Shown here one piece after another: positions 1 through 63,684 of a stretch of 63,684 nucleotides of DNA. The DNA is taken from assembly GCA_944326425.1 (NCBI GenBank), contig CALVDX010000012.1:1-63684 (forward strand), read 5' to 3'. The notes below the pieces were generated by a model. The model was not told the DNA's origin and made no database searches. It saw nothing but the letters and a program-made list of their open reading frames with translations. Position 1 is the first letter of the stretch, and each line of letters opens with the position of its first letter. This DNA is from Candidatus Gastranaerophilales bacterium (lineage in GTDB: Bacteria > Cyanobacteriota > Vampirovibrionia > Gastranaerophilales > Gastranaerophilaceae). Both the position numbers and the translations under genes were made by a program.

Positions 1-195
1 TAGTTTCGGGCTAACCTCGCTCCCGCTCGGTTTTTCGCCCAAAACGTCCTGTCATTCCGATTTTTTAGTACTTATTTCAGGCCTGACGGACAGGATTTGA
101 ACCTCTGTATCTGTAGTTTCGGGCTAACCTCGCTCCCGCTCGGTTTTTCGCCCAAAACGTCCTGTCATTCCGATTTTTTAGTACTTATTTCAGGC
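1..195. repeat. 82-bp direct repeat, two copies (1-82 and 114-195)
   Basis: An 82-bp sequence beginning TAGTTTCGGGCTAACC occurs at 1-82 and again, identical as far as I can read, at 114-195 (period 113 bp). No ORF spans it. The 31-bp spacer contains a sequence that looks like the T-arm of a tRNA on the minus strand. The left edge of the window cuts the array, so there may be more copies upstream. Function is unknown; intergenic repeat or remnant of an insertion. Confidence 0.85.
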
Positions 196-475
196 AAATG
201 CAGGATGCAGTAAATCTGTGCTTCCCTGCATCCTGCTAACTAAACATATTTAGCAGGTAAAAATTATAATGATGCGGGAGGGGTTAACAGCCAAGTGTCT
301 TGCTGCAATCCTTGCTGAAAAGACAGGTAAACACTATACACAACAAAGCCTTTTGCACAAAATATCTTTAAGCTCTTTTAGATATTATGAAGTAAAAACC
401 ATTGCAGAACTTTTTTGATACGAAATTTCTATTAATAAGAAGAACCAATAATTTTGCCCTACATAATCAAGTTTT
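196..475. other. Gene-free stretch with one long hairpin
   Basis: No coding region is supported here. The only clear structure is a perfect inverted repeat, GCAGGATGCAG at 200-210 against CTGCATCCTGC at 226-236, with a 15-nt loop. It has no T-run on either side, so it is not a standard intrinsic terminator, although it lies downstream of the leftward gene that ends at 476. The rest is AT-rich without recognisable features. Confidence 0.5.
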
Positions 476-1225
476 TTATCCAACGTACTTAACAAGAGCA
501 TCATACACAACACTGCCGTCCGGATAATCCTCTTTTATAATTGCAAGCGCCTCTTCCTTAGACAAAGCAGGTTTATATGAACGTTTCTCAATGAGTGCAG
601 AATACTTATCGGCAACCGCCAGAATCTCTGTTTCAAGATTATATACAAATCCGCTGTCATTTAACGGATAACCTGTATTATCAGGGGTCTGGTGATGATA
701 TTTTATTAATTCCAGTGCCTTTGGAGAAATATTTTGTGTCTTTAACAACTCATACCCCAATTCTGAATGGAGTTTCATTATATTTTTCTCTTTATCATTA
801 AATCCGGATTTTTTATTAAGAATTTTTTCAGGAATAAGAACTTTACCAAAGTCATGAAATAACGCACCTTGTAAAACAGCCTGCCTGTCAACTTTATTAC
901 GGATATCTACAGGCAAATTTCCTATAATTCCCGCTGCAATATTCTTTGTCCATTGTAAATGCCCGTCCGCAAGCTTTTTCAGTTCTTTAATATTTATTTC
1001 GGGCTTTAAACCGTTCTCTTTCAATATCCTTGTAACCTTAGGATTCATCATTATCATCTGATTTATCGCCGGAGCCGACAAATACGGATTTAATTCCGAT
1101 GAAGGAACAAACGCGTCATTTGTATTTACATTTTGCCCCGAAGCCTTAAATACCGGAGTTTTATGGGATATTGCATTTATTAAAAGATTATAATTGTTAT
1201 TTAAACCATTTATATTAAGAGTCAT
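476..1225 (-). CDS. HD-GYP-like metal-dependent phosphohydrolase domain protein
   Basis: The protein is 249 aa. Residues about 85-245 form an HD-type phosphohydrolase domain: H89, the HD pair H124-D125 in 'FHDFGK', H153, the H177-H178 pair and 'GYP' at 185-187 match the HD-GYP layout (HD...HHE..GYP), although the E of HHE is replaced by Q. HD-GYP proteins usually hydrolyse cyclic di-GMP, but many HD proteins have other nucleotide substrates, so the substrate here is inferred. The N-terminal 60 residues are not conserved in any family I know and include 'PVFKASG', close to the FKG motif seen in other proteins of this window. There is no signal peptide. It stands alone, facing left. Confidence 0.8.
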   Translation of the reverse strand: MTLNINGLNNNYNLLINAISHKTPVFKASGQNVNTNDAFVPSSELNPYLSAPAINQMIMMNPKVTRILKENGLKPEINIKELKKLADGHLQWTKNIAAGIIGNLPVDIRNKVDRQAVLQGALFHDFGKVLIPEKILNKKSGFNDKEKNIMKLHSELGYELLKTQNISPKALELIKYHHQTPDNTGYPLNDSGFVYNLETEILAVADKYSALIEKRSYKPALSKEEALAIIKEDYPDGSVVYDALVKYVG

Positions 1226-1324
1226 ACTACCAAACCTTACACTCTTCTATAAAGTATTTATTTAACGAAAAATTGACCCGATTTCATTTTTTGTTACAAA
1301 ATGGTTACATAAGTTTACATAAAT

Positions 1325-1756
1325 TTATCGGGGAATAATCTCTCTTTTACAGACCGCCTCTGCATTAAGATACTGTGTCCAAATTATCTGGCTTTTGGTA
1401 ACCCCGTTGAGGCGGACAACCCCTTTACCGGTATCAAAATCAACATTAAATGTTTCACCTGTTTCGTTTTTCATAGCATCTGAAATCTCTTCAAGCATTG
1501 GTTTTGTAAAAGCACAAGTTGTAATATCCCTCACTGTAGGGCGCATTATTACTTGTTTGTATATACATTTATGATCCATAACTCCCTGTACCAGCTTTGT
1601 AAGAGCTACCTGCTCACCGCCTGATTGAATGCGTGAACGTTCGGTATAGGGTTCACAAGCACTAAAGCTTGATATAAAACGTTCCGAATAGTTTTCTGCA
1701 GCTATTACAGATAAAGATAATAAAAGGAATGATAAAAAAACTAAAAACTTTTTCAT
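1325..1756 (-). CDS. Small exported protein of unknown function
   Basis: This 143-aa protein starts with a clear Sec signal peptide (MKK, about 14 hydrophobic residues, cleavage probably after 'VIAA'). The mature part of about 123 aa has four cysteines (roughly residues 34, 64, 82 and 136), suggesting disulfides or ligand binding outside the cytoplasm. I do not recognise the family. The ATG has no Shine-Dalgarno site; instead a perfect TATAAT -10 box lies exactly 6 nt upstream (1763-1768 on the minus strand), so the mRNA may be leaderless. Confidence 0.7.
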   Translation of the reverse strand: MKKFLVFLSFLLLSLSVIAAENYSERFISSFSACEPYTERSRIQSGGEQVALTKLVQGVMDHKCIYKQVIMRPTVRDITTCAFTKPMLEEISDAMKNETGETFNVDFDTGKGVVRLNGVTKSQIIWTQYLNAEAVCKREIIPR

Positions 1757-1762
1757 ATTTGA

Positions 1763-1768
1763 ATTATA
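1763..1768 (-). promoter_or_regulatory. -10 box (TATAAT) 6 nt before the ATG of the exported protein
   Basis: Reading leftward, TATAAT at 1768-1763 is followed by TCAAAT and then the ATG at 1756. Transcription would begin at or within a base or two of the start codon. No convincing -35 box is visible 17 nt upstream. Confidence 0.5.
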
Positions 1769-1826
1769 ACTTAAAAATTTATAAAAGACTTGTCTGCCTT
1801 AACTGTACTTTGGGAAATCAGCAGAA

Positions 1827-1832
1827 TATAAT
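1827..1832 (+). promoter_or_regulatory. -10 box (TATAAT) 8 nt before the radical SAM gene
   Basis: TATAAT at 1827-1832 is followed by 8 nt and the ATG at 1841. There is no Shine-Dalgarno sequence in that gap, so initiation is probably on a leaderless or nearly leaderless transcript. The -35 region is weak. Confidence 0.45.
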
Positions 1833-1840
1833 AAAAACAA

Positions 1841-2929
1841 ATGATTAATCTTTCAAACCTTTTTGATACAGCAAGAAACATTTATACAGCTCTTTCTTAC
1901 AATGACAGGTACGGAAGGGCGCCGATACCTTTAAGATATTTTTTTGAATTAACTTACCGCTGCAATTTAAACTGTCCATACTGTTACATTGGCAGTGAAC
2001 GTAAAAAAGATGAATTATCTAAGGAAGAATGGTTTAAGGTAATAGACCAGATACCGTTTTATTCAATCGTAACCCTCGTAGGCGGTGAACCGCTGATTAG
2101 AAAAGACTTTCCGGAAATTCTTAATTATCTTTCAAAAAAAATATTTAACAAAACCCATGTCGTTTCAAACGGAATATTAATTACTCCGGAAATTATAAAA
2201 GAATTTGAGCGTTCTAAATTAATGCTTTTATCGGTATCACTTGACGGATACGGCGAAGTTCACGATAAAAACCGCGGTCAAAACGGGATTTTTGACAAAA
2301 TTATTTCAAACCTTGATAATGTTCAAAAACTTAAAAAGCCGCCGATGATTGATATTAAGACTATTGTTCTGCCTGATAACTTAGACTCACTGCCCAAACT
2401 TTACAAACTTTGCAATGATATGGATTTTGACTTCTTTTCAATATCATTTTTAAGGAACAACAACCTGAAACAAAACGCCGTTCTTGCGGACGCTTTTATA
2501 CCGGAGTTTACACAGAACTATCCCATAGAACCTTATTTTGACATGGAACACTTTAAAGAAGTTTATAAAGAACTGGAGGACATAAGTAAAAAATCTAAAG
2601 TAAAGATTCGTTTTGCACCGAAGTTTGAATACACAAAATCCCCGCTTGATAAAATAGAAGCATTTTTCAAACTGCCCGCGGATATGCCGGTTACAGATAT
2701 TTACAAACCCTGTAAATACCCGTATACAAATATGATGATAAATCCTGAAGGAGATGTATACCCGTGTTTGTCAATGAAGATAGGCAATGTAAAAGAAAAC
2801 AGCATCAGAGAATTATTCAATAAACCTCATTACTGCTGTTTCAGAAAGAATTTAAAAGCCTCGGGCGGTGTGTTCGGGGCCTGCCAGATGTGCTGTGAGT
2901 TGGAGCCCAAAGAGAGGTTTAGCAAATGA
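1841..2929 (+). CDS. Radical SAM/SPASM domain protein
   Basis: The 362-aa protein has the radical SAM cluster motif at C41, C45 and C48 ('CNLNCPYCY'), which binds the [4Fe-4S] cluster that cleaves S-adenosylmethionine. 'GGEPLIRKDF' (about 86-95) is the usual GGE motif. The C-terminal part (about 290-355) has cysteines in a SPASM-like pattern for one or two auxiliary clusters, including 'GDVYPC' and 'GACQMCC'. Such proteins modify peptides or act in cofactor and cell-surface chemistry; the substrate cannot be read here. Its stop overlaps the ATG of the following SDR gene by 4 nt, so the two are translationally coupled and may act in one pathway. Confidence 0.88.
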   Translation: MINLSNLFDTARNIYTALSYNDRYGRAPIPLRYFFELTYRCNLNCPYCYIGSERKKDELSKEEWFKVIDQIPFYSIVTLVGGEPLIRKDFPEILNYLSKKIFNKTHVVSNGILITPEIIKEFERSKLMLLSVSLDGYGEVHDKNRGQNGIFDKIISNLDNVQKLKKPPMIDIKTIVLPDNLDSLPKLYKLCNDMDFDFFSISFLRNNNLKQNAVLADAFIPEFTQNYPIEPYFDMEHFKEVYKELEDISKKSKVKIRFAPKFEYTKSPLDKIEAFFKLPADMPVTDIYKPCKYPYTNMMINPEGDVYPCLSMKIGNVKENSIRELFNKPHYCCFRKNLKASGGVFGACQMCCELEPKERFSK

Positions 2930-3621
2930 AGATACTTGTAACAGGAGCAACAAAGGGAATAGGGAAAGTAATTGCAGAAACTCTTGAAGGAGAAATATTT
3001 GCAACAGGAAGAAATATAAACACGCTTAAGGTATACAAAAACCATTTTACAGCGGATTTGACAAAAGAAGAAGAACTTGTAAAACTGGGCGACTACATTG
3101 AAGCCAACGAAATTGACGTGCTTATAAACAATGCGGGCGCATATATCTGGTCTAATATTGAGGATTTAAAACTTGAAGGTATTAAAAATATAATAAACAC
3201 CGATTTAGCCGCGCCTCTATATCTTATATCACGCGCCGCAAAAGGAATGAAGGAGCGTAAATTCGGACGGATAGTGAATATAGGGTCAATAAGCGGAGTC
3301 ATGGGAGAAGCGGGCGCAAGCGCCTATTCAGCAGCAAAGTCCGGACTTATCGGTATGACAAAGGCGCTTGCGTTGGAACTTGCAGAATTTAATATTACCG
3401 TTAACACAATTAATCCCGGCTGGGTCGAAACCGAACTCGGGAGTAATTCTATTGAGGACAGCGGGTTTTCACGTGATGAAATTCTTGATACAATCCCGCA
3501 AAAACGGTTTGTGGAACCGGTTGAAATCGCCAACCTGGTACAATACCTGATTTCTGATAAGGCCAAGGGAATAACTGGACAATCAATCAATCTTTGCGCC
3601 GGATTAAGCGTCGGGTGCTAA
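2926..3621 (+). CDS. Short-chain dehydrogenase/reductase (SDR family, FabG-like)
   Basis: A 231-aa classical SDR enzyme using NAD(P)H. It has the Rossmann motif 'TGATKGIG' (6-13), 'NNAG' (68-71), a catalytic serine near 121, and the Y134-x3-K138 pair in 'YSAAK', followed by 'NPGWVETEL'. This fits the FabG-like group, but at 231 aa, and coupled to a radical SAM gene rather than to fatty-acid genes, it is more likely an accessory reductase than the essential 3-oxoacyl-ACP reductase. ATGA overlap with the upstream gene. Its 3' end overlaps by 18 nt the convergent glycosyltransferase gene. Confidence 0.88.
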   Translation: MKILVTGATKGIGKVIAETLEGEIFATGRNINTLKVYKNHFTADLTKEEELVKLGDYIEANEIDVLINNAGAYIWSNIEDLKLEGIKNIINTDLAAPLYLISRAAKGMKERKFGRIVNIGSISGVMGEAGASAYSAAKSGLIGMTKALALELAEFNITVNTINPGWVETELGSNSIEDSGFSRDEILDTIPQKRFVEPVEIANLVQYLISDKAKGITGQSINLCAGLSVGC

Positions 3622-4560
3622 CACTTTATCAAACATATATTTAACATTTTCTTTAGAGTGATGGTTTTTACGTCCAATTTTCCAGCAAGTATCTGTAATA
3701 CATTTATACGCGTCTTTATCCTTCAAATAAAACCTTATTTTTTCCGCCAAATCATCAATATCAGTATAATAAGGCATATTTTCTTCAAACAGAGAAAGTT
3801 CGCCGCGTTCATCGCTTATCATCAGCCGCTTGCAGGCAGCTGACTGAATTGTTCTGTAATTTAGCGAGGAAATCCCCTGCGCATTCATATTAAACAGGAT
3901 TTTTGCATTGTTTATTGCCTGCGCCATACTTACTTCGTTATCAATAAATCCCTGATACGCTGTTTCTATAAGCGTTTTATCATCTGTACGTGCAAGTGCA
4001 TCTTTGTAATGTCTTTCTATGGCATACCACGCGAATTTCAAATCCGGCAGACGCTTTCTCAATTCAATGAAAAAATTCAGCCTGAAATCCGTATCCAGCC
4101 GCCCCGCAAACATTACATCATACTCTGGAGTAATTCCAAAATCCTTATAAATCTCAAAGTTAACAAAATGCGGCAGGTAATAAAGATTTTTAAAATGGTA
4201 CTCTTTAATCATTTCCCTGTCCCAGAAAAATGTATAAATATCACCATTATACAGGTACTTAAAATATTTTTCCCATTCAGGACCTGAGGTTTTTGACTCT
4301 ATGTTATCAGAAAAATAACAAATGCATTTTGCTGCAAGATTATTATCAATTTTTATTTTTACCGGAGAAAAATCATATCCTGTAATAATATCATACCCGC
4401 GGTTTAAAAACGGTTCTATACTTCCGCCAAAAAGTTCATCAAATACAGTAATTTCCGCTTTATCTGCATAATTTTGTTTTATACCGTCTGTAATACTTGA
4501 AACAATAAGCCGCCCCGCAATCGACACCGGCTGAATTACAAATATTTTAAGTTTATTCAT
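3604..4560 (-). CDS. Glycosyltransferase, GT1/CgeB-like
   Basis: A 318-aa protein. The C-terminal half ('YDVMFAGRLDTDFR' at about 145, then 'AKILFNMNAQGISSLNYR' and 'ERGELSLFEENMPYY') matches the GT-B C-terminal domain found in CgeB and related GT1 enzymes, where the 'NxR.E...G.L' region binds the nucleotide sugar. It should transfer a sugar to a cell-surface glycan or protein. The start ATG overlaps the stop of the serine dehydratase alpha gene (ATGA), so it is the last gene of the leftward operon that begins with the response regulator. The metabolic link between serine deamination and this transferase is not obvious. Confidence 0.75.
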   Translation of the reverse strand: MNKLKIFVIQPVSIAGRLIVSSITDGIKQNYADKAEITVFDELFGGSIEPFLNRGYDIITGYDFSPVKIKIDNNLAAKCICYFSDNIESKTSGPEWEKYFKYLYNGDIYTFFWDREMIKEYHFKNLYYLPHFVNFEIYKDFGITPEYDVMFAGRLDTDFRLNFFIELRKRLPDLKFAWYAIERHYKDALARTDDKTLIETAYQGFIDNEVSMAQAINNAKILFNMNAQGISSLNYRTIQSAACKRLMISDERGELSLFEENMPYYTDIDDLAEKIRFYLKDKDAYKCITDTCWKIGRKNHHSKENVKYMFDKVLAPDA

Positions 4561-5438
4561 AGTTTATCCGCCAGTTGTTTTTCCAATTCTATTCCGGTTT
4601 TAGTTTTAGCAAGTCCGCCCTGCGAGGTTTCTTTTAATACAGGAGACATCAAATTCCCTGTACGTGCAAGTACATCCACAACTTCATCAGGTGGAATTTT
4701 ACTTACTATACCTGCAAGCGCCATCTCGGAAGCCGTTACGGCATGTACTGCAAGGAATGGGTTTCTTTTCACACACGGGACTTCAACAAGTCCGCACACA
4801 GGATCACAGGTCAGCCCTAAAATATTTTTTATTGCAAGGATTGCGGCATAAACAACTTTTTCGTTACTTCCGCCGCGCAAATACGTTAATAAACCTGCAG
4901 CCATACCTGACGCGACCCCGCATTCCGCCTGACACCCCGCAGCCGCTCCGGCAAGCCGCACCTTGTTAGAAATTACCTGTCCTATTTTTCCCGCTGTAAT
5001 AAGCCCGTTAATTTGAATATCTTTAGAAATATTTTCCTCTTCAACCATTGTAATTAATACTGCAGGAACAATACCGCAGGAGCCGGCAGTCGGGCAGGCA
5101 ACAATTTTTCCCATACGTGCATTCTCTTCAGCAGAAGCAAGTGCATAGACTGTTATTTTTTCAAAAAATTTGCCAAATAGTGCCGGCGAATTTTTAAAAT
5201 GAGCCTGAAGTTTCTTACAATCACCGCCGGACAAGCCGCTTTTTGACAGCTCTTTACTCTTTATACCGTTCTGTATACATTCTTTCATTGCACAAATGTT
5301 ACGGTAAACAATATCACGCAGATAATCAACCGCTAAATCCTGTACAAAAGCTTCTTCTGCCTGAGCCTGCTCGTATATAGACTGTTTATTTTTTTTGCAT
5401 TCTGATAACAATTCTTCAAATGTTTCAGTAATAATCAT
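4557..5438 (-). CDS. sdaAA: L-serine ammonia-lyase, iron-sulfur-dependent, alpha subunit
   Basis: Deaminates L-serine to pyruvate and ammonia together with the beta subunit encoded just upstream. Typical alpha-subunit motifs are present: 'IVACPTAGSCGIVPAVL' and 'GLTCDPVCGLVEVPC', whose cysteines (SCG, CDPVCG, VPC) hold the oxygen-sensitive [4Fe-4S] cluster, plus 'AGAAAGCQAECG'. I place the start at the ATG at 5438 ('MIITETFEELL'), giving 293 aa, because it overlaps the stop of the beta-subunit gene as ATGA; an in-frame upstream start at 5477 would run 40 nt into sdaAB. An anaerobe's serine catabolism is the likely role. Confidence 0.93.
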   Translation of the reverse strand: MIITETFEELLSECKKNKQSIYEQAQAEEAFVQDLAVDYLRDIVYRNICAMKECIQNGIKSKELSKSGLSGGDCKKLQAHFKNSPALFGKFFEKITVYALASAEENARMGKIVACPTAGSCGIVPAVLITMVEEENISKDIQINGLITAGKIGQVISNKVRLAGAAAGCQAECGVASGMAAGLLTYLRGGSNEKVVYAAILAIKNILGLTCDPVCGLVEVPCVKRNPFLAVHAVTASEMALAGIVSKIPPDEVVDVLARTGNLMSPVLKETSQGGLAKTKTGIELEKQLADKL

Positions 5439-6094
5439 GATTTCAATTTCCTTATTCCGGCTGTAAAGTAAATACATTCAATATTTCTGATATTACTAAC
5501 GAGTTCAGGATCAATATCAGAATCGAGAGCTATATACATTGAAGCATTTCCGCCTTTTATATCCCTGTCACAAAGCAAAGATGCGATATTTACACCTCTT
5601 CTCTGGATTAAGTCCGTTACTTTTGAAATCACGCCCGGCAAATCCTGATATATAAGCAGCAATGAATTATAGTGTCCTGTAATGTTAACATTAAAACCGT
5701 TAATATTAGTAACAGCGACTTCCCCTGAGCCGACTGATTCAGCGCGGATGGTCATCTTGTCATTAATGATGATTCTGACAGCATTTGGCGGCTTATTTGT
5801 ATCTTCAACAAACTCAAATTCATATTCAATACCATAATCGTGATTGAATATATCTTTTATTCTTACATCCTCCACTCCCCAGCCAAGAAGCCCTGCAAGA
5901 AGGGCTTTATCAGTACCGTGACCTTTACCGGTTGTTGCAAAAGAGTTATACAATCTAAAGTGAACTTTTTTAATTTCACCGTTAAATATTTCCCGCGCCA
6001 TTAAGCCAATTCTTACAGCTCCGGCGGTATGAGAACTAGAAGGACCGACCATAATGGGAGAAATGACATCAAGAAGTGTTTTTCTACCCGGCAT
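5435..6094 (-). CDS. sdaAB: L-serine ammonia-lyase, iron-sulfur-dependent, beta subunit
   Basis: This 219-aa subunit starts with the conserved 'MVGPSSSHTAGAVRIG' region (15-30) of serine dehydratase beta chains. The C-terminal 70 residues ('VNITGHYNSLLLIYQDLPGV' onward) form an ACT domain, the usual serine-sensing regulatory module. It forms the two-chain enzyme with SdaAA, whose gene overlaps its stop codon. Its ATG lies 4 nt after the stop of the response regulator gene, so the regulator and both subunits are probably on one transcript. Confidence 0.93.
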   Translation of the reverse strand: MPGRKTLLDVISPIMVGPSSSHTAGAVRIGLMAREIFNGEIKKVHFRLYNSFATTGKGHGTDKALLAGLLGWGVEDVRIKDIFNHDYGIEYEFEFVEDTNKPPNAVRIIINDKMTIRAESVGSGEVAVTNINGFNVNITGHYNSLLLIYQDLPGVISKVTDLIQRRGVNIASLLCDRDIKGGNASMYIALDSDIDPELVSNIRNIECIYFTAGIRKLKS

Positions 6095-6098
6095 AAGG

Positions 6099-6689
6099 TT
6101 AATTAACCTCCGTTGTCCCGTTTACAAACTCATTAATAATAGAATACAGTTTTTGCTGCCAATCAGCGCTTTTTTCGAGGAAAAAGTCTGCGCCGCGGTT
6201 TTTACAAATATGTTCAAGTTCTTTTTTGTTAGAAGCGGTCATTACTCCGATAGTCGGACGTCTGCCAGTATTATCAGCAATTTTACGAAGTTCTGAAAGA
6301 AGCATAAAACCTTCCCGGTCTGTCGGAATAAACAAATCCATGATTACAAACTCGTAGTTCCGTTTACGATATTTATTAACCGCATCGTATATTTCATGCG
6401 AAACATCGATTTCGTATTTAAATTTTTCCAGTAAAACTTTAAGCTGGTATGTAATAACACCTAAATCATCAATAATAAGCATAGCAGGTGCTGTAGAAAC
6501 TTCTTTATCGAGCTCCGGATTAAGAATAGACTTAACGGATTTACGTGAATTTTTATCGAGCTGGTTAACAAGATTAACAACAGCATCCAACTGGTCTTTA
6601 AGAAGCTCAAGTGTAACATTTTTGGGTACATCAGCATCCGTGATGCCGTAAAAAATATTCAAAAATTCTGAATCTAAATCAATATTCAT
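6099..6689 (-). CDS. Response regulator receiver-domain protein (no output domain)
   Basis: The 196-aa protein has an N-terminal region of about 65 aa without a recognised fold, then a CheY-like receiver domain at about 68-190: acidic pair D74-D75 in 'LIIDD', phospho-acceptor D118 in 'VIMDLF', a T/S position at T151 and the conserved K173. There is no DNA-binding or enzymatic output domain, so signalling must pass through partner proteins or the N-terminal helix region. No kinase gene lies nearby. It is the first gene of an operon with sdaAB-sdaAA and a glycosyltransferase, which may simply be transcriptional convenience. Confidence 0.82.
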   Translation of the reverse strand: MNIDLDSEFLNIFYGITDADVPKNVTLELLKDQLDAVVNLVNQLDKNSRKSVKSILNPELDKEVSTAPAMLIIDDLGVITYQLKVLLEKFKYEIDVSHEIYDAVNKYRKRNYEFVIMDLFIPTDREGFMLLSELRKIADNTGRRPTIGVMTASNKKELEHICKNRGADFFLEKSADWQQKLYSIINEFVNGTTEVN

Positions 6690-6814
6690 GTTGTATTCTG
6701 CTATATGGCTAACTTACAAATATACTATACCATATTTTGCACTGTTTGACCAGTACTCGCATAAGACAAATCTCCGGAGAATTTATTGAGCAAATTTGCA
6801 GCAATTTATTTAAA

Positions 6815-7420
6815 CTAATCCTGAGAAGATATTACTTTATCAATTAAACCGTATTCAACGGCTTGCGCCGCAGACATATAATAATCTCTTTCACAGTCCT
6901 CTTTGACTTTTTCAAGCGGCTGGCCGGAGTTTTCTGCCAGAATACCTGTAAGCATTTCTTTCATTCTAAGAATTTCTTTTGCTTCAATCTCAATATCGGT
7001 AGCCTGCCCTTTAGCACCGCCTAATGGCTGGTGAATCATAATTCTTGCACTGGGGAGAGCCATCCTTTTACCTTTGGCACCGGCTGAAAGGAGAAACGCG
7101 CCCATACTTGCTGCTTCACCGAGACAAATAGTAGATACATCAGCTTTTATAAGATTCATCGTATCATAAATTGCCATCCCTGCAGTAATAACACCGCCAG
7201 GGCTGTTGATGTACAACATGATATCTTTTTCGGGGTTTTCGCTGTCCAGAAGAAGGAGCTGTGCAATTATTGAGTTAGCCATTTCATCATCTATTTCTTC
7301 CCCGAGGAAAATAATACGTTCACGAAGCAGGCGCGAAAAAATATCAAAAGAGCGTTCGCCGCGGGAAGAAGCTTCAATAACGGTTGGCATATAACTGAGA
7401 ATTTTAGAGTAATTTTCCAT
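6815..7420 (-). CDS. clpP: ATP-dependent Clp protease proteolytic subunit
   Basis: A full-length (201 aa) ClpP serine peptidase. The catalytic triad is S105 in '[10 protein letters not shown]', H130 in 'MIHQPLGG' and D179 in 'CERDYYMSA'. It assembles as a tetradecamer and degrades unfolded or tagged proteins delivered by ClpX or ClpA/C, none of which is in this window. An AGGAG-type ribosome-binding site lies 6-8 nt before the ATG. The gene is monocistronic here, with a 125-nt gap to the next leftward gene. Confidence 0.97.
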
Positions 7421-7506
7421 TCTTATCTCCTTCTTATAAGAACATTATAGTTATAAAATAAAAAACTTGCAATTTTTTTTTTGCCATGTATGATAATAAT
7501 ATCCAA

Positions 7507-7578
7507 GCGGGGGTAATTCAGTGGTAGAATGCCTCCTTGCCAAGGAGGATGTCGCGAGTTCGAGCCTCGTCTCCCGCT
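7507..7578 (+). tRNA. tRNA-Gly (GCC)
   Basis: A complete 72-nt cloverleaf: acceptor GCGGGGG pairing with CTCCCGC (one G-U), anticodon stem CCTCC/GGAGG with loop TTGCCAA (anticodon GCC at 7539-7541), T-loop TTCGAGC and discriminator T. CCA is not encoded. An intrinsic terminator begins 5 nt after it. The last 16 nt of the gene plus 6 nt beyond are repeated at 7771-7792, a hallmark of past site-specific integration. Confidence 0.96.
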
Positions 7579-7582
7579 AATT

Positions 7583-7612
7583 AAAAAGTCTCACCTTATG
7601 GTGGGGCTTTTT
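7583..7612 (+). terminator. Intrinsic terminator after tRNA-Gly
   Basis: A 13-bp stem (7583-7595 with 7600-7612, including three G-T pairs) with a TTAT loop; the 3' arm ends in a run of T. It lies directly behind tRNA-Gly. Confidence 0.85.
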
Positions 7613-7682
7613 AATTTGTAAGAAAAGGTTCAAGAACGAGCGGCACACGGGTTCGGCGGATTTGCGGACGGACGATGCACGA

Positions 7683-7715
7683 AGTGCAAGTCCGGATAGC
7701 GAGGAAATTGAGCGG
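7683..7715 (+). repeat. Dispersed 33-bp intergenic repeat, copy A
   Basis: A 33-bp sequence with core AGTGCAAGTCCGGA followed by GGAAATTGAGCGG. A second copy with two mismatches lies at 8604-8636. Copy A is preceded by the small hairpin GCAC-GAA-GTGC and followed by GAGCC-GAAG-GCTC, so it is part of a structured block, possibly a non-autonomous element or a structured RNA. Confidence 0.6.
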
Positions 7716-7813
7716 TATCGAGCCGAAGGCTCATAAGCGAAACTTTCCGAGCGTGGAGCAAATCCAAGACAGCCTCGTCTCCCGCTAATTAAGAGACTGT
7801 GCTTTATTTATGC

Positions 7814-7819
7814 TAAACT
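7814..7819 (+). promoter_or_regulatory. Extended -10 box (TGCTAAACT) 6 nt before an ATG
   Basis: TAAACT at 7814-7819, preceded by TGC (extended -10), ends 6 nt before the ATG at 7826. There is no Shine-Dalgarno site between them, again suggesting leaderless translation. Confidence 0.4.
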
Positions 7820-7825
7820 ATAAGA

Positions 7826-8512
7826 ATGAATAACCTTTTAAAACCATTAGAACTCAAACGCAAAGACGGTCAAATTGTAGAAGCAATCCTCTATGATAAT
7901 TCTGATATTGTTGAGGTTAAATTTTTGGATATTAAAAAGCTTAAGTTTGAGGGGATAAAAGCCAAAGATATCAAGAAATCAGATATTAGAGACATTATTT
8001 TCAAAGGAAAAGACAAAGCTTTTTTGCAAAATAATAAATCGAAAATTATTGCAAGTTTATCTAAAAAACATTTAAACAAGATTATTTCTACTGTTTTTAC
8101 TAAAGATATTGAGGGTAAATTCAGCTATTTAAAGAAAGAAATTGTTTCTAATCTTGATACAATATTCTATGCTGCAATACCAATATTGAAGCACCCTGAA
8201 TTAAAAAAAAACCTGTTATACAATACGCAAATTATTCACAGATTTGCACTGCCGTTAAAAATCGGAGGTCTGGTATTTTTTACAATGGTAACCGTAAAAG
8301 AAAGAACTGATTTTAACAAAATACAAATTGATGAATTTTCAATATATGATTTATATTCAGAACCCGGTGAAAATGAAAAATCACTTGGCAGTCCCTCTAC
8401 GGCTTCTGTAGGAAAACCTATGACCTTCCGCAGCCATTACCAAGCGATTACTTATAGTATAAACGATTTAACAGCATTTGTCAATGCAAGCATAACTAAA
8501 ATTCAATCATAA
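7826..8512 (+). CDS. Protein with a possible LPD3/barnase-fold domain (phage-type)
   Basis: A 228-aa protein. The first 75 residues are Lys/Ile-rich ('IIFKGKDK'). Residues about 85-190 resemble the LPD3 (large polyvalent protein-associated domain 3) family, a barnase/colicin-like fold found in phage MuF and mobile-element polyproteins: 'SKKHLNKI', 'NLDTIFYAAIPILKHPEL', 'IIHRFALPLKIGG' and 'FFTMVTVKER' follow the usual order. In such families the domain can be a nuclease toxin or a modifier; activity here is unknown and no immunity gene is visible. It lies just beyond the duplicated tRNA-Gly end, so it may be a leftover of a lost element. Confidence 0.5.
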   Translation: MNNLLKPLELKRKDGQIVEAILYDNSDIVEVKFLDIKKLKFEGIKAKDIKKSDIRDIIFKGKDKAFLQNNKSKIIASLSKKHLNKIISTVFTKDIEGKFSYLKKEIVSNLDTIFYAAIPILKHPELKKNLLYNTQIIHRFALPLKIGGLVFFTMVTVKERTDFNKIQIDEFSIYDLYSEPGENEKSLGSPSTASVGKPMTFRSHYQAITYSINDLTAFVNASITKIQS

Positions 8513-8816
8513 TAACTATTTGAGACTTTTTTACTTACCGGTATTAAACGTATCTGTCTGTTAGTTTCTGTAAATACATTCGGCATTCTCTCTATAATCC
8601 CTGAGTGCAAGTCCGGACAGCGGGGAAATTGAGCGGGGTTGGGACGAAGGACTACAGAGAGAAAAAGCGTAAATACATTTGTTTAATACAAAGCGGCAAG
8701 AAAAGCTGAAAGACCGAATGTAAATTTTTGTAAAAATATGACCTGAATAATTAAAGTTTTAGAAGAATATGCCGATAAGAATATGGTAACAGTGTGTACT
8801 TACGAAAGGAGCATTT
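8513..8816. other. Intergenic stretch with copy B of the 33-bp repeat in a hairpin
   Basis: No gene is seen. Copy B of the dispersed repeat (8604-8636) sits in the loop of a long hairpin: 8586-8600 can pair with 8649-8663 in 13 of 15 positions. Downstream is an AT-rich leader and the AAAGGAG ribosome-binding site (from about 8805) of the 871-aa protein. Confidence 0.6.
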
Positions 8817-11432
8817 ATGAGCGGTGAAGAAAAGATAAATATCAGGATTAAAAAGGATGTGGGTATAACACAGGCGCTTAAGCAACTTGTTAAAGATGCC
8901 GGTGAGAATGTGAAGGGCTCTGTATGGAATGCAACACTTGATAAACTGGTTGAACTAAACAATCAGCGGGAAACGGATAATAAGGGCTCAATTTTTTCAG
9001 GAGGAACTGAGCGCAACGACTGGCACCGCAATTTTGTTGTGCACGAAGGAAACATTGAGTTTTCAAAAACAGAAATGGAAGCGCTCCTTGATACCATGCA
9101 GGTAAGCGAGGGCGTAAAGAACAGAATTCTTGGTGAGGCAGCGCCGGCAGCAGGGACCGAACCTCCGGCAGCGGGGACTGAACCACCGCCAGCGGGGACT
9201 GAACCTCCGGCAGCGGGAACCGAAACACCGCCTACCGGCGAGGGCAAGACATCGGAAGAAATTGAAGAATTAGCGCATGAAAAAGGTTATCGAGGCACGG
9301 AGCACGCCGGCACTTTTTATGATGAAAAAACTAAGACACACTATCAATGGGATAATAAAACTGGCGACTTCAAAGCAAGACCTGATATTAAACAGATTAA
9401 TGAAGACGGTTCATACATAGACCAACAAGGTGTTGAACACGCCGCAGACGTCGCAGAAACACCGCCGGCGGGAACCGAAACTCCTGCAGCGGGCGTGGGC
9501 AAGACACCGGAAGAAATTGCACAGGCTGCGCAGGAAAAAGGCTACAGAGCGACTAATCACGCCGGAACTTTTTATGATGAGAAAACTAAGACCCACTACC
9601 AATGGGACGATGAGGCAGGTGACTTTAAAGCGCTGCCTGATGTTAGATCAATAAACAAGGACGGCACATATACAGGTACGGATAACAAACTCCACAATAC
9701 TAACGGCACGTTATTTACCGGAGAGCGCGTAACTGCAAACGAAGATGAAACAGTTGTAACAACCGAAACTTATAAAGAAGGTGTTTTTAACGGGAAAGAA
9801 GTTGTTACAATAAATGAAGATAAATCCTATAAGAAAGAAATCTATGATAAGGATAATAAACTTGTAAAAACAGAAAACTATAATGCAGAAGGCAAACTTA
9901 CAAGCTCTGTTGAAGGAAGTAAGACTACCACTGTTGAGTACTCAGAAAACGGTTCTGTCTGGACAGAAAAAGAAGGTGAGGAAGTTAAAAAAGTTACCAA
10001 ACGTGATTCTGACGGGCGAATCATTGAGGAAGATGTAACAGCTTCTAATGTCGTTTCAACCTATAGCTACAAAGAAGATAACAGCTATACTGTTACTACG
10101 AAGTATAAGCAAAACGGCAAATTGGTTTGGATTAGCGATTACAACTCCGAAGGGCTGGAGGTGCGTCGGCAGGAGTATGATGAAGGAGTACTTCAAGATG
10201 AAAGGAAATACACATACCGGCAGGATGGTACAAGGATAGCTGATATTGAGTATTATAATGCCACCCTAGAGCGTGATTCGATAAGTGAGCAAAAGATAGA
10301 GCTAAAGCAAGATGACACATGGTGTATGGTGAGTTATATTTCGAAATCGAAAGGCGGCAAATACAATGTAGATGTTGATATGAATATGAAATTGCAAGGG
10401 TCTACATCTGTGGGAGATCAACGTATTGTCGCTATAGAAACCGAAGAGGAAGCGAAAGCCTTGCAGGAGGAACTGCTCGGATTACGCGAATTGTACTCGG
10501 AGATTGCTTACTATGACAAAGACGGTGAGTGGAGAGCCGAACCGGAAATCTCTGATGAGCGAAAGGCTGAGATTATCACAAAACTAACAGAAACAATAAG
10601 TAATAAAGATAAACCGCTTGAAGTTCGTCAGGCGGCAGCGTTTGCGGCGACATACGGGAGGCTGTATGATGATGAAACGCTACAGAACGCAATAATAGAT
10701 ACTAATGACTCTGCAATTATTAATAGGCTGGATGGTATAGATTTAAAACCCGAACAGTGGGAGAAAATCTATAATATGGCACTCAGGCCGGAGTTTAGAA
10801 AATCCGGCGGGTATAATGATGTTTATAGAATGTTGATTGGTGCTGAAGCGAACTTTAGTTTAAACACTCCTGATGAAATCAAATTTAAAGCGTTTAATAA
10901 CCTTCCACGAACTTGGAGTAAGGATGGGAATGCGTATGGTTTAATTCCTCAATTACCTGTAGCATTTCTGAATGAACACATGGAAGAGATAAAACCTGAG
11001 GATAAATTCTATCTCTATGCGCGTTCAGAAGGCGAAATGGATAAAGAAACTTTTGATACAAACTTTATTCCGTCAATTCCTGCTAACCCTACAGGCGAGC
11101 AGGTTGACAAAATAAGAGAAACAATAGAACATCTGCCTGAGGACGTTAGAGGTGATTACCACTTAATTGAATCAGGTGACAGGTTCTATAATATTATAAT
11201 GAACAGAATACTTGCTAATCCGTCAATTATTGAAGCATTAGGTAAAAAGACTGACTGGGATGATGCGCGCAAAAAAGAAGCAATTAATGAGTATATAAAT
11301 GACTTTGGTGATGATATTGCAAAACAATTAGGTATTGATGACCCATCAAAAATCCAGCCCGGGCAAATATTTGACTTCTCAAAAGTCAAATGGCCGCAGC
11401 CAAGCGGACTAAACTGGTTCTTTAATTATTAG
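8817..11432 (+). CDS. Large repeat protein with duplicated module and MORN/RHS-like repeats
   Basis: I do not recognise this 871-aa protein as a named family. It has no signal peptide or membrane segment. After an N-terminal region of about 110 aa come four tandem 7-residue units (P-A/P-A-G-T-E-P/T, encoded at 9144-9227), then a 57-residue module present twice (about 145-200 and 229-285; shared core 'HAGTFYDEKTKTHYQWD'), joined by a second Pro-rich linker. Residues about 300-510 are short 'T...Y..DG.L' repeats resembling MORN-variant or YD-like beta-hairpin repeats. The C-terminal 350 aa are acidic, probably helical and without known motifs. Good AAAGGAG ribosome-binding site. The Pro/Ala-Gly-Thr-Glu linkers suggest an extended, possibly exported or surface-interacting protein; function unknown. 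Confidence 0.7.
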   Translation: MSGEEKINIRIKKDVGITQALKQLVKDAGENVKGSVWNATLDKLVELNNQRETDNKGSIFSGGTERNDWHRNFVVHEGNIEFSKTEMEALLDTMQVSEGVKNRILGEAAPAAGTEPPAAGTEPPPAGTEPPAAGTETPPTGEGKTSEEIEELAHEKGYRGTEHAGTFYDEKTKTHYQWDNKTGDFKARPDIKQINEDGSYIDQQGVEHAADVAETPPAGTETPAAGVGKTPEEIAQAAQEKGYRATNHAGTFYDEKTKTHYQWDDEAGDFKALPDVRSINKDGTYTGTDNKLHNTNGTLFTGERVTANEDETVVTTETYKEGVFNGKEVVTINEDKSYKKEIYDKDNKLVKTENYNAEGKLTSSVEGSKTTTVEYSENGSVWTEKEGEEVKKVTKRDSDGRIIEEDVTASNVVSTYSYKEDNSYTVTTKYKQNGKLVWISDYNSEGLEVRRQEYDEGVLQDERKYTYRQDGTRIADIEYYNATLERDSISEQKIELKQDDTWCMVSYISKSKGGKYNVDVDMNMKLQGSTSVGDQRIVAIETEEEAKALQEELLGLRELYSEIAYYDKDGEWRAEPEISDERKAEIITKLTETISNKDKPLEVRQAAAFAATYGRLYDDETLQNAIIDTNDSAIINRLDGIDLKPEQWEKIYNMALRPEFRKSGGYNDVYRMLIGAEANFSLNTPDEIKFKAFNNLPRTWSKDGNAYGLIPQLPVAFLNEHMEEIKPEDKFYLYARSEGEMDKETFDTNFIPSIPANPTGEQVDKIRETIEHLPEDVRGDYHLIESGDRFYNIIMNRILANPSIIEALGKKTDWDDARKKEAINEYINDFGDDIAKQLGIDDPSKIQPGQIFDFSKVKWPQPSGLNWFFNY
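9144..9227 (+). repeat. Four tandem 21-bp units in the 871-aa gene
   Basis: The four units encode PAAGTEP, PAAGTEP, PPAGTEP and PAAGTET. Near-identical DNA repeats in frame can change copy number by slippage, altering linker length between strains. Confidence 0.8.
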
Positions 11433-11489
11433 AGGGGTAAGTACCCTCACCCCTGCCCTCGCCCCTTCGGGGTTTCTCCCTTTGGGTGA

Positions 11490-11696
11490 CACTGCTGTCC
11501 GGTAAAACTCAATTTGTCATGCTGAACTTGGTTCAGCATCTTACCAACTTGGCATTATACTTGATTTCCGGTAAGATCCCGAAATAAATTCGGGATGACA
11601 TTTTAAATTATTGTGTATTCTTTATCTTTTTTGTTTACAATGACTGCATTTCCTCATTTTTTAGATTTTTATTGCATATTTTACCGGACAGTAGTG
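11490..11696. mobile_element. MITE-like element with 18-bp terminal inverted repeats
   Basis: CACTGCTGTCCGGTAAAA at 11490-11507 and its reverse complement at 11679-11696 (one mismatch) bound 207 bp with no ORF. Inside are two perfect hairpins of the kind seen in dispersed bacterial repeats: ATGCTGAAC/GTTCAGCAT at about 11519-11539 and ATCCCGAA/TTCGGGAT at about 11576-11597. Immediately outside are GC-rich sequences (CCCCTTCGGGG left, CTTCGGGAGAGGGG right), as if it had inserted into another hairpin repeat. The remainder of the 11433-11868 gap holds nothing else I can identify. Confidence 0.55.
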
Positions 11697-11868
11697 CTTC
11701 GGGAGAGGGGCATAAAGAGTAATCTATGATTTACCGCATCCTACAGACTCCCCGCTTGAGCAGAAAAGAAAAGTAATAAACTGCAGCAGGGAAAATAAAT
11801 ATCCTCCCCTGATTTATTTCCTGATTTGTCCATGGTATTATAAATCCGGATATCAGGGAGATGGAATT

Positions 11869-13347
11869 ATGATTTACGAAACAGCGTTCGGCAAGAATGA
11901 TATAAGAGGAATTTTCGGTGAAGATATTACAGAAGAACTGTTTTTCTACACCGGACGCGGTTACTTAAGGTTTGTATCTGAAAATACAGGTAAAAAACCG
12001 GAGCAAATACTTGTTACCGTCTGCAGAGATGCCAGACTTCATTCACCGGCGCTTGCAGGCGCGTTAATAAAAGGTCTGCTTTCTCTTGGCGCCCGCGTTA
12101 TAGATTTAGGACTCGCACCAACCCCTATTGGCTATTATTCCGAAGCAAAGGGTATCAGCTCTGTTATTACCTATAATCAGGATATCGACGGCGCGCTTAT
12201 TGTTACTGCAAGCCATAATCCGAGCCAGTATAACGGGCTGAAAATGACTTATGAAAAACAATCGCTTAATGAAGAGCAAATTAAAGAAGTTAAAAATTTT
12301 ACATTAAAAGAATATCAGAACTACCCGCCCAAAACCATGCAGCATACCCCGATTGATAGTTCCAAACTGCAAGAGTATGATTTGATTTATGATTATATTC
12401 AGGATTTATCAAAACGTTTCGGCAGAATAGGCGAAGGGCTAAAAGTAGTTGTAGACTCAGCGAACGCAACCGGCGGAATTGTTGCGCCAAAACTCTATCG
12501 CTCACTGGGATGCGAGGTAATAGAACTTTACTCCAATCCGGACGGACGATTCCCGCACCATCACCCCAACCCGAGTGATGAAAGGACTCTAAACGACATT
12601 AAAAAAGTCGTTGCTGCTAATCAGGCAGATTTAGGCATCGCGTTTGACGGCGACAGCGACAGAATAGGGGTTATTGCCTCCGACGGGAAATATTTAACCG
12701 GCGACAAACTGCTTCTTATTTACGCGCTGGATTATCTCAATTCCTTAACCGATAAAAGCAACGCTCCCGCTGTTGTATCAGAAGTAAAATGCTCTCAGGT
12801 TTTATTCGATACAATCAATCAAAACGGCGGTACAGCAATTATGTGTAAAACAGGGCACGGATATATTAAATCAAAGATGAAAGAGACAGGTGCACTTCTT
12901 GCAGGAGAAATGAGCGGGCACGTATTCTTTAAAGACCGTTATTTCGGATTTGATGATGCGATTTATGCAGGATGCCGTATTATAGAGATTGTAGCAAAAC
13001 ACAAAAAAGCAAATCCGGAATTCAAGCTTGAAGATTTGCTTACACCGTTTAATAAAGTATTTACCTCAAAAGAATACAGAATTAACTGCCCGAACGAGAA
13101 GAAAAAATCCGTGCTTGACAGGCTTCAAACCTATATTGAAAACCATCCTTTGATGTTTTCGGATAAAATCCTAAATATAGTGACTATTGACGGTATGCGG
13201 ATAATTTTTGACGGCGGCTTTGCACTAATCAGACAAAGTAACACAGAGCCTGTTTTTACGCTGAGGTTTGAAGCAAAAACCCAAACTTTGTGCGAAGTTT
13301 ACATTAAAGCAATGATTGATAAACTCGAAGAACTGATTAAAGATTAG
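11869..13347 (+). CDS. Phosphomannomutase/phosphoglucomutase
   Basis: A 492-aa alpha-D-phosphohexomutase interconverting hexose 6- and 1-phosphates, feeding nucleotide-sugar synthesis for surface polysaccharides. All four active-site loops are present: the phosphoserine loop 'TASHNPSQYNG' (S115), the metal loop 'DGDSDRIG' (from about 261), the sugar-binding loop 'GEMSGH', and the phosphate-binding loop 'RQSNTEP'. It fits the PMM/PGM (AlgC/ManB) subfamily rather than glucosamine mutase, but substrate preference cannot be fixed from sequence. A GGAGATGG ribosome-binding site precedes the ATG. Its 3' end overlaps by 11 nt the convergent muralytic gene. Confidence 0.9.
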   Translation: MIYETAFGKNDIRGIFGEDITEELFFYTGRGYLRFVSENTGKKPEQILVTVCRDARLHSPALAGALIKGLLSLGARVIDLGLAPTPIGYYSEAKGISSVITYNQDIDGALIVTASHNPSQYNGLKMTYEKQSLNEEQIKEVKNFTLKEYQNYPPKTMQHTPIDSSKLQEYDLIYDYIQDLSKRFGRIGEGLKVVVDSANATGGIVAPKLYRSLGCEVIELYSNPDGRFPHHHPNPSDERTLNDIKKVVAANQADLGIAFDGDSDRIGVIASDGKYLTGDKLLLIYALDYLNSLTDKSNAPAVVSEVKCSQVLFDTINQNGGTAIMCKTGHGYIKSKMKETGALLAGEMSGHVFFKDRYFGFDDAIYAGCRIIEIVAKHKKANPEFKLEDLLTPFNKVFTSKEYRINCPNEKKKSVLDRLQTYIENHPLMFSDKILNIVTIDGMRIIFDGGFALIRQSNTEPVFTLRFEAKTQTLCEVYIKAMIDKLEELIKD

Positions 13348-16300
13348 CAAGCTCATCATAATTGTAATAGTCAATAACTCCGTCAACAATAGAGTTAATT
13401 ATATCATTGCCAAGATTACCGAAAACTATATTACGCACCTCATTATTGTTTTTAATATTGCAGTATTCAACCAAAATAGCTGGTTCGTCGGCTGCATGTT
13501 TTTTATCTTTTTTTAGTATCTGAAGCCTGCTGTTATCGACAATCTTAGCCTGAATGCTGTCAACATCCTCGTCATTGGTTTTTAAATCAAGATGATATGT
13601 TATTTCCTTCCTTTTTAAATCTTTTACATTCTGTGCGTTATCAGTATTGATAAACCTATTTAGAATTTTTTGCGCAAGTGTTTTATCATCATTATCTTTA
13701 TTAAAAGCGTAAAGCCGCGGACCGGAGGTTCCCTCGTGGGAATCTGCATGCAGACTGATTTTCATCTCTCCGCCAAAATCATTGAAACTTACCGTATTAA
13801 CTTCACCGGCCGTTAAAATAACCTCGGCCCCCTGCGCCCTGAGTTTATCAATAAGCTGTTTTGCCATATACCTGTTGAGCATCCACTCATCAACCCCTAT
13901 CTCTGTATTTAATGCCCCGGGGTCAAATATGCCGTCTTTTCCCCTTCCATATCCGCCATGACCGGCATTGATAACAATTTTTCTGCCGTTAAGCTTTCCC
14001 TTTCCTGTGGGAGTATAGGGTTCTACCAGAGGAATCACATTTCCGTTATCATCCGTTAGTTTTTCAAGCTGCCTGATATCATCAGGCAATCCGAGTGTTT
14101 TACAAACCTCTCCGCGTATATTCTTTGGTTTAAGATTCCCCGAGATAAGTTCTTTAAAACTTTCAGATATATCGGAAGTACCTATCCACCAAGTCGTAGG
14201 ATTCCAGATTTTTCTATCACGAAACTCTTTATTTACAAGCGCAAGGAACTCTTTCTTCTTATCCTCGTCTAATTGATAATTTTTATCCAGAAGATTAAAG
14301 AGTTTCATAATTTCAGCCTTGCAAACGGATCTATCATTTTCGGCTTCACAGATTCCTGCCACAATATCATTAGAGCGTAAAACTTCAAGTACATTGTCTC
14401 CTTTAACCCGCTGTATCTGATATTTATACAGCATGGAGTTTAAATCGTCATCCTTATCCAGTGTTCTTGCAAGTTCGCTGCTTATCTCCTGCGGTGAGTC
14501 CGCAAGTATATTATCAAATATTTTTATAATATCAGAATATTCCTCTTCGGAAGCTGCCTGCTCAAAACGTTTAACTATATCTGCATTATTTTCCTCTTTA
14601 TTTAACAGTACATTAAACGAGTGCCTTAAAATATCAAGCCCGCCGGCTTTTTTAATCATTTTAACAAATTTTTTTGTCCCGCCCGAGTTTTGGATTAACT
14701 CTCTTATATTGTTTTCATTAATCTTTTTATCAAGAACAAGCCCTGCAAACTGCCTTGCTTCGGAAGATTCATCAATCGCTGTTTCAATTGCATTATATAA
14801 TTCTTCAGGGGTTTGTGCGTCAAGAACACCGGCCATTGCTCTCATATTATCCGTATCTGTCCACAACCATGAGTTATATTCGTCTCTTGCATCTTTTTTA
14901 AATATTTGCGCGGCTTCCTCCGGTATATTGTAGTACTTAGCGTATTTATCAAAAATTTCTTCTGTCTGCTTTAGCCTTTCCTCATCGCTTAGACCTGATT
15001 TCTTTATTCTCCGGATTTCAGCAGCAAGCGGTTTTTCATTAAACGGCTGCACCGGCGCAGTATGCCCTTTTACAGGCAGATTAATCTCATCTCCCGGATG
15101 AATAGTATAATTCTCTCCAAGGTGTTTGTTTAAAACTGTTAATTCCTTGTAATTAATTCCAAGCTTGCGGGCAATTGACATCAATCCGGTATCACTCTCC
15201 TGAACAATGTATTTAGGATTATTTTCCTCTGCCGGAACAGTATTTTCACCGCCCCACCAGAGGTTTAGTTCCGGTTGCTTTACCTTTTGTTTTGACAAAT
15301 CATAAAATTCATCCACAACCGGCTTAAGGAGTTCCTGTGTCTCTGTATCAGACTCCTTGTATACCATGGCAAGCCGGGCAAGGGAACGTTTGTACAGACC
15401 GTTCATATCTTCACCCGACTTGATCGATTTGGTATAAATAAGTTGTTTAAAGGCATCTGTAAGTCTGCCTTCATCAATTGCAGTCTTAAACCCGCCAATG
15501 TCAATTGCTTCAAAACCCTTGTTATAAACAAGATCAATCAATCCTTCAAGCATAGGCAGTGATAGTTTATTAAAGGTTTCATCGCCTAATTCTATTCTTA
15601 TATCCTCTCTGGTTTGCAAATAGTCTTTCGCAAGCTGCGCATACGCCTCTGCAGGTGTCATTTCACTTTTTGAATTTACACCTTTGGTATACCCGTACCC
15701 TATGGTCCAAACCCCGTTATCATCCTGATAGGACTCTGTGTGGGGTTTATAGTCATTATCCGCATCACCCTCAAATTTTGTAATTACATTAGCAAACTGA
15801 CCGCTCATGCCTGTCGCCGATTTTACATCCGACAGAGTTTCAACACCAGCCGCAGCTTCCGTAACGGACTCAGGGACGGCCAGTTTGTCCCCTTTTTGTA
15901 AAATAACTTCTTTACCGTTTTTTAAAACAGTTATTTTACCGTCTTTATCCTCGCCGATTTCCCATCCGTTTGCAGCAGCAAGCTGTCTTATTGAAACATT
16001 ATTATCATCAGCGATTTTCATCGGACTGTCGCCGGATCTTACGGTATAAAATCCGTCTTGTACCCCTGATTTTCCGGACGTCTTTTTGCCTGACCCTTCA
16101 CTTGAAGGAGGGTTAATATTTACCCGCATACCTTCTGACAGGTTTACCGGCTTTCCGTTTTTCTTTAGTGTTATACTACCCTTATTTTTAATTACCTGCC
16201 AGCCGTTTGCCTCTGCCAGCTGATAAATGGTTATATTGTATTTACGCGCAATAGCAAATGCTGTTTCTCCTCTGGAAACAGTATGGGTTTTAACCGCCTG

Positions 16301-16411
16301 TTCTGCTCCGTAATTAAACAGGGCTTTATTAGGACTGCTTTGTTCTTCCTTTTTAATTTTTAGATTGCGGTTTACTGCTCCGGATCCGCCCGGTCCTTCT
16401 ACTTTTGCCAT
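13337..16411 (-). CDS. Multidomain peptidoglycan hydrolase: LysM, GH24-like lysozyme, Amidase_3
   Basis: A 1024-aa protein with two cell-wall-cutting domains. LysM domains at about 40-100, 120-182 and 402-452 bind peptidoglycan. Residues about 205-350 match T4-type GH24 lysozymes: E214 in 'KFEG', 'WTIGYGYT' and a C-terminal 'LYKRSLARLAMV' region. The last 220 residues are a zinc N-acetylmuramoyl-L-alanine amidase (Amidase_3): 'INAGHGG' with the metal histidine near 816, 'DPGA', a Glu in 'VDEW', 'SLHADSH' and 'AILVEYCNI'. The middle 350 aa are acidic and helical with no known domain. No classical signal peptide is visible, so export is by another route or through lysis. It lies downstream of the giant adhesin gene, same strand, 91 nt apart. 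Confidence 0.85.
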   Translation of the reverse strand: MAKVEGPGGSGAVNRNLKIKKEEQSSPNKALFNYGAEQAVKTHTVSRGETAFAIARKYNITIYQLAEANGWQVIKNKGSITLKKNGKPVNLSEGMRVNINPPSSEGSGKKTSGKSGVQDGFYTVRSGDSPMKIADDNNVSIRQLAAANGWEIGEDKDGKITVLKNGKEVILQKGDKLAVPESVTEAAAGVETLSDVKSATGMSGQFANVITKFEGDADNDYKPHTESYQDDNGVWTIGYGYTKGVNSKSEMTPAEAYAQLAKDYLQTREDIRIELGDETFNKLSLPMLEGLIDLVYNKGFEAIDIGGFKTAIDEGRLTDAFKQLIYTKSIKSGEDMNGLYKRSLARLAMVYKESDTETQELLKPVVDEFYDLSKQKVKQPELNLWWGGENTVPAEENNPKYIVQESDTGLMSIARKLGINYKELTVLNKHLGENYTIHPGDEINLPVKGHTAPVQPFNEKPLAAEIRRIKKSGLSDEERLKQTEEIFDKYAKYYNIPEEAAQIFKKDARDEYNSWLWTDTDNMRAMAGVLDAQTPEELYNAIETAIDESSEARQFAGLVLDKKINENNIRELIQNSGGTKKFVKMIKKAGGLDILRHSFNVLLNKEENNADIVKRFEQAASEEEYSDIIKIFDNILADSPQEISSELARTLDKDDDLNSMLYKYQIQRVKGDNVLEVLRSNDIVAGICEAENDRSVCKAEIMKLFNLLDKNYQLDEDKKKEFLALVNKEFRDRKIWNPTTWWIGTSDISESFKELISGNLKPKNIRGEVCKTLGLPDDIRQLEKLTDDNGNVIPLVEPYTPTGKGKLNGRKIVINAGHGGYGRGKDGIFDPGALNTEIGVDEWMLNRYMAKQLIDKLRAQGAEVILTAGEVNTVSFNDFGGEMKISLHADSHEGTSGPRLYAFNKDNDDKTLAQKILNRFINTDNAQNVKDLKRKEITYHLDLKTNDEDVDSIQAKIVDNSRLQILKKDKKHAADEPAILVEYCNIKNNNEVRNIVFGNLGNDIINSIVDGVIDYYNYDELANL

Positions 16412-16502
16412 TAAACGCTGCTCCGTTCAATCTCTTGTTTTGTTCCGTTAATACATGTATTCCACAGTCGGGGAAAAATATAACATGTGATGTAACAGTT
16501 TT

Positions 16503-19500
16503 TTACATTCTCCAACGGAAGCCAAATTGGAAACCTATACCGTTTCTTCCGCCGCTTCTCAGCATTGTATGCAAATACCCTGTGAAATCATCTGCTATTC
16601 GGCGTTGTAAACCAATTCCATAAAGTACATACGGATCCACGGACATTTCGGGCAGAGCCACTTCATTAGCAGTAAATTTTGTTATATCCATTATATTAGC
16701 TACAACCTGTACATTTATATACGGCTGCCAGCCGTTCTTAAGGTTTCCTATAAGTTTTACCCCCGGAACATATTGAATTGCATGCAGAGGCGAAGCATCA
16801 AGCCTTACGCCTATAGGATTTGTATAATCAAAAGTATTAATAAATGCGTATGAGAGCATAAAGTTTGGCTGAACAACAAATCTGCCGTTTAAAAGTTCCC
16901 AGTTATAGCCGGATTTAATTGCGATGCCGGAATGAAGAGTTGTAATATCCTCTCTGCCGAACATTGTATTTGCCTCTCCGGCCATTGCCCCTACGTTTGC
17001 TGTTATACCCGTGTAAAAATTATCTTTATAAAAGGCAGCAGTACCGCCGAGTAAACCGCCATTCTGATAAATTGATACCCCGTCATAAGTTTGGTGTGAC
17101 CCGTTATAACCGGCATATACTGTATAAACAGCATTAATCCCGTGTTTTAACGGAATTATCGGACTGTCTACACCAAACAGCGAACCATACATTACATTAT
17201 TTACCCTTGGCCCGTTGTCCAGGCGTACACTTTCAAATGTCGAATAAGGACGGAACCACGCTCCTGTATATTGTTCCGGCATTATTCCGGGTAAAAATGC
17301 CAGACTGCCGTCTGATGCAGCATATCTGTTTCTTGTGAGAAGTGCTGTTCTCTCTGATTTTGGAAGCAGCATAAGCATATCCATGTTTCCAAATGCATCA
17401 ATAAGAGAATCTAATTGTACCAGATATGCACCGACCATTGTTGCTACAGGTGCTGCCGTAATTGCAGGGTTGAATGCCTGATAAGAATTCTCTGCGGCAC
17501 AGGTCAGATTAAGGTAGCCGTTATCCGGATCATAGCCTACATTGTACTTATATATAGAACCCCAAATGGTTGATAATGAAGGGTCTAATACAAGACTTTG
17601 TGAAAAAGCATTTTCAGTCGAGGCTATTGGAATATGATTTTCTGCCCGATAACCGTCACTTAAAATATCAAGATATTTAATAGTTAGAGCACTATCCCCC
17701 GTTACCGAATCCGCAGAGAAGAAGTCTCCCGTTTGCGTATCTAAATTTATATCCAGTCCAAGATTTACAGCCCCGTCATTAAGTGTAAGATTACCAAAGT
17801 TTATCGTATCCATTGAGCCGTTTCTTGTATCAAAAGTTGTCCCTCCATGCATGGTCATCGCAGAGACATCAAAGAAAAGAGCATCTTTTGCAAGTCTGAT
17901 ACTACCTTCTGCCAAATTCATATTTCCGGCAAATGTTGTATTATCCCCTTCAAGATACAGTGTTCCGCTGCCGGATTTCGTAAATGTACCATTTCCATGC
18001 AATTTTGTATTTAGTGTTTGAGGCCCGTTAAAATTAAATTCAAGTTCTCCGTTTTCATTTATTGTTGTTTTACCGGAAAAATAATTGTCATCCTTATATT
18101 TTTTCTGATAAAATACTTTCCCTTCATTAATTTCCACATCACCGGTGAATTCCGAATTATCACCCTGTAAATTTAATGTCCCGCTGCCATCCTTGGTCAA
18201 TAAGCCATCACCTTTTATCCGGGCAAGTTGGTTCTCGTTGTTATTAGTAATTGATAAAACCGCATCTTCATTGATTGTAGTTATGCCGTTAAAGAAAGTT
18301 CCGTCGTCTTTATCATTAAAAGCCAGCGTACCTTCAATAATATTTGCATTGCCGGTAAATTTATCATTTTGACCGGTAAGATTAAGAGTTCCATCTCCCG
18401 TTTTTACAAACTCTCCGCCACCGCTTACATTTTTTATGTTGTCTTCCTCTGTATTATTAAAGTTAAGGGTTGAGTTCTGGGCAATATTTGTACTTCCGTT
18501 AAAATAAGACCCGCCTGCAGATTGATTGTAATTAACACCGCCCTCCTCTACATAAAAGCTTCCGTTAAACCCATTATTTTTACCGGTTAATATTAATGTC
18601 TCACCGCCTGTTTTAATGAGCGTTCCGCTGCCATTGATTGTTCCGTTAATTGTATCTTCTGCTGTAGTTTTATAAACGACCGTTCCCTCTGTATTTATAC
18701 TCGTATTAACGTTTAAATAAGATGTATCGTCCGTCTTTTCAAAATATAATGTTCCGCCGTTTACAGCTGCAATACCGGTAAAGTTATTATTTTTTCCGCC
18801 AAGAAACAGTGTTCCCTCATCATTTTTTTCTATTGTTCCGGTTCCGGTAATTCCACTATTAATAACAATTTGCCCTTTGCCATCAAACACAATCCTTCCA
18901 TCAGAGTGAATATCATTAGCCTGATTATTTGCAGTGTTATTGTCAAAATAGACCTGGTTGCCTTCAGTTGCCGTAATTTGCAGCTCTCCCGTATTATAAA
19001 TTGCACCGCCAGAACCTGTTTCTGCTTTATTATTTTCAAAACCGGAATCTGTTATATGCAGACTGCCGGTGTTATAAATTGCACCGCCGTTTTGAACTGC
19101 AGAATTATTTTGCGCAATTGTTTTGTCTATTGAAGTTGTTCCTGTTGTTCCTGCAGCACCGCCATTCACTGCACTGTTAGAATCAAATATAACACTTGTA
19201 AACGATGCATTCCCACCTTCATTATATACTGCCCCGCCATTTCCGGTTTCGGTTTTATTATTATAAAAGTTTGTATTTGTAACCTGAGCACCGGCAGCTT
19301 CGCCTTTTATGTAAAGAGCCGTTCCGTCTGCCCTATTACTGTCCTCATTTATTACAGCATGCTCAATCGTTACATTATTTAAATAAAATTCCCTTTGCTG
19401 CCCATCTTCAGAATCAACATCAAATAGTGTCCAAAGGTGATTTGCTGTAATTATACTTTCATCTTTATCAAGTCCTGTTACGTAAAATTTACCTTCTCCC

Positions 19501-22500
19501 ATTGTTTCAAGATTTGACAGTACACGATAAGGACTATCTGTTTCTGTATCAAAATTAAAATTCCTTATCGGGCTGTTTGATATATGCATTTTTTTGAGGG
19601 TTTCCGCTACCTCATAATCTACTGTAGATATGATAATATTTCCTTCGTTTTCTGACTTTGTAATTTGATATTCATATCCTGAACTTGTTCCCAATTCTAT
19701 CATTCCAAAATCATTCATGGTTATTTGGCCGCCATCTGCTCCGGTTTTGTTTAAAACGTTTATTTCTTTTTTGGTCCATTCACCATTTACAATGACAGAT
19801 ATCTGTTCTACAGTAATGCTTCCGCTTCCGTTAGCGTAATTTACGGTATCAGCAACCGGATCCGGAGTTGTAGGCATATATTGATCTTTGTTATTTTGTA
19901 AATCAAGTTCAAATTTTATTTTGTTATTATCACCCGTAAAGTTAAGATTATTAAAGATCAGGTCATTAATTTTTCCATCTGCCAAATCAAGAGTTGAATT
20001 AACAAAGTCCGCATTAAGAGCGTTACTGCCAAATGAAGATGTATTTTCTCCCATTTTTATTATTGAATTTGAAAAAGTTAATTTTGTATCAGATGCATTT
20101 TGTCCAAATTCTGATAAGGAATTATCCATAACAAATGTTCCGTTATCAAATGCTGCAACATTATTTATACTGCTTGTGAGTATGGGCTGTGTTATGTGTA
20201 TAGTATTAGAACCATTCCCATGAAGCAGAAGCGATGAATTACCGTTGAGGTTTATATTAGGAGTAAAGCTGCTTTCCTCAGAATTCATTTTATAATCCAG
20301 GTTGGCAGTATTTACTTCTTGTCCTTCAATATTAATCTCCTCTGAGTTAAAGAATTTTGAATCCGCATCGGAGAAAACCAATGTTCCGTTATTTATGTCA
20401 ACCGTTCCGGTATAATCACTGTTATCTCCTTTAAGGTTAAGAATCCCGCTGCCATTTTTCACAAATGCGCCGCTTCCGCTTATATCTTTAATCTCTTCGG
20501 TTATTGTGTTAACAAATTCCAGTGATGAATTCTCCGCTATAAATGTTGTCCCGCCAAAATAAGAACCGTTTTGTGATTGTTGATAACTTACATTACCCGA
20601 ATTTATAGCAAAATTTCCGGTATAGCCGCTGTTTTGACCGCTTAGGATAAGATTTTCTGTTCCGTTTTTATTAATTTGACCAATACCTGTAATAACTGCA
20701 TTAACTGAATCCTGAACATTTATATTCAAATTGAGCGTTGTATCTTCTTTTAAGTTAACAGTACCAGTCACAAAACTGTCCGCGGCATCTGTTTTATTGT
20801 ATGAAACTGTTCCCTCTTCTATATTTATCGTTCCCGTGAAAGACTGATTTACTTTGTTAAGATTTAATATACCTTCACCATATTTATTCAAAACTCCGGC
20901 ACCGAGAAGTCCATTCATATTTTCTGTTGTACTGTTATTAAAGTTTAATGTTGTTGTCAAATTTGTACGGCCTGCAAAATATGTTCCGTTTTCACTTTGG
21001 AGGTAATTAACTATACCCTGCTCTATATTAGCAATACCTGTAAAACCTGAATTATTTCCCGTAAGGGTCAAATCAGCATTACCTGTTTTAGTAAATTCTC
21101 CCGTTCCGTCGATTGTACCGGATATGATTTCTTCCGTATCAAGTTGATAAACAAGTTCGCCTTCAGAGTTGATAATAGTATTTGCATCAAAGTAATACTG
21201 ATTTGCATCTGTTTTTTCAAATGTAATTGTGCCGTCATTAATTATAACCGTACCTGTAAAGCCTCTATTATCACCCGTTATAGTTAGATTTTCACTACCA
21301 GTCTTGGTAATTGTCCCGTTTCCATCTATATTTCCGTGAATATTATCTGCGCTTGTTGTATAATATTCAAGATTTGCGGCACTTTCTACAGTTGTCTGAC
21401 CTCCAAAGAATTCCGTAGTATCTGTCTTGTTAAATCTAAGTGTACCTTCTTCAATTACTGCGTTACCCGTGTAGTTATTATTTTGGCCCCCGAGATTGAC
21501 AATACCCGTACCTTTTTTAGTAAAAGCACCCTCTCCGGAAATGTTATTTATGTTGTCATCAGAACTATTTGTATATTCCAAAGAGGCTCCCTCTGCTATT
21601 ATTGTCGAACCGCCAAAATAACTGCCGCCTTCGGACTGGTCATATATAATTGCCCCGGATTGAATATTAACAGCTCCTGCAAACGAAGAATTTGCTCCGG
21701 TAAGCAGTAAGTCAGCATCTCCGGATTTTATAAATGTTCCGTCTCCAGTCAGGTTTTGCGTTCCATTGAAAGTTTCCTGTGCTGCAAGGTTGTATTCAAG
21801 AATTCCATCTTGTTTTATTTCTGTAATTCCCGTTATATAAGAATCATTTTCTGTTAATTTGTTAAATAATATTTTTCCTGAGTTTATGACTGCATCTCCG
21901 GTATATTGGGAATTATCCCCCTGTAAAATTAATAATCCCGCATCATCTTTTATTATAGACCCGGTCCCTGCAATTCCGCCATAAATATTAACAGTACCTT
22001 CACCGGTAAATCTTATACTCCCGCCGTTATTGTAGATATCTTTACCAAGTTCTGCACTGTTATTTTCAAAGATTGTAAATGTATCTTTGTTGGTATTTAA
22101 TGTAAGTTCGCCCGTATTATATATTGCACCGCCGGTATTTGCAGTATTATTGGTGAAAGAAGAGTCTGTAAGTGTAATTTCACCTGTATTATAAAGTGCT
22201 CCGCCATTGTCTGAAGTATTTAAATTAAATGTTACATGCGACATTGTCGCATTATTTGAATTGTTATAGAATGCACCTCCATTTCCGGATGCTTCATTAC
22301 CGGTAAATTCAGATGCAATAATATCGATTACACCACCCTCAGCGTAAATTGCGCCGCCATTTAATGATTTATTCGCTTCAAATATAGTATTGTTAACATT
22401 GAGAGTGCTGTTATCTCCTGTTATATAGACCGCAGCGCCGTTCGTACGTGAAGCAGTTGTATTTTCTTCTGCGCTGGCATTGGCAATTTTGACATTTGAA

Positions 22501-25500
22501 ATGTTCAATATTCTGGAGTCACCGTCAGTAGAATCTACATTAAACAAACTCCAAAGAGTATTCCCTGTAATAACACTATCTGTTTTAGATTGCCCGCTTA
22601 CATTAAACTCACCTTTGCCCATTTCGCCAAGGTTAGATAGTACATAGTATATTGGTTTTCGATTGTGGACAGTAAAACCTCTGTTACCTTCAGCATTATG
22701 CATCATTTTCAGGGTCATAGTACCATCCGGTTCTTCAGTATAATCTACGGTAGAAACCGTTATCCAGCCCTCCGTATCAGCCTTTACAATCTCGTATATG
22801 TAGTCTGTAGAAGTAGCTGAAAGGTATGGATCAAAGTCTTTAATTGTAACGCCGTCACCTGAAACCACCTGTACATCTTTATTTGCCCATTTACCGTCGA
22901 CAATAATCGAAACGTCTTTTATTTCAATTTCTCCGGAGGACCCCTCATCAATTACAAGCCTGTCCGCTTCCGGCGCTTCTCCTTCATCAACAGCCTGATC
23001 TTCATGATTTTTTAAATCTAAATCTATATATAATTTGTTCGCACCCGTAAGAATCAGATTATTATAAATACTGTCTCCTATTTTATCATTCCTCATATCA
23101 ATTGAGGAATTTGTATATTCTGCATTTAGTTGGTTATTTCCAAATGTATCAACCGAGTTTGAAAGCTTTGAGATAGTATTATTAAAGTTGGCAACATTTG
23201 TTTCCCCGGTAAATGAGGCAAGAGAATTTTTGTTAAAGATGTAAGTACCGCCTGTAAAGTTTGCTGTATTATTTTCACCGGAAGTATTTATATTTTCATT
23301 TAATTCAGCACTTACCCCGGAAACAGCAGTTAGGTTCAGTGCGGCATTGCCGTTTAAATTTACAAGCCTGTCAAAAGAAGCATTGTTAGTAAAATTATAA
23401 TCCAGGTTTGATATTTGTACGTCATTAAGGTTATAAATATTTATTGCGGAAGAATTAAAGAAACTTTTATCAACCCTTGATGATGGAGTTGTATAACTCA
23501 GGGTCCCGCCGCTAATCTCAACTGTCCCCGTAAAATCAGACTGATTTCCTTCTACCTCAAGGGTATCATCTCCGCTTTTTATAAAAATTCCCCCGCCCTC
23601 AATCTTAGATGCAAGAGTCTCACCTATGCTTGTATTGAATTCCAGTTCGCTAACAACATTAGTTATTCCGGAAAAATACTCATCAGTCGCTTCATCCTTA
23701 TTATAGATAATACGGCCGTCATTAATAGAAAATGTTCCGGTATAAAGACTGTTATCACCGTTTAATGAAAGAATTTCAGCACCGTATTTATTAAAATCAC
23801 CGGCACCTTGAATGTTCCCGTCAATACTATCCGCCGCAGTAGTTGTATATTCAAGTGACCCGTTTTCTGTAATTATAGTTATACCATCAAGGTAACTGCT
23901 ATTGTTAGTTTTTTCAAATACCAGCTGCCCTTCCTGAATTGTTGCTACGCCTTGAAATCCGCTATTATCTCCCGTAAGTGTAAGAGCCTGCGCTCCGGAT
24001 TTATTTAATGAACCCGTCCCGCTTATATTTCCGTTAATTGTATCCGCATTTGTTGTTATATAGTCAAGCGTTCCATCCTGATTAATAACTGTCTCACCCC
24101 CAAGGTAGGTATTTGTATTAGTTTTTTCAAATAAAATATTTCCTGCATCAATAACCGTTGTTCCATTAAATACAGAGTTATCACCAATTATATTCAGTGT
24201 ATCAGCCCCATCTTTTAAAAGTATCCCCGTCCCGTTAATTTGACCATTTATTGAATCAGAAACAGTTGTAGTATATTGAAGTACTCCGTCTGTATTAATT
24301 GTTGTCGTTCCGTTGAAATATTTTGTTAAATTAGTTTTTTCAAAAGCAATTTTACCGTTATCAATAATTGTATGTCCTGTAAAATTATCATTATTACCGT
24401 TCAGGTAGAGTGTTGCCTCTCCTGTTTTAGTAAAGGTGCCTGTTCCGCTGACTGTATCTGCAAGCTGTTCATCAACCGAAAGATTATATTCAAGTGTGCC
24501 GCTTGAATTAATTAAGGTATTGCCGCCAAAATAAAGGTCCGCATTTTCATCTTTTACAAATTGAAGTTTTCCGTTATCAACAATTGCTTCACCGGAAAAT
24601 CCGCTGTTATTACCTGATAGTGCCAGGGTTTGGGCACCTGTTTTATGGAAAGTGCCGTCACCTGTGAATTCTGCATTAATACTGTCACTAACGGCAGTAT
24701 TATACTCAAATAATGTCCCTGATCCTATATCTGTTATTCCGGTAAAATATTTGTCGTTTACGGAATTCTTATTAAAAACAACCGATCCTTCCGTAATAGC
24801 AGCCGTTCCGCTGAAAGCGCTGTTGTCGCCGGATATACTTAACTGCCCGGCCCCGGATTTTATTAATTCTCCGGTACCGCTTATATTACCCGTAATAGAA
24901 TCTGACGTTTCAAGCCGGTATTCAAGCTGTCCGCCATTTTCAATTACAGTATTACCATCAAAATATTTATCATTAGTATTATTCTTATCAAATAATATTT
25001 TACCGTTTTGAATAACGGTTGTTCCTTCAAATTTGCTGTTATCTTCGGTTATAGTAAGAACTGCTTCTCCGTCTTTCGTAAACGTTCCGGTACCCGAAAC
25101 CGTACCTTTTATTGCATCATCAAGAGATATATTATAATTTAATTCTCCGGTTGCTTCAATATTTGTTGTACCGCCAAGATATTTACTATTTTCGGTATCT
25201 TTATCAAAAACTATTTTGCCGTCTACAATTGTAATTTCACCGGTAAAACCGCTATTATCAGAATCTATTTGTAATGTCGCGCTGCCGTCTTTAATAATAC
25301 TACCGCTTCCAATTATCGATCCTGACATTATTTCGTCCATTTCCAAATCAAATTCAAGGATTGTATAAGGATCAAGTTCGGTTATACCGCCAAAAAATCT
25401 ATCATTCTCCGTATTTTTATCAAAAAGCACAGCCCCTTCGTTTATATTCACTTTTCCGGTATACCCGCTGTTATCACCAATTACCGTTAAAAGGGCGGAG

Positions 25501-28500
25501 CCGTTTTTATTAAAAGTTCCGGTTCCTTTAAGGTTATTGTTTAGGGTTTCTTCCGAATTCAGGTTAAAATCAAGTGAAGCGTTGCTGTCAATTATCGTTG
25601 TACCTCTAAAAAATTTATCATTTACAGAATTTTTATTAAATACAATTTCCCCTTCACTAATCTGCGTCTGTCCGCTAAAAGCGCTGTTATCATCACTTAA
25701 TGTCAAGGTTGCCGAGCCGGTTTTCAGGAAACGGCCATTCCCGGAAACGGCACCCTGTATTACTTCATCTACAGCAGTTGCAAACTGAAGTGTTCCGTTT
25801 TCTTCTATATTTGTATGCCCTCTAAAATAAACATCAGAGTCTGAGTTTTTATCAAATTTCAGAATACCTTCTTCTACAGTAATATTCCCATCAAATGAAG
25901 AATTATCACCGTTTACTGTAAGCACTTGTGTACCGGCCTTTGTAAAAGTACCATTACCTGATATTTGACTTGAGAACGTATCATCATGATTGATTTGGAA
26001 TACAAGTTCCGCGCCGGAATTTATTTCAGTTTTTCCGGTGAAATATTTATCAGATTCACTATTTTTTCTAAAAATTAATCGTCCTTCTTCTATAACAGTA
26101 TCACCACTAAATACACTATTATCCTGCACAAGAGTAACAGAAGCAATCCCCGATTTTATTAAACTTCCGCTGCCGCCGATACGTCCGGTTAAAACTTCAT
26201 CTACTGCTGTATCAAATTCCAGTACTGTTCCTGAATTAACGTTTGTATAACCGCCAAGGAAGCGGTCTGTACTACTGTTTTTATCAAATAAAACTTTTCC
26301 GGTATTAATATTTGTTGTCCCGCTAAATGCACTATTATCACCTACTATTGTAAGAAGTCCGTTATTATTTTTATTAAATGTACCGTTGCCGGCAAGTACA
26401 CTGGTAAGTGTTTCATCTACATTCAGGTTATAATTAAGTACTGCGCCGGAATCTATGGTAGTTGTTCCGCCGAAGAATTTATCAGCAGAAGAATTTTTGT
26501 TAAATGTAATTTGTCCGACACTTATCCTTGTATTTCCCGTAAAACCGCTGTTATCAGAACTTACATTAAGAGTTGAACTGCCGGATTTTAGTATTTTCCC
26601 CGTACCGGATACACTGCCGGTAAGATTTTCCGTACTATTAAGAGCAAATTCAAGTGTTCCGCTTGAATTAACCCGGGTATTACCATTAAAATACCGGTCG
26701 GAAGAAGTGTTTTTGTTAAACCGGAGAGTTCCGTTATTTACGGTTGTTGTACCGCTAAAAGTGCTGTTATCACCATTAAGAGTAAGAGTTGCTGTGCCGG
26801 ATTTTACAAAATTACCATTTCCGGTAAGACTTCCTGATATTGCATCTGCGGCAGCAAGGTCATATTCAAGTGTACCGTTTGAAGTTATGTTTGTTGTTCC
26901 GTTAAAATATTTATCGGAAGAGCTATTTTTATCAAATATGATTCTTCCGGCGTTAATTGTTGTTGTTCCGTTGAAACTGCTGTTGTCTTGTGAAATAGTG
27001 AGATTTGCATTCCCTGATTTAATAATTTGTCCGCTGCCGGCAATTTTTCCCGCAATACTTTCTGCCACTCCGGTATAGAATTCAAGTGATGAACCTGAAT
27101 TAATATTTGTTTGCCCGCTAAAATAGCGATCAGAGGAAGAAGTTTTAGAGAAATAAATTTTTCCGGCATTTATATTTGTTATACCTGTATAACCGCTATT
27201 ATCTCCGGATATTGTTAATGTATTTGCGCCGTATTTATTAAAAGTCCCGGAGCCTCCCGTTAATTTATTATCCAGAGTGTAATCGTTATTAATGTAAAAA
27301 TCAAGACTGGTACCGCTTTGGATACTTGTACTTCCGCTAAAATATTCATCCGAAACAGAATTCCTGTCAAATCTTATTATTCCGTTGTATATTGTAACAT
27401 CACCGTCAAAACCGCTGTTATCACCTTCCAGATACAATGTTGCACTTCCTGTTTTATCAATATAACCGTAGCCGTCTACCTGCCCGTCTAAATCAAGATA
27501 CTGTGCAAGGTTTAATTCTAAAGTTCCGCCTTGTACTGTGACCCCGTTGCCAAAGAAGTTATGACTGCTGTTTCCCTTGTAAAATTCAAGAGTACCATTC
27601 TCAATATATACGTTTCCGGTATAACCGGACATGTCATTTGCCACATACACCGTTCCGGAGGTAGGAAGGCTTGCAGAACCGAAGTTCGTATTTGTATAAT
27701 AACCGCTATCATTAACATAAATAGTTCCGGAGCCCGTCATAGCATCCGTGATATTAAGGTTTCGACTGCCATACGCATTAAGGTAAAGTGTTCCGGTATT
27801 ATGTATCGCGTTTGAACGGGAACCTACTCTGTTACCGCTGATATTAACGGTAGTATCATCAGCCAAAATGTACATAGTTCCGGCATTATATATTGCCCCG
27901 CCGTAAGAAGAAGCCGTATTATTTGTAAGATTTGTGTCTTTAAGTGTTAGTCTTGAGCCTGAATTATTATAGATTGCACCACCTCTGGAGGCACTGTTAG
28001 AGGTAAATGTCGAATCATCAATAGAAGTTATTGTACTTGAACCGGTATTATAAATGGCACCGCCGTATGAAGATGCGGAATTTGATGTAAAACTTGCATT
28101 CAGGGCACTAAATCTGCCGGAAGCTTCATTGTATACAGCACCGCCATTTGATGTTGCGGAATTAGAAGTAAAATTTGTATTTTGTGCGGTTAACCTGCCT
28201 GAACTTCCGTTATATACAGCACCGCCGTTTTGCGCCCTGTTTCCTGCAGAAGATGCACCAAAAACCGAGCTGTTAATTTGTGTTGTCCCGTTTATATTGT
28301 AAACAGCCCCGCCATAAGATGATGCAGAATTTGATGTAAAGTCACTGCCGCTAATATTTGCGGTTGTTCCGCTTAAAGCTACTGCACCGCCATATTGGGC
28401 TGTATTTGAAGCAAAATCGGTATTATTTGATATAGTCAAATCAGAAGCCGCAGAGTGTACTGCCCCTCCGTATGTTCGTGCCGTATTTGAATTAAAATTA

Positions 28501-30995
28501 GTACTTTGGATTGTTACATCGGCATTGTTTGCCATACCTATAGCACCACCGCTTAAATTTGTAGCCTCATTTGAAGTAAATGTTGACCCCTGAATTTCCA
28601 ACTCTCCACCGTGTGATTCTATTGCCCCGTCTGCGTAAGCATGATTGCGGCTGAACTCGGAACCGGTAATAACAACTCTTCCTGAATTTGTATTACTTAT
28701 TGCACCTCCGGTTGTACTTGCAGATGATGATGTATTATTCGGAGTATAGTTATTTGTAAAAGTTGAATTACTTACCGAAATTTCCCCGCCATAATTAAGA
28801 ATAGCACCGCCATCAGCATTTGCCAATGTTGAAGAAGTTGTATAGTTCCCGTCAAAATCAGTATTTGATATTGTTAATTCTCCGGAAGCTGTATTGTATA
28901 TTGCACCACCCGAATTTACCGCTGAATTTCCTGAAAAATACTGCTCATCTATTAACATTGTGGCTTCATTATAAATTGCTCCGCCATAATCAGCCGTATT
29001 ACTGCTTATAGAAGAGAAAATTTGTGTATTTGTCCTCTGCAAATTCAAATCAGAAGCATTATAAATCGCTCCGCCGTATTCCGCCCGGTTTCCTATAAGG
29101 AATGTATCATTTACATTAAGTGTTCCAGCTGTATCTGCATTATAAATCCCGCCCCCATACGTTGCACTGTTATTTGTAACAGAGGCCGCTATACTAAATT
29201 CTTTTGTTGCATTATTATAAACCGCACCGCCATAATCAGCCGTATTTGAAGCAAATGTTGTACTTTCAAGGAAAAGAGAATTCACATTATCTGCCAAATA
29301 TATTCCGCCGCCTTCTCCGGCTTCATTACCGGAAATTGTACTTGATTTAATACTTATATCTCCTCTTCCGTAAATTCCGCCTCCCCTGCCAAATGATGTT
29401 CCATTAACCGTATTATTTGTAATATGAGTGCTGGTTATATCCAGGGTTCCGGCACTATAAATCCCCCCGCCGCCCGCTTCAGCTCCGGTAATTGTGTTAC
29501 CGCTTATTTCTGAATTATTTATTGTTAACTCATTATTAGTTTGACTGGCAATTCCACCGCCTTGCGCCCTGGTTGTTGCATTAATTTCATTGTTATTAAC
29601 CTTGGCATTAGAGAGGCTCATGTCTGTAGCAACCCCCGTGCCTGATGAATATGTAATATGAATTCCACCCCCCTGGCCCCTGCTTGCATTTATGATATTA
29701 TTATTGAATTCAGTACCATTAGCATAAATAATTCCCCCGCCATACGCAGTAAGACCGCCTCCATTTCCATAATCACCCGCCGATACAGTATTAGAACTTA
29801 TAGAACCTCCTGTAATATCCATTCTTAAATCAGATTCCTGATTATATATGGATACCCCGCCCCCTGAACCTGTATCAGATGCATTTATAGTATTTCCTGT
29901 TATTGTATTATCCGGTATGGCAATATTACCCCAAGCCCGGAGACCACCGCCATATACAGCAGTCCCTTCAGCATAGTTATTTGTAATAGTAAGATTAGAC
30001 AGTGTTCCGGAAGGAGGAGCCGGAAATTCCTCTTCAGACCCCAGGCTCATACCACCTCCGGCACTATAACCTGTTCCCTCAATTCTGTTATTGGTAATTG
30101 TTAAGTTGGAAATGTTATAGGAAGGATTTCCCCATAAGCCAATAGCACCTCCTATTTTAGTACCGTTTCCGCTAAGAATATTTCCGCTGTATGTACCGCC
30201 ATTTATTGTGACAATTGTATTATTATTAACAGCCAGTGCCCCGCCGTCAAGCTGTCCACCATTGTTATTTGTGGCTCTATTATTATAAAAATTCACATTA
30301 GTAAAAGTAAGATGCGGAGAAAATGTACCAGGGTGATGCCCTCCGTGCACTACTGCTCCACCGCTCCACGTCCCCTCCGGTGCTTCGTCATTTATTACAT
30401 TATTAGAAAACGTAGAGTTTGTTATAGTTAAATCCCCCGATTGTATATTTACAGCTGATCCGTTTGCTCTTCCGCCCTCATAGTTTGTTGTGTTATTTGA
30501 AAATGTACTATTATCAATAAAAATGTCACCGCCAACAGAAGTAATTGTACCTCTGTACCACGTATTTACGCCGTTTGTAATACTTCCGCTAAAATGAAGC
30601 GTTGCACCGCTTGATACACTAATCCCCGTTTTCCCGTTCATATCAATAGACCCGGAAAGAGTTAAATCACCGGTCATAGTACCGATATTTTCGGTTATAA
30701 CTTCAGTACCGTTTGTAGTATAAGAACGCGGTGAATCTGTAGCGCGGATTGCTTCAAGTACATTGGCATAAGTTCCATTGGCTAGTAATGACGGGGTAAG
30801 CGATTGCAGAGTATAACTCCCGTAAGAAGGAGAGGCGGCATAAATAGAAGAACCTGAAGGCACTCCGAAAGTCCTGTTTAAGCTGCCATATGTTGTAAAT
30901 CCTGCGGTATCTTCGGCAAAAGCGGGCATAGCAATAGAAAGCGCCGCTACCAACGCCGCCGCACTGAGACGCTTATATGAAAAATTACTTTTCAT
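16503..30995 (-). CDS. Giant autotransporter adhesin, 4830 aa
   Basis: One uninterrupted 14.5-kb frame. Residues 1-27 are a Sec signal peptide ending 'AFA'. Residues about 60-1060 are PMP-type beta-helix repeats with dozens of 'GGAIYN' units. From about 1118 to 2500 comes an array of roughly 72-residue autotransporter-associated beta-strand repeats ('GDNSGYTG', 'G.L.F.KN'), about 19 by length. Two further units follow, each with a unique linker, a short GGAIYN block and more of these repeats. Residues about 4562-4830 form the C-terminal beta-barrel that would anchor the passenger in the outer membrane. The last residues are 'FRWRM', not the usual terminal Phe. AAGGAT precedes the ATG. Likely role: adhesion or host interaction at the cell surface; ligand unknown. 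Confidence 0.9.
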   Translation of the reverse strand: MKSNFSYKRLSAAALVAALSIAMPAFAEDTAGFTTYGSLNRTFGVPSGSSIYAASPSYGSYTLQSLTPSLLANGTYANVLEAIRATDSPRSYTTNGTEVITENIGTMTGDLTLSGSIDMNGKTGISVSSGATLHFSGSITNGVNTWYRGTITSVGGDIFIDNSTFSNNTTNYEGGRANGSAVNIQSGDLTITNSTFSNNVINDEAPEGTWSGGAVVHGGHHPGTFSPHLTFTNVNFYNNRATNNNGGQLDGGALAVNNNTIVTINGGTYSGNILSGNGTKIGGAIGLWGNPSYNISNLTITNNRIEGTGYSAGGGMSLGSEEEFPAPPSGTLSNLTITNNYAEGTAVYGGGLRAWGNIAIPDNTITGNTINASDTGSGGGVSIYNQESDLRMDITGGSISSNTVSAGDYGNGGGLTAYGGGIIYANGTEFNNNIINASRGQGGGIHITYSSGTGVATDMSLSNAKVNNNEINATTRAQGGGIASQTNNELTINNSEISGNTITGAEAGGGGIYSAGTLDITSTHITNNTVNGTSFGRGGGIYGRGDISIKSSTISGNEAGEGGGIYLADNVNSLFLESTTFASNTADYGGAVYNNATKEFSIAASVTNNSATYGGGIYNADTAGTLNVNDTFLIGNRAEYGGAIYNASDLNLQRTNTQIFSSISSNTADYGGAIYNEATMLIDEQYFSGNSAVNSGGAIYNTASGELTISNTDFDGNYTTSSTLANADGGAILNYGGEISVSNSTFTNNYTPNNTSSSASTTGGAISNTNSGRVVITGSEFSRNHAYADGAIESHGGELEIQGSTFTSNEATNLSGGAIGMANNADVTIQSTNFNSNTARTYGGAVHSAASDLTISNNTDFASNTAQYGGAVALSGTTANISGSDFTSNSASSYGGAVYNINGTTQINSSVFGASSAGNRAQNGGAVYNGSSGRLTAQNTNFTSNSATSNGGAVYNEASGRFSALNASFTSNSASSYGGAIYNTGSSTITSIDDSTFTSNSASRGGAIYNNSGSRLTLKDTNLTNNTASSYGGAIYNAGTMYILADDTTVNISGNRVGSRSNAIHNTGTLYLNAYGSRNLNITDAMTGSGTIYVNDSGYYTNTNFGSASLPTSGTVYVANDMSGYTGNVYIENGTLEFYKGNSSHNFFGNGVTVQGGTLELNLAQYLDLDGQVDGYGYIDKTGSATLYLEGDNSGFDGDVTIYNGIIRFDRNSVSDEYFSGSTSIQSGTSLDFYINNDYTLDNKLTGGSGTFNKYGANTLTISGDNSGYTGITNINAGKIYFSKTSSSDRYFSGQTNINSGSSLEFYTGVAESIAGKIAGSGQIIKSGNANLTISQDNSSFNGTTTINAGRIIFDKNSSSDKYFNGTTNITSNGTLEYDLAAADAISGSLTGNGNFVKSGTATLTLNGDNSTFSGTTTVNNGTLRFNKNTSSDRYFNGNTRVNSSGTLEFALNSTENLTGSVSGTGKILKSGSSTLNVSSDNSGFTGNTRISVGQITFNKNSSADKFFGGTTTIDSGAVLNYNLNVDETLTSVLAGNGTFNKNNNGLLTIVGDNSAFSGTTNINTGKVLFDKNSSTDRFLGGYTNVNSGTVLEFDTAVDEVLTGRIGGSGSLIKSGIASVTLVQDNSVFSGDTVIEEGRLIFRKNSESDKYFTGKTEINSGAELVFQINHDDTFSSQISGNGTFTKAGTQVLTVNGDNSSFDGNITVEEGILKFDKNSDSDVYFRGHTNIEENGTLQFATAVDEVIQGAVSGNGRFLKTGSATLTLSDDNSAFSGQTQISEGEIVFNKNSVNDKFFRGTTIIDSNASLDFNLNSEETLNNNLKGTGTFNKNGSALLTVIGDNSGYTGKVNINEGAVLFDKNTENDRFFGGITELDPYTILEFDLEMDEIMSGSIIGSGSIIKDGSATLQIDSDNSGFTGEITIVDGKIVFDKDTENSKYLGGTTNIEATGELNYNISLDDAIKGTVSGTGTFTKDGEAVLTITEDNSKFEGTTVIQNGKILFDKNNTNDKYFDGNTVIENGGQLEYRLETSDSITGNISGTGELIKSGAGQLSISGDNSAFSGTAAITEGSVVFNKNSVNDKYFTGITDIGSGTLFEYNTAVSDSINAEFTGDGTFHKTGAQTLALSGNNSGFSGEAIVDNGKLQFVKDENADLYFGGNTLINSSGTLEYNLSVDEQLADTVSGTGTFTKTGEATLYLNGNNDNFTGHTIIDNGKIAFEKTNLTKYFNGTTTINTDGVLQYTTTVSDSINGQINGTGILLKDGADTLNIIGDNSVFNGTTVIDAGNILFEKTNTNTYLGGETVINQDGTLDYITTNADTINGNISGTGSLNKSGAQALTLTGDNSGFQGVATIQEGQLVFEKTNNSSYLDGITIITENGSLEYTTTAADSIDGNIQGAGDFNKYGAEILSLNGDNSLYTGTFSINDGRIIYNKDEATDEYFSGITNVVSELEFNTSIGETLASKIEGGGIFIKSGDDTLEVEGNQSDFTGTVEISGGTLSYTTPSSRVDKSFFNSSAINIYNLNDVQISNLDYNFTNNASFDRLVNLNGNAALNLTAVSGVSAELNENINTSGENNTANFTGGTYIFNKNSLASFTGETNVANFNNTISKLSNSVDTFGNNQLNAEYTNSSIDMRNDKIGDSIYNNLILTGANKLYIDLDLKNHEDQAVDEGEAPEADRLVIDEGSSGEIEIKDVSIIVDGKWANKDVQVVSGDGVTIKDFDPYLSATSTDYIYEIVKADTEGWITVSTVDYTEEPDGTMTLKMMHNAEGNRGFTVHNRKPIYYVLSNLGEMGKGEFNVSGQSKTDSVITGNTLWSLFNVDSTDGDSRILNISNVKIANASAEENTTASRTNGAAVYITGDNSTLNVNNTIFEANKSLNGGAIYAEGGVIDIIASEFTGNEASGNGGAFYNNSNNATMSHVTFNLNTSDNGGALYNTGEITLTDSSFTNNTANTGGAIYNTGELTLNTNKDTFTIFENNSAELGKDIYNNGGSIRFTGEGTVNIYGGIAGTGSIIKDDAGLLILQGDNSQYTGDAVINSGKILFNKLTENDSYITGITEIKQDGILEYNLAAQETFNGTQNLTGDGTFIKSGDADLLLTGANSSFAGAVNIQSGAIIYDQSEGGSYFGGSTIIAEGASLEYTNSSDDNINNISGEGAFTKKGTGIVNLGGQNNNYTGNAVIEEGTLRFNKTDTTEFFGGQTTVESAANLEYYTTSADNIHGNIDGNGTITKTGSENLTITGDNRGFTGTVIINDGTITFEKTDANQYYFDANTIINSEGELVYQLDTEEIISGTIDGTGEFTKTGNADLTLTGNNSGFTGIANIEQGIVNYLQSENGTYFAGRTNLTTTLNFNNSTTENMNGLLGAGVLNKYGEGILNLNKVNQSFTGTINIEEGTVSYNKTDAADSFVTGTVNLKEDTTLNLNINVQDSVNAVITGIGQINKNGTENLILSGQNSGYTGNFAINSGNVSYQQSQNGSYFGGTTFIAENSSLEFVNTITEEIKDISGSGAFVKNGSGILNLKGDNSDYTGTVDINNGTLVFSDADSKFFNSEEINIEGQEVNTANLDYKMNSEESSFTPNINLNGNSSLLLHGNGSNTIHITQPILTSSINNVAAFDNGTFVMDNSLSEFGQNASDTKLTFSNSIIKMGENTSSFGSNALNADFVNSTLDLADGKINDLIFNNLNFTGDNNKIKFELDLQNNKDQYMPTTPDPVADTVNYANGSGSITVEQISVIVNGEWTKKEINVLNKTGADGGQITMNDFGMIELGTSSGYEYQITKSENEGNIIISTVDYEVAETLKKMHISNSPIRNFNFDTETDSPYRVLSNLETMGEGKFYVTGLDKDESIITANHLWTLFDVDSEDGQQREFYLNNVTIEHAVINEDSNRADGTALYIKGEAAGAQVTNTNFYNNKTETGNGGAVYNEGGNASFTSVIFDSNSAVNGGAAGTTGTTSIDKTIAQNNSAVQNGGAIYNTGSLHITDSGFENNKAETGSGGAIYNTGELQITATEGNQVYFDNNTANNQANDIHSDGRIVFDGKGQIVINSGITGTGTIEKNDEGTLFLGGKNNNFTGIAAVNGGTLYFEKTDDTSYLNVNTSINTEGTVVYKTTAEDTINGTINGSGTLIKTGGETLILTGKNNGFNGSFYVEEGGVNYNQSAGGSYFNGSTNIAQNSTLNFNNTEEDNIKNVSGGGEFVKTGDGTLNLTGQNDKFTGNANIIEGTLAFNDKDDGTFFNGITTINEDAVLSITNNNENQLARIKGDGLLTKDGSGTLNLQGDNSEFTGDVEINEGKVFYQKKYKDDNYFSGKTTINENGELEFNFNGPQTLNTKLHGNGTFTKSGSGTLYLEGDNTTFAGNMNLAEGSIRLAKDALFFDVSAMTMHGGTTFDTRNGSMDTINFGNLTLNDGAVNLGLDINLDTQTGDFFSADSVTGDSALTIKYLDILSDGYRAENHIPIASTENAFSQSLVLDPSLSTIWGSIYKYNVGYDPDNGYLNLTCAAENSYQAFNPAITAAPVATMVGAYLVQLDSLIDAFGNMDMLMLLPKSERTALLTRNRYAASDGSLAFLPGIMPEQYTGAWFRPYSTFESVRLDNGPRVNNVMYGSLFGVDSPIIPLKHGINAVYTVYAGYNGSHQTYDGVSIYQNGGLLGGTAAFYKDNFYTGITANVGAMAGEANTMFGREDITTLHSGIAIKSGYNWELLNGRFVVQPNFMLSYAFINTFDYTNPIGVRLDASPLHAIQYVPGVKLIGNLKNGWQPYINVQVVANIMDITKFTANEVALPEMSVDPYVLYGIGLQRRIADDFTGYLHTMLRSGGRNGIGFQFGFRWRM
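16750..27640 (-). repeat. Arrays of about 72-residue (216-bp) repeats within the adhesin
   Basis: In the main array (about 23500-27640) each unit runs from one 'DNS.F.G' to the next in about 72 residues. Shorter arrays of the same family occupy about 20350-21960 and 17900-18830, while the beta-barrel (16503-17310) and linkers are not repetitive. Repetition at DNA level makes assembly collapse or copy-number variation plausible. The span given encloses all arrays; its left edge is approximate and includes non-repeat barrel sequence. Confidence 0.7.
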
Positions 30996-31059
30996 ACTAC
31001 TATCCTTAAAAGACTATGCCACTTAATATCATTTTAATATGGCTTATGCGCTTTTTAAT

Positions 31060-31125
31060 ATCCTATCAATGTAGGATTTATCACGGTTTTAAGGAGTATA
31101 ATATATACCAATACACCGGTATATA
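31060..31125. promoter_or_regulatory. Two inverted repeats upstream of the adhesin gene
   Basis: TATATACC (31102-31109) and GGTATATA (31118-31125) form a perfect 8-bp inverted repeat with an 8-nt spacer, about 110 nt upstream of the adhesin ATG. Nearer the gene, ATCCTA and TAGGAT (about 31060-31077) form a 6-bp inverted repeat. Either could be an operator; no regulator gene is adjacent. The region between the adhesin and the next gene otherwise holds only AT-rich DNA. Confidence 0.4.
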
Positions 31126-31169
31126 CATACAAATACTAATATAGGCAGAATAACACCCAAAAATCCGGT

Positions 31170-31481
31170 TTAATTGTTGATGTTTTTATTATCGTTATTA
31201 TTTTTTTTATCTTCCTGATAGCTTTTTTGTATATTGTGCCCCGCAACCGCGCCGGCTCCTCCGCAAAGCGCTATAGCACCCAGAGTTATCGGCATAAACG
31301 GCGCAGCCAAAACTGAAACTGCAGCAAGATATGCCAAGCCACCCAATGTACCTATTGCAGCACCTTTTAGTCCTTTAAAATTTGTTTGTGAAACAACAGG
31401 ACTGCTTACCTGAACATTCTCATTTTTCTTCACAGAATAATATTTGTTGTAATTTACGTTGGATACAGCATTAATTTTCAT
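31170..31481 (-). CDS. Small FKG-motif membrane protein of unknown function
   Basis: I take the ATG at 31481 ('MKINAVSNVN', 103 aa) because AAAGGGG lies 7 nt upstream; an in-frame start at 31532 lacks a site. The N-terminus carries 'TNFKGLKG' at about residue 34, then a Gly/Ala-rich hydrophobic stretch of about 45 residues ('GTLGGLAYLAAVSVLAAPFMP...') able to form two membrane helices with a glycine hairpin, and a charged Asn/Lys tail. The FKG motif recurs in the tandem paralogues at 58.8-62.0 kb. No function can be assigned. Confidence 0.7.
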   Translation of the reverse strand: MKINAVSNVNYNKYYSVKKNENVQVSSPVVSQTNFKGLKGAAIGTLGGLAYLAAVSVLAAPFMPITLGAIALCGGAGAVAGHNIQKSYQEDKKNNNDNKNINN

Positions 31482-31580
31482 AAAAATACCCCTTTTGTGC
31501 TGCAGTATACCAGAAAAAAGCCGGATTGTCAATTGTTTGGACTAACGCGGGCTATCTTTCAAGACCTGTATTATTTGATG

Positions 31581-31586
31581 TAAAAT
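31581..31586 (+). promoter_or_regulatory. -10 box (TAAAAT) 6 nt before the glycosylase ATG
   Basis: TAAAAT at 31581-31586, 6 nt before the ATG at 31593; TTCAAG at 31558-31563 is a possible weak -35 with 17-nt spacing. No Shine-Dalgarno site. Confidence 0.4.
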
Positions 31587-31592
31587 ACAATT

Positions 31593-32129
31593 ATGGTACT
31601 GCTTGGCAAAAAATTTTACAGTCAGGATACGGTGACAGTTGCCCGGGATCTTTTAGGAACAATTCTATGCCGGCGTATTAACAATAAAATATTACGCGGC
31701 ATTATTTGCGAAACAGAAGCCTATACTCAGGACGAACCTGCATGTCACGCATTCAAAGGTAAAACTAACAGATGTAACGTTATGTTTAGAGAAGGCGGAT
31801 TTTGTTATGTATATTTTATTTACGGCATGCACTACTGTATGAATGTTGTTACAGAAAAAGAAGGGCGCGGTTGTGCGGTACTTGTACGTGCACTGGAACC
31901 GCTTGACGGGCTGACAGGCACAAACGGACCTTCAAGGCTCTGCAAAACCTTCGGGATAACAAAAGAATTAAACGGTGTAGATTTGCGTTCAAATTTGTCT
32001 CCCCTCTGGATAGAAAAAGGAGAGAAGCCACTTGAAATAGTTACTTCCACCCGTGTCGGCATATCATCTGCTGTTGATTATCCATGGCGGTTTTATATAA
32101 AAGATTCCGGATGGGTTTCAAGAAAATAA
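31593..32129 (+). CDS. 3-methyladenine DNA glycosylase (AAG/MPG type)
   Basis: The 178-aa protein matches the AAG/MPG family of base-excision glycosylases, which remove alkylated and deaminated purines. Recognisable are 'GIICETEAY' containing the catalytic glutamate, 'KTNRCNVMF', 'CYVYFIYGMHYCMNVV' (normally 'YVYFIYGMHYCLNVV') and 'ARALEPL'-like 'VRALEPLDG'. It is slightly short compared with the usual 190-210 aa but seems complete, ending 'WVSRK'. It probably starts on a leaderless transcript. The following pgi gene has its own ribosome-binding site. Confidence 0.92.
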   Translation: MVLLGKKFYSQDTVTVARDLLGTILCRRINNKILRGIICETEAYTQDEPACHAFKGKTNRCNVMFREGGFCYVYFIYGMHYCMNVVTEKEGRGCAVLVRALEPLDGLTGTNGPSRLCKTFGITKELNGVDLRSNLSPLWIEKGEKPLEIVTSTRVGISSAVDYPWRFYIKDSGWVSRK

Positions 32130-32200
32130 TTCAGCTTATTTACTTTACACCGTGTATTTTCTACAATATAGCTATAAGAGTATAGAAAGGAGAATTTCCT

Positions 32201-33496
32201 ATGTTGACAAAAATGAAAGATATTAAAACCACATTTACAGGTATTGACTTTAGCCGGTATTCATCCAAGGTTTCGGAATTTGTAGACGAGTTATCATCAC
32301 GCGCAAACCAACCCGGGCAATTCTTAAACTGGGTCAATCTGCCGCAAGAACAGTTAAAGAGAGTTGATGAACTCTATTCAATGGCAGAAAACTTTAAGAA
32401 ACAAACAGGCGCAGAAAGACTCAGCGTTATGGGCATCGGCGGTTCAAAACATACTGTTGAACACATGCTCTCCATTAACGGGCTTAACATTCGTCAGGAT
32501 GTTGTTTCATTCTATTCTGACGTTGATTCGTCAAGTCTTGAAAGATTTTTATACAGACTCGGAGATATCACAAAATCAAACTATATGATTGCATCAAAGT
32601 CCGGTTCTACATTTGAAACAAAAGACGGATTTTTAAGAATACAAAAAATGCTTGAAGATGCTTATCAAGCAAAAGGCCAGTCCTTAGAAGAAGCAAAAAA
32701 ATCCGCAGGTAAACACTTTATTGCAGTTACTGACGCAAATGCAGAAAAGAGTGAACTTAGAAGAACTTCTAATGAAAACGGCTGGATTGGCGACCTTTAT
32801 ATCCATGATGATGTCGGCGGAAGGTTTTCAGCGTTTGATGATCACGCAATATTCACTCTTATCTGGGCAGGTATGAAAAAAGAAGATTTAATTTCTCTTC
32901 TAAACGCTGCCCAAGAAATGTCAGAACTCTCTTTATCATCAGATTTAGAATTGAATGATGCGCTTAAACAAGGTATTTTCTGGGCAGATGCAAAGTTAAA
33001 CGGTATTATTACAACTGTTCATCAATATATGGGCTCAATCTTTGAAAATACTGTTTACTGGCACGCACAAATGCAAAATGAATCCGTTAAGGATACCCTC
33101 AAACAGGTAGCAAAAGTACCTGATGCTATGCACCACAGTGCAGAAGCACATTTTAATCCTGCAAACAAATTTGCATTTGCGCTTACTGTTCCAAACGATC
33201 ACGGCGTATGCAGAGAAAATGCAGAAGCGTATATCGGAGCATTAAATAAATCCTATGAATCAACCGGCGCCTTCTTCAATGAACAGGTTGAAACAAGAGG
33301 GATGGGGCTTACCCCTGCCGCTGCAGGCGCTATGACCCAATTAAGAGCTTTCGCAACAGTTTATCAGGAAATCGTTGAAAAAATTATGACAGGCAAACAA
33401 TTCCCTGAAGTTCTTGACAGCGTATTACAACCGCACGTTGAATTCTACAAAAAGAACTTAAAAGGCGGCGTAGTAGTTCCGGGCAGAATTTCCTAA
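32201..33496 (+). CDS. pgi: Glucose-6-phosphate isomerase
   Basis: Interconverts glucose 6-phosphate and fructose 6-phosphate in glycolysis. The 431-aa protein has the SIS-type sugar-phosphate loops 'MGIGGSKHTVEH' (77-88) and 'SKSGSTFETK' (132-141), and 'GGRFSAFDDHAIF', the PGI signature 'GGR[FY]S'. It is at the short end of the bacterial PGI range and divergent in detail. AAAGGAG lies about 9 nt before the ATG. A strong hairpin terminator follows at 33528-33557. Confidence 0.92.
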   Translation: MLTKMKDIKTTFTGIDFSRYSSKVSEFVDELSSRANQPGQFLNWVNLPQEQLKRVDELYSMAENFKKQTGAERLSVMGIGGSKHTVEHMLSINGLNIRQDVVSFYSDVDSSSLERFLYRLGDITKSNYMIASKSGSTFETKDGFLRIQKMLEDAYQAKGQSLEEAKKSAGKHFIAVTDANAEKSELRRTSNENGWIGDLYIHDDVGGRFSAFDDHAIFTLIWAGMKKEDLISLLNAAQEMSELSLSSDLELNDALKQGIFWADAKLNGIITTVHQYMGSIFENTVYWHAQMQNESVKDTLKQVAKVPDAMHHSAEAHFNPANKFAFALTVPNDHGVCRENAEAYIGALNKSYESTGAFFNEQVETRGMGLTPAAAGAMTQLRAFATVYQEIVEKIMTGKQFPEVLDSVLQPHVEFYKKNLKGGVVVPGRIS

Positions 33497-33527
33497 CCTG
33501 TTTGGCTAGTTAAAATAATTTAATTCG

Positions 33528-33557
33528 CGGGCGGTAAGGCTTCAGCCTTACCGCCCG
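33528..33557. terminator. Bidirectional hairpin terminator between pgi and the cupin gene
   Basis: A perfect 13-bp GC-rich stem (CGGGCGGTAAGGC against its complement) with a TTCA loop, placed between two convergent genes; AT-rich flanks on both sides, though without long T-runs. Confidence 0.75.
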
Positions 33558-33562
33558 ATTCA

Positions 33563-33928
33563 TTAAAACAACTGTATAACAAGCATTTTTGTATCTTTTT
33601 CCGCTTTTACAAAATGTTTCTCGTCTTTATGAAATCTTAAAAACTCACCTTTTTTTATTTCAAGTTCATGATTCTGGCATTCCGCAACACTGCAGCCGCA
33701 TTCGGTACAGGTGGTTTCACCGCCGTGGTCTATATTAAACGTAATTTTTCCGTCGATGACATAAACCATAGCATCCCCCGGGGAAGTGTGCGGCGGGATT
33801 TCCTGTCCTTTTTTCAGTGCAACAAGTTTTACTTTCCCTCCGCTGCTTTCAATAAGATGCTCTGCTTTAATTGAACTGTCATCAAATTTAATAAAATCTT
33901 CAAGGTCTTGTACGTGTAAGTGGCTCAT
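33563..33928 (-). CDS. Small cupin-domain protein with a Cys-rich insertion
   Basis: A 121-aa single-domain cupin. The metal-binding motif is partly kept: 'PPHTSPGDAMVYVIDGKITF' gives H43 and a Gly-rich turn, and 'KDEKHFVKAEKD' supplies a second histidine. Between the two cupin halves is a short insertion with four cysteines ('CTECGCSVAEC'), unusual for this size class and suggestive of an extra metal or redox site. Start has a GAAAGGAG ribosome-binding site. The neighbouring TSCPD gene is also Cys-rich and read in the same direction (82-nt gap). Confidence 0.8.
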   Translation of the reverse strand: MSHLHVQDLEDFIKFDDSSIKAEHLIESSGGKVKLVALKKGQEIPPHTSPGDAMVYVIDGKITFNIDHGGETTCTECGCSVAECQNHELEIKKGEFLRFHKDEKHFVKAEKDTKMLVIQLF

Positions 33929-34010
33929 AAACTCTCCTTTCTTTTCTTATCAGGATAAACCTGCCGGAGAGTTTTTTAAATAGCCATAACGGGGGCTCTA
34001 ACGGATAATA

Positions 34011-34289
34011 CTAAACAGCCGCCGTCTTTTTCTTTTCTTCAAGAACAACCGCGAGGCATTGCGCAAGCTGATCAGGACAGCTTGTCGGTTTTGTTCCGCA
34101 TTTGATACCTTTTAACTTTGCAACAACTTCATCAAGTTTCATCCCCTTAACAAGATTTCTTATCCCTTGCAGGTTGCCATTGCAGCCTCCGATAAACTCA
34201 ACATCCTTTATTGTATCACCGTCAAGTTCTATATTCATCAGTTTGCAGCAAGTGCCCGATGTTGTATATGAAATTACTTCTTTTGTCAT
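34011..34289 (-). CDS. TSCPD-domain protein (TIGR03905-like)
   Basis: I choose the ATG at 34289 (92 aa), which follows a GAGGTGA ribosome-binding site; an upstream in-frame start at 34325 would include that site in the coding region. The protein matches the TSCPD domain: 'SGTCCKLMNIELDGDTIKDV', 'GGCNGNLQG', 'GIKCGTKPTSCPDQLA'. The same domain occurs at the C-terminus of class II ribonucleotide reductases; small free-standing versions have no established function. The conserved cysteines suggest metal or redox chemistry. Confidence 0.85.
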   Translation of the reverse strand: MTKEVISYTTSGTCCKLMNIELDGDTIKDVEFIGGCNGNLQGIRNLVKGMKLDEVVAKLKGIKCGTKPTSCPDQLAQCLAVVLEEKKKTAAV

Positions 34290-34407
34290 TGGTTCACCTC
34301 GTTCTTTTACCTGATTATTATACAATCAAAATATTTACTTTCTATAACCGGTAATAATAAAACTAACCGGATAAATTTTATTCACTTTTCATAACAAAAA
34401 GTAGTAG

Positions 34408-35634
34408 TTATACCGGAAAAATCAAACCTTCAACCTTAGTATTGTCATACCCGAGTTCTGAGAGTTTTTGCCGTACGGTTTTATCATAATTATAAAATCC
34501 GGAAGTTATTGCAATCACTAAATCAGGATTAGCCTTTTCAAGAGGTTTTATATCCAGTTCTCTGTGCATTTGTAAATTATTTGAACTTGTTGTAAATACA
34601 GGATTTTTAATTTTAGCCTTACTGGTAACATAACTACAGTAGGACATTCTGCCGTCATCTACCCAAATATACGTATTCTTCTTTTTTAAAAGGTTTGACA
34701 ACCTGAATTTAAAAATCAAACGTAATATCCGTTTTTCAATACATAAATACAGCGGAAATGTTTTAGATAATTTTAACCTGTATTTAAAACGTACCTTCGG
34801 GTTTTTAATTTTTTTAAACCAGTAGAACAATGTTTGTTTTTTGTACAAATTAAAAGTATCTTTCAAATTTTCATATAAACCGTGCTGTTTCAGGATCTTT
34901 TTTTCCATTTCCATAATTTTGAAGAAATCAAGTTTTTTATAATCGTTTTTACCATTTGAGTGTGAATAGGATGTTGATGAATCAACCCGGTAAAAGAATA
35001 CAGCCTGCGGCGCCAGAGATATTTTTTTTGAACTTAAAAATGCCTCTATAAAAAACGGGTTATCTTCAAAATTTAGATTACTACAGAAGAACAGATTATT
35101 CTCAATCAGAAAACTTCTTTTATAAATCTTATTCCACAGGGTTACGGATATTCTAAATAAAAAATCTTTACATTCAACCGGCGAAAAGTGTTTATTATAA
35201 AACCCCTGCGGGAAAATATTTATTGAGCAATAGGAATCATTATAGTCATAGGTGTTCATTGATTGATTATAAACACATATATTTCCTATAACCATATCAT
35301 CGTCATCTGATTGACGGTAGAGCTTCTCAAAAGCTGATTTATCCGCCCAGTCATCAGCATCAAGAAAACCTATATACTCTCCGCGTGCAGCTTTCATCCC
35401 CGCGTTTCTTGCCGCGGACTGCCCGCTGTTTGCCTGCGTAATTATTTTTATACGTGAATCTCTGCTTGCATAACGTGCAAGGATTTCGCCGGAGCCGTCT
35501 GTAGACCCGTCATTAACACAAATAATCTCTATTTCTTTTAACGTTTGTCCGGTAAGACTGTCCAGCGCCTGTGCAAGATACTTTTCGGTATTGTACACCG
35601 GAACAATTATTGAAATCTTTATTTCTGAATCCAT
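34408..35634 (-). CDS. Glycosyltransferase family 2 protein
   Basis: Starting at the ATG at 35634 (408 aa). The first 220 residues are a GT-A fold glycosyltransferase domain: 'ISIIVPVYNTEKYL', 'NDGSTDGSGEIL', 'ANSGQSAARNAGM' and the metal-binding 'DADDW'. The C-terminal 190 aa are basic and include 'IWVDDGRMSYCSYV', without a known domain. It probably elongates a capsular or lipopolysaccharide glycan. A TATCAT -10 box lies 6 nt before the ATG (35641-35646, minus strand), with no Shine-Dalgarno site; a TTG 15 nt upstream is the only in-frame alternative. Confidence 0.85.
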   Translation of the reverse strand: MDSEIKISIIVPVYNTEKYLAQALDSLTGQTLKEIEIICVNDGSTDGSGEILARYASRDSRIKIITQANSGQSAARNAGMKAARGEYIGFLDADDWADKSAFEKLYRQSDDDDMVIGNICVYNQSMNTYDYNDSYCSINIFPQGFYNKHFSPVECKDFLFRISVTLWNKIYKRSFLIENNLFFCSNLNFEDNPFFIEAFLSSKKISLAPQAVFFYRVDSSTSYSHSNGKNDYKKLDFFKIMEMEKKILKQHGLYENLKDTFNLYKKQTLFYWFKKIKNPKVRFKYRLKLSKTFPLYLCIEKRILRLIFKFRLSNLLKKKNTYIWVDDGRMSYCSYVTSKAKIKNPVFTTSSNNLQMHRELDIKPLEKANPDLVIAITSGFYNYDKTVRQKLSELGYDNTKVEGLIFPV

Positions 35635-35683
35635 AATATTATGATACAATAATTACATCTTAAGTAAATAGGCAGGAGGACTG

Positions 35684-36319
35684 ATGGATACAAAAGCGCT
35701 TTGGAATTTGTCTTACGGGGTTTATGTAGTTTCTACAATAGATGTTGACCATAACAACAGACCCACCGGATGTATTGCAAACAGTGCAATGCAGGTTACT
35801 TATGACACAATTGCCGTCAGTATAAACCACGAAAATTATACCAATCAGTGTATAAAAAAGAGCAAAAAATTTGCAATCTCCATACTTGGCGAAAAAATTC
35901 AAGATAATATTATTCCTGTATTCGGGTTTCAGTCCGGACGTGATGTAGATAAATTCAACGGAGTTAATGTCAAAAATGTAAACGGCCTTGAGGTAATTTC
36001 AGATTCAACCGGATATATTGTCTGTGATGTTGATGATATTCTGGAAACCGAAACACACACCGTATTCCTCGGGAAAATAACAGATTGCGGTTTATTGAAA
36101 AATGAACCTGTTATGACCTATGAATACTATCATAAAATAAAAAACGGCAAGAGCCCAAAAACGGCGCCGACTTATATTGAAGAAACTGTTTCAGAAGAAG
36201 GACAGGCATACAGATGCACAATCTGCGGATATATTTACAAAGGCGATTTGACTAAAGAACCGGATGATTATCTCTGTCCTGTTTGCAAACAGCCAAAATC
36301 TGTTTTTGTAAAGCTATAA
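35684..36319 (+). CDS. Flavin reductase-rubredoxin fusion (high-molecular-weight rubredoxin)
   Basis: The 211-aa protein joins an FMN-binding flavin reductase domain (1-160; 'LSYGVYVVST', 'GCIANSAMQVT', 'FAISILGE') to a C-terminal rubredoxin of about 40 aa whose four cysteines C178, C181, C198 and C201 bind one iron. This is the layout of Hrb from acetogens such as Moorella, which passes electrons from NAD(P)H to flavodiiron proteins in oxygen or NO detoxification. That partner gene is not in this window, so the role is inferred. An AGGAGG site precedes the ATG. It fits an anaerobic lifestyle. Confidence 0.9.
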   Translation: MDTKALWNLSYGVYVVSTIDVDHNNRPTGCIANSAMQVTYDTIAVSINHENYTNQCIKKSKKFAISILGEKIQDNIIPVFGFQSGRDVDKFNGVNVKNVNGLEVISDSTGYIVCDVDDILETETHTVFLGKITDCGLLKNEPVMTYEYYHKIKNGKSPKTAPTYIEETVSEEGQAYRCTICGYIYKGDLTKEPDDYLCPVCKQPKSVFVKL

Positions 36320-36320
36320 A

Positions 36321-37118
36321 TCATAGCGGAATTGGCACCAGCCGGCAGTAAAAATCAGACTCCGGGAAACTTCCAGGAAGCTTCTTCCAATATTGGAGAA
36401 TAATTTTCCCTTCGTGTTCAAGTTTTGAAACAAGCTCTTCCGCTTCACCTGTCAGGCAGGGGTAAACAAACGGAACATCCTGCGGAGAGAGGTTTAATTG
36501 TAACAGGTTAATACCGCCGTATTTTTTGTGGAAATTATAAAATTTTTCCAATCTTTCTTCTTTTCTCAAATTTACGGGCAGTTTTATACTCTCCGATACC
36601 ATTAACGGCGGCTGAGTGTTTAAAAAGAGTTCATTTTTCATAAACTCCGTATAGTCCGGGGTAAAGTTTTCTTCGTAATCTAACGTGTCCACAGGATAAC
36701 TTATATCCGCCGTACGGCGGGTATATAAATACGCCCCGCACTGAACGGGAAGAAACTTCCGCAGGGAATAAAAGCTCGCAATACCTGTTGGCGGTGCAAA
36801 AAACGCCTGCGCATTATCTACGATAAGATTTTTGTACTTACCGGCAAGCGTTTGAACATTGCGCCAATTGATGCCGAAATAGTTGGGATAGAGTATAAAA
36901 TCATCTTTCTGAAACTCTTTAAGCGGGTAAAAGCTGCTGTCTATATGATAAAACCGGAGTTTGCATCTTGCACGGTCAATATTCTGCCATAGTACCGGAC
37001 AGATATAGTACGGCAGATGTAACTCTTTTATATCATACGCGGCAATTATGTAATTAAGACAGTGCCGCGCAAGGTTAAGTTTTATGATTTTAAAATCAGC
37101 CTGTTTGTTCAATGTCAT
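36321..37118 (-). CDS. DegT/DnrJ-like (PLP aminotransferase fold) protein, reduced
   Basis: A protein of 265 aa with remote likeness to sugar aminotransferases of the DegT/DnrJ/EryC1/StrS family: 'LIVDNAQAFF' corresponds to the PLP-contacting 'D.aqs' strand and 'SFYSLRKFLPVQCGAYLYT' to the 'S.rK.fp...GG.l' segment holding the PLP lysine. At 265 aa it is much shorter than the normal 370-400 and lacks most of the N-terminal substrate region, so it may be an inactive or specialised relative. ATG at 37118; a TTG at 37124 is 7 nt behind a TATAAT box. Stop codons of this gene and the rubredoxin gene nearly abut. Confidence 0.55.
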   Translation of the reverse strand: MTLNKQADFKIIKLNLARHCLNYIIAAYDIKELHLPYYICPVLWQNIDRARCKLRFYHIDSSFYPLKEFQKDDFILYPNYFGINWRNVQTLAGKYKNLIVDNAQAFFAPPTGIASFYSLRKFLPVQCGAYLYTRRTADISYPVDTLDYEENFTPDYTEFMKNELFLNTQPPLMVSESIKLPVNLRKEERLEKFYNFHKKYGGINLLQLNLSPQDVPFVYPCLTGEAEELVSKLEHEGKIILQYWKKLPGSFPESDFYCRLVPIPL

Positions 37119-37131
37119 TTCCAATGGTTTT

Positions 37132-37139
37132 ATTATACT
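37132..37139. promoter_or_regulatory. Overlapping divergent -10 boxes
   Basis: The 8 bp ATTATACT contain TATACT on the plus strand (37134-37139, 5 nt before the TspO ATG at 37145) and TATAAT on the minus strand (37137-37132, 7 nt before a TTG and 13 nt before the ATG of the DegT-like gene). Polymerase could occupy only one at a time, so the two genes would be transcribed in competition. Confidence 0.4.
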
Positions 37140-37144
37140 GGAGT

Positions 37145-37540
37145 ATGGACAATATGACCTGGTATCACAGTTTGAATAAGCCCTTTCTTAATCCGCCGGA
37201 TTGGATTTTTGCACCGGTGTGGATCTTGATTTATATTATGATGTCCATCTCTTTTGTTCTTTTCTTAAAATCCCCCGGTAAAAATAAAGCCGGCACAGCA
37301 ACACTGTTTGTATCACAGTTAGCGTTAAATTTAATCTGGAGTCCTGTATTTTTCGGAAATATGAACCCGAGGGGAGCTTTAATCGTTATTATTCTCTTAA
37401 TTATTGCTCTTACGTGGACAATCCTTGCATTTTACAAATACTCAAAAACTGCAGCAATACTACTTGTTCCATACTTAATATGGGTATTATTTGCTGCTTA
37501 TCTGAATTTTGAAATCGTACGGCTTAATATGTATTTATAA
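37145..37540 (+). CDS. TspO/MBR family membrane protein
   Basis: A protein of 131 aa from the ATG at 37145 (128 aa from the ATG at 37154). It shows the family signatures 'WYHSLNKPFLNPPDWIFAPV', 'QLALNLIWSPVFF' and 'VPYLIWVLFAAYLN', and five hydrophobic helices. TspO proteins bind porphyrins and act in stress or tetrapyrrole-linked signalling. The longer in-frame start at 37112 would overlap the divergent gene and is less likely. GGAG at 37140-37143 is well spaced only for 37154, while the -10 box favours a leaderless start at 37145; I cannot decide between them with certainty. Confidence 0.88.
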   Translation: MDNMTWYHSLNKPFLNPPDWIFAPVWILIYIMMSISFVLFLKSPGKNKAGTATLFVSQLALNLIWSPVFFGNMNPRGALIVIILLIIALTWTILAFYKYSKTAAILLVPYLIWVLFAAYLNFEIVRLNMYL

Positions 37541-37741
37541 TCAGCTTTCTGCAACAACCGTAGAAACAAGTTCCCCGTAGCTGTTAAAGTGTCCGTCTGT
37601 TTCTTCGACAATGTAATTAAGCTCTTTGTCTGCTTCAATTGCTTTTTTCGCACATGCCATTGCTTCATCAAGATTCATAAATTCGCCTATAAGACTTTTT
37701 GATAATTCAGAGTAGTTTCTTTCAGTATAAACGTGGTACAT
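37541..37741 (-). CDS. Small protein of unknown function (66 aa)
   Basis: A real gene despite its size: a perfect AGGAGG ribosome-binding site lies 5 nt before the ATG, and the stop codon directly abuts the convergent TspO gene. The sequence is a charged alpha/beta pattern ('MYHVYTERNYSELSKSLIGE...MACAKKAIEADKELNYIVEE') reminiscent of small DRBM/DUF-type fold proteins, but I cannot name a family. Confidence 0.65.
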   Translation of the reverse strand: MYHVYTERNYSELSKSLIGEFMNLDEAMACAKKAIEADKELNYIVEETDGHFNSYGELVSTVVAES

Positions 37742-37820
37742 ATAAGCCTCCTGTCTGTTTATTTAAATAATACCACATAAAGACTAACATTGTTATTACT
37801 TTTATTCTCTCAATGTAAAT

Positions 37821-37859
37821 TTTACAAAATGACAGGTCTATATTTTACACTTTGGCAGG
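37821..37859. repeat. 16-bp direct repeat behind the Fic fragment
   Basis: TTTACAAAATGACAGG (37821-37836) and TTTACACTTTGGCAGG (37844-37859) share 12 of 16 positions with a 23-bp period and end 1 nt before the Fic-fragment stop codon. The spacing of about two helical turns suits a paired protein-binding site. Confidence 0.45.
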
Positions 37860-37860
37860 C

Positions 37861-38253
37861 TTACAAAATAGCCTCGTATTTATCATTTAATCTGTATTTT
37901 CGCTTTCTTCCTTCACCTTCTGCAATAATAAATCCTGTTTCAACCCACTCGGAAGCAAGTAACCTTGCCGTGCGTGGAGCAAATTTAAAGAAATCGGCAA
38001 TTTCTTTTGCCGTAACATACTTTTGTATTTCAAATAGATTAAGTATTTGACGCTGCTTAGCGTCAAGTTCTCTTAATACTTTAACTTCATCCTTAGAACT
38101 TTCATTGTCCTTAGCCTTTTTATAGACTGATTTAAATGCAACTGCCATTCCCTCAACAAAGTATTCTACCCATTTTGTAATATCAGCTTCAGCACGTCCC
38201 ATATAGTAGTTATGGGAATTGCCGATAGTTATTGCGTCATAATATCCCTGCAA
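37861..38253 (-). pseudogene. C-terminal fragment of a Fic family protein
   Basis: The 130-aa frame opens with 'GYYDAITIGNSHNYYMGRAEADIT' and 'WVEYFVEGMAVAF', the segment that follows the Fic catalytic core in Fic/DUF4172-type proteins, and ends in a winged-helix domain ('YVTAKEIADFFKFAPRTARL...KRKYRL'). The HPFxxGNGR catalytic motif and all upstream parts are missing, and the frame has no ATG at its start. A broken integrase gene begins about 110 nt away on the other strand, so a rearrangement or insertion cut the gene. AMPylation activity is therefore lost. Confidence 0.75.
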
Positions 38254-38360
38254 ATCCTTTATCGTCTTTTCTTAAAAGCCCATTCACCAGTGAAAGCACT
38301 GCATTCATGGTTGGAGATTTTTTTGTAGATACATCACCAATTACAAGATAATAACCTGTT

Positions 38361-38770
38361 ATGAATGTACTATCACAGCCGCAATATGAATATCTTAAAG
38401 GAATAGTTACAGTTGCAATAAATACAGGGCTAAGGCGGCAAAACATACTAGACCTTACTTGGAAACAAATACACTTGGCCGACAGGGTAATTGAAATAAC
38501 AAGAAATAAATCTAACAAGCACATAATTAAACGTACATGGCGTACAGTAAAGGAAAAGGTAGGCATAGTAGATTTTAGGTTTCATGACTTACGACATACT
38601 GTAGGGACTCGCTTAGCACAAATGAATGTGTCTATACCTGTAATTCAGCAAGTTTTAGACCATTCAGATATTAAAAAACAATGCGTTATGTTCATACAGC
38701 TAATAAACAAATATTATCTGCAATGAACTTACTTAGTTCAAATCAAAAGGATTTAATTCAAAATGACTAA
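38361..38770 (+). pseudogene. Truncated, frameshifted tyrosine recombinase (integrase) fragment
   Basis: Only the catalytic C-terminal half remains: 'INTGLRRQNILDLTWKQI' (catalytic Arg region) and 'FRFHDLRHTVGTRLAQ' (H-x-x-R box). After 'DHSDIKK' the open frame ends at 38726, but the plus-one frame continues with 'TMRYVHTANKQILSAM', holding the expected catalytic Tyr, to a stop at 38768-38770; a single-base indel near 38683 explains this. It points at the tRNA-Ser attachment site 62 nt downstream, so it is probably the relic of an older element at the same site. Confidence 0.82.
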
Positions 38771-38787
38771 TGGACACAGAATGGACA
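38748..38787 (+). repeat. 40-bp integrase-3'-end sequence shared with 63326-63365
   Basis: AGGATTTAATTCAAAA, a 7-nt variable part, then TGGACACAGAATGGACA occur here and at 63326-63365 with identical spacing. The sequence spans the end of the broken integrase and its downstream flank, so the locus at the right edge of the window probably held a related element. Confidence 0.75.
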
Positions 38788-38801
38788 CGACAAATATTAA
38801 A

Positions 38802-38834
38802 AAACACCTGAACTTCAATCATAGTCAGGTGTTT
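38802..38834. terminator. Terminator-like hairpin next to the left attachment site
   Basis: AAACACCTGA (38802-38811) pairs with TCAGGTGTTT (38825-38834) over a 13-nt loop. On the minus strand it would end with T-rich sequence. In the uninterrupted chromosome it would have followed tRNA-Ser. Confidence 0.6.
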
Positions 38835-38861
38835 AAATGGAGGAGGAGGTGGGATTCGAAC
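38832..38861. repeat. Left attachment site (displaced tRNA-Ser 3' end)
   Basis: Matches 50830-50859 over 30 nt, beginning TTTAAATGGAGGAGG and ending at the T-loop (GGGATTCGAAC). The remaining tRNA sequence is absent here. Confidence 0.92.
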
Positions 38862-38958
38862 AAATATTTTGCTTTTTGTAGTTTCAAATTTCATCCCGTA
38901 ACCTCTAGTATTATTTAATCTTGGAAGTTCCTTCTTTTGGTAACTTTTAATAATTTTT

Positions 38959-38997
38959 AGGGACTATTTGTAAAATTAGTCCCTTTTTAGTCCCTTT
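38959..38997. promoter_or_regulatory. AGTCCCT boxes near the left end (probable integrase arm sites)
   Basis: One inverted AGGGACT (38959-38965) and two direct AGTCCCT boxes (38978-38984, 38989-38995) occur within 40 bp. The 20-nt string with the two direct boxes is repeated exactly at 50734-50753 near the other end. Short repeated boxes inside both ends are the usual form of arm-type integrase sites. There is no gene between the left attachment site and 39003. Confidence 0.6.
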
Positions 38998-39002
38998 GAA
39001 AA

Positions 39003-39722
39003 TTAATCATTAATGCCAGAAGATTGTACATTATCTAAAAATAAATGTGAAATATACAATGGTAATTGACATTTTTCTCTATTATGTGTAGAGATATAGC
39101 TGTGATTAAATTCGTCTATATTTGTACTCGTTTGTAATTTTTCTGCTTCATTCTTTTTGTATACATTAATAAGTTTATTATTTATATCATTTACGATTTC
39201 AACTATTTTGTCAGTTTTATAAACTTTGTTCGATTTTTCAATAAAACCAATCATGCCACAAACATCTAATCTACATACATATTTTTCAGATATAAAACGA
39301 TTCATTCCTTCTTCTATATATGCTTTATTTTTAGAGGTATAACCATCTAGCCTTTTACATTCAATGATAAACTTTTTCTGTTCTTCTGTAGAAAAATTTG
39401 AAGAACAGGGTATTGTGATTTTTATATCATGGTAACCGACCGTTTTGTCAGTTGTTTCATCAATTTCTGCAGATTCTGCATCAAAAACATATTTTGCAAC
39501 ACCATAAGTACCTTGATTATTTCTTATGTATTTGATTAATTTATTTCTTAAAACTTCTTCCTCTAATCCATCTAAATTATCTTCACTTTCAATTAATTTA
39601 GAATGAGCTTTTACACAAGCGGTAAGTATTTTATTAAATTGAATTTTATAAGTTTTATTCCTCACAAACTTTTTAGCAGACAACTTATTCAGGGAGTTCA
39701 AGTTCAGCCTCCCATATAGCAT
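39003..39722 (-). CDS. Probable restriction endonuclease, PD-(D/E)XK-like
   Basis: A 239-aa protein with a nuclease-like core at about 95-130: 'GYHDIKITIP' gives an acidic residue on a strand and 'KKFIIECKRLDG' gives the E-x-K of the PD-(D/E)XK fold. Upstream 'NQGTYGVAKYVFDAESAEI' may hold another active-site acid. The gene overlaps the end of the methyltransferase gene by 38 nt, so the two are translationally coupled and probably form one restriction-modification system. I recognise no named enzyme or recognition site. It is the gene nearest the left end of the element. Confidence 0.65.
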   Translation of the reverse strand: MLYGRLNLNSLNKLSAKKFVRNKTYKIQFNKILTACVKAHSKLIESEDNLDGLEEEVLRNKLIKYIRNNQGTYGVAKYVFDAESAEIDETTDKTVGYHDIKITIPCSSNFSTEEQKKFIIECKRLDGYTSKNKAYIEEGMNRFISEKYVCRLDVCGMIGFIEKSNKVYKTDKIVEIVNDINNKLINVYKKNEAEKLQTSTNIDEFNHSYISTHNREKCQLPLYISHLFLDNVQSSGIND

Positions 39723-42633
39723 TTAAAAATTCATTAACATCTAATCTTGCAATGGCTTTATGCCAATTTTTATACTCATTTGTTTTTATTACAAAAAATG
39801 AATTTTCATTAAAACCTTTTATGTCTTTCTTTATATAAATTTCGTTTGTAATATCATTTATTGAAAAATCTGAAATTGTTTTTATAATATTTTCAATATT
39901 TTCATTATCTTTAAAAGTTATTTGCGTTTCTTTAACTTGTTTTTCTCTGGCATTAAAATTCATCAATGTACAATATTTGAATGTGTATATATCTACACTA
40001 AAATGTTTATATTGTTCGCCAAATGTTTCAATAAATATGTCAGCATATTGCTTTAACTGTATTTTTGATACATTTTTATAGGCTATTGGTTCTTTAGACA
40101 AAGAAACATTGTCTCCAAATCTCCAAATCGGAATAGAAATATTAATTGTATAATCTATTAAATCTTCTTCTGTCTTGGATATATTATACATTTGCTTGAT
40201 TTTATTATAGATAGTCTTTAGCAAATCTTCTTTTGATAAATTTTGATTTTTTTTCTTGTCTAAATTATTTGTAAGAAGATTAGCACAGTCATGCGAACAT
40301 AAGTTATGAACTTGTTTTACATAATTAGCCAAATCTTTATCAAATTGATAAGGAATTTTTAAATACTCAGAAATATGAATTTGGTTTCTTTCTACTGCTA
40401 CTGACGATGAAGTATTCAGAATATAATAGGTAAAAAATGAGGAGTTAAACAAACCACATAAATTAAATACCTTATCTACGTCATAATCTTTAAATTTAAT
40501 AGAAGACACCGAATCTGTATAAACCATATCTTTAATTGCAACAGCGGAGACACAAGATAAATCAGGGGAATTTCCTTTTTTAATCAAAACCATAGGAGCT
40601 TTAAAGAGTTCCATTTTATTTTCTTTATTTCTGTGCAAACTATCAGCATAGAATGGTTTTAATGCATTATACTCAATGCAAAATGGTTTTAATTGTTTTT
40701 TCTTTGTATCTAAATAAAGCTTTCCGTTCAACAATTTAGCGGACATTTTGCTACTACCACCTAATTGAATACCTTCCCCGCAAATAAGTTGTTTTTTTTG
40801 TTTAGTTAAAAAATCATAGTCTTCTAAAAGTCTTTTTATAAAATAAAAATCTAAAATATTTCCATACAAAATTACTTTCCAAAGCCAATCATATTTAAAA
40901 AATAAACTTTGTTTAATATGCTTAATATCATTTTTTTCAATTAACAAGATTTTAAAATATTTAAAGTGTAAATTTGGCTTTATACTTGTATATATAATAT
41001 TATTATTCATACATATACTTTCAGGATAAGTATATGTAATAATTGCAACAGGAGGAACTGCTCCGCTAAATATCTGTTTTCTTACAGGTGATAATTCTAA
41101 AATCTGTTGTATAGAACAATTTTTCAAGAAAAATTTCCTATAATTTTGAGCTTTAATGTTATAAAAAATTTTACTTGTAATTACCATTGAAACGACAGTT
41201 TGATTATTACAAAAATCTTTGACTTTTGCCATAAAACTTTCTGCAATTTGATTGTCATTAACTGGGATATTATTTTTTTTGTACCAGTTATTATGTAAAC
41301 CTTCTTTTATATCGCCGTAAGGCGGATTTGATAAAATAAAATCAAGATTCCTTATTTTATTATTAAAACAATTTGTTTCATCAAAAAAATCACTTACAAA
41401 AAAGTTATTATCTTTTAAATGCGGAAACTTAAAATTTAAAATACTGCGTGGGTTTTGATAATCCAATAAAGTTATGTATAAAGAAAATATTGCTATATTT
41501 ATTGCATCTTCATCCTTGTCTATTCCAAAAATATTATTTTCAACTAACTCTTTTAACCTTTCAGGACTAATCTTGTTTTGAGTTATATTTTCTTCTTTAT
41601 AGATAATTTTTCTTAAAGATTCAATTAAGAATATCCCTGAACCACAAGCAGGGTCTAAAATTTTACAATTACTGTTATTTTTATTCTTATCATTTAAAAA
41701 AGGAGCTACTGTAGTATTAATTATATAATCAACCAAAAATACTGGTGTATAATATGACTTATTTTCATACTGTTTATAATTCAGAAAATTTTCATAAATA
41801 CTACTTACTAATTCAATAGGAATAATAGAAAAATCAAATGGAATAAATAATCTTAATTGACCATTAATATCACTATCATAAAAGAAACCTTTAATAATAT
41901 CCATATAATCATCTGATAATAAAGTGTTTTCATTTTCTTCAATATCAAACAAATCACCATTAAATTCTTTCTTTAAGTAACGAAATAACTCATATAAAGA
42001 ATTTTTATTTTCAAAAGAGTTCTCTATCATTTCAGAATTATTCTTATTTACAGATATCTTTCTATCTTTTAGGTATTTAAGGAAAATAATTCTAGACAGC
42101 AGTTTTGTTGCAAAAGAAGGCTTCATACCTTTTTTTATTAATGCTTGTCTGTAATTGATTATATGTTGAAATAATAAAGTATTAACCCTTTTTTTATCAT
42201 TAAATCTATTTTTATATTTTGAAAAAATTTTACCTGTATAAAGATTTTCATATGAAAAATTTTGAAAATCTTTTACTGATTTTGTTAAAATAGATAACTT
42301 ATGATTGTTAATATCAAAATCAAAAGCATTGTAAAAAACAATTTCATTTGTCGTTGATACAACAATAATGGGTGCTTTATCGAAATTCCAAGTTTGTTTT
42401 TGAATATTTTTTATTTTATCTTGATTATTATGTTCATTTTCTAAATTAAAAAATAAGATTAAAGGTTCATTTTCCATACAAAACATGGATTCAGGTTTCA
42501 TTTCATCAATAGCATTTTTATAACGCAAAGAAATATTGTTAAGAGGATATTGTTCTATTTTATCTAATCGAATAAATTCTTTCTTACCAACAAGGTTTAA
42601 ATCGTTATATAACTTTTCTAAATTACTTGTCAT
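39685..42633 (-). CDS. Adenine-specific DNA methyltransferase, Eco57I/type IIG-like
   Basis: The 982-aa protein carries the N6-adenine methylase motifs 'DPACGSGIFLIESL' (motif I, SAM binding, about 325) and 'LSNPPYGD' (motif IV, catalytic, about 434). The N-terminal 200 aa ('APIIVVSTTNEIVFYNAFDF') resemble the N-terminal region of Eco57I-like and other large restriction methylases but without a clear nuclease triad; about 600-800 would be the target-recognition region. Methylation would protect element and host DNA while the overlapping downstream nuclease cuts unmodified DNA. Start has an AGGAAG site. A BREX PglX-like role is less likely because no pglZ or brx genes are present. Confidence 0.8.
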   Translation of the reverse strand: MTSNLEKLYNDLNLVGKKEFIRLDKIEQYPLNNISLRYKNAIDEMKPESMFCMENEPLILFFNLENEHNNQDKIKNIQKQTWNFDKAPIIVVSTTNEIVFYNAFDFDINNHKLSILTKSVKDFQNFSYENLYTGKIFSKYKNRFNDKKRVNTLLFQHIINYRQALIKKGMKPSFATKLLSRIIFLKYLKDRKISVNKNNSEMIENSFENKNSLYELFRYLKKEFNGDLFDIEENENTLLSDDYMDIIKGFFYDSDINGQLRLFIPFDFSIIPIELVSSIYENFLNYKQYENKSYYTPVFLVDYIINTTVAPFLNDKNKNNSNCKILDPACGSGIFLIESLRKIIYKEENITQNKISPERLKELVENNIFGIDKDEDAINIAIFSLYITLLDYQNPRSILNFKFPHLKDNNFFVSDFFDETNCFNNKIRNLDFILSNPPYGDIKEGLHNNWYKKNNIPVNDNQIAESFMAKVKDFCNNQTVVSMVITSKIFYNIKAQNYRKFFLKNCSIQQILELSPVRKQIFSGAVPPVAIITYTYPESICMNNNIIYTSIKPNLHFKYFKILLIEKNDIKHIKQSLFFKYDWLWKVILYGNILDFYFIKRLLEDYDFLTKQKKQLICGEGIQLGGSSKMSAKLLNGKLYLDTKKKQLKPFCIEYNALKPFYADSLHRNKENKMELFKAPMVLIKKGNSPDLSCVSAVAIKDMVYTDSVSSIKFKDYDVDKVFNLCGLFNSSFFTYYILNTSSSVAVERNQIHISEYLKIPYQFDKDLANYVKQVHNLCSHDCANLLTNNLDKKKNQNLSKEDLLKTIYNKIKQMYNISKTEEDLIDYTINISIPIWRFGDNVSLSKEPIAYKNVSKIQLKQYADIFIETFGEQYKHFSVDIYTFKYCTLMNFNAREKQVKETQITFKDNENIENIIKTISDFSINDITNEIYIKKDIKGFNENSFFVIKTNEYKNWHKAIARLDVNEFLNAIWEAELELPE

Positions 42634-42746
42634 ATCTTCCTAATTAATTTTGACCATCATTAAGATAGTTCTGTACAGAACTAATATAACATAAAAAGTA
42701 AAAAAATTATATAAGAACTTGACAAAATTTTATTTTTGTATTTTTT

Positions 42747-44126
42747 CTAATAGTTCCTACCTTTTAACCCTGCATAAAACTCATCCATTTTATTAGCGAC
42801 CTGTGCTTCTTTGGATTTAATTATATGCGAGTAAGTATTTAAGGTTACATTTTTGTCAGCGTGTCCGAGGCGACCGCTTACGGTTACAATATCCTCACCC
42901 GATGAAATCAGCAGACTTGCGTTAGTGTGGCGGAGTTGATGAAATGTTATTTTGGGCAGGTTATGACGATTTAAGAAGTTAGTAAACCATTTGTAAGGTC
43001 GTTGTGTGCTTATAGGCTTGCCGTCCTCGTGTAGGAATACATATTTGCCGTTTTGCCACGCTGTACCGAATTTTAACCTATTCTCATTCTGTTGTTTTTT
43101 GTATTCTTTCAAGAGTGATATTACCGTTTTTGAGGCTGTAACAGTTCTAATACCGGCATCGGTTTTCGGTCTGCCTTCAATATTGCCGTAGCCTGTAATA
43201 TAATGCCGTTGTTTGTTGATGTTAATTTCACAGGTGTCAAAATTTATATCTTCCCACTTCAAGCCAGTTAGCTCACCCTCTCTTAAACCAATATCAATAG
43301 CAAGATAAATCATTGTCATATACATTAATGGTTCACTTTTCAAGCAGTTGAGCATATCTGCCACTTGTTCATCATTGTAATATCTAGCATGTGACTTTGT
43401 TACTTTTTGCGGTTTTGCTCTTTCTGCAGGATTATTCATTAGGATATTCCAATCAACAGCAGTTGAAAGTATTGAATGAATTACAATATGATGATTTTTG
43501 ATTGTTTTTCTATTCAGTTTCTTTTCTGAATTACACTTGAACATTCTGTTGAAATCTAATTTATAGCAATTACAGAGCTTTTGAGCGGTACTGTAATTTG
43601 TTGCCATGCCTGTCTTTAACCTTCTGCAAGTTTTAGACGATATACCTGTAGTTTTGATTATATGAGAAAGTGTCAAAGGTTCAAGATATTTTATCAGAGC
43701 TTTGGTAGGGGTAAACCTGCCGTCAAGTCTTACTCCTGCTTCATCAAGATTGTTGTAAAACTGTATCAAGTGATGAGGCTGTAATTTACCGAGTTTAATA
43801 TGTCCGATAGCAGGCAAAATCCGTTTAAGCATGATTTTATATGATTGTAATGTTGTAAGTGTAAGATGTTTTTCTGCGTAATCTTCTAACCACCTTTGTG
43901 TAAAGGCTTCAAATGTGATTTTTTCGCCGTCTAAGTAAACTCCGTTCAAGACTTCGTTTTCAAACATCACCATTTGACGGTTAAGCTCTTTTTCAGCCTG
44001 CTTAGCGGTTAATGTTTCATCCAGTTTAATTGTTTTTCTTTTGCGTAATTTTTTACCTTTGGAGTCGTACCCCTGACAAACTGTCAATCTATATGTATAT
44101 TCTGAAACTTTTTCGTAAAATGCCAT
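42747..44126 (-). CDS. int: Tyrosine recombinase (integrase) with an inserted HTH
   Basis: A 459-aa integrase. Residues 1-45 ('YEKVSEYTYRLTVCQGYDSK') form the AP2-like arm-binding domain and about 60-120 the core-binding domain, interrupted at about 120-185 by a Cro/CI-type helix-turn-helix ('LSHIIKTTGISSKTCRRLKTG'), after which the core resumes ('NRKTIKNHHIVIHSILSTAV'). The catalytic domain shows R in 'GLREGELTGL', 'HQLRHTNASLL' and 'RLGHADKNVTLNTYSHI' with the nucleophilic Tyr. Similar insertions occur in clostridial integrases. It should cut and join the tRNA-Ser 3' end. GAAGGA precedes the ATG. Confidence 0.92.
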   Translation of the reverse strand: MAFYEKVSEYTYRLTVCQGYDSKGKKLRKRKTIKLDETLTAKQAEKELNRQMVMFENEVLNGVYLDGEKITFEAFTQRWLEDYAEKHLTLTTLQSYKIMLKRILPAIGHIKLGKLQPHHLIQFYNNLDEAGVRLDGRFTPTKALIKYLEPLTLSHIIKTTGISSKTCRRLKTGMATNYSTAQKLCNCYKLDFNRMFKCNSEKKLNRKTIKNHHIVIHSILSTAVDWNILMNNPAERAKPQKVTKSHARYYNDEQVADMLNCLKSEPLMYMTMIYLAIDIGLREGELTGLKWEDINFDTCEININKQRHYITGYGNIEGRPKTDAGIRTVTASKTVISLLKEYKKQQNENRLKFGTAWQNGKYVFLHEDGKPISTQRPYKWFTNFLNRHNLPKITFHQLRHTNASLLISSGEDIVTVSGRLGHADKNVTLNTYSHIIKSKEAQVANKMDEFYAGLKGRNY

Positions 44127-44239
44127 TTTATTTTCCTTCTTATCATTTTTTATTATCTCCCTTTTTCATAAATCCAAGCCTCATTTTCTTAAAAAAGAAT
44201 GCAGGGCAACAGTTTTAAGGTGTTACCCTGCACCATAGT

Positions 44240-46339
44240 CTAACTTCCGTAATACACGAACGACACTCCATTTTTAGCCTTTATCATTCGTCCATATCCT
44301 TTGCGTGCAAGCCCTTCCAAAGTAACCTGTGCTGTTTTAATATTTTTGATTTTAGTTTTATTATTGCGGAATAATTCCGTTGGTGAAACTGTTTTTAAAT
44401 TTTTACGCTTAAAAAAGTTCAATGCACATTCCTCTTGTTCATCATAATTAAGCTTATTGTCTGTCATTACTTTAAAACAGCTTATAAAGTAATGACACAG
44501 CTTTATTGCGTTATAAACATCTAAATCCGTAACAAATTTTTCTTCAAGGCTATGTATGCCATGAAGTATTAGGGCAAGCCGTGCAACATATCTGGTTTGT
44601 TTTTCAAGATATGATTGAGTTATATCATCACATTTACCTGATTTTTTCAGTTGTACTATTTTAGTCCTAAAATCCTCAAAGGCTTTTTTAGCTTTACTAT
44701 CAAATTGATACATATTAACAGTTTCAGGATGTAATACAGCATTTGTAAAGATTTTTCGACAAATGTCCGTAAAAACGGAAATGTCATAATCTTTATCAGA
44801 ATTATATAGAATACCTGTTTCTTTGTAGTTGCTACAGCAGTATAACCACCTTTCAATCATTCCGTTATAGCAATCAATGCCTTTGCCCAAAAGTGTTTCA
44901 TACAGCACTTTTGGTTGAATAGTACCAATTATGTTATGACTGGCGTCAAATGTGTAATCTGACTTATCACTTTTGCGGACAATGTTTTGCCGTTCTCTTG
45001 CCCAAGAAGCCAAGAAATATTCCATATCATTACCACCACGCTTATATTGATTCCAGCTTTTTAAAAAGAAAGCCAATTCATCAACAAATATGGCTAAACC
45101 TAAATGCATTTTGCTATTTATATCCATAAGATAAGCCAAAGACTCTTTTGTTATATCTTGGGTCATCAACCTGGGTCTTTGCGGTTTTTCAGGTTCTATA
45201 GGTAACTCCCCTGGATTTTCATTGTTTTTAATTGCCTTTTTGTATTTTTCTAGTTGTATTTTGTAAGAATCCTTTTTGTGATTATAGTCGTTTATGTCGG
45301 TTTCATAATTTGTCCGTAAAATCAGGTCATATTCATTAAGAATATCTTTACCTATTTTTAAACAAGGGGTTTTCTTCTGTGACGGATTACCAATTAATGC
45401 CAACCATAAAATCGGATGTTCAATCCAATTTGTTCCAGGATTTACATTAATGGCATAATGTCCGTCCATAAGAATACTTGCTACTATAAGAAATGTGCAA
45501 GCTATATACTCTATAGGTGCATCCATTCGCTTATGCAGTTCTAGAATTAAATCTTTTACAGGTTCAGGGAATACTTCTACCGGAAACTTTGCAATTTCTT
45601 TTTTACATGATAGTTTGTTTTGAATTTTTTCTAGTGTAATAAATTCTGCCTTATCAAGTAACTTTTGAAATTCATCTGCCCCGTATGCAACTAAGAAGTC
45701 ATCCAGCCCTTTAGCTTTGCCTTTTGGCAGAAATATAAGTTTTACTTTAGCACCCTTTTCGCTTTTAAGATAGTTTGCTAGTGAACATAGAGCCTGTTTG
45801 ACTTTTAGATTATGGTACATATCATTGTCATAGCATAGTATTACTTCCTTGTCTTTGAAATCAGCCTGCACTAAATCGGGTATGATATCAGCAATTAACT
45901 CCCATTCAGGATTTTCTTCTAAATCTATAGTGTCTGCTTTACATTTCCAACCCCATACTCCGCCAAGCGAAAGACAAGGGAAACCTTCTTGTACTGCTTT
46001 AATCGCTTTTTTGTCACCCTCTGTTATTATTATAGGCATTGTCGGGTCTTTTAACATTGAAATCGAAAGATGTAAAGGTCTAAAAATTTGCGATGGCTTG
46101 CCTGCTGGTTTTATGTACTTACCCTTACCATACTCGGGATTTTTTAACCGCCTGTTATAGTAATCCGTTTTGTAATTTGCATATAATGCGGGGTAATTTA
46201 ATTGCCAGTAGTCATCCGCTTCAGAGAGATAACCTTCTTTCACATAATCCAAGATTGTTGATTTATTTATACCACTTTTCTTGAAGTCTGCTAAAATAAA
46301 TTTGTACTTACGCTTTAATTCGTCTAATGTTTTTGTCAT
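44240..46339 (-). CDS. Primase-helicase: TOPRIM (DUF3854-like) plus DUF3987
   Basis: I place the start at the ATG at 46339 (699 aa), which has an AAGGAGTG site; the longer frame from 46369 lacks one. The N-terminal half contains a TOPRIM-like region ('IIITEGDKKAIKAV' about 105, 'VILCYDND' about 180) as in DUF3854 primases. The C-terminal half matches DUF3987: a P-loop-like 'GNPSQKKTPCLK' (about 320), 'FVDELAFFLKSW' (Walker B-like) and 'GTIQPKVLYETLL'. Proteins of this type replicate satellites and integrative elements after excision. Its start lies inside the end of the excisionase gene (32-nt overlap). Confidence 0.82.
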   Translation of the reverse strand: MTKTLDELKRKYKFILADFKKSGINKSTILDYVKEGYLSEADDYWQLNYPALYANYKTDYYNRRLKNPEYGKGKYIKPAGKPSQIFRPLHLSISMLKDPTMPIIITEGDKKAIKAVQEGFPCLSLGGVWGWKCKADTIDLEENPEWELIADIIPDLVQADFKDKEVILCYDNDMYHNLKVKQALCSLANYLKSEKGAKVKLIFLPKGKAKGLDDFLVAYGADEFQKLLDKAEFITLEKIQNKLSCKKEIAKFPVEVFPEPVKDLILELHKRMDAPIEYIACTFLIVASILMDGHYAINVNPGTNWIEHPILWLALIGNPSQKKTPCLKIGKDILNEYDLILRTNYETDINDYNHKKDSYKIQLEKYKKAIKNNENPGELPIEPEKPQRPRLMTQDITKESLAYLMDINSKMHLGLAIFVDELAFFLKSWNQYKRGGNDMEYFLASWARERQNIVRKSDKSDYTFDASHNIIGTIQPKVLYETLLGKGIDCYNGMIERWLYCCSNYKETGILYNSDKDYDISVFTDICRKIFTNAVLHPETVNMYQFDSKAKKAFEDFRTKIVQLKKSGKCDDITQSYLEKQTRYVARLALILHGIHSLEEKFVTDLDVYNAIKLCHYFISCFKVMTDNKLNYDEQEECALNFFKRKNLKTVSPTELFRNNKTKIKNIKTAQVTLEGLARKGYGRMIKAKNGVSFVYYGS

Positions 46340-46541
46340 GATTTTCACTCCTTTCTTCTGTATCGCCATTTTTTAAGTAATTAACTAAACTGTCGAGATT
46401 GAGCAAATATTTTCGCCCAGTCTTGACATATTTAACCTTGCCTTGCAAAACCAACTGTCGGATGTGATATTTTGCGAGCTTGACAATTTGTGCTGCTTCA
46501 TTTATTGTTATCATGCAAGGGATGTCAATTTCTTTATTCAT
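46308..46541 (-). CDS. Excisionase-like helix-turn-helix protein
   Basis: A 77-aa protein from the ATG at 46541, chosen for its AAGGAG site. 'ITINEAAQIVKLAKYHIRQL' and 'VKYVKTGRKYLLNLDSLVNYL' form the MerR-like winged helix typical of Xis/excisionase-family proteins. It would bend DNA at the attachment site and steer the integrase towards excision, and may also regulate the overlapping primase gene. The 32-nt overlap implies coupled translation. Confidence 0.8.
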   Translation of the reverse strand: MNKEIDIPCMITINEAAQIVKLAKYHIRQLVLQGKVKYVKTGRKYLLNLDSLVNYLKNGDTEERSENHDKNIRRIKA

Positions 46542-46867
46542 TTGATTTCTCCTTATAATTAATACCTGCATCCTCAGGATAACAGATATTTCAAGAATTT
46601 CAATCCAGAATACCCTTGCAGTACAAGCGTTTCCGCTCGCGAAGGAAATAGTTCCGGTGGCGAGCTTTGTAACAATTTTTTTACATTTCCCTTATAAATT
46701 TCCACGATTTTATGTTGGTAACTTTTAAAATGGCAACTATTTCCTGCTTAACCTTAAAGTGAGTATAATTCCGTGGTCTATGGTGAAATAAGTACATAAA
46801 GAAATGCACCTGTAAATATTTTGCAAGTGCATTCCAATATTATAATCTTGTATGTTAGAGGCAGGGT
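46542..46867. other. Regulatory gap between excisionase and XRE genes
   Basis: No gene is seen. Near the XRE side, AATGCACCTG (46803-46812) can pair with CAAGTGCATT (46823-46832; one mismatch); on the minus strand the hairpin is followed by a T-rich run, so it may end XRE transcription. The middle contains TTTCC and GGAAA half-sites around 46629-46650. The excisionase-primase promoter should be here, but I cannot pick one out. Confidence 0.4.
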
Positions 46868-47191
46868 TTATTTCAACGCCTTGTATATCCTGTAGAGGGT
46901 TTCAATGTCAACTTGTTCATCACGAATAGCGTTAATTAATTCTTCTTTTAAGATTTCTTTTTCTTGCAGGTAGCCGAAGTTAAACAGTTCATCAATTCCA
47001 ATATCAAGGGCAGTTAATAATTTGGCTAGTGTTTCAGCAGAAACAAAGGCATTACCTCTTTCAATTTTGGATAGTGTTCTCTGTCCTATGTTGAGCTTTT
47101 CTGTAAGCTGTTCCTGTGTAAGACCTTTTCTAGTCCGTAATTCTTTAATCCGTTGTCCTAATAATTTTTTTATTTCTAGATTATTTTCCAT
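46868..47191 (-). CDS. XRE-family transcriptional regulator
   Basis: A 107-aa protein with a Cro/CI-type HTH at about 10-68 ('RIKELRTRKGLTQEQLTEKL', 'GQRTLSKIERGNAFVSAETL') and a short helical tail. It is the likely repressor of the element's leftward replication genes. The start has a GAGGGCGG site. The ung gene starts divergently 165 nt away, so the regulator may control that as well. Confidence 0.85.
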   Translation of the reverse strand: MENNLEIKKLLGQRIKELRTRKGLTQEQLTEKLNIGQRTLSKIERGNAFVSAETLAKLLTALDIGIDELFNFGYLQEKEILKEELINAIRDEQVDIETLYRIYKALK

Positions 47192-47356
47192 TACCGCCCT
47201 CGTTGTTTAATAATAAGTGATTTCATCCTTTTAAAACAGACCGCAAGAGTTGCAATCAAACTTGCATTTACCACTGTAATGCGTTAAGATATTCACAGAA
47301 GTAGTAAAACATGTTTGTATGAAGCCTCTAAGTTCTAGAACAGAAGAAAGGAAGTT

Positions 47357-48100
47357 ATGGAAGCTCTGAAAGAAATATTGATTAAGAATGATTGGTTTAC
47401 AAGGCAGGAAGTAGAAGAACTTTTTACATCTGAAATTCAGAAATGTATCAATGAATGTGCAAGACCAAGTCAAGGAGATATATTTAACGCATTTGACGGA
47501 TTAAGACCGCAGGATGTTAAAGTGTTGATTATCGGTCAAGACCCTTACCCTGATGAGGCAAAAGCTCATGGGCTTGCATTTTCTTACAATAACGGTGAAA
47601 TTCCTGCGGAGGATTCATTACTAAATATCTTTCGTAAAATCAAGGAAGATGTAGGAATTGATAACAGTTATACAAATTTGTCAGCTTGGAAAAAGCAGGG
47701 TGTTTTGTTGCTCAATACTGCCTTAACCTTTGCACCTAACAATCAGGACTTCCATATAAAAGCGTGGCGTAATTTTATAAATCAGGTAATATTTAAACTT
47801 CTTGAAGTTAAGACCAAGAATAAACAACCTTTAGTAGTCATGTTATGGGGTGATAAGGCAAATAAATTGGAAGTTCTAGCTTATAAAAAAGGCAAACATA
47901 GGGTGGATTATCAAGAAAAATATCCATTTGTTAAAATCTTGCGTTCTTCTCATCCGTCAAATAACTATCAGGCTTGTACAAAGTCTATTTGTGATGGCGA
48001 AGTTCCTGCTTTTAAGGATACTGATTTCAGACCATTCAAAGAATGCAACGAATTTTTAGAGGCTAATAATGCTGATATAATTAACTGGCAGACAGTTTAA
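47357..48100 (+). CDS. ung: Uracil-DNA glycosylase, family 1
   Basis: A 247-aa enzyme that excises uracil from DNA. Residues 60-64 'GQDPY' contain the water-activating D62, 'LLLNTALTF' (117-125) the uracil-binding Asn region and H199 in 'SSHPSNNY' the second catalytic residue; 'EGVLLLN' is here 'QGVLLLN'. It is the only rightward gene inside the element, divergent from the XRE regulator and with an AAAGGAAG site. Carriage by a mobile element is unusual: it could repair cytosine deamination during single-stranded replication, or act against uracil-containing phage DNA. Neither is shown by the sequence. Confidence 0.93.
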   Translation: MEALKEILIKNDWFTRQEVEELFTSEIQKCINECARPSQGDIFNAFDGLRPQDVKVLIIGQDPYPDEAKAHGLAFSYNNGEIPAEDSLLNIFRKIKEDVGIDNSYTNLSAWKKQGVLLLNTALTFAPNNQDFHIKAWRNFINQVIFKLLEVKTKNKQPLVVMLWGDKANKLEVLAYKKGKHRVDYQEKYPFVKILRSSHPSNNYQACTKSICDGEVPAFKDTDFRPFKECNEFLEANNADIINWQTV

Positions 48101-48110
48101 ATTTAAGAGA

Positions 48111-48134
48111 AAAGGCTCCTTTTCCAGAGCCTTT
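48111..48134. terminator. Bidirectional terminator after ung
   Basis: AAAGGCTC (48111-48118) and GAGCCTTT (48127-48134) form a perfect 8-bp stem with an 8-nt loop between convergent genes; followed by AAATTT on the right and TTTCTC leftward. It touches the stop of the gene ending at 48133. Confidence 0.7.
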
Positions 48135-48555
48135 AAATTTTATTTATGATTTTGTTTCTTTGGATGTATTCTTTACCGCTCGGCATTTCTAAGTACATAA
48201 ATTTGTACAGGTAATTTGATGAATACACCAGATTGAATTTTTTTCGTTCATCTTCATGTTCCAGTAATTTTAATAGCCGTTCAACATCTCTTTTACAAAC
48301 AGGGATTTTTTGTACAAGCTGTGTTCCTTCATATTGCCAGTAGGGAATATTATCAATCCTTGCAACTTCGACCTTATCAAGGTTTGCCTTTTTGACTAAA
48401 TCTTTTCTATTATCTACTCCGTACTTTTGATATAGGGAATTTATCCTGCTATCACAGGTGCGGAGCGGTTCGTTTAACTTTCGGCTTATTTCTGCATAGC
48501 TTAAGTGTTCTTTCAAGCCCTGCAATATGGTTAGTTCATCTTTTGTTAAGTACAT
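48133..48555 (-). CDS. HTH (LuxR/sigma region 4-like) protein
   Basis: A 140-aa protein from the ATG at 48555, preceded by GGAGGT. Residues 1-55 ('TKDELTILQGLKEHLSYAEISRKLNEPLRTCDSRINSLYQKYGV') match the LuxR-type or sigma-70 region 4 helix-turn-helix. The rest is basic and unknown. It is the last gene of the leftward cluster 50399-48133 and may regulate it or bind the element's ends. Not a full two-component regulator: no receiver domain. Confidence 0.65.
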   Translation of the reverse strand: MYLTKDELTILQGLKEHLSYAEISRKLNEPLRTCDSRINSLYQKYGVDNRKDLVKKANLDKVEVARIDNIPYWQYEGTQLVQKIPVCKRDVERLLKLLEHEDERKKFNLVYSSNYLYKFMYLEMPSGKEYIQRNKIINKI

Positions 48556-48650
48556 TTTTACCTCCAAATATTTTTTATTCTTAACTGTAAGTTTTTACCC
48601 ACTTTAGCTTACAACTGCCTCTATTCTGCCTCTTAAAAAGATTTTTAATT

Positions 48651-49337
48651 TTATGTTCCGATTTTTCCAGTTTTTCTGTTAAATTTCAATTTGATTGAAT
48701 TATTTTCAGGTTTCGCCTGAATTATCTCTATGATATTTTTTCTATCATCAGGAATATCACAGTTGTAATAATCTTCCCGATAGAGCAATAAGACCACATC
48801 CGAATATTTCACAAGATTTTTATCTCGTAAATCTGTAATTTTCGGATAATAGTTTGCTGTGTTGCGTGGTTCCCTGCGTGTATTTGCCAGTTTGAAGATT
48901 ATTAAATTATTCTGCTCTGATATTTCCCTCAATTTTTCAGAACTCAATCTATTTCTCCTGTTAATATGCATATTGATGAACAAATAATCAGGTTTGTATT
49001 TCTGTATTATTTGCTTTATATTTTTTATCCTGCAAAATTCTGTAGATTTAATAAACAAATTCCAACTGCTTAGTTCTTTTACTGCTTGTGTGAAATTTTC
49101 TGTTTGTATCTCTATACTTTCCTGCCTGTTTGGATTTGCAACTATTCTTAATAGCATTTCTGTAATTATTTGTTTGTCGTAATCTGTTACATACAGGCAT
49201 TTATGCCCTTCTTTACAGAATAGTTCAACTAAATTCAACGCAAATGTTCTTTTACCCATAGCAGGACGACCGCCTATCGTAATCAACGAGCCTTTTACAG
49301 GATATTGTAAGATTTTATTTATTTCTTCTTTGTTCAT
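48651..49337 (-). CDS. Mini DnaB-like ATPase
   Basis: A 228-aa RecA-fold ATPase corresponding only to the C-terminal half of replicative helicase DnaB. The Walker A motif is 'GGRPAMGKRTFALNL' (about 22-36), where DnaB has GRPSMGKT. The end keeps the DnaB order: 'DLRDKNLVKYSDVVLLLYRE' followed by 'DYYN' and 'IIEIIQAKPEN', normally 'iakqRnG'. The classic Walker B aspartate (D-L-I) appears as 'PDYLFINMH', where an Asn replaces the expected acid. The N-terminal collar domain is missing. It may load on or sequester host helicase, or act as the element's own translocase; function is inferred only. Confidence 0.72.
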   Translation of the reverse strand: MNKEEINKILQYPVKGSLITIGGRPAMGKRTFALNLVELFCKEGHKCLYVTDYDKQIITEMLLRIVANPNRQESIEIQTENFTQAVKELSSWNLFIKSTEFCRIKNIKQIIQKYKPDYLFINMHINRRNRLSSEKLREISEQNNLIIFKLANTRREPRNTANYYPKITDLRDKNLVKYSDVVLLLYREDYYNCDIPDDRKNIIEIIQAKPENNSIKLKFNRKTGKIGT

Positions 49338-49376
49338 ATCACCTCTGCTATTTTCATAGTTTTATCTTTTCTTTGT

Positions 49377-50021
49377 CTATAACTTTTTAAAAATAAAAAT
49401 ATTCTTAAAGGTAGCTACATTAAATCCGCTCTTTAAGGCTCTACAATGCCATAAGGCTTTTGCTGTACTAGATTCAAGAGTTGACCATTTCCAAACTTCT
49501 TTAACTATGTGAGCTTTTAAACGCAACCCCTGACTTGTAAGAAATTGAGCATATTCAAAAGCTTCAAGGTGCAAAGTTGAATTTGAATATGTATTACCGA
49601 TTATTAAAACGACAAATCGACCTTGCTCTAGGTTATCTATGCCTAATTTTGTAAATTGTTTGAATGTGTTGAAAAATTCTTCTGTCTTACTTGCTCTAAT
49701 ATCAGTTAAATCAGGAGTGAGTAATAATAGCTGAATATTCTTTTGCTCAAGTTCTTTTAATTTGTTATTGACTGTATTACGCAAAGAGTTATCATATTCG
49801 TAATCTTCTATCCCAAGATATTTTCTATCTAGCTTTTTTGCCTCTTCTTTTGCTGATTCAGAATTACAGAATATATTCAGAACTAAATCATTTCTTTTAG
49901 TGTATCTTTTATAAATTTGCTCATAAGTATTAACTTCATACTCCCAGAAAGAGTTCGTTTTGATTTCAGGATAATTTTTCCAATTTTTTAAATCAATTTC
50001 ATTGTAACCTGTTGTATTCAT
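49377..50021 (-). CDS. Degenerate DNA methyltransferase homologue
   Basis: The 214-aa sequence follows the layout of small N4/N6 DNA methylases: 'YEQIYKRYTKRNDLVLNIFCNSESAKEEAKKLDRKYLGIE' corresponds to the usual 'V-L-D-P-F-x-G-S-G-T-T...A...R...G.E', and 'RFVVLIIGNTYSNSTLHLEA' to the late methylase strand. But the Gly-rich SAM loop is 'CNSESA' and the catalytic (D/N)PPY is replaced by 'LTPDLTDIR'. It therefore looks unable to methylate and may now be a DNA-binding or regulatory protein. It sits 9 nt after the gene for the membrane-anchored protein. Confidence 0.55.
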   Translation of the reverse strand: MNTTGYNEIDLKNWKNYPEIKTNSFWEYEVNTYEQIYKRYTKRNDLVLNIFCNSESAKEEAKKLDRKYLGIEDYEYDNSLRNTVNNKLKELEQKNIQLLLLTPDLTDIRASKTEEFFNTFKQFTKLGIDNLEQGRFVVLIIGNTYSNSTLHLEAFEYAQFLTSQGLRLKAHIVKEVWKWSTLESSTAKALWHCRALKSGFNVATFKNIFIFKKL

Positions 50022-50030
50022 ATTTCCTCC

Positions 50031-50399
50031 TTAACTTCTAATAATGTCGTAACCCATATTTTTAGCCTTTTGGCGGGCTTCAAATATGTTGTGTGCTTCA
50101 ATAGTAATTTCTTCTTGCCTTGCGTATTTATCACCCCTGACACGCACTAACATTCTGTATTCGTTAGTATCTTTATGATGATATTCAGGTGGTTGAGTAC
50201 GAGAAATAAAGCTATTGTCAAATTGTGGACTGTCGTAAGTTTGCTGATTGCAGGAATAATTATTATTCCAATCGTCGTTGTCATTGTAATCATCTTCCTC
50301 ATAGTAATCGTCACTGTAACCGCTCAATCGCTTTTTAGCTTCTTCAATAAAGCCGTTAATAAAAATGTAGATTACTAAAGCTATTGCTAACCATTTCAT
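50031..50399 (-). CDS. Membrane-anchored acidic protein of unknown function
   Basis: A 122-aa protein from the ATG at 50399 (AAAGGAAAC site upstream). Residues 3-17 'WLAIALVIYIFINGF' form one N-terminal membrane helix, followed by a very acidic Asp/Tyr/Asn-rich segment (about 28-48: 'SDDYYEEDDYNDNDDW') and a C-terminal alpha/beta region 'EYRMLVRVRGDKYARQEEIT' to 'FEARQKAKNMGYDI', which looks like a small folded domain. First gene of the leftward cluster. No family recognised. An exclusion or superinfection-immunity role would be typical of this position, but nothing shows it. Confidence 0.6.
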   Translation of the reverse strand: MKWLAIALVIYIFINGFIEEAKKRLSGYSDDYYEEDDYNDNDDWNNNYSCNQQTYDSPQFDNSFISRTQPPEYHHKDTNEYRMLVRVRGDKYARQEEITIEAHNIFEARQKAKNMGYDIIRS

Positions 50400-50733
50400 A
50401 AGTTTGTTTCCTTTCTTTGTTCTTTGGTACACAAACTTATAATAAACTGTTTTTCAAAAACACGCTCACAAATTCTTGACTTCGATTGGTATGAGAGGGT
50501 TTTAGGAGTATAGCTTGTTGAAATTTATTAATATTATTTCTGTTTCTAAAATTAAGCATGACAAAATAGACCAATATTTAGATGAATATTGGCATTAACC
50601 GCAATTACCACAGGTGGAAACCCTGAAATCTATGTATTACTTGGAATTGACCACATTTACCGCAAAAACCGTTATGTAATATTGAATTTTACTTGATTGC
50701 AGAAACCCTCTAAAATCAACAAATTTTTTCAGC

Positions 50734-50753
50734 AGTCCCTTTTTAGTCCCTTT
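50734..50753. promoter_or_regulatory. AGTCCCT double box near the right end
   Basis: Two AGTCCCT boxes 4 nt apart in a 20-nt string identical to 38978-38997 near the other end, 76 nt from the right attachment site. Probable arm-type integrase sites. Confidence 0.6.
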
Positions 50754-50805
50754 TGGGTCTATTTTGGCTCATTTTTGCAGTTTGGTGACAGGGTGAAAAC
50801 GCACT

Positions 50806-50832
50806 AAAAAAGAGCCTTTTTAGGCTCTTTTT
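50806..50832 (-). terminator. Intrinsic terminator for tRNA-Ser
   Basis: AAAAAGAGCCT (50806-50816) complements AGGCTCTTTTT (50822-50832) with a short T-rich loop. On the minus strand it follows the tRNA-Ser 3' end and has a T-run. It was brought in by the element, as the original terminator remains at 38802-38834. Confidence 0.75.
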
Positions 50833-50859
50833 AAATGGAGGAGGAGGTGGGATTCGAAC
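50830..50859. repeat. Right attachment site (within tRNA-Ser)
   Basis: 30 nt identical to 38832-38861, covering the T-loop, acceptor 3' strand, CCA and the first bases beyond. See the mobile element entry. Confidence 0.92.
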
Positions 50860-50926
50860 CCACGGTACGCTCGTCACGTACGACGGTTTTCAAGACCGCT
50901 CCGATAAACCGCTCTGGCACTCCTCC
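50836..50926 (-). tRNA. tRNA-Ser (UGA), integration target
   Basis: A 91-nt class II tRNA on the minus strand. Acceptor GGAGGAG pairs fully with CTCCTCC; CCA is encoded at 50836-50838. The anticodon loop is CTTGAAA (anticodon TGA), followed by a long variable arm (GTACGTGACGAGCGTAC), and the T-loop is TTCGAAT. Integration left the gene intact because the element carries a copy of the 3' end. Confidence 0.96.
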
Positions 50927-51134
50927 GATTGGTTTCTCAGACTATTTGTATTTTATATGAAACCATTTCAATTGTAAAGAGGTACTTAAAAACAGTTATT
51001 ACAAGGTTATGCCCAAATATCCAAAAGCTTTATTTCTGAGCAGTTTCAGGGACAGCCCAAATATAACACGGGCACATCAAAACAAGTGCTTAGAAAATAT
51101 TAATCTGTTAACATCAACTTATTCAAACATCTAT

Positions 51135-51162
51135 TTGAAGATATTTTAATTGGCGGTATAAT
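51135..51162 (+). promoter_or_regulatory. Promoter of uvrB (leaderless type)
   Basis: TTGAAG (-35, 51135-51140), 16-nt spacer, TATAAT (-10, 51157-51162), then 6 nt to the ATG at 51169. No Shine-Dalgarno site. The transcript should start at the initiation codon. Confidence 0.65.
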
Positions 51163-51168
51163 TCTGGT

Positions 51169-53151
51169 ATGGGAAAACCATTTAAAATACATTCAAAATA
51201 CCGCCCCTCAGGCGACCAGCCCAAAGCAATCAGAGAACTTGTCGACGGGCTTAACAGCGGCTACGATGCGCAAACTTTATTAGGTATTACAGGTTCAGGC
51301 AAAACTTTTACTATCGCAAACGTAATTGAACAAATCCAGAAACCAACCTTAATCATTGCGCACAACAAAACGCTTGCAGCACAGCTCTACAACGAGTTTA
51401 AAGAACTCTTCCCGGAAAACGCCGTAGAATATTTCATCAGCTATTACGACTATTACCAGCCGGAAGCCTATATTCCTCGCACAGATACCTATATCGAAAA
51501 ATCCGCAAGTATCAATGACGAAATCGACCGTCTGCGGCACAACACTACCCGCAGTCTATATGAGAGAGATGATGTAATAATAGTCGCATCAGTAAGCTGC
51601 ATTTACGGTTTAGGTTTGCCGGAAAACTATTTCAGAGGCGCAAAAACCATTAACGTCGGCGACGAAATGGAGCGCAACGAACTTTTAAAATACCTTGTAA
51701 GTATACAATACAGCCGTAATGATCTGGAATTAGAGCGTTCAACTTTCCGCGCCCGCGGTGATATTGTTGAAATTATGCCCTCTTACGAAAAGATTATCAC
51801 ACGTATTTATTTTTTCGGCGACGAAATCGAACGAATTGTTAAAATAGACAACGTAACCGGCGAAATCCTTGACTCACCGCAAAGTGTCGTTATTTACCCT
51901 GCAGTCCACTACATCACCTCCGACGAGAATGAAGAAGAAACAATAAAATTAATCCGTATGGAGTTAAAAAACCGACTTGCTGAACTAAACAGCGAAAACA
52001 AAATTCTCGAAGCAGCACGCTTAGAGCAGCGTGTAAAATACGATATAGAAATGATTAAAGAAATGGGCTATTGTTCGGGCATAGAAAACTACTCGCGCAT
52101 CCTTGAACGCCGCCCGCCCGGCAGTGCGCCCGCAACGCTTTTGGACTATTTTAAAGGTGACTTTTTAACCGTAGTTGATGAATCCCATGTTACACTCCCG
52201 CAGCTTAGAGGTATGTATTTCGGCGACCAATCAAGAAAGGATACCCTTGTAAATTACGGTTTCCGTCTCCCCTGCGCAAAAGATAACAGGCCGCTCAAAG
52301 AGGAAGAATTTTTTGCAAAAGTTCACCAGAAAATCTATATTTCTGCAACACCTGCGGAGTTTGAAAGAGAAACCTCTTCGCAGCTTGTGGAACAAATCAT
52401 CCGTCCGACAGGACTTGTTGACCCCAAAATTTCCGTGCGTCCGATTGAAACCCAGATTGAGGACTTAATAAAAGAAATTAATGCCCGCGCAAAAAAATCA
52501 GAACGCGTACTTATCACAACATTAACCAAACGTATGGCAGAGGACTTGTGCGACTATTTTGTACAGGCAGGTATACGCGTAAGATATTTACACAGCGGCA
52601 TTCAGTCAATCGAGCGTGTAGAAATCCTTCGTGATTTACGCTTAGGAGAGTTTGATGTACTAATCGGCGTCAACCTCTTAAGGGAAGGACTTGATATTCC
52701 GGAGGTTTCACTTGTTGCAATTATGGATGCGGACAAAGAAGGTTTCCTGCGTTCGGAAACCAGCCTTGTACAGACAATCGGACGTGCGGCAAGAAACGTT
52801 TGCGGCGAAGTAATAATGTACGCTGACCGTGTAACAGATTCCATGAAGGCAGCCATTGACGAAACCAACCGCCGCCGCGAAATTCAGCTTGCTTATAATC
52901 AGGAGCACGGCATTATCCCGCAAACAATCAAGAAACCGATTGAAAACAACCTTCTCTCGCTTGTCGAAAGCTACCGCAATCTGGAGGACATTGTTGCGGA
53001 AGAAATGGTAGAAATGGGGGTTGAGAAGAAAGACCTGTCAAAACTCATTACCAAACTTGAAAAAGATATGCACAAATGCGCTAAAATTCTTGATTTTGAG
53101 CGCGCAGCAGAAATCCGCGACCAGCTTAAAAAACTCAGAGAAATGGTATAA
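51169..53151 (+). CDS. uvrB: Excinuclease ABC subunit B
   Basis: The 660-aa damage-verification helicase of nucleotide excision repair. Present are the Walker A motif '[10 protein letters not shown]' (39-48), the beta-hairpin '[12 protein letters not shown]' that clamps DNA, Walker B-type '[10 protein letters not shown]', helicase motifs V-VI ('[19 protein letters not shown]', 'TIGRAARN') and the C-terminal UVR motif ('[15 protein letters not shown]') that contacts UvrC. Length is normal. UvrA and UvrC are not in the window. It marks the right chromosomal flank of the tRNA-Ser element. Confidence 0.98.
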
Positions 53152-53252
53152 CTCTGCAAGAGAGGTTTACCCGAGCCCGATGACTATAGTATAATATTTA
53201 CAGGAAGTATATTTTAAGAATTATAAATTAACCCTATTCGGGAAGGGAATGT

Positions 53253-54104
53253 ATGGAAAAACCACATGTAATAGCGGTAGCAGGACCGACTGCAAGCGGT
53301 AAAACAGCATTAGCTGTAAAACTTGCACACGAAAGAAACGGAGAAATAATTTCCGCGGATTCACGCCTTGTTTATAAAGGTTTTAATATCGCCGCAGCAA
53401 AGCCTACTGAAGAAGAAATGGAAGGAATTCCGCATTATTTAATAGATATAGTTGAGCCGGAAGTTGATTACTCCGCCGGTGACTTTTACCGCGACGCAAA
53501 ACCCGTCATTGAAGATATTATCAACCGCGGGAAAACCCCGATTGTCTGCGGAGGAACAGGATTGTATTTCAGAATCTTACTGGAGGATTTTGACCTCCCT
53601 CTTATTCCGCCTAACCCCGAACTCCGCAGGGAATTAGAGAACACACCGGTTGAAATCCTTTATGCAGAACTTAAATCCAAAGACCCGATAACTGCAGAAA
53701 AAGTTCATATTAATAATAAAGTAAGAATTGTAAGGGTGCTGGAAATTATACGTACACTCAACAAACCTTTCTATCAGGCAGCAGGCAAAAAAGATTCAGA
53801 ATACGATGTAGAATGGATTTCTCCGCATATAGACTCCAGAGAGGAATTGTACGACAGGATTAACAAACGTGTGGACAGAATGCTTAAACTCGGGCTGATT
53901 GATGAAACAAAATTCTTACTGGAAAAACACGGACGGATTAAAAATTTTGTAAACACTATAGGCTACTGTGAAATTTTACAATACTTAGACGGCAAAATTT
54001 CTCTTGATGAGGGGGTTGAAAAAATCAAACAGAATACAAGACGCTACGCAAAACGCCAGTTAACATGGTTTAGGCGAAACCCTGAACTGGATATGGATTA
54101 TTAA
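53253..54104 (+). CDS. miaA: tRNA dimethylallyltransferase
   Basis: Adds a dimethylallyl group to A37 of tRNAs reading UNN codons. The 283-aa protein has the P-loop 'AGPTASGKTALAVKL', the substrate motif 'SADSRLVYKGFNIAAAKPT' (commonly SADSxQVYrxmdIGTAKP), 'VCGGTGLYFRILL' and 'RRYAKRQLTWFR' near the end. It is slightly shorter than the usual 300-315 aa. GGGAAGGGAATGT precedes the start. The end overlaps the convergent glycosyltransferase by 4 nt. Confidence 0.95.
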   Translation: MEKPHVIAVAGPTASGKTALAVKLAHERNGEIISADSRLVYKGFNIAAAKPTEEEMEGIPHYLIDIVEPEVDYSAGDFYRDAKPVIEDIINRGKTPIVCGGTGLYFRILLEDFDLPLIPPNPELRRELENTPVEILYAELKSKDPITAEKVHINNKVRIVRVLEIIRTLNKPFYQAAGKKDSEYDVEWISPHIDSREELYDRINKRVDRMLKLGLIDETKFLLEKHGRIKNFVNTIGYCEILQYLDGKISLDEGVEKIKQNTRRYAKRQLTWFRRNPELDMDY

Positions 54105-55054
54105 TTTTTTAAACAATGTATGATTGATGCAAGAATATACTTAAATTTTAATCCGGCGTAAGTGGAATTACGCGCAGGAGAAAAATTTCCCTGCCAGCAG
54201 GACGGATACTTCTGTTTTAAATACACCAGCAGTTTTGAAAATTCACTTAAGTATGCATCTTTTAAATCCTCCCGCATCTTGGGAAGCCGGAATACTGCCT
54301 TTTTAAAATATCTGTTTAATATATAGTATTTATACTCATAATTCTCTACAACTTTTTCAACCTCTCTAAAAACGTATATCGGAGAAAAATCCGTTTTCTT
54401 TTTAGCGGAAGTAACAGACCCCGGGCGTCTTTTCCGGTAGCAGTATAAATTCTTATCCAAAACCGTAACAGCTTCTGCAAACAGCATAGTTTTTATAAAA
54501 AATATCTGGTCCTGTCCGACACGTATTTCCTGAAACCTGATACCGTTTTTTATGAGAAATTCTCTTTTATAAAGTTTTGTCCAGGCCGTAGAAGGGAATT
54601 TAAAAATATCTTTTTTAAAATCTTTTTTATTAAACACGCGCTTGTAGTACTTATCAGGAATTTTATTTACGCTATAGCTGCCCTGCCTTAATCGTCCGTT
54701 TGCATAAGTCAACCCGCCGTAAATCAAAACATCCGGTTCAAACTTTGCAGCAGCAGTCAAAATCGTTTCTAAAGCATCCGCAGCAAGCCAGTCATCACTA
54801 TCTACAAAGATAATATAATCTCCTTTAGCCGCTGCAAGAGCTGTATTTCTGGCTATACCGGAGCCTTGATTGACTGTTTGAATAATCTTAATTTCTTTAT
54901 AACGTTTTAAGACTTCCAAAGAGTCATCTTCTGAGCCGTCATCGACGCATATAATTTCAATACTATCAACCTTTTGCCCCAGAATACTGTCAAGGCATTC
55001 AGACAAATACGGCGCTGTATTATAAACAGGTATAATTATTGAAAGTTTTGTCAT
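54101..55054 (-). CDS. Glycosyltransferase family 2 protein
   Basis: A 317-aa GT-A enzyme: 'LSIIIPVYNTAPYLSECL', 'DDGSEDDSLEVL', 'NQGSGIARNTAL' and metal-binding 'DSDDW'. The C-terminal 110 aa are basic with no known domain. It resembles the glycosyltransferase at 34.4 kb but is clearly a separate gene. Its ATG overlaps the stop of the TupA-like gene (ATGA), so the two form a two-gene operon for a surface glycan. Confidence 0.88.
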   Translation of the reverse strand: MTKLSIIIPVYNTAPYLSECLDSILGQKVDSIEIICVDDGSEDDSLEVLKRYKEIKIIQTVNQGSGIARNTALAAAKGDYIIFVDSDDWLAADALETILTAAAKFEPDVLIYGGLTYANGRLRQGSYSVNKIPDKYYKRVFNKKDFKKDIFKFPSTAWTKLYKREFLIKNGIRFQEIRVGQDQIFFIKTMLFAEAVTVLDKNLYCYRKRRPGSVTSAKKKTDFSPIYVFREVEKVVENYEYKYYILNRYFKKAVFRLPKMREDLKDAYLSEFSKLLVYLKQKYPSCWQGNFSPARNSTYAGLKFKYILASIIHCLKN

Positions 55055-55872
55055 TTATTTAAAACCAGTATCCCCCCGAGTATTCTGTCATACTTAGGGT
55101 TAGAAAACTTCATATATCCGCTTGCGGGAGTAAAAGTCATTTCGCCAAAATAGATTTTCCCTGCAACATTGTGCAAATCGACACGCACAAACTTAAAATC
55201 CCTTGATAATTTTCTTGCAATATCAAGCATCTTGTCAAAGTTTTCAGGTTTGGGAACGGCTTCCTCATGCAGTTTACCGCCGTAATTAAACCCGAGATTA
55301 TTCCAGTCAGTATCAAACATCGTGCAGCAAATATTATCACTGCGTTTTCCGGAAGCAAACAGCACGAGTTTAGGCTCGCCGTTAAAACAGAAAAACAAAT
55401 ACTCAAAAAGCTCGCGCTTGTTTTTAATATACTCTTCTACAAAGATAAGCGGTTTTATTTTATCGTATTGCATTTCGTATCCGCTTTTATAAGCATAATT
55501 CACTTTTAAAAAATTATTAAATATTTCATTATAATTCTTTTCGGGAATTCTGCCTTCAATCACAAGCCTTTGCATTTTACAGCCGTGATTTGTTTTTATA
55601 ACGTACTCACGCGGCAGCTTAGAAAAATCTATATCCTCATACTTTTCATAAACCCCGTATATTTTTTTAAGATACTCTTCGCCTATTTGTTCCTTTACCC
55701 AATCCCGCACAAGAATTTTATCTGCAAGTCTTGTTTTAATTGGTGTACAATCATAAACCTTCAACCACTGGATTTTTTCAGTAAAAAGTTTCGGTTTTTT
55801 AAAATTTATAAATCTGCCTTTTCGAAAAAAATATTTCCAAAAAATTTTATGTTTAAGCTCTTTTTCATTCAT
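55051..55872 (-). CDS. TupA-like ATP-grasp protein
   Basis: From the ATG at 55872 (273 aa; in-frame alternatives at 55893 and a TTG at 55923). A TATAAT box at 55908-55913 puts the mRNA start near 55901, which favours 55872. The sequence matches the TupA-type ATP-grasp family found in polysaccharide gene clusters: 'KPKLFTEKIQWLKVYD', 'LADKILVRDWVKEQIG', 'YVIKTNHGC', 'FVEEYI' and 'DLHNVAGKIYFGEMTFTPASG'. TupA makes teichuronopeptide in Bacillus by joining amino acids to sugar acids; the substrate here is unknown. Coupled to the glycosyltransferase downstream. Confidence 0.85.
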   Translation of the reverse strand: MNEKELKHKIFWKYFFRKGRFINFKKPKLFTEKIQWLKVYDCTPIKTRLADKILVRDWVKEQIGEEYLKKIYGVYEKYEDIDFSKLPREYVIKTNHGCKMQRLVIEGRIPEKNYNEIFNNFLKVNYAYKSGYEMQYDKIKPLIFVEEYIKNKRELFEYLFFCFNGEPKLVLFASGKRSDNICCTMFDTDWNNLGFNYGGKLHEEAVPKPENFDKMLDIARKLSRDFKFVRVDLHNVAGKIYFGEMTFTPASGYMKFSNPKYDRILGGILVLNK

Positions 55873-55936
55873 AAATCTAAAATTAAAGGGCATTAATAAG
55901 ATTAATGCCCTAATTATACCCAAATGACTCTAATTA

Positions 55937-56176
55937 TTATTGTAATTTCCAGTAAGTATCATCAGGATACCCTTCTACTGTACCGCCAGGAACTTGAAAA
56001 ACTCCATCCTGTCCTGCTTGTGAGGCATCAACTTGTCCATAAATACCATCATCAATAATACCATTACCTTCAACTGTAAATGTACCGTCATCATTAGGAA
56101 CAGCGTACATTCCTTCACCTAAATCAATAGCACCTTCGGGGAGTGTTTGTGAAGCATTATCTCTTGCAGTTGACAT
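55937..56176 (-). CDS. Small acidic Gly/Asp-rich protein (79 aa)
   Basis: A well-supported small gene: AAAGGAGAT lies 8 nt before the ATG. The protein has no Cys, is very acidic and is made of short strand-turn units ('GAIDLGEGMYAVPNDDGTFTV', 'GVFQVPGGTVEGYPDD'). The regular 'G.Y.V..DGTFTV.G.G.IDDGIYG' pattern suggests beta-hairpins. No family recognised. It has no signal peptide. It could be a structural or secreted small protein; no evidence for toxin or bacteriocin features. Confidence 0.65.
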   Translation of the reverse strand: MSTARDNASQTLPEGAIDLGEGMYAVPNDDGTFTVEGNGIIDDGIYGQVDASQAGQDGVFQVPGGTVEGYPDDTYWKLQ

Positions 56177-56263
56177 AATATATATCTCCTTTCTTCATAC
56201 TACATAAATTATTATAAAAGAGAAGAAAAACAATGTAAACCAGAAAGACACCTCACCCATCCC

Positions 56264-56286
56264 ATCATATCATATCATATCATATA
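56264..56286. repeat. CATAT pentanucleotide tract
   Basis: Four consecutive CATAT-type units in the leader region between two leftward genes. Such tracts can vary in length by slippage. Confidence 0.6.
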
Positions 56287-56382
56287 TAGGATTATAACTT
56301 GATTGCAGGCTGTTTTAAAATAAATTTTACAATTCTTAACATTTGAAAATATATAATGTTTTTACTTTATTCCACACAATAC

Positions 56383-56718
56383 TCAGTCTTTATACCAGAC
56401 CCTGAAGTTATTAATATCCTCCAGCAATGCACTAAAATCCCCGTTAAAGCGGACACACCTGTCATCTATAATTAGATATGAGGGCTTTTTTACATTAGTA
56501 ATTCCGGCAAAATATCTGCCGACATTATGTTCATCAATCCATTTTTGCGCAAGTCCTGTATCTCTTGATGTAAATAATACCAGAGAAAATTTACCGGAAA
56601 GTGTTTTCAGAAACTCGGCGGCTCCCTCTCTAATCGGAGAAATATAATTTTCTTCATACAATCCGTTATAAGTGTTCAAAACTCCGTCCAAATCAATCAT
56701 TAAAGTCTTTTTTCGCAT
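56383..56718 (-). CDS. Small HAD-family hydrolase
   Basis: Starting at the ATG at 56718 (111 aa; a GTG 24 nt upstream is possible). The HAD motif I 'LMIDLDGVLN' gives the nucleophile Asp and the acid two residues on; motif II is 'LVLFTSRDT' and motif III/IV 'KKPSYLIIDDRCVRF'. It is a minimal cap-less HAD phosphatase of the type sometimes found with surface-sugar genes. Substrate unknown; no operon partner is obvious. Confidence 0.8.
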   Translation of the reverse strand: MRKKTLMIDLDGVLNTYNGLYEENYISPIREGAAEFLKTLSGKFSLVLFTSRDTGLAQKWIDEHNVGRYFAGITNVKKPSYLIIDDRCVRFNGDFSALLEDINNFRVWYKD

Positions 56719-56891
56719 ATAAAATTCCGTTTCTTTTATCACTATATTCAGGTAATTATATAAAATTATACTACAAATTATTTCAAAAAACTATAGCCCG
56801 AATGACTGTCATATACATAAAATAGTGTAAAATTATATGACAATATATTAATTACAAAATTATTAATATAAATATAAGAAAGATTTCCGCT

Positions 56892-58466
56892 CTACGAGAA
56901 CACACTGAACGTACGATCCACGTTATCATCTATCATCGAACGGTAAGACTCTAACATCTGATTTATTGCATTCTGTTCCGTCTCCAGTTTCTGCATGCGT
57001 GTATCTATTGTTTCTTCTTTCCGCTCTATTCGCGTTTTCTCTTTCTCATACTCTGCTGTCGCTTTATTCTGCTCGCCGGTATCCGTTACCTGATACACAT
57101 TCTGGCACGTCGTTGCCGCACTCTCATCATATTCCCACGCACCGTCATCGCCGCGTTCCGCTTTCGTTATATTATACACACCCGTCTGTAATATATCATT
57201 CAAATAATCTGTATCGGTTATATACTCATTATACGTCCAGCCGTTTGTTGCAATATTTTCAAATATTGCATCATAGAAATCTATAAGCTTTTCTTCTTCG
57301 GCGTCAAAAAGAAGCGAAGAGCTTTCTTCTAATTCTGAGCGTTGAGATACCAGGGTATCATAAGTCTCCTGCCATTCATCGTGTTCTGCCTGACTTGCTG
57401 GGTCGGTTAAGGTTATACTGCCTAAATCAAGCCCCGGAAGGCTGCTTGTTGTAATTTTACTTTGCGTTTCTTCATCTCCGAGAAGGTAGGTTAGGAATAC
57501 GCTTGCCATATTAGTTAAACTGACCGCGTAAGAATGGTTTGAATCATCGAAAATGTTAGATTTTTTATCGTGTTGATGGCATATTGTATTGTAATTTCCG
57601 GCATTCTCTCCGGCATATTGACGATTGTCGTGTTTTTGCGCACCGTCGTACGCATATTCCGATGTAAACAAGCTGTATGTTCGTTCTATCGCATTCTCTA
57701 TATCCGCATCCGTTACTTCCACGCTCGATACTGCACCGGATACTGCATCCGCAAACGATTCTAATATTTTCTTAAACTTATTATTGGCACTATTTCCATC
57801 TCCGTCCCAGCTTAAGTAGGTTACATAGTTGCCTCCGCCGCCTACTGAATTTATTATATCTGTCCACGTTGTATCACCCGTTACATCCCAGTTGCTGCCG
57901 GCTGCTCCCGTTCTATCTGTTTTTGCTTCATTACTCACGTTTCCAAGACCCTGTAATGCCGCATCCGCAGTTGTTGTTAATACTTCCGGTTCCTCTGACA
58001 AGTGTCCGGTTATCTCTTTATCTAATTCTTTTAATTCTTCATTATTGCTTTCTACTGCTTCAAAGTCCTCTGATGATATTCCTGTTAATTCGCTTAATAT
58101 CTCTGAACGATGAGAATCATAATCCCCGCCCGCAGCACCCGTCGGACTTATTAATTCCGCATACTCCTTATACTTATCATCTACTACTACTTTACCGCTC
58201 ATATCTGTCAGCATATATGGTTCATAGTTATTCAATGCGCTCGGGCTCATTAACGTATCGTACGTTAAATCGTAATACGTTCCGCCTCCATCATTTGACC
58301 ACTTCAATGTCTTTTCATTCAGGGCATCCGCATAGCGCGTTGATATCGCGTCCGCTTCACGCGCAAGCGACATCTTTTGCGCGGACAACATCGACAAGGT
58401 ATAACCTATCGTATTTTTACGATTGGTTAACGTCAACAATCTCGCCTGTGTCGATGCCATTCCCAT
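56892..58466 (-). CDS. 524-aa coiled-coil-ended protein of unknown function
   Basis: The N-terminus 'MGMASTQARLLTLTNRKNTI' and the C-terminal coiled coil 'TRIERKEETIDTRMQKLETE...MIDDNVDRTFSVFS' are arranged like terminal helices of flagellin- or hook-type and type III-secreted proteins, pairing around a variable centre. The central 380 aa are rich in Gly, Ser, Asp and Glu with 'NWDVTGDTTWTDI' and 'HQHDKKSNIFDD'. No signal peptide. I infer a family with a conserved helical frame and variable insert, possibly assembled at the cell surface; there are no flagellar genes nearby. Start is the ATG at 58466. Confidence 0.6.
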   Translation of the reverse strand: MGMASTQARLLTLTNRKNTIGYTLSMLSAQKMSLAREADAISTRYADALNEKTLKWSNDGGGTYYDLTYDTLMSPSALNNYEPYMLTDMSGKVVVDDKYKEYAELISPTGAAGGDYDSHRSEILSELTGISSEDFEAVESNNEELKELDKEITGHLSEEPEVLTTTADAALQGLGNVSNEAKTDRTGAAGSNWDVTGDTTWTDIINSVGGGGNYVTYLSWDGDGNSANNKFKKILESFADAVSGAVSSVEVTDADIENAIERTYSLFTSEYAYDGAQKHDNRQYAGENAGNYNTICHQHDKKSNIFDDSNHSYAVSLTNMASVFLTYLLGDEETQSKITTSSLPGLDLGSITLTDPASQAEHDEWQETYDTLVSQRSELEESSSLLFDAEEEKLIDFYDAIFENIATNGWTYNEYITDTDYLNDILQTGVYNITKAERGDDGAWEYDESAATTCQNVYQVTDTGEQNKATAEYEKEKTRIERKEETIDTRMQKLETEQNAINQMLESYRSMIDDNVDRTFSVFS

Positions 58467-58819
58467 TTTTTAGCGTCCCGTCCTTTTTCCTTTTACTTTC
58501 CTTATCGGCATTTCTCCATACTTTCTTTAATCTTTTGGCAACTTTTTTTGTAAATCGTTACAAAAATTTACATTTAATTTAGAAAGAATTTTTAACAAAA
58601 GAACAATTAAAAATCCACCTGCCTCAAAGCCTTTTAACACAATATTCCGGGTTTTTAATCAACTTTCTAAAAATTATAAAAACATTCAAAATTAATTCTT
58701 TACATTCTCTTTACAATTAACGAAAAAAGAGCAATTTTTATTTTGCCCTGCTTTTAAATAAATATGGTTGCTGTTATAATCAGCAGAGAAGCCGTAAATA
58801 GTAAATCAGATATGTGTGT
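58467..58819. promoter_or_regulatory. Divergent intergenic region with an operator-like palindrome
   Basis: TTTTTGTAA (58545-58553) and TTACAAAAA (58558-58566) form a perfect 9-bp inverted repeat with an ATCG loop, about 80 nt upstream of the 524-aa gene. A TATAAT box at 58775-58780 probably serves the rightward membrane-protein gene starting at 58820. The rest is AT-rich with no gene. Confidence 0.45.
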
Positions 58820-60397
58820 ATGATTAATAAGGTTAGTATCGCAGAAAGTACAAAATTCCATCCCCAAAAAGAAAACAATAAGGAAAATGGAAGTTCAATA
58901 AATTTCAAAGGAAACAAGCTTGCCGCAATTACCGGTGCAGCAATTGCCGGTATGCAGTATTTAGAGCGCAACCCGATGATGCATGTTGCAACACTTGACG
59001 TTACAACAGCTATAGGTCCGCGGACAATATTTGATTCAATAACTAACCTGTTCGCAGGTTTTGAAACATTATGCCGCGAAAGCGGGGGGCTTATAATAAA
59101 CTGCCTTATTCCGGGTTTTATCGCCATCGGTGCCGGTAAATTCCTCAATAAACACGTTATTAAAACCGGCGGAAAAATGGCAGACTGTCTTGCAGACACT
59201 GATACCATAAAAACCGTAAGCCGGATTTATAAAGAACAAAACGGAGATATTGCTAAAGTTTATGAAACCTTATTGTCAAAAATTCAAGGCATTGACGGCA
59301 ACAATGTAGTTAAATACTCGGAAGTCCTTAAAACAGAACTTGGAGATTTAGGAACCAGACTGGCAAAAGCAGCAGACGAAAAAGAGTTCAATAAAATAAT
59401 TGACGATATAATGACTAAAACCCATGTCAATGAAAGCATACGTTTTGGAGATAAAGGAGCCTATCTTAAAGATGTAAGTGTTTCCTCCTTATTGCAAAAC
59501 ACAAAGAAATTTGTTCATGAATATGAAGCTTCAGGCAAAGCAGGAATAGAAAACTTTGCCTCCAAAGCAGAAAAACTCGTTAAAGGAAAAAGTGCAATAG
59601 CCTTGCTTCTCGTACTACCGCTTGCCGCATCAATGCAGTTTTTCAACCGCTGGATGACAGGAAAACTCTCCGGCGTTGACGGAGCACCTATTTATGAAGA
59701 TTTTAAAGAAGCCAAAAAACACCCGGAACTTTATGCAAAAATTAAAGCAAAGGCAAAAGAAGGGCTGCTACAGGAAAAAATAATTTCAATAGGCGCAATG
59801 CTCGGCATGGCTGCTGCATCAATCTTAATGACCGCAACGCAAAGACCCAACCTCAAAATGCTCGGCAGAATGCTTCAATTCAAAGGCAAATACCCGACAA
59901 TGGATCAGGCAAGAGCAATTTCCGCAGTAACATTCTCTTCAAGAATTGCAGCAGCCGATGATAAAAATGAAGTCCGCGAATCACGCGGAAGAGATTTATT
60001 AACATTTGGAAGTTTATATTTCTTCGGCGACTACGGCGGCAAAGCTGCAGCCTCTGCAATAGAAGCACATACAGGCGTAAAATTATTAAACAGAACAGTC
60101 GTTTCACCTAAAGATGCAAATATATTAACCAAATTTAAAAACTGGGTGCTTAATACCCACATTAAATCTTCCAACGAACTTAAGTTTGCAGACAAAGCCC
60201 TGAGCACCAAAGCACAAAAATATCGTTCAGTATGCCAGTTAATAAACCTATTAAGCTCCTTCGCAATCTTAGGTTTGATAATTTACGAACGCGGTAAAAC
60301 AAAGAAAAAACATGAACAAATAAAAGCTCAGGTAATAAAACAATACGAAGCAGAACAACAAGCCAAGCAAGAACAAACCAAAACAACAGCAGCATAA
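58820..60397 (+). CDS. FKG-motif membrane protein, paralogue 1
   Basis: A protein of 525 aa from the ATG at 58820 (a GTG at 58814 is possible). It has 'SSINFKGNKL' at about residue 25, several Ala/Gly-rich membrane segments (about 80-100, 255-272, 320-340, 485-505) and a charged C-terminal tail. Conserved blocks shared with the next gene are 'DVTTAIGPRTI', 'GFETLCRESGG' and 'TMDQARAISAVTFSSRI...EVRESRGRDLLTFG'. I cannot name a family; it appears specific to this lineage. The next gene begins 10 nt after its stop. Confidence 0.72.
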   Translation: MINKVSIAESTKFHPQKENNKENGSSINFKGNKLAAITGAAIAGMQYLERNPMMHVATLDVTTAIGPRTIFDSITNLFAGFETLCRESGGLIINCLIPGFIAIGAGKFLNKHVIKTGGKMADCLADTDTIKTVSRIYKEQNGDIAKVYETLLSKIQGIDGNNVVKYSEVLKTELGDLGTRLAKAADEKEFNKIIDDIMTKTHVNESIRFGDKGAYLKDVSVSSLLQNTKKFVHEYEASGKAGIENFASKAEKLVKGKSAIALLLVLPLAASMQFFNRWMTGKLSGVDGAPIYEDFKEAKKHPELYAKIKAKAKEGLLQEKIISIGAMLGMAAASILMTATQRPNLKMLGRMLQFKGKYPTMDQARAISAVTFSSRIAAADDKNEVRESRGRDLLTFGSLYFFGDYGGKAAASAIEAHTGVKLLNRTVVSPKDANILTKFKNWVLNTHIKSSNELKFADKALSTKAQKYRSVCQLINLLSSFAILGLIIYERGKTKKKHEQIKAQVIKQYEAEQQAKQEQTKTTAA

Positions 60398-60407
60398 AAG
60401 GCAAGAT

Positions 60408-62015
60408 ATGAAAGTACAATTAAACCAGCAAAATTACCCTAACATTGTAAACAAAGAAGCACAGCCGGCATTTAAAGGAACAAGCGGTGTATTAAACTAC
60501 CTTGCAACAAACCTCGGTGTCGGCGCCAACCTTACTGATGTTACGTTCATGGTTGCCCCGCGTACTATCAAAGACGGGACTTGCCGCGGGCTTGACGCTG
60601 GTGTTGAAACAGGATTCAGAGAATCAATGGGTACAATCAATGATGCTTCTATCGGTTTGTACGGCATTGGTGCCGGCGCCTTGCTCGGCACAGCCGTTTC
60701 CGGAAAATACGGAGTTAAGGCAAGTAAAATATTTACCTCGCCCGAAAGAGTAAATACCCTTGCCGAATTCTGGAATGAGCATTTAAAGAATAATACCACT
60801 CAAAAAGATTACTTAAGAAAAATCATTGACTCGCTCGAAGGTTACAATACTGCCCGAAACAGAGAAAACGGATTTGTTAAAATCACAAATGAGAATGATA
60901 AAGAAAAAATCGTAAAGATTCTTGATAATGTAATAAACGACAAAAAAACAGATATTAAAATCTGGCGTAAAAAATCACCCGAACGCGGTGTGGTAAATGC
61001 AATAATTACTGAAGCAACAGGCGCAGAAACAAGATATAAATTAGGAAACAGCGGAACATCAAATCTTAATACCTTATTGGATGACATTGTTGGCATGACT
61101 AAAGCGTTTAAAGAAGAAAAAGTTATGGAAGCCTTTAACAACGCTGCCGCAAACGGAGGAAAAAACAAGTTTCTTTCTGCAATGTCAAAATTTAACAAAG
61201 GCAGAGCACTGTTAGGATTTCTGGTCGGCTCTGCTGTCGGTTTATCCGTACAGCCTATTAATATGTGGTATACAAAGAAAAGAACCGGTAAAGAAGGCTT
61301 TGTAGGCGGCACATGTTCTGAAAAAGACCGTTCTTTAAAATTCAAACTTGAAAAACTTGCCGTTGCAGCAGGTATGCTTACAATGGTTCTGGCCTCACTA
61401 AAATGTAAGCCGAAAGATTTCTTAAACAAAATGGCATTTCAGGGATTAGCCCCTACTATTAATCAGTTAAAAGGAATCTACGGTGTTACCGTAACCGGCA
61501 GAATTCTTGTTACACGCAGCGAAGATGAAATGAGAGAATCTGCTCTTAAAGATTCGCTTGGTTTCACAAGCTGGCTTGTACTAGGTGATTTCGTTAACAG
61601 AGGTGTAGCAGCCATGTTCACCGGTAAAGGTTTGCTAAACTTTAACAAGAAAACAGATGGAAATATCATCACAAGCTCTACACTCAAATCCAGAAGCGAA
61701 GTTCTGAGAGAAGCGCTCCATAACGCAGGGCTGTCAACTATTAAAGTAAATCTTAAAGACGGTAAACAAAAAGCCATGAATATTAGTGAAATGATAAACC
61801 TTCTTGAAAAATCACCGGCAGCTAAATCAATACTTGCTGCAACAAAGAAAAAACTCAGGATTTTAAATATCGCACAGCTTGCAGGATACGCATTCACAGG
61901 TGTTGCTCTCGGTATCGGGATTCCGACACTCAATATCTATATGACCAAGAAATCGGAAGCTAGACGGCAGGCTAAACTTGAAGCCTTGCAAGCAGAAAAA
62001 AATCAGGCAGCATAA
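60408..62015 (+). CDS. FKG-motif membrane protein, paralogue 2
   Basis: A 535-aa tandem paralogue of the preceding protein. It keeps 'PAFKGTSG' near residue 20, 'DVTFMVAPRTIKDGT', 'AGVETGFRESMG' and 'TINQLKGIYGVTVTGRI...EMRESALKDSLGFT', with membrane segments near 85-100, 265-285, 315-335 and 490-510, and a Lys/Ala/Gln-rich tail. The central regions (about 110-250) are much less alike. An AAGG-type site precedes the ATG. The pair is probably one operon; function unknown, membrane location likely. Confidence 0.72.
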   Translation: MKVQLNQQNYPNIVNKEAQPAFKGTSGVLNYLATNLGVGANLTDVTFMVAPRTIKDGTCRGLDAGVETGFRESMGTINDASIGLYGIGAGALLGTAVSGKYGVKASKIFTSPERVNTLAEFWNEHLKNNTTQKDYLRKIIDSLEGYNTARNRENGFVKITNENDKEKIVKILDNVINDKKTDIKIWRKKSPERGVVNAIITEATGAETRYKLGNSGTSNLNTLLDDIVGMTKAFKEEKVMEAFNNAAANGGKNKFLSAMSKFNKGRALLGFLVGSAVGLSVQPINMWYTKKRTGKEGFVGGTCSEKDRSLKFKLEKLAVAAGMLTMVLASLKCKPKDFLNKMAFQGLAPTINQLKGIYGVTVTGRILVTRSEDEMRESALKDSLGFTSWLVLGDFVNRGVAAMFTGKGLLNFNKKTDGNIITSSTLKSRSEVLREALHNAGLSTIKVNLKDGKQKAMNISEMINLLEKSPAAKSILAATKKKLRILNIAQLAGYAFTGVALGIGIPTLNIYMTKKSEARRQAKLEALQAEKNQAA

Positions 62016-62354
62016 TTATAAAAGGTACCGCAATGTACATTTTTTACAACCATAAAACCAATATACCGATTTCCGGCGCTTCGTTATTTTAGTATCATTT
62101 AGTCCTGCTTATAATCCTTTATATTTATTTATGCGTATGCTTTGCCCATAAAAAAGTATTTCAACAACCAATTTTATACGCTTTAAGAATGACAGAATGC
62201 CGTTGTGACATGCTTGCCCGATAATGCTTTAATATATTTTCCATATTCCTGCAAGATTTATTTTATATAATTAAAAATATATTTTACCACCGCAAAAATT
62301 AATCTTAATATATTTGGGTTTTAACCCCATATTGTAAGTTTTTTGTAATATTTC
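62016..62354. other. Gene-free AT-rich stretch
   Basis: No coding region is supported. Near 62320-62332, GGGTT and AACCCC form a small hairpin with a TT loop. A terminator for the paralogue pair is not obvious. Confidence 0.5.
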
Positions 62355-62397
62355 TTTTATTTTTTATGAAAATATGGTATAATTATCCGGAAAGGAG
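62355..62397 (+). promoter_or_regulatory. Promoter and ribosome-binding site deciding a TTG start
   Basis: TTTTAT (62355-62360), 17 nt, TATAAT (62378-62383), then AAAGGAG (62391-62397) and 10 nt to TTG at 62408. The -10 box lies after the first in-frame ATG at 62366, so that ATG cannot be the start on this transcript. Confidence 0.65.
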
Positions 62398-62407
62398 TTT
62401 TAAAAAG

Positions 62408-62971
62408 TTGATTAAAAAAACCTTTATCGCAAATCTATTAGTATTAGGATTATTACTCAACGGATGTGTGTTTAATGAGAGAGCGTCGAAAAATATTCCG
62501 GCTGTTCAATCTTCTGTTGCTGCAGAAACAGAAGAAACAGAATTAACTACAGAGACCCCGACCCAATCTGAAACAGCAAACACAGATATACAGTCTACCC
62601 CTGATACCCCGGACAGGAGAGATTTATCTGAAAGGCATCCTATTGATATTGCCGAAGAAGAGTGTATGAAAAAGGCTGAATCAACTGTTGCGATGTCAAC
62701 GTGTTCTTATGACGCAATGGATAAATGGTACAAAGAGATTGATGTGAATCTTATTAAGTTAAAAAACATCCTGTCAGAAGAAGATTATAAAAATCTTGAA
62801 GCTGCCCAGGCTAAGTGGGAGGCATATAAAGAAGCTCAAAACGAAGCAGTTGTTGTAATCCAAAGTAAACAAGGAACAATATTTCAAAATATTTATGTTG
62901 GATATCAAACTTATTTAATTAAAGAGCGTGCCTTATTTTTACAAGACCTTTATAATACATTGGCAAATTAA
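62408..62971 (+). CDS. Lipoprotein with LprI-like (DUF1311) domain
   Basis: A protein of 187 aa starting at TTG. 'MIKKTFIANLLVLGLLLNGC' is a lipoprotein signal whose Cys would be lipidated; the alternative upstream ATG would add 14 residues before a clear signal peptide. After a Thr/Glu/Pro-rich linker (to about residue 80), residues about 88-185 resemble LprI/DUF1311: paired cysteines 'EECMKK...MSTCSYDAM', 'WYKEIDVNLIKLKNIL' and 'LEAAQAKWEAYKEAQNEAV'. Such domains can inhibit lysozyme in mycobacteria, but DUF1311 proteins differ widely. Likely exposed in the periplasm. Confidence 0.78.
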   Translation: MIKKTFIANLLVLGLLLNGCVFNERASKNIPAVQSSVAAETEETELTTETPTQSETANTDIQSTPDTPDRRDLSERHPIDIAEEECMKKAESTVAMSTCSYDAMDKWYKEIDVNLIKLKNILSEEDYKNLEAAQAKWEAYKEAQNEAVVVIQSKQGTIFQNIYVGYQTYLIKERALFLQDLYNTLAN

Positions 62972-63017
62972 AAAACTCCTTAGTTGTAGATTAGTTAAAA
63001 GGAGATTTTGATTTTTA

Positions 63018-63173
63018 TGTTCAATGATCAGTATTTTGAAACAATGTTAAATTTTGTATTGTTGCGCGAAGGTGGTTATGTTAATGGCCCTGATGATCCG
63101 GGCGGAGAGACCAATCACGGTATTACACATGAAGTTTACGACTCATACAGGAGGAGTACAGGTTATATATCAT
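63018..63173 (+). pseudogene. Truncated GH108-type endolysin
   Basis: A 51-codon frame from ATG 63018 with the GH108 lysozyme signature: 'FVLLREGGYVNGPDDPGGET' (catalytic Glu in 'REGGYV') and 'NHGITHEVYDSYRR'. Normal members are about 150-190 aa; here the frame stops just after this motif, and the following 'STGYIS' no longer matches. The peptidoglycan-binding half is missing, so it is a prophage leftover rather than a working endolysin. AAGGAG precedes the start. Confidence 0.78.
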
Positions 63174-63185
63174 AGGAGAAAAGTA

Positions 63186-63314
63186 ATGAGTTATAAATTA
63201 GAAAAACCATATACAGAAACAGAATATGCGGACTTTGTAGTATTGCATAGTCATACAAACGGAAGGCTAATAGAAGAAACGGATAGAAAAAAAATCTGCA
63301 ATAAATATTCTTAA
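63186..63314 (+). CDS. Short phage-type ORF (fragment)
   Basis: A 42-aa frame beginning 'MSYKLEKPYTETEYADFVVL', with an AGGAG site a few nt before the ATG. The start resembles small phage tail-region proteins in gut phages, but the C-terminal half is absent or diverged, so it may be a relic from the same prophage as the GH108 fragment. No confident function. Confidence 0.4.
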   Translation: MSYKLEKPYTETEYADFVVLHSHTNGRLIEETDRKKICNKYS

Positions 63315-63325
63315 TTCATATAATT

Positions 63326-63365
63326 AGGATTTAATTCAAAACATTAATTGGACACAGAATGGACA
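63326..63365 (+). repeat. 40-bp sequence shared with the integrase end at 38748-38787
   Basis: The same two blocks with the same 7-nt variable centre as at 38748-38787. Here no integrase frame is present upstream, only the phage-type fragments, so this is a scar of a related element. Confidence 0.7.
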
Positions 63366-63532
63366 TGAATAATTCTTATGTAAGTGTAAAAGAACAAGTA
63401 GTTCAGGAATATTTGACAACCAGTTCGGGAATTTTGGAACAGATAAATTTAGAAACCCTAAATAATGTTATAAATTTAAGATTAAAAAGGAGTAAATTTT
63501 TTTTAGAGCGTATTGTAAAATTTTTTAATTAA
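63365..63532 (+). CDS. Possible short ORF, 55 aa
   Basis: An ATG-to-TAA frame ('MNNSYVSVKEQVVQEYL...') immediately after the shared 40-bp sequence; it lacks a ribosome-binding site and a recognised family. It could be chance in AT-rich DNA or the remains of a phage gene. Confidence 0.25.
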   Translation: MNNSYVSVKEQVVQEYLTTSSGILEQINLETLNNVINLRLKRSKFFLERIVKFFN

Positions 63533-63597
63533 AATAACAAAAAATATTTTTACAGTTTTTATATATTCTTATAACACCGAAAGGAGAATATTAATAA

Positions 63598-63684
63598 ATG
63601 AGAATAGATAATAATATTCAATATTATACACAGCCGATTAGTAATAGAACATCTTTTACTTCTTTATTTCGATTGTCATCTTGC
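63598..63684 (+). CDS. Partial CDS at window edge (N-terminus only)
   Basis: An AAAGGAG site (about 63580) and ATG at 63598 open a frame that runs off the end ('MRIDNNIQYYTQPISNRTSF', then 'TSLF'). The N-terminal style (Asn/Ile-rich followed by 'SFTS') resembles the leaders of the FKG-motif proteins elsewhere in the window. Nothing more can be said from 29 codons. Confidence 0.5.
   Translation, partial: MRIDNNIQYYTQPISNRTSFTSLFRLSSC

What the first reader, a model, noticed from the sequence alone, without database searches (positions are those of the whole stretch)
16503..30995. A 4830-aa autotransporter with a duplication at about 1040 residues
Seen: the block linker, 'LWSLFNVDS' strand, short GGAIYN helix and 72-residue repeats recurs as 'LWTLFDVDS' about 1040 residues later (3120 bp apart). 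Known: PMP repeats and autotransporter-associated repeats form long beta-helices. Inferred: the surface fibre grew by segmental duplication; the length should vary between strains.
Basis: partly seen in the sequence, partly recalled or inferred. Interest (0 to 1): 0.6.

Follow-up and report, generated by a model that had tools for sequence, protein, structure and literature searches.

The report
Surface fibre of three chained modules
A gut bacterium's giant secreted surface protein is three complete beta-helix rods joined end to end, and each joint carries an old copy of the folding cap that autotransporters normally have only once, next to the membrane pore, which suggests how a very long rod might be folded outside the cell stage by stage.

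Summary
The duplication is real. LWSLFNVDS (residue 2814) and LWTLFDVDS (3854) lie exactly 1040 residues apart, and about 460 residues around them align at 41% identity, well beyond repeat-level similarity. The interpretation needs correcting. The "block linker" is two things: (i) an internal copy of the autochaperone-like cap that sits just before the C-terminal barrel (profile comparison E 1.2e-10, controls negative), then (ii) the N-terminal cap of a new beta-helix. The protein is therefore three passenger modules in series (N-cap, GGA/FxxN rungs, PATR rungs, C-cap) behind one 12-strand type Va barrel; module 1's N-cap is only weakly supported. The same cap pair recurs, from one copy to twelve or more, in giant autotransporters of Candidatus Gastranaerophilales, and was not found elsewhere in the sampled phylum. 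The duplication is ancient (51% DNA identity, synonymous sites near saturation). Orthologues keep the PATR counts of modules 2 and 3 (8 and 5); length differs mainly in module 1 (20 PATR repeats against 4) and in rung number. Strain-level variation could not be tested. The most likely mechanism, inferred only, is that each internal cap re-nucleates folding of the helix above it during C-to-N secretion. New variant of a known kind.

The parts
30915..30995 (-). Putative signal peptide, residues 1-27 (MKSNFSYKRLSAAALVAALSIAMPAFA)
   Evidence: Seen in the translation; no predictor was run
27816..30584 (-). Module 1: weak N-cap match (residues 138-199) then GGA[IVL]/FxxN beta-helix rungs to residue about 1060
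   Evidence: lk2 profile E 0.0014 at 138-199; 29 GGx and 15 FxxN motifs in residues 180-1060
23406..27686 (-). Module 1: array of 20 PATR-type 72-residue repeats (residues 1104-2530)
22701..23405 (-).
22365..22685 (-). Module 2 N-cap with LWSLFNVDS, residues 2771-2877
   Evidence: model m88d85025b5ea, in which a pectin-lyase-like helix starts at model residue about 286
21969..22364 (-). Module 2 GGA rungs, residues 2878-3009
20283..21968 (-). Module 2: 8 PATR 72-mers, residues 3010-3571
   Evidence: the same number in orthologues L005 and L100
19581..20282 (-). Internal C-cap 2, residues 3572-3805
19251..19568 (-). Module 3 N-cap with LWTLFDVDS, residues 3810-3915
18846..19250 (-). Module 3 GGA rungs, residues 3916-4050
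17799..18845 (-). Module 3: 5 PATR 72-mers, residues 4051-4399
   Evidence: the same number in L005, L100 and L101
17496..17861 (-). Terminal C-cap (autochaperone position), residues 4379-4500, overlapping the last PATR
   Evidence: ccap HMM E 2e-37; model residues 1-240 (which also include PATR rungs) match the C-terminal ends of Hap, pertactin, SepA, Hbp, IcsA and Ag43 passengers at Z 13-18
17382..17468 (-). Alpha-helix before the barrel (pore helix), residues 4510-4538
   Evidence: AlphaFold2 model H249-277
16512..17435 (-). C-terminal translocator barrel of 12 strands (HMM region, residues 4521-4828, overlaps the pore helix)
   Evidence: NalP, EspP and AIDA-I barrels at Z 30-31, Foldseek E about 1e-13
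31504..31532 (-). Promoter-like site TTGACA-17-TATACT with TG, about 509 nt upstream of the start codon
   Evidence: consensus match only, no more sites than in shuffles

Best explanation
The gene encodes a type Va (classical) autotransporter whose passenger is three beta-helical modules in series. Each module runs N-cap, GGA/FxxN (PMP-like) rungs, PATR rungs, autochaperone-like C-cap; module 1's N-cap is only weakly supported. Shown here: the module order, the homology of internal and pre-barrel caps, the barrel fold in a predicted model, and the recurrence of the plan in relatives. Inferred: the chain threads through the single barrel with its C-terminus leading. The pre-barrel cap folds first and templates the PATR and GGA rungs above it. 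Growth of the helix stops at the N-cap, where beta-stacking is interrupted. The internal C-cap then emerges and starts the next helix, so folding proceeds in relay. The product is probably a rod tens of nanometres long that acts in adhesion or surface contact.
For: The same query against PATR, N-cap or column-shuffled caps gives prob 1% or less. Cap and N-cap HMMs have no hits in reversed ORFs and at most one (E 0.006) in shuffled ORFs. 73 of 80 N-caps start within 120 residues after a C-cap, usually 12-46, against 15.5 expected for random positions. Of 130 C-caps, 72 are followed by an N-cap and 45 by the barrel. AlphaFold2 gives 12 barrel strands after a helix and a beta-helix (mean pLDDT 85.8), matching NalP, EspP and AIDA-I. 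The region before the barrel matches the autochaperone-bearing ends of Hap, pertactin, Hbp and IcsA (autochaperone positions from PMC5767081). The linker model ends one helix and starts a pectin-lyase-like one at model residue about 286. Autochaperone-promoted folding and proposed C-to-N vectorial folding are described for classical autotransporters (PMC8151025; PMC5767081).
Against: No experiment shows that the internal caps nucleate folding; they may only end one helix and start the next. The barrel has no Pfam autotransporter-barrel match, so the type Va assignment rests on a predicted structure. Module 1's own N-cap matches only weakly (E 0.0014). 13 of 130 C-caps have neither N-cap nor barrel after them. 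TamB was not found in this genome.
Confidence: 0.6

Rival explanations
1. The internal caps are only structural ends. The C-cap closes one helix and the N-cap opens the next, giving hinges and protecting edges from aggregation; folding is driven entirely by the pre-barrel cap and the barrel.
For: Anatomy and homology are the same as in the best explanation. Pectin-lyase-like helices generally carry caps (general knowledge; the module 2 helix matches them).
Against: Specific homology to the autochaperone-position cap is more than a generic end cap needs. A break in beta-stacking should otherwise stall templated folding (inference).
Confidence: 0.3
2. One reading: the fibre grew by a recent or ongoing segmental duplication of about 1040 residues, so block number varies between strains.
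For: The blocks are homologous and evenly spaced. A clade of the window's two linkers is not formally rejected (p-AU 0.118). Module number differs widely among paralogous giants.
Against: 51% DNA identity, with fourfold-site identity near chance. Orthologues in other genera have the same module order, and the lineage carrying G025 had both linkers before it split (p-AU 8e-6). Length differences among orthologues lie in module 1 repeats and rungs.
Confidence: 0.07
3. The linker is an unrelated spacer or a ligand-binding domain, and its resemblance to the pre-barrel cap is convergence or compositional bias of Asn/Gly/Thr-rich sequence.
For: The protein is 12.7% Gly, 12.0% Asn and 11.3% Thr.
Against: Reversed, locally shuffled and column-shuffled controls give no comparable match, and position in the protein is far from random.
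Confidence: 0.03

Closest known systems
Classical type Va autotransporters (NalP, EspP, AIDA-I; T5aSS)
   Same: C-terminal 12-strand barrel with preceding helix, beta-helical passenger, cap at the autochaperone position
   Different: Barrel not recognised by Pfam; passenger about 4500 aa with internal cap copies; host is a non-photosynthetic cyanobacterial relative
Autochaperone type 1 domain (Rojas-Lopez et al. 2018, PMC5767081)
   Same: About 110 residues just before the translocator; model matches Hap, pertactin, Hbp and IcsA ends
   Different: That survey places it toward the passenger C-terminus; here two further homologous copies lie inside the passenger, and relatives have from one to twelve or more module joints
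Chlamydial polymorphic membrane proteins (Pmp; PMC10715098)
   Same: GGA[IVL] and FxxN rungs in the N-terminal part of each module, with an autotransporter plan
   Different: No match to the Pmp Pfam family; joined to PATR arrays and repeated as modules
ShdA/AIDA-like PATR adhesins and variable-length 'periscope' proteins (PMC9704523)
   Same: PATR / TIGR02601 repeats
   Different: Repeats here are diverged in DNA (mean 52% within array 1, maximum 64%), so strain-level expansion and contraction by recombination is not expected

Membership tests
Type Va autotransporter | C-terminal 12-strand translocator barrel with a preceding helix | tested here: met
   AlphaFold2 model of residues 4262-4830: helix, then 12 strands; NalP Z 31.5 over 268 aa at 1.8 A, EspP Z 30, AIDA-I Z 29.6. 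By sequence alone Pfam gives no autotransporter-barrel match in 19 members; one has a weak Pertactin match.
Type Va autotransporter | N-terminal Sec signal peptide | tested here: inconclusive
   Typical charged-hydrophobic-AFA sequence seen in the translation; no predictor run
Type Va autotransporter | Passenger on the same chain, secreted to the surface | not testable with these tools
   Same chain: yes. Secretion needs an experiment. Two Omp85 genes are present.
Autochaperone type 1 domain, pre-barrel copy | About 110 residues ending shortly before the translocator, fold as in pertactin/Hap/Hbp/IcsA | tested here: met
   HMM region 4379-4500 just before the barrel at 4521; fold match over model residues 1-240, which also cover PATR rungs
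Autochaperone type 1 domain, internal copies | Homology to the pre-barrel copy | tested here: met
   Profile comparison E 1.2e-10, controls negative
Autochaperone type 1 domain, internal copies | Promotes folding of the helix N-terminal to it | not testable with these tools
   Needs deletion and folding assays
PATR repeat (PF12951, TIGR02601) | Score over the curated cut-off | tested here: met
   350.6 bits against 27, 27 stretches; 420.5 bits against 19.85, 31 stretches
Chlamydial Pmp repeat family (Pfam PF02415) | Match to the family model | tested here: not met
   No match at E up to 1; the GGA and FxxN motifs are present, so the rungs are called PMP-like only
Periscope (variable-length repeat) protein | Tandem repeats of high DNA identity | tested here: not met
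   72-mer repeats at most 64% identical in DNA

The most novel reading that the evidence does not exclude
Gastranaerophilales secrete giant modular passengers by relay: each internal autochaperone-like cap restarts folding outside the cell, which removes the usual limit on what one barrel can export. Relatives with four to six modules, and an open frame of about 12,800 aa with at least twelve N-caps, would mark the upper end.
Probability: 0.45. Interest if true: 0.72.

Novelty: new variant of a known kind. Interest (0 to 1): 0.55.

Why it matters
It is debated what drives a long passenger outward and how folding is kept in order outside the cell. A natural series of proteins with from one to twelve or more internal cap/N-cap joints, in one bacterial order, makes the nucleation role of the autochaperone testable by counting and deleting caps. 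It also shows that the gut Gastranaerophilales, whose surface biology is little studied (no paper in the held library mentions both Gastranaerophilales and autotransporters), carry large autotransporter repertoires (7 barrel matches in this genome).

Tried and rejected
Whole-protein self-BLAST returned only the identity diagonal and was uninformative; diagonal scoring and local alignment replaced it. The first pre-barrel HMM contained PATR and matched every repeat; it was rebuilt without PATR. A genome-contig scan with a single linker found no confirmed relative, and a single-sequence search found only one relative genome with it; a four-row profile found many. Searches of PDB sequences found only chance ubiquitin matches for the linker and none for the C-terminus. 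Recent duplication was rejected on DNA divergence. The tree of linkers groups first with first and second with second copies, but weakly (74/85), so no strong claim is built on it. Orthology at the same locus: genus mates lack the gene at the flanking junctions where these could be read, so position could not be used. No RNA family was found in the 509-nt leader. The structure comparison list for the linker model barely tests its first 267 residues, so the fold of the internal C-cap itself was not established by structure, only by sequence profile.

Full report
OBSERVATION. The ORF at 16503-30995 (-) is one open frame of 4830 codons. The two motifs sit at residues 2814 and 3854, 1040 apart. 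A local alignment of residues 2604-3471 with 3641-4519 scores 1416 against at most 230 for 50 shuffles, and its first roughly 350 residues are free of the 72-residue repeats. The finding is confirmed.

ANATOMY. PATR repeats (PF12951, 350.6 bits; TIGR02601, 420.5 bits) form three arrays of 20, 8 and 5 copies of about 72 residues. A stretch of GGA/FxxN rungs precedes each array. Between arrays lie segments of nearly equal length: 543 and 544 residues from the start of the last 72-mer of one array to the start of the first of the next. The C-terminus (residues 4262-4830) was modelled by AlphaFold2 from 19 sequences: beta-helix, an alpha-helix, then 12 strands (mean pLDDT 85.8). Its nearest solved structures are NalP, EspP and AIDA-I translocators. 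Residues 1-240 of that model, which include the last PATR rungs and the pre-barrel cap, match the ends of the Hap, pertactin, SepA, Hbp, IcsA and Ag43 passengers (Z 13-18). For IcsA, Hbp, pertactin and Hap these are the stretches where the autochaperone was defined (PMC5767081).

WHAT THE LINKER IS. Its first half, without any PATR, was compared as a four-sequence profile with the pre-barrel region of 48 autotransporters: probability 97%, E 1.2e-10 over 138 columns. The same query against the PATR profile, the N-cap profile and three column-shuffled versions gave probabilities of 1% or less. Its second half is an N-cap. In the linker model (mean pLDDT 88.6) a pectin-lyase-like helix starts at model residue about 286 (window residue about 2752), and many solved beta-helices align there from near the start of their own chain or domain. 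The linker is therefore the end of one helix plus the start of the next. An HMM of the second half also matches near the protein's own N-terminus, weakly (E 0.0014), and the iterated N-cap HMM matches near the N-termini of four other giants (E 2e-4 to 9e-4).

RECURRENCE. A four-row linker profile finds matches in 50 of 383 genomes of the family. In an even sample of 386 genomes of the phylum, all 27 matching genomes are in the same family except one in the same order. Named records place the barrel mainly in Candidatus Gastranaerophilales / Melainabacteria. Domain maps show internal C-cap/N-cap pairs one to five times in most giant proteins, with a last C-cap before the barrel. Over all loci, 73 of 80 N-caps follow a C-cap closely against 15.5 expected by chance, and 117 of 130 C-caps are followed by an N-cap or the barrel. 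Reversed ORFs give no hits to any of these HMMs, and shuffled ORFs one marginal hit.

HISTORY. The closest relatives are in other genera (G025 = L005, G125 = L100, G330 = L101; all three are cut by contig ends). PATR counts per module are 20/8/5 in the window, 4/8/5 in G025, 4/8/5 in G125, and at least 3 then 5 in G330. Modules 2 and 3 are thus conserved in PATR number, while module 1 has gained 16 repeats here or lost them in the others. The two window blocks are 41% identical in protein and 51% in DNA. At fourfold-degenerate positions with a shared amino acid the third base agrees in 39% of 82 sites, against 29% expected from composition, and in 28% in the C-cap half. PATR repeats are at most 64% identical in DNA. 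A tree groups first linkers together and second linkers together, weakly (74/85); a G025-only origin of its two linkers is rejected (p-AU 7.6e-6), a window-only origin is not (p 0.118). The duplication is old. Genus mates carry the neighbouring genes but not this one where the junctions could be read, and the full linker was not found in them, so the gene is accessory within the genus. Strain-level data are not held.

MECHANISM. [quoted passage not shown] PMC5767081). Shown here: copies of the cap from that position exist at each module joint. Inferred: templated helix growth would stop at each N-cap, and the next internal C-cap would restart it. The simplest rival is that the caps only close helix ends. 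Both predict the same anatomy; only deletion experiments separate them. A rough estimate of length, from about 24 residues and 0.48 nm per rung, is about 90 nm for a fully helical passenger (my estimate, not computed by a tool). Function as an adhesin is inferred from the company of PATR and Pmp-like proteins.

LIMITS. The type Va assignment rests on structure prediction, as Pfam gives no barrel match. No signal-peptide predictor was run. The structural comparison did not test the internal C-cap alone. TamB was not detected in this genome, and only borderline matches occur in some relatives; Omp85 is present twice.

Noticed in passing
window 39003-46369: Low-GC stretch (25% at 39-42 kb) with an Eco57I-type restriction-modification protein, a tyrosine integrase and a DUF3854/DUF3987 protein; probably an integrated element.
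   Followed up: partly
window 13337-16411 (-): A 1024-aa protein joining LysM domains, a phage-type lysozyme and an Amidase_3 domain lies 91 bp downstream of the autotransporter on the same strand; genus mates have it without the autotransporter.
   Followed up: partly
L112, L113, L117 (G135:C9): An open frame of about 12,800 aa with at least twelve N-caps; barrel pieces follow in other frames at the contig end, so it is frameshifted in this assembly (error or decay).
   Followed up: partly
G000 genome: No TamB match although two Omp85 proteins are present; relatives show only borderline TamB matches.
   Followed up: partly
window 30996-31532: A near-consensus promoter (TTGACA, 17 nt, TATACT, extended -10) about 509 nt upstream of the start codon suggests a long leader; no Rfam match.
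   Followed up: no
window 11700-16430 and 31580-37540: Gene order is rearranged relative to genus mates: the phosphoglucomutase-amidase pair lies on the other side of the glucose-6-phosphate isomerase segment.
   Followed up: no
window 58814-62015: Two adjacent genes of 527 and 535 aa that look related to each other by eye, with no Pfam match.
   Followed up: no

What the first reader, a model, noticed from the sequence alone, without database searches (positions are those of the whole stretch)
58820..62015. Tandem FKG-motif membrane paralogues with conserved blocks
Seen: two 525-535-aa proteins share 'DVT...PRTI', 'G.ET..RES' and 'R...R..DE.RES...D' blocks yet differ in the middle; each has '(N/A)FKG' near the N-terminus, as does the small protein at 31.2 kb. 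Inferred: a lineage-specific family with a short N-terminal sorting or binding motif.
Basis: partly seen in the sequence, partly recalled or inferred. Interest (0 to 1): 0.55.

Follow-up and report, generated by a model that had tools for sequence, protein, structure and literature searches.

The report
Shared N-terminal tag in gut cyanobacteria
Two neighbouring, related membrane-type proteins of a gut-dwelling, non-photosynthetic cyanobacterium begin with the same short flexible tag that also heads many unrelated proteins of its order, which suggests an undescribed address label for sorting proteins.

Summary
P1 (58820-60397, 525 aa) and P2 (60408-62015, 535 aa) are tandem paralogues (26% identity, E 7e-24), by their relatives from Candidatus Gastranaerophilales. 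Homologues occur in all 52 genomes of the same family listed in a class sample; 75 of 80 named loci hold both genes complete. No Pfam family or solved fold was found. A broader two-part leader is real: M-[KNQ]-[IV]-x-x-[IV]-[NQS], an N/Q-rich spacer, then P-[SNQA]-F-[KTGN]-[GSNA]. It occurs on many unrelated proteins of the order, above decoys in hold-out genomes (13/303 vs 6/1488, p=8e-7), and not significantly so in two outgroup genomes. In P1 and P2 it is modelled as a disordered tail. Carriers include an AAA+ ATPase, an HNH nuclease and a CheR-like methylase. The main 4-alpha-glucanotransferase of 22 genomes lacks it (0 of 22), while 6 of 8 second copies score. Best reading: a targeting tag read by an unknown receptor. 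Export by a conserved flagellar-type III apparatus is my best guess for the route, but unproven.

The parts
58820..60397 (+). P1, 525 aa, helical membrane-type protein, first gene of the tandem
   Evidence: family in all 52 same-family genomes listed
58820..58912 (+). P1 N-terminal leader, residues 1-31, ending in INFKG; predicted disordered
   Evidence: model score 16.1; AlphaFold pLDDT below 50 for residues 1-35; F29 nearly invariant in 72 sequences
60408..62015 (+). P2, 535 aa, paralogue of P1, second gene of the tandem
60408..60479 (+). P2 N-terminal leader, residues 1-24, ending in PAFKG; predicted disordered up to G24
   Evidence: model score 22.4; pLDDT below 50 for residues 1-24, first helix at 25; F22 and G24 nearly invariant in 57 sequences
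31170..31481 (-). small 103-aa protein with the same leader (NFKG at 34-37) and one hydrophobic segment
   Evidence: model score 22.5; hydrophobic segment at residues 55-73; no Pfam match over cut-off

Best explanation
P1 and P2 belong to a conserved tandem pair of helical membrane-type proteins of the Gastranaerophilales and carry a bipartite N-terminal leader: M-[KNQ]-[IV]-x-x-[IV]-[NQS], an N/Q-rich spacer of variable length, then P-x-F-[KTGN]-[GSNA]; in P1 and P2 the folded body begins right after it. Shown by calls: the leader is conserved in the family, recurs on unrelated proteins above decoys, is not significantly above decoys in two outgroup genomes, is modelled as disordered in P1 and P2, mostly lacks a Sec-like hydrophobic core, and separates isoenzymes of one enzyme. 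Inferred: it is a targeting tag bound by a dedicated receptor through the I/V pair and the Phe, bringing its carriers to one place apart from the untagged cytosolic pool. Inferred further, and less sure (about 0.35 on its own): that place is the flagellar-type III export apparatus whose core gene was found in all 22 genomes examined, with the tag as an export signal.
For: A profile of 10 positions trained only on this family finds N-terminal hits (score 9 or more) in unrelated clusters more often than interior ones: training genomes 34/2659 vs 61/13943 (p=2e-6), hold-out genomes 14/668 vs 19/3849 (p=1e-4), named neighbourhoods 19/1270 vs 24/5880 (p=5e-5); two outgroup genomes 5/472 vs 12/2727 (p=0.09), no N-terminal hit at 11 or more. 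Iterated model on the hold-out: 13/303 clusters vs 6/1488 internal-Met decoys (p=7.6e-7); clusters unseen in training 11/131 vs 2/359 (p=1.7e-5); outgroups G040 1/172 vs 2/777 (p=0.45) and G177 2/150 vs 1/510 (p=0.13). Shuffling residues 2-60: mean 3.2, 0 of 200 reach 13. The two halves co-occur: 7 of 13 hold-out proteins with a good start block also have the F block vs 37 of 355 (p=2e-4; shuffles mean 2.1, 0 of 500 reach 7). No N-terminal hydrophobic segment in 83 of 85 carrier clusters, whereas 613 of 2878 untagged proteins (not collapsed) have one. The leader is disordered in both models. GH77: main copy untagged in 22 of 22 genomes, second copies tagged in 6 of the 8 read, catalytic domain starting at residue 61-65 in two of them. 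For the export step: full-length FHIPEP in 22 of 22 genomes, in G012 within a run of FliE, FliF and FliH genes, in G034 with rod genes and a FliI/EscN-type ATPase; a shorter FHIPEP C-domain gene in 21 of 22 and in all 52 family genomes of the class sample, next to the second GH77 gene in 11 of 21 genomes; in the own genome three of 25 genes in the export-gene stretch L227 score as tagged.
Against: My pre-registered strict regex failed on the hold-out (0 of 314 clusters with both halves); later models were designed after I had looked at those proteins, so the hold-out is not blind. If residues 1-8 are kept and the rest shuffled, 4 of 200 shuffles reach the observed count, so the start block carries much of the score. 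Some scored carriers look false by eye (a GrpE-like and a glycosyltransferase-like protein). Several proteins I had picked by eye score below the threshold (7 of 39), among them two AAA proteins and one HNH protein. Against export: FliE and rod genes, likely substrates, do not score, nor does any gene in four 20-kb stretches round export genes of G012, G034 and G058; P1 and P2 look like resident membrane proteins; the shorter FHIPEP gene otherwise sits among genes that look like housekeeping ones (BamA-, Skp- and nucleoside-phosphorylase-like by eye). Some sampled genomes gave no carrier (G156, G028, G171, G168). No receptor is identified.
Confidence: 0.6

Rival explanations
1. Intracellular docking: the tag is a short linear motif that tethers carriers to a resident scaffold or membrane domain organised by P1/P2, and nothing is exported.
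For: P1/P2 homologues are in all 52 same-family genomes listed (a single-sequence search missed one, G008) and carry the tag themselves; one scored carrier is an AAA+ ATPase (L031:10360), a kind that usually works in the cytosol; FliE and rod genes lack the tag.
Against: Most carriers scanned have no known domain (28 of 32 over the threshold reach no Pfam cut-off) and look like an accessory repertoire; no scaffold partner is identified.
Confidence: 0.3
2. Turnover tag: the flexible leader with Phe is a degradation-initiation signal (N-degron-like) for an AAA+ protease.
For: Disordered N-terminus with a short anchor.
Against: Would have to be conserved on a membrane pair kept throughout the family; does not explain a tagged second GH77 beside an untagged one as simply as location does.
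Confidence: 0.1
3. The FKG is only a family-specific structural element of P1/P2, and the wider motif is composition: N/Q-rich N-termini with an occasional Phe.
For: Literal FKG is not enriched; strict regex failed on the hold-out; a second conserved F[KQ]G..PT lies inside P1/P2; with residues 1-8 kept, shuffles come close.
Against: Full composition shuffles give 3.2 against 13 in hold-out genomes; the halves co-occur; tagged and untagged GH77; both leaders modelled as disordered; the two halves of P1 or P2 show no repeat by profile comparison.
Confidence: 0.1
4. A nucleotide-level feature, such as an internal ribosome-binding site (AAAGG within TTYAARGG), creates the motif.
For: FKG codons resemble a Shine-Dalgarno core.
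Against: FTG, FGG, FNG, FSG and FEG replace FKG; within the genus the codons for F and G vary while the residues stay (the Lys codon did not vary).
Confidence: 0.02

Closest known systems
N-terminal signals of type III secretion substrates (recalled class)
   Same: Disordered polar N-terminus without hydrophobic core, on unrelated proteins; core genes of the machinery are present.
   Different: This leader has a conserved bipartite sequence with a Phe anchor, was found in one order in the genomes sampled, and is missing from FliE and rod genes.
Chlamydial secretion of glycogen and related enzymes (GlgA, PMC3722199; GlgE and TreS-Mak, PMC7935935)
   Same: Carbohydrate enzymes sent away from the bacterial cytosol; here a second 4-alpha-glucanotransferase carries the tag.
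   Different: No export shown here. PMC3722199 was seen as the start of its abstract in a listing, PMC7935935 as passages, where the GlgE and TreS-Mak result is called preliminary.
Effector host-targeting motifs such as RxLR or the malarial HT motif (seen in listings only)
   Same: Short N-terminal motif shared by many different proteins.
   Different: Those follow a Sec-type signal peptide (recalled); this leader has none and lies in a bacterium.
Lineage-specific sorting tags such as PEP-CTERM, YSIRK, KxYKxGKxW (recalled)
   Same: Short tag on many unrelated proteins of one lineage.
   Different: Those act with Sec export (recalled); NCBIfam gave no match over a cut-off for P1, P2 or the small protein.

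Membership tests
Sec/lipoprotein signal peptides | hydrophobic core in the first 25-30 residues | tested here: not met
   2 of 85 carrier clusters have such a segment, against 613 of 2878 untagged proteins
Curated N-terminal signal families of NCBIfam | match to a curated model | tested here: not met
   no NCBIfam match over a cut-off for P1, P2 and the 31.2-kb protein; other carriers were not scanned
Type III secretion substrate | disordered, non-hydrophobic N-terminus | tested here: met
   models of P1 and P2; hydropathy of 85 carrier clusters
Type III secretion substrate | export apparatus encoded in the same genome | tested here: met
   FHIPEP in 22 of 22 genomes; FliE, FliF, FliH in L230, FliF, FliI-type ATPase and rod proteins in L231
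Type III secretion substrate | shared signal with likely substrates of the same apparatus | tested here: not met
   no gene in four export-gene stretches of other genomes, FliE and rod genes included, scores as tagged; three genes of 25 in the own genome's stretch L227 do, none of them a recognised substrate
Type III secretion substrate | exported from the cell | not testable with these tools
   needs an experiment
Known fold for P1/P2 | convincing structural match in the PDB | tested here: inconclusive
   no Foldseek match at E <= 0.001 for P1 or P2; best Z 5.4 for P1
GH77 4-alpha-glucanotransferase (tagged carriers) | PF02446 over its cut-off | tested here: met
   L256 201 bits, L257 193 bits, L082 186 bits, cut-off 25

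The most novel reading that the evidence does not exclude
Gut non-photosynthetic cyanobacteria (Gastranaerophilales) use a flagellum-derived type III export apparatus, with a standalone FlhA C-domain as adaptor, to send out several dozen proteins marked by one bipartite N-terminal tag, among them a nuclease, a methylase-like protein, many orphans and a second set of starch/glycogen enzymes; P1 and P2 would be the membrane pair at the receiving or docking end.
Probability: 0.2. Interest if true: 0.88.

Novelty: new variant of a known kind. Interest (0 to 1): 0.62.

Why it matters
Gastranaerophilales are gut and rumen relatives of cyanobacteria, and most carriers examined have no known domain (28 of 32). 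A shared address tag would sort part of that unknown proteome at once, give a prediction of location for perhaps 4% of genes (20 of 445 sampled), and point to a protein-sorting route that my paper searches did not find described. The tagged and untagged GH77 isoenzymes make the idea directly testable.

Tried and rejected
Bare FKG or [NAS]FKG as the signal: not enriched outside the family. Strict two-part regex with a prediction written beforehand: failed, 0 of 314 clusters. Looser polarity rules: not specific; N-terminal rates were little above internal ones (35.6/998 vs 164/6102 in training, 15/314 vs 46/1537 in the hold-out), and Phe was no commoner than several other residues. Internal duplication of P1/P2 from the repeated RES and FKG blocks: no profile support. 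Known fold: no good match for P1 or P2 in the PDB nor for P2 among viral models; sequence search of the PDB with the family profile gave one hit at E 0.25. Internal ribosome-binding site: disfavoured on codon and variant evidence. Kinase fold of one carrier group: only an alignment of three was made, no fold test; one of the three is below the threshold. I first counted seven proteins as carriers by eye (two AAA proteins, L049 and L065; an HNH protein, L173:19088; two MTP18-like proteins, L054 and L217; L135:8357; L173:12681); they score below the threshold and are not counted. The 31.2-kb protein and the similar small protein L228:12701 do not align. Literature: searches listed no paper on such a motif; 'FKG motif' gave no paper.
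Full report
What is there. The two ORFs are real and adjacent: P1 58820-60397 (the ORF list starts it at a GTG two codons upstream) and P2 60408-62015, ten bases apart. They are paralogues with 26% identity over 472 columns (E 7e-24). A third copy lies elsewhere in the same genome (L040:11731-13269 on G000:C9). Of the 80 named relatives, 48 titles say Candidatus Gastranaerophilales, 3 Melainabacteria and 2 cyanobacterium; most of the others give no lineage and two name other groups. With the family profile, 67 of 146 class genomes match: 52 of the same family, each with at least two matches, and 15 of other families, more weakly (59 genomes without a match are not listed by name). In the phylum sample 62 of 146 match, all in the same family. 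A single-sequence search found 37 of 39 relatives, missing G008 (same family) and G026. Of 80 named loci, 75 hold both genes complete and head to tail, median gap 12 bases; the other five have broken, short, single or no gene calls. Genes that look like ATP-synthase subunits (by eye) are among the commonest neighbours (19-26 of 80 loci).

The leader in this family. Position F29 of P1 is nearly invariant among 72 sequences, and F22 and G24 of P2 among 57. In the family FKG is replaced by FNG, FTG, FGG, FEG, FRG, FSG and FQG, and sometimes FKS, FKN or FKA, so the fixed element is Phe followed by a small residue two places on. The models put residues 1-35 of P1 and 1-24 of P2 below pLDDT 50, with the first helix beginning at 32 and 25. 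The leader is therefore probably a flexible tail that ends where the body begins. The bodies are mostly helix, with hydrophobic segments, and no good match to a solved structure was found (profile search).

Is the motif wider than the family? Bare FKG is not. I wrote down a strict two-part pattern and a prediction, and it failed on seven fresh genomes (0 of 314 clusters with both halves). Reading those genomes showed apparent carriers that the pattern excluded, for instance with Gln after Phe. I then trained a ten-position profile on the P1/P2 family alone and applied it to all other homology clusters. Phe sites scored 9 or more in 34 of 2659 N-terminal against 61 of 13943 interior sites in training genomes, 14 of 668 against 19 of 3849 in the hold-out, 19 of 1270 against 24 of 5880 in named neighbourhoods, and 5 of 472 against 12 of 2727 (p=0.09) in two outgroup genomes. 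An iterated model with a start block gave 13 of 303 hold-out clusters against 6 of 1488 internal-Met decoys. In clusters unseen in training it gave 11 of 131 against 2 of 359; the outgroups gave 1 of 172 (decoys 2 of 777) and 2 of 150 (decoys 1 of 510, p=0.13). Composition shuffles of residues 2-60 average 3.2 (maximum 9 in 200); keeping residues 1-8 and shuffling the rest averages 8.4, with 4 of 200 reaching 13. The two halves go together: 7 of 13 against 37 of 355. I had looked at the hold-out proteins before designing these models, so the tests are not blind; that limits the claim.

Prevalence. In the own-genome sample 20 of 445 genes score, or 17 of 394 without the window. The decoy rate of about 0.6% implies that two or three of them are chance. 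Scaled by length this is several dozen per genome (inference). Rates differ between genomes: the samples of G156, G028, G171 and G168 had none.

What carries it. I scanned 39 distinct proteins with Pfam as carriers (L135:8357 twice); 32 of them score over the model threshold and 7, picked by eye, do not. Of the 32, four reach a curated cut-off: CheR (L119:4993), AAA (L031:10360), HNH (L180:8950) and GH77 (L082:482). One more is amylase-like (L024:5976, best PDB match E 7e-12). The other 27 have no family over its cut-off. Carriers lack a hydrophobic N-terminal core (2 of 85 clusters have one, against 613 of 2878 untagged proteins).

The natural experiment. Each of 22 genomes (21 of the order and the class outgroup G040) has a main GH77 gene, and none of these 22 scores as tagged at any start codon tried (maximum 8.6, threshold 9.5). 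Of the 8 second GH77 copies whose DNA was returned, 6 score (13.1 to 23.0; for L258 only from its third ATG) and the other two (4.9 and 4.6) resemble the leader by eye. They fall into at least two kinds by their first residues, so the tag may have been gained more than once (inference). In L256 and L257 the catalytic domain starts at residue 61 and 65, after the leader. A tag present on one isoenzyme and absent from the other is what a location signal would give.

Where to? All 22 genomes have a full-length FHIPEP. In G012 it follows FliE, FliF and FliH genes (L230); in G034 it lies with FliF, rod genes and a FliI/EscN-type ATPase (L231). PMC5877343 (passages) says earlier Gastranaerophilales genomes held partial flagellar gene sets; PMC3787301 (passages) reads all but one of its gut genomes as able to make a full flagellum. 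A shorter gene with only the FHIPEP C-terminal part is present in 21 of the 22 genomes, all but G040, and in all 52 family genomes of the class sample. In 11 of 21 genomes (four genera) the second GH77 gene lies within 1 kb of the shorter FHIPEP gene, and L259 and L260 show them as neighbours on one strand. The FHIPEP C-domain is known as the docking platform of type III export (recalled). In the own genome, three of 25 genes in the export-gene stretch L227 and one of 15 in L228, which holds the shorter FHIPEP gene, score as tagged. This makes type III export my best guess. Against it, FliE and rod genes lack the tag, no gene in four export-gene stretches of other genomes scores, and P1 and P2 look resident. 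Intracellular docking is the main rival.

Verdict. The motif is FKG only in part of the family; the general signal is a bipartite leader. Its function as a targeting tag is an inference with moderate support; the route is open.

Noticed in passing
window 56892-58466 (-): Protein beginning MGMASTQARLLTLTNRKN, one of a family in 30 loci of the sample; a similar-looking protein lies near the FliE/FliF/FHIPEP genes in L230 (2585-3559). It may be a flagellar or type III substrate; no Pfam match over cut-off.
   Followed up: partly
L228:6078-7547 (G000:C1:111078-112544): Standalone FHIPEP C-terminal domain with its own N-terminal 123 residues, in all 52 family genomes of a class sample, beside BamA- and Skp-like genes (by eye).
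   Followed up: partly
window 38000-50000: G+C falls to 0.25-0.35 over genes for an Eco57I-type methylase and a DUF3987/DUF3854 protein: a likely mobile island.
   Followed up: no
window 16503-30995 (-): A 4830-aa repeat-rich autotransporter-like protein (by eye); its last 499 residues have a weak passenger-repeat match (PATR, below cut-off).
   Followed up: no
window 13337-16411 (-): One 1024-aa protein with LysM repeats, a phage-lysozyme domain and an Amidase_3 domain.
   Followed up: no
window 62366-62971 (+): LprI-type lysozyme-inhibitor domain protein next to the tandem (PF07007, 2e-10).
   Followed up: no
window 58820-60397, residues 354-356 of P1: A second conserved F[KQ]G followed by PT inside the body of P1 and P2; no internal repeat by profile comparison.
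   Followed up: partly
C-termini of P1 relatives in L009-L020: Several P1 relatives end in a short tail of the form AF.AF, missing from the window's own P1; possibly a second short motif.
   Followed up: no
L227:10214-10579 (-), G000:C2: A tagged 121-aa protein (score 19.9) lies on the same strand a few genes upstream of the FliP/FHIPEP-type export genes of the own genome (FliP by eye).
   Followed up: no
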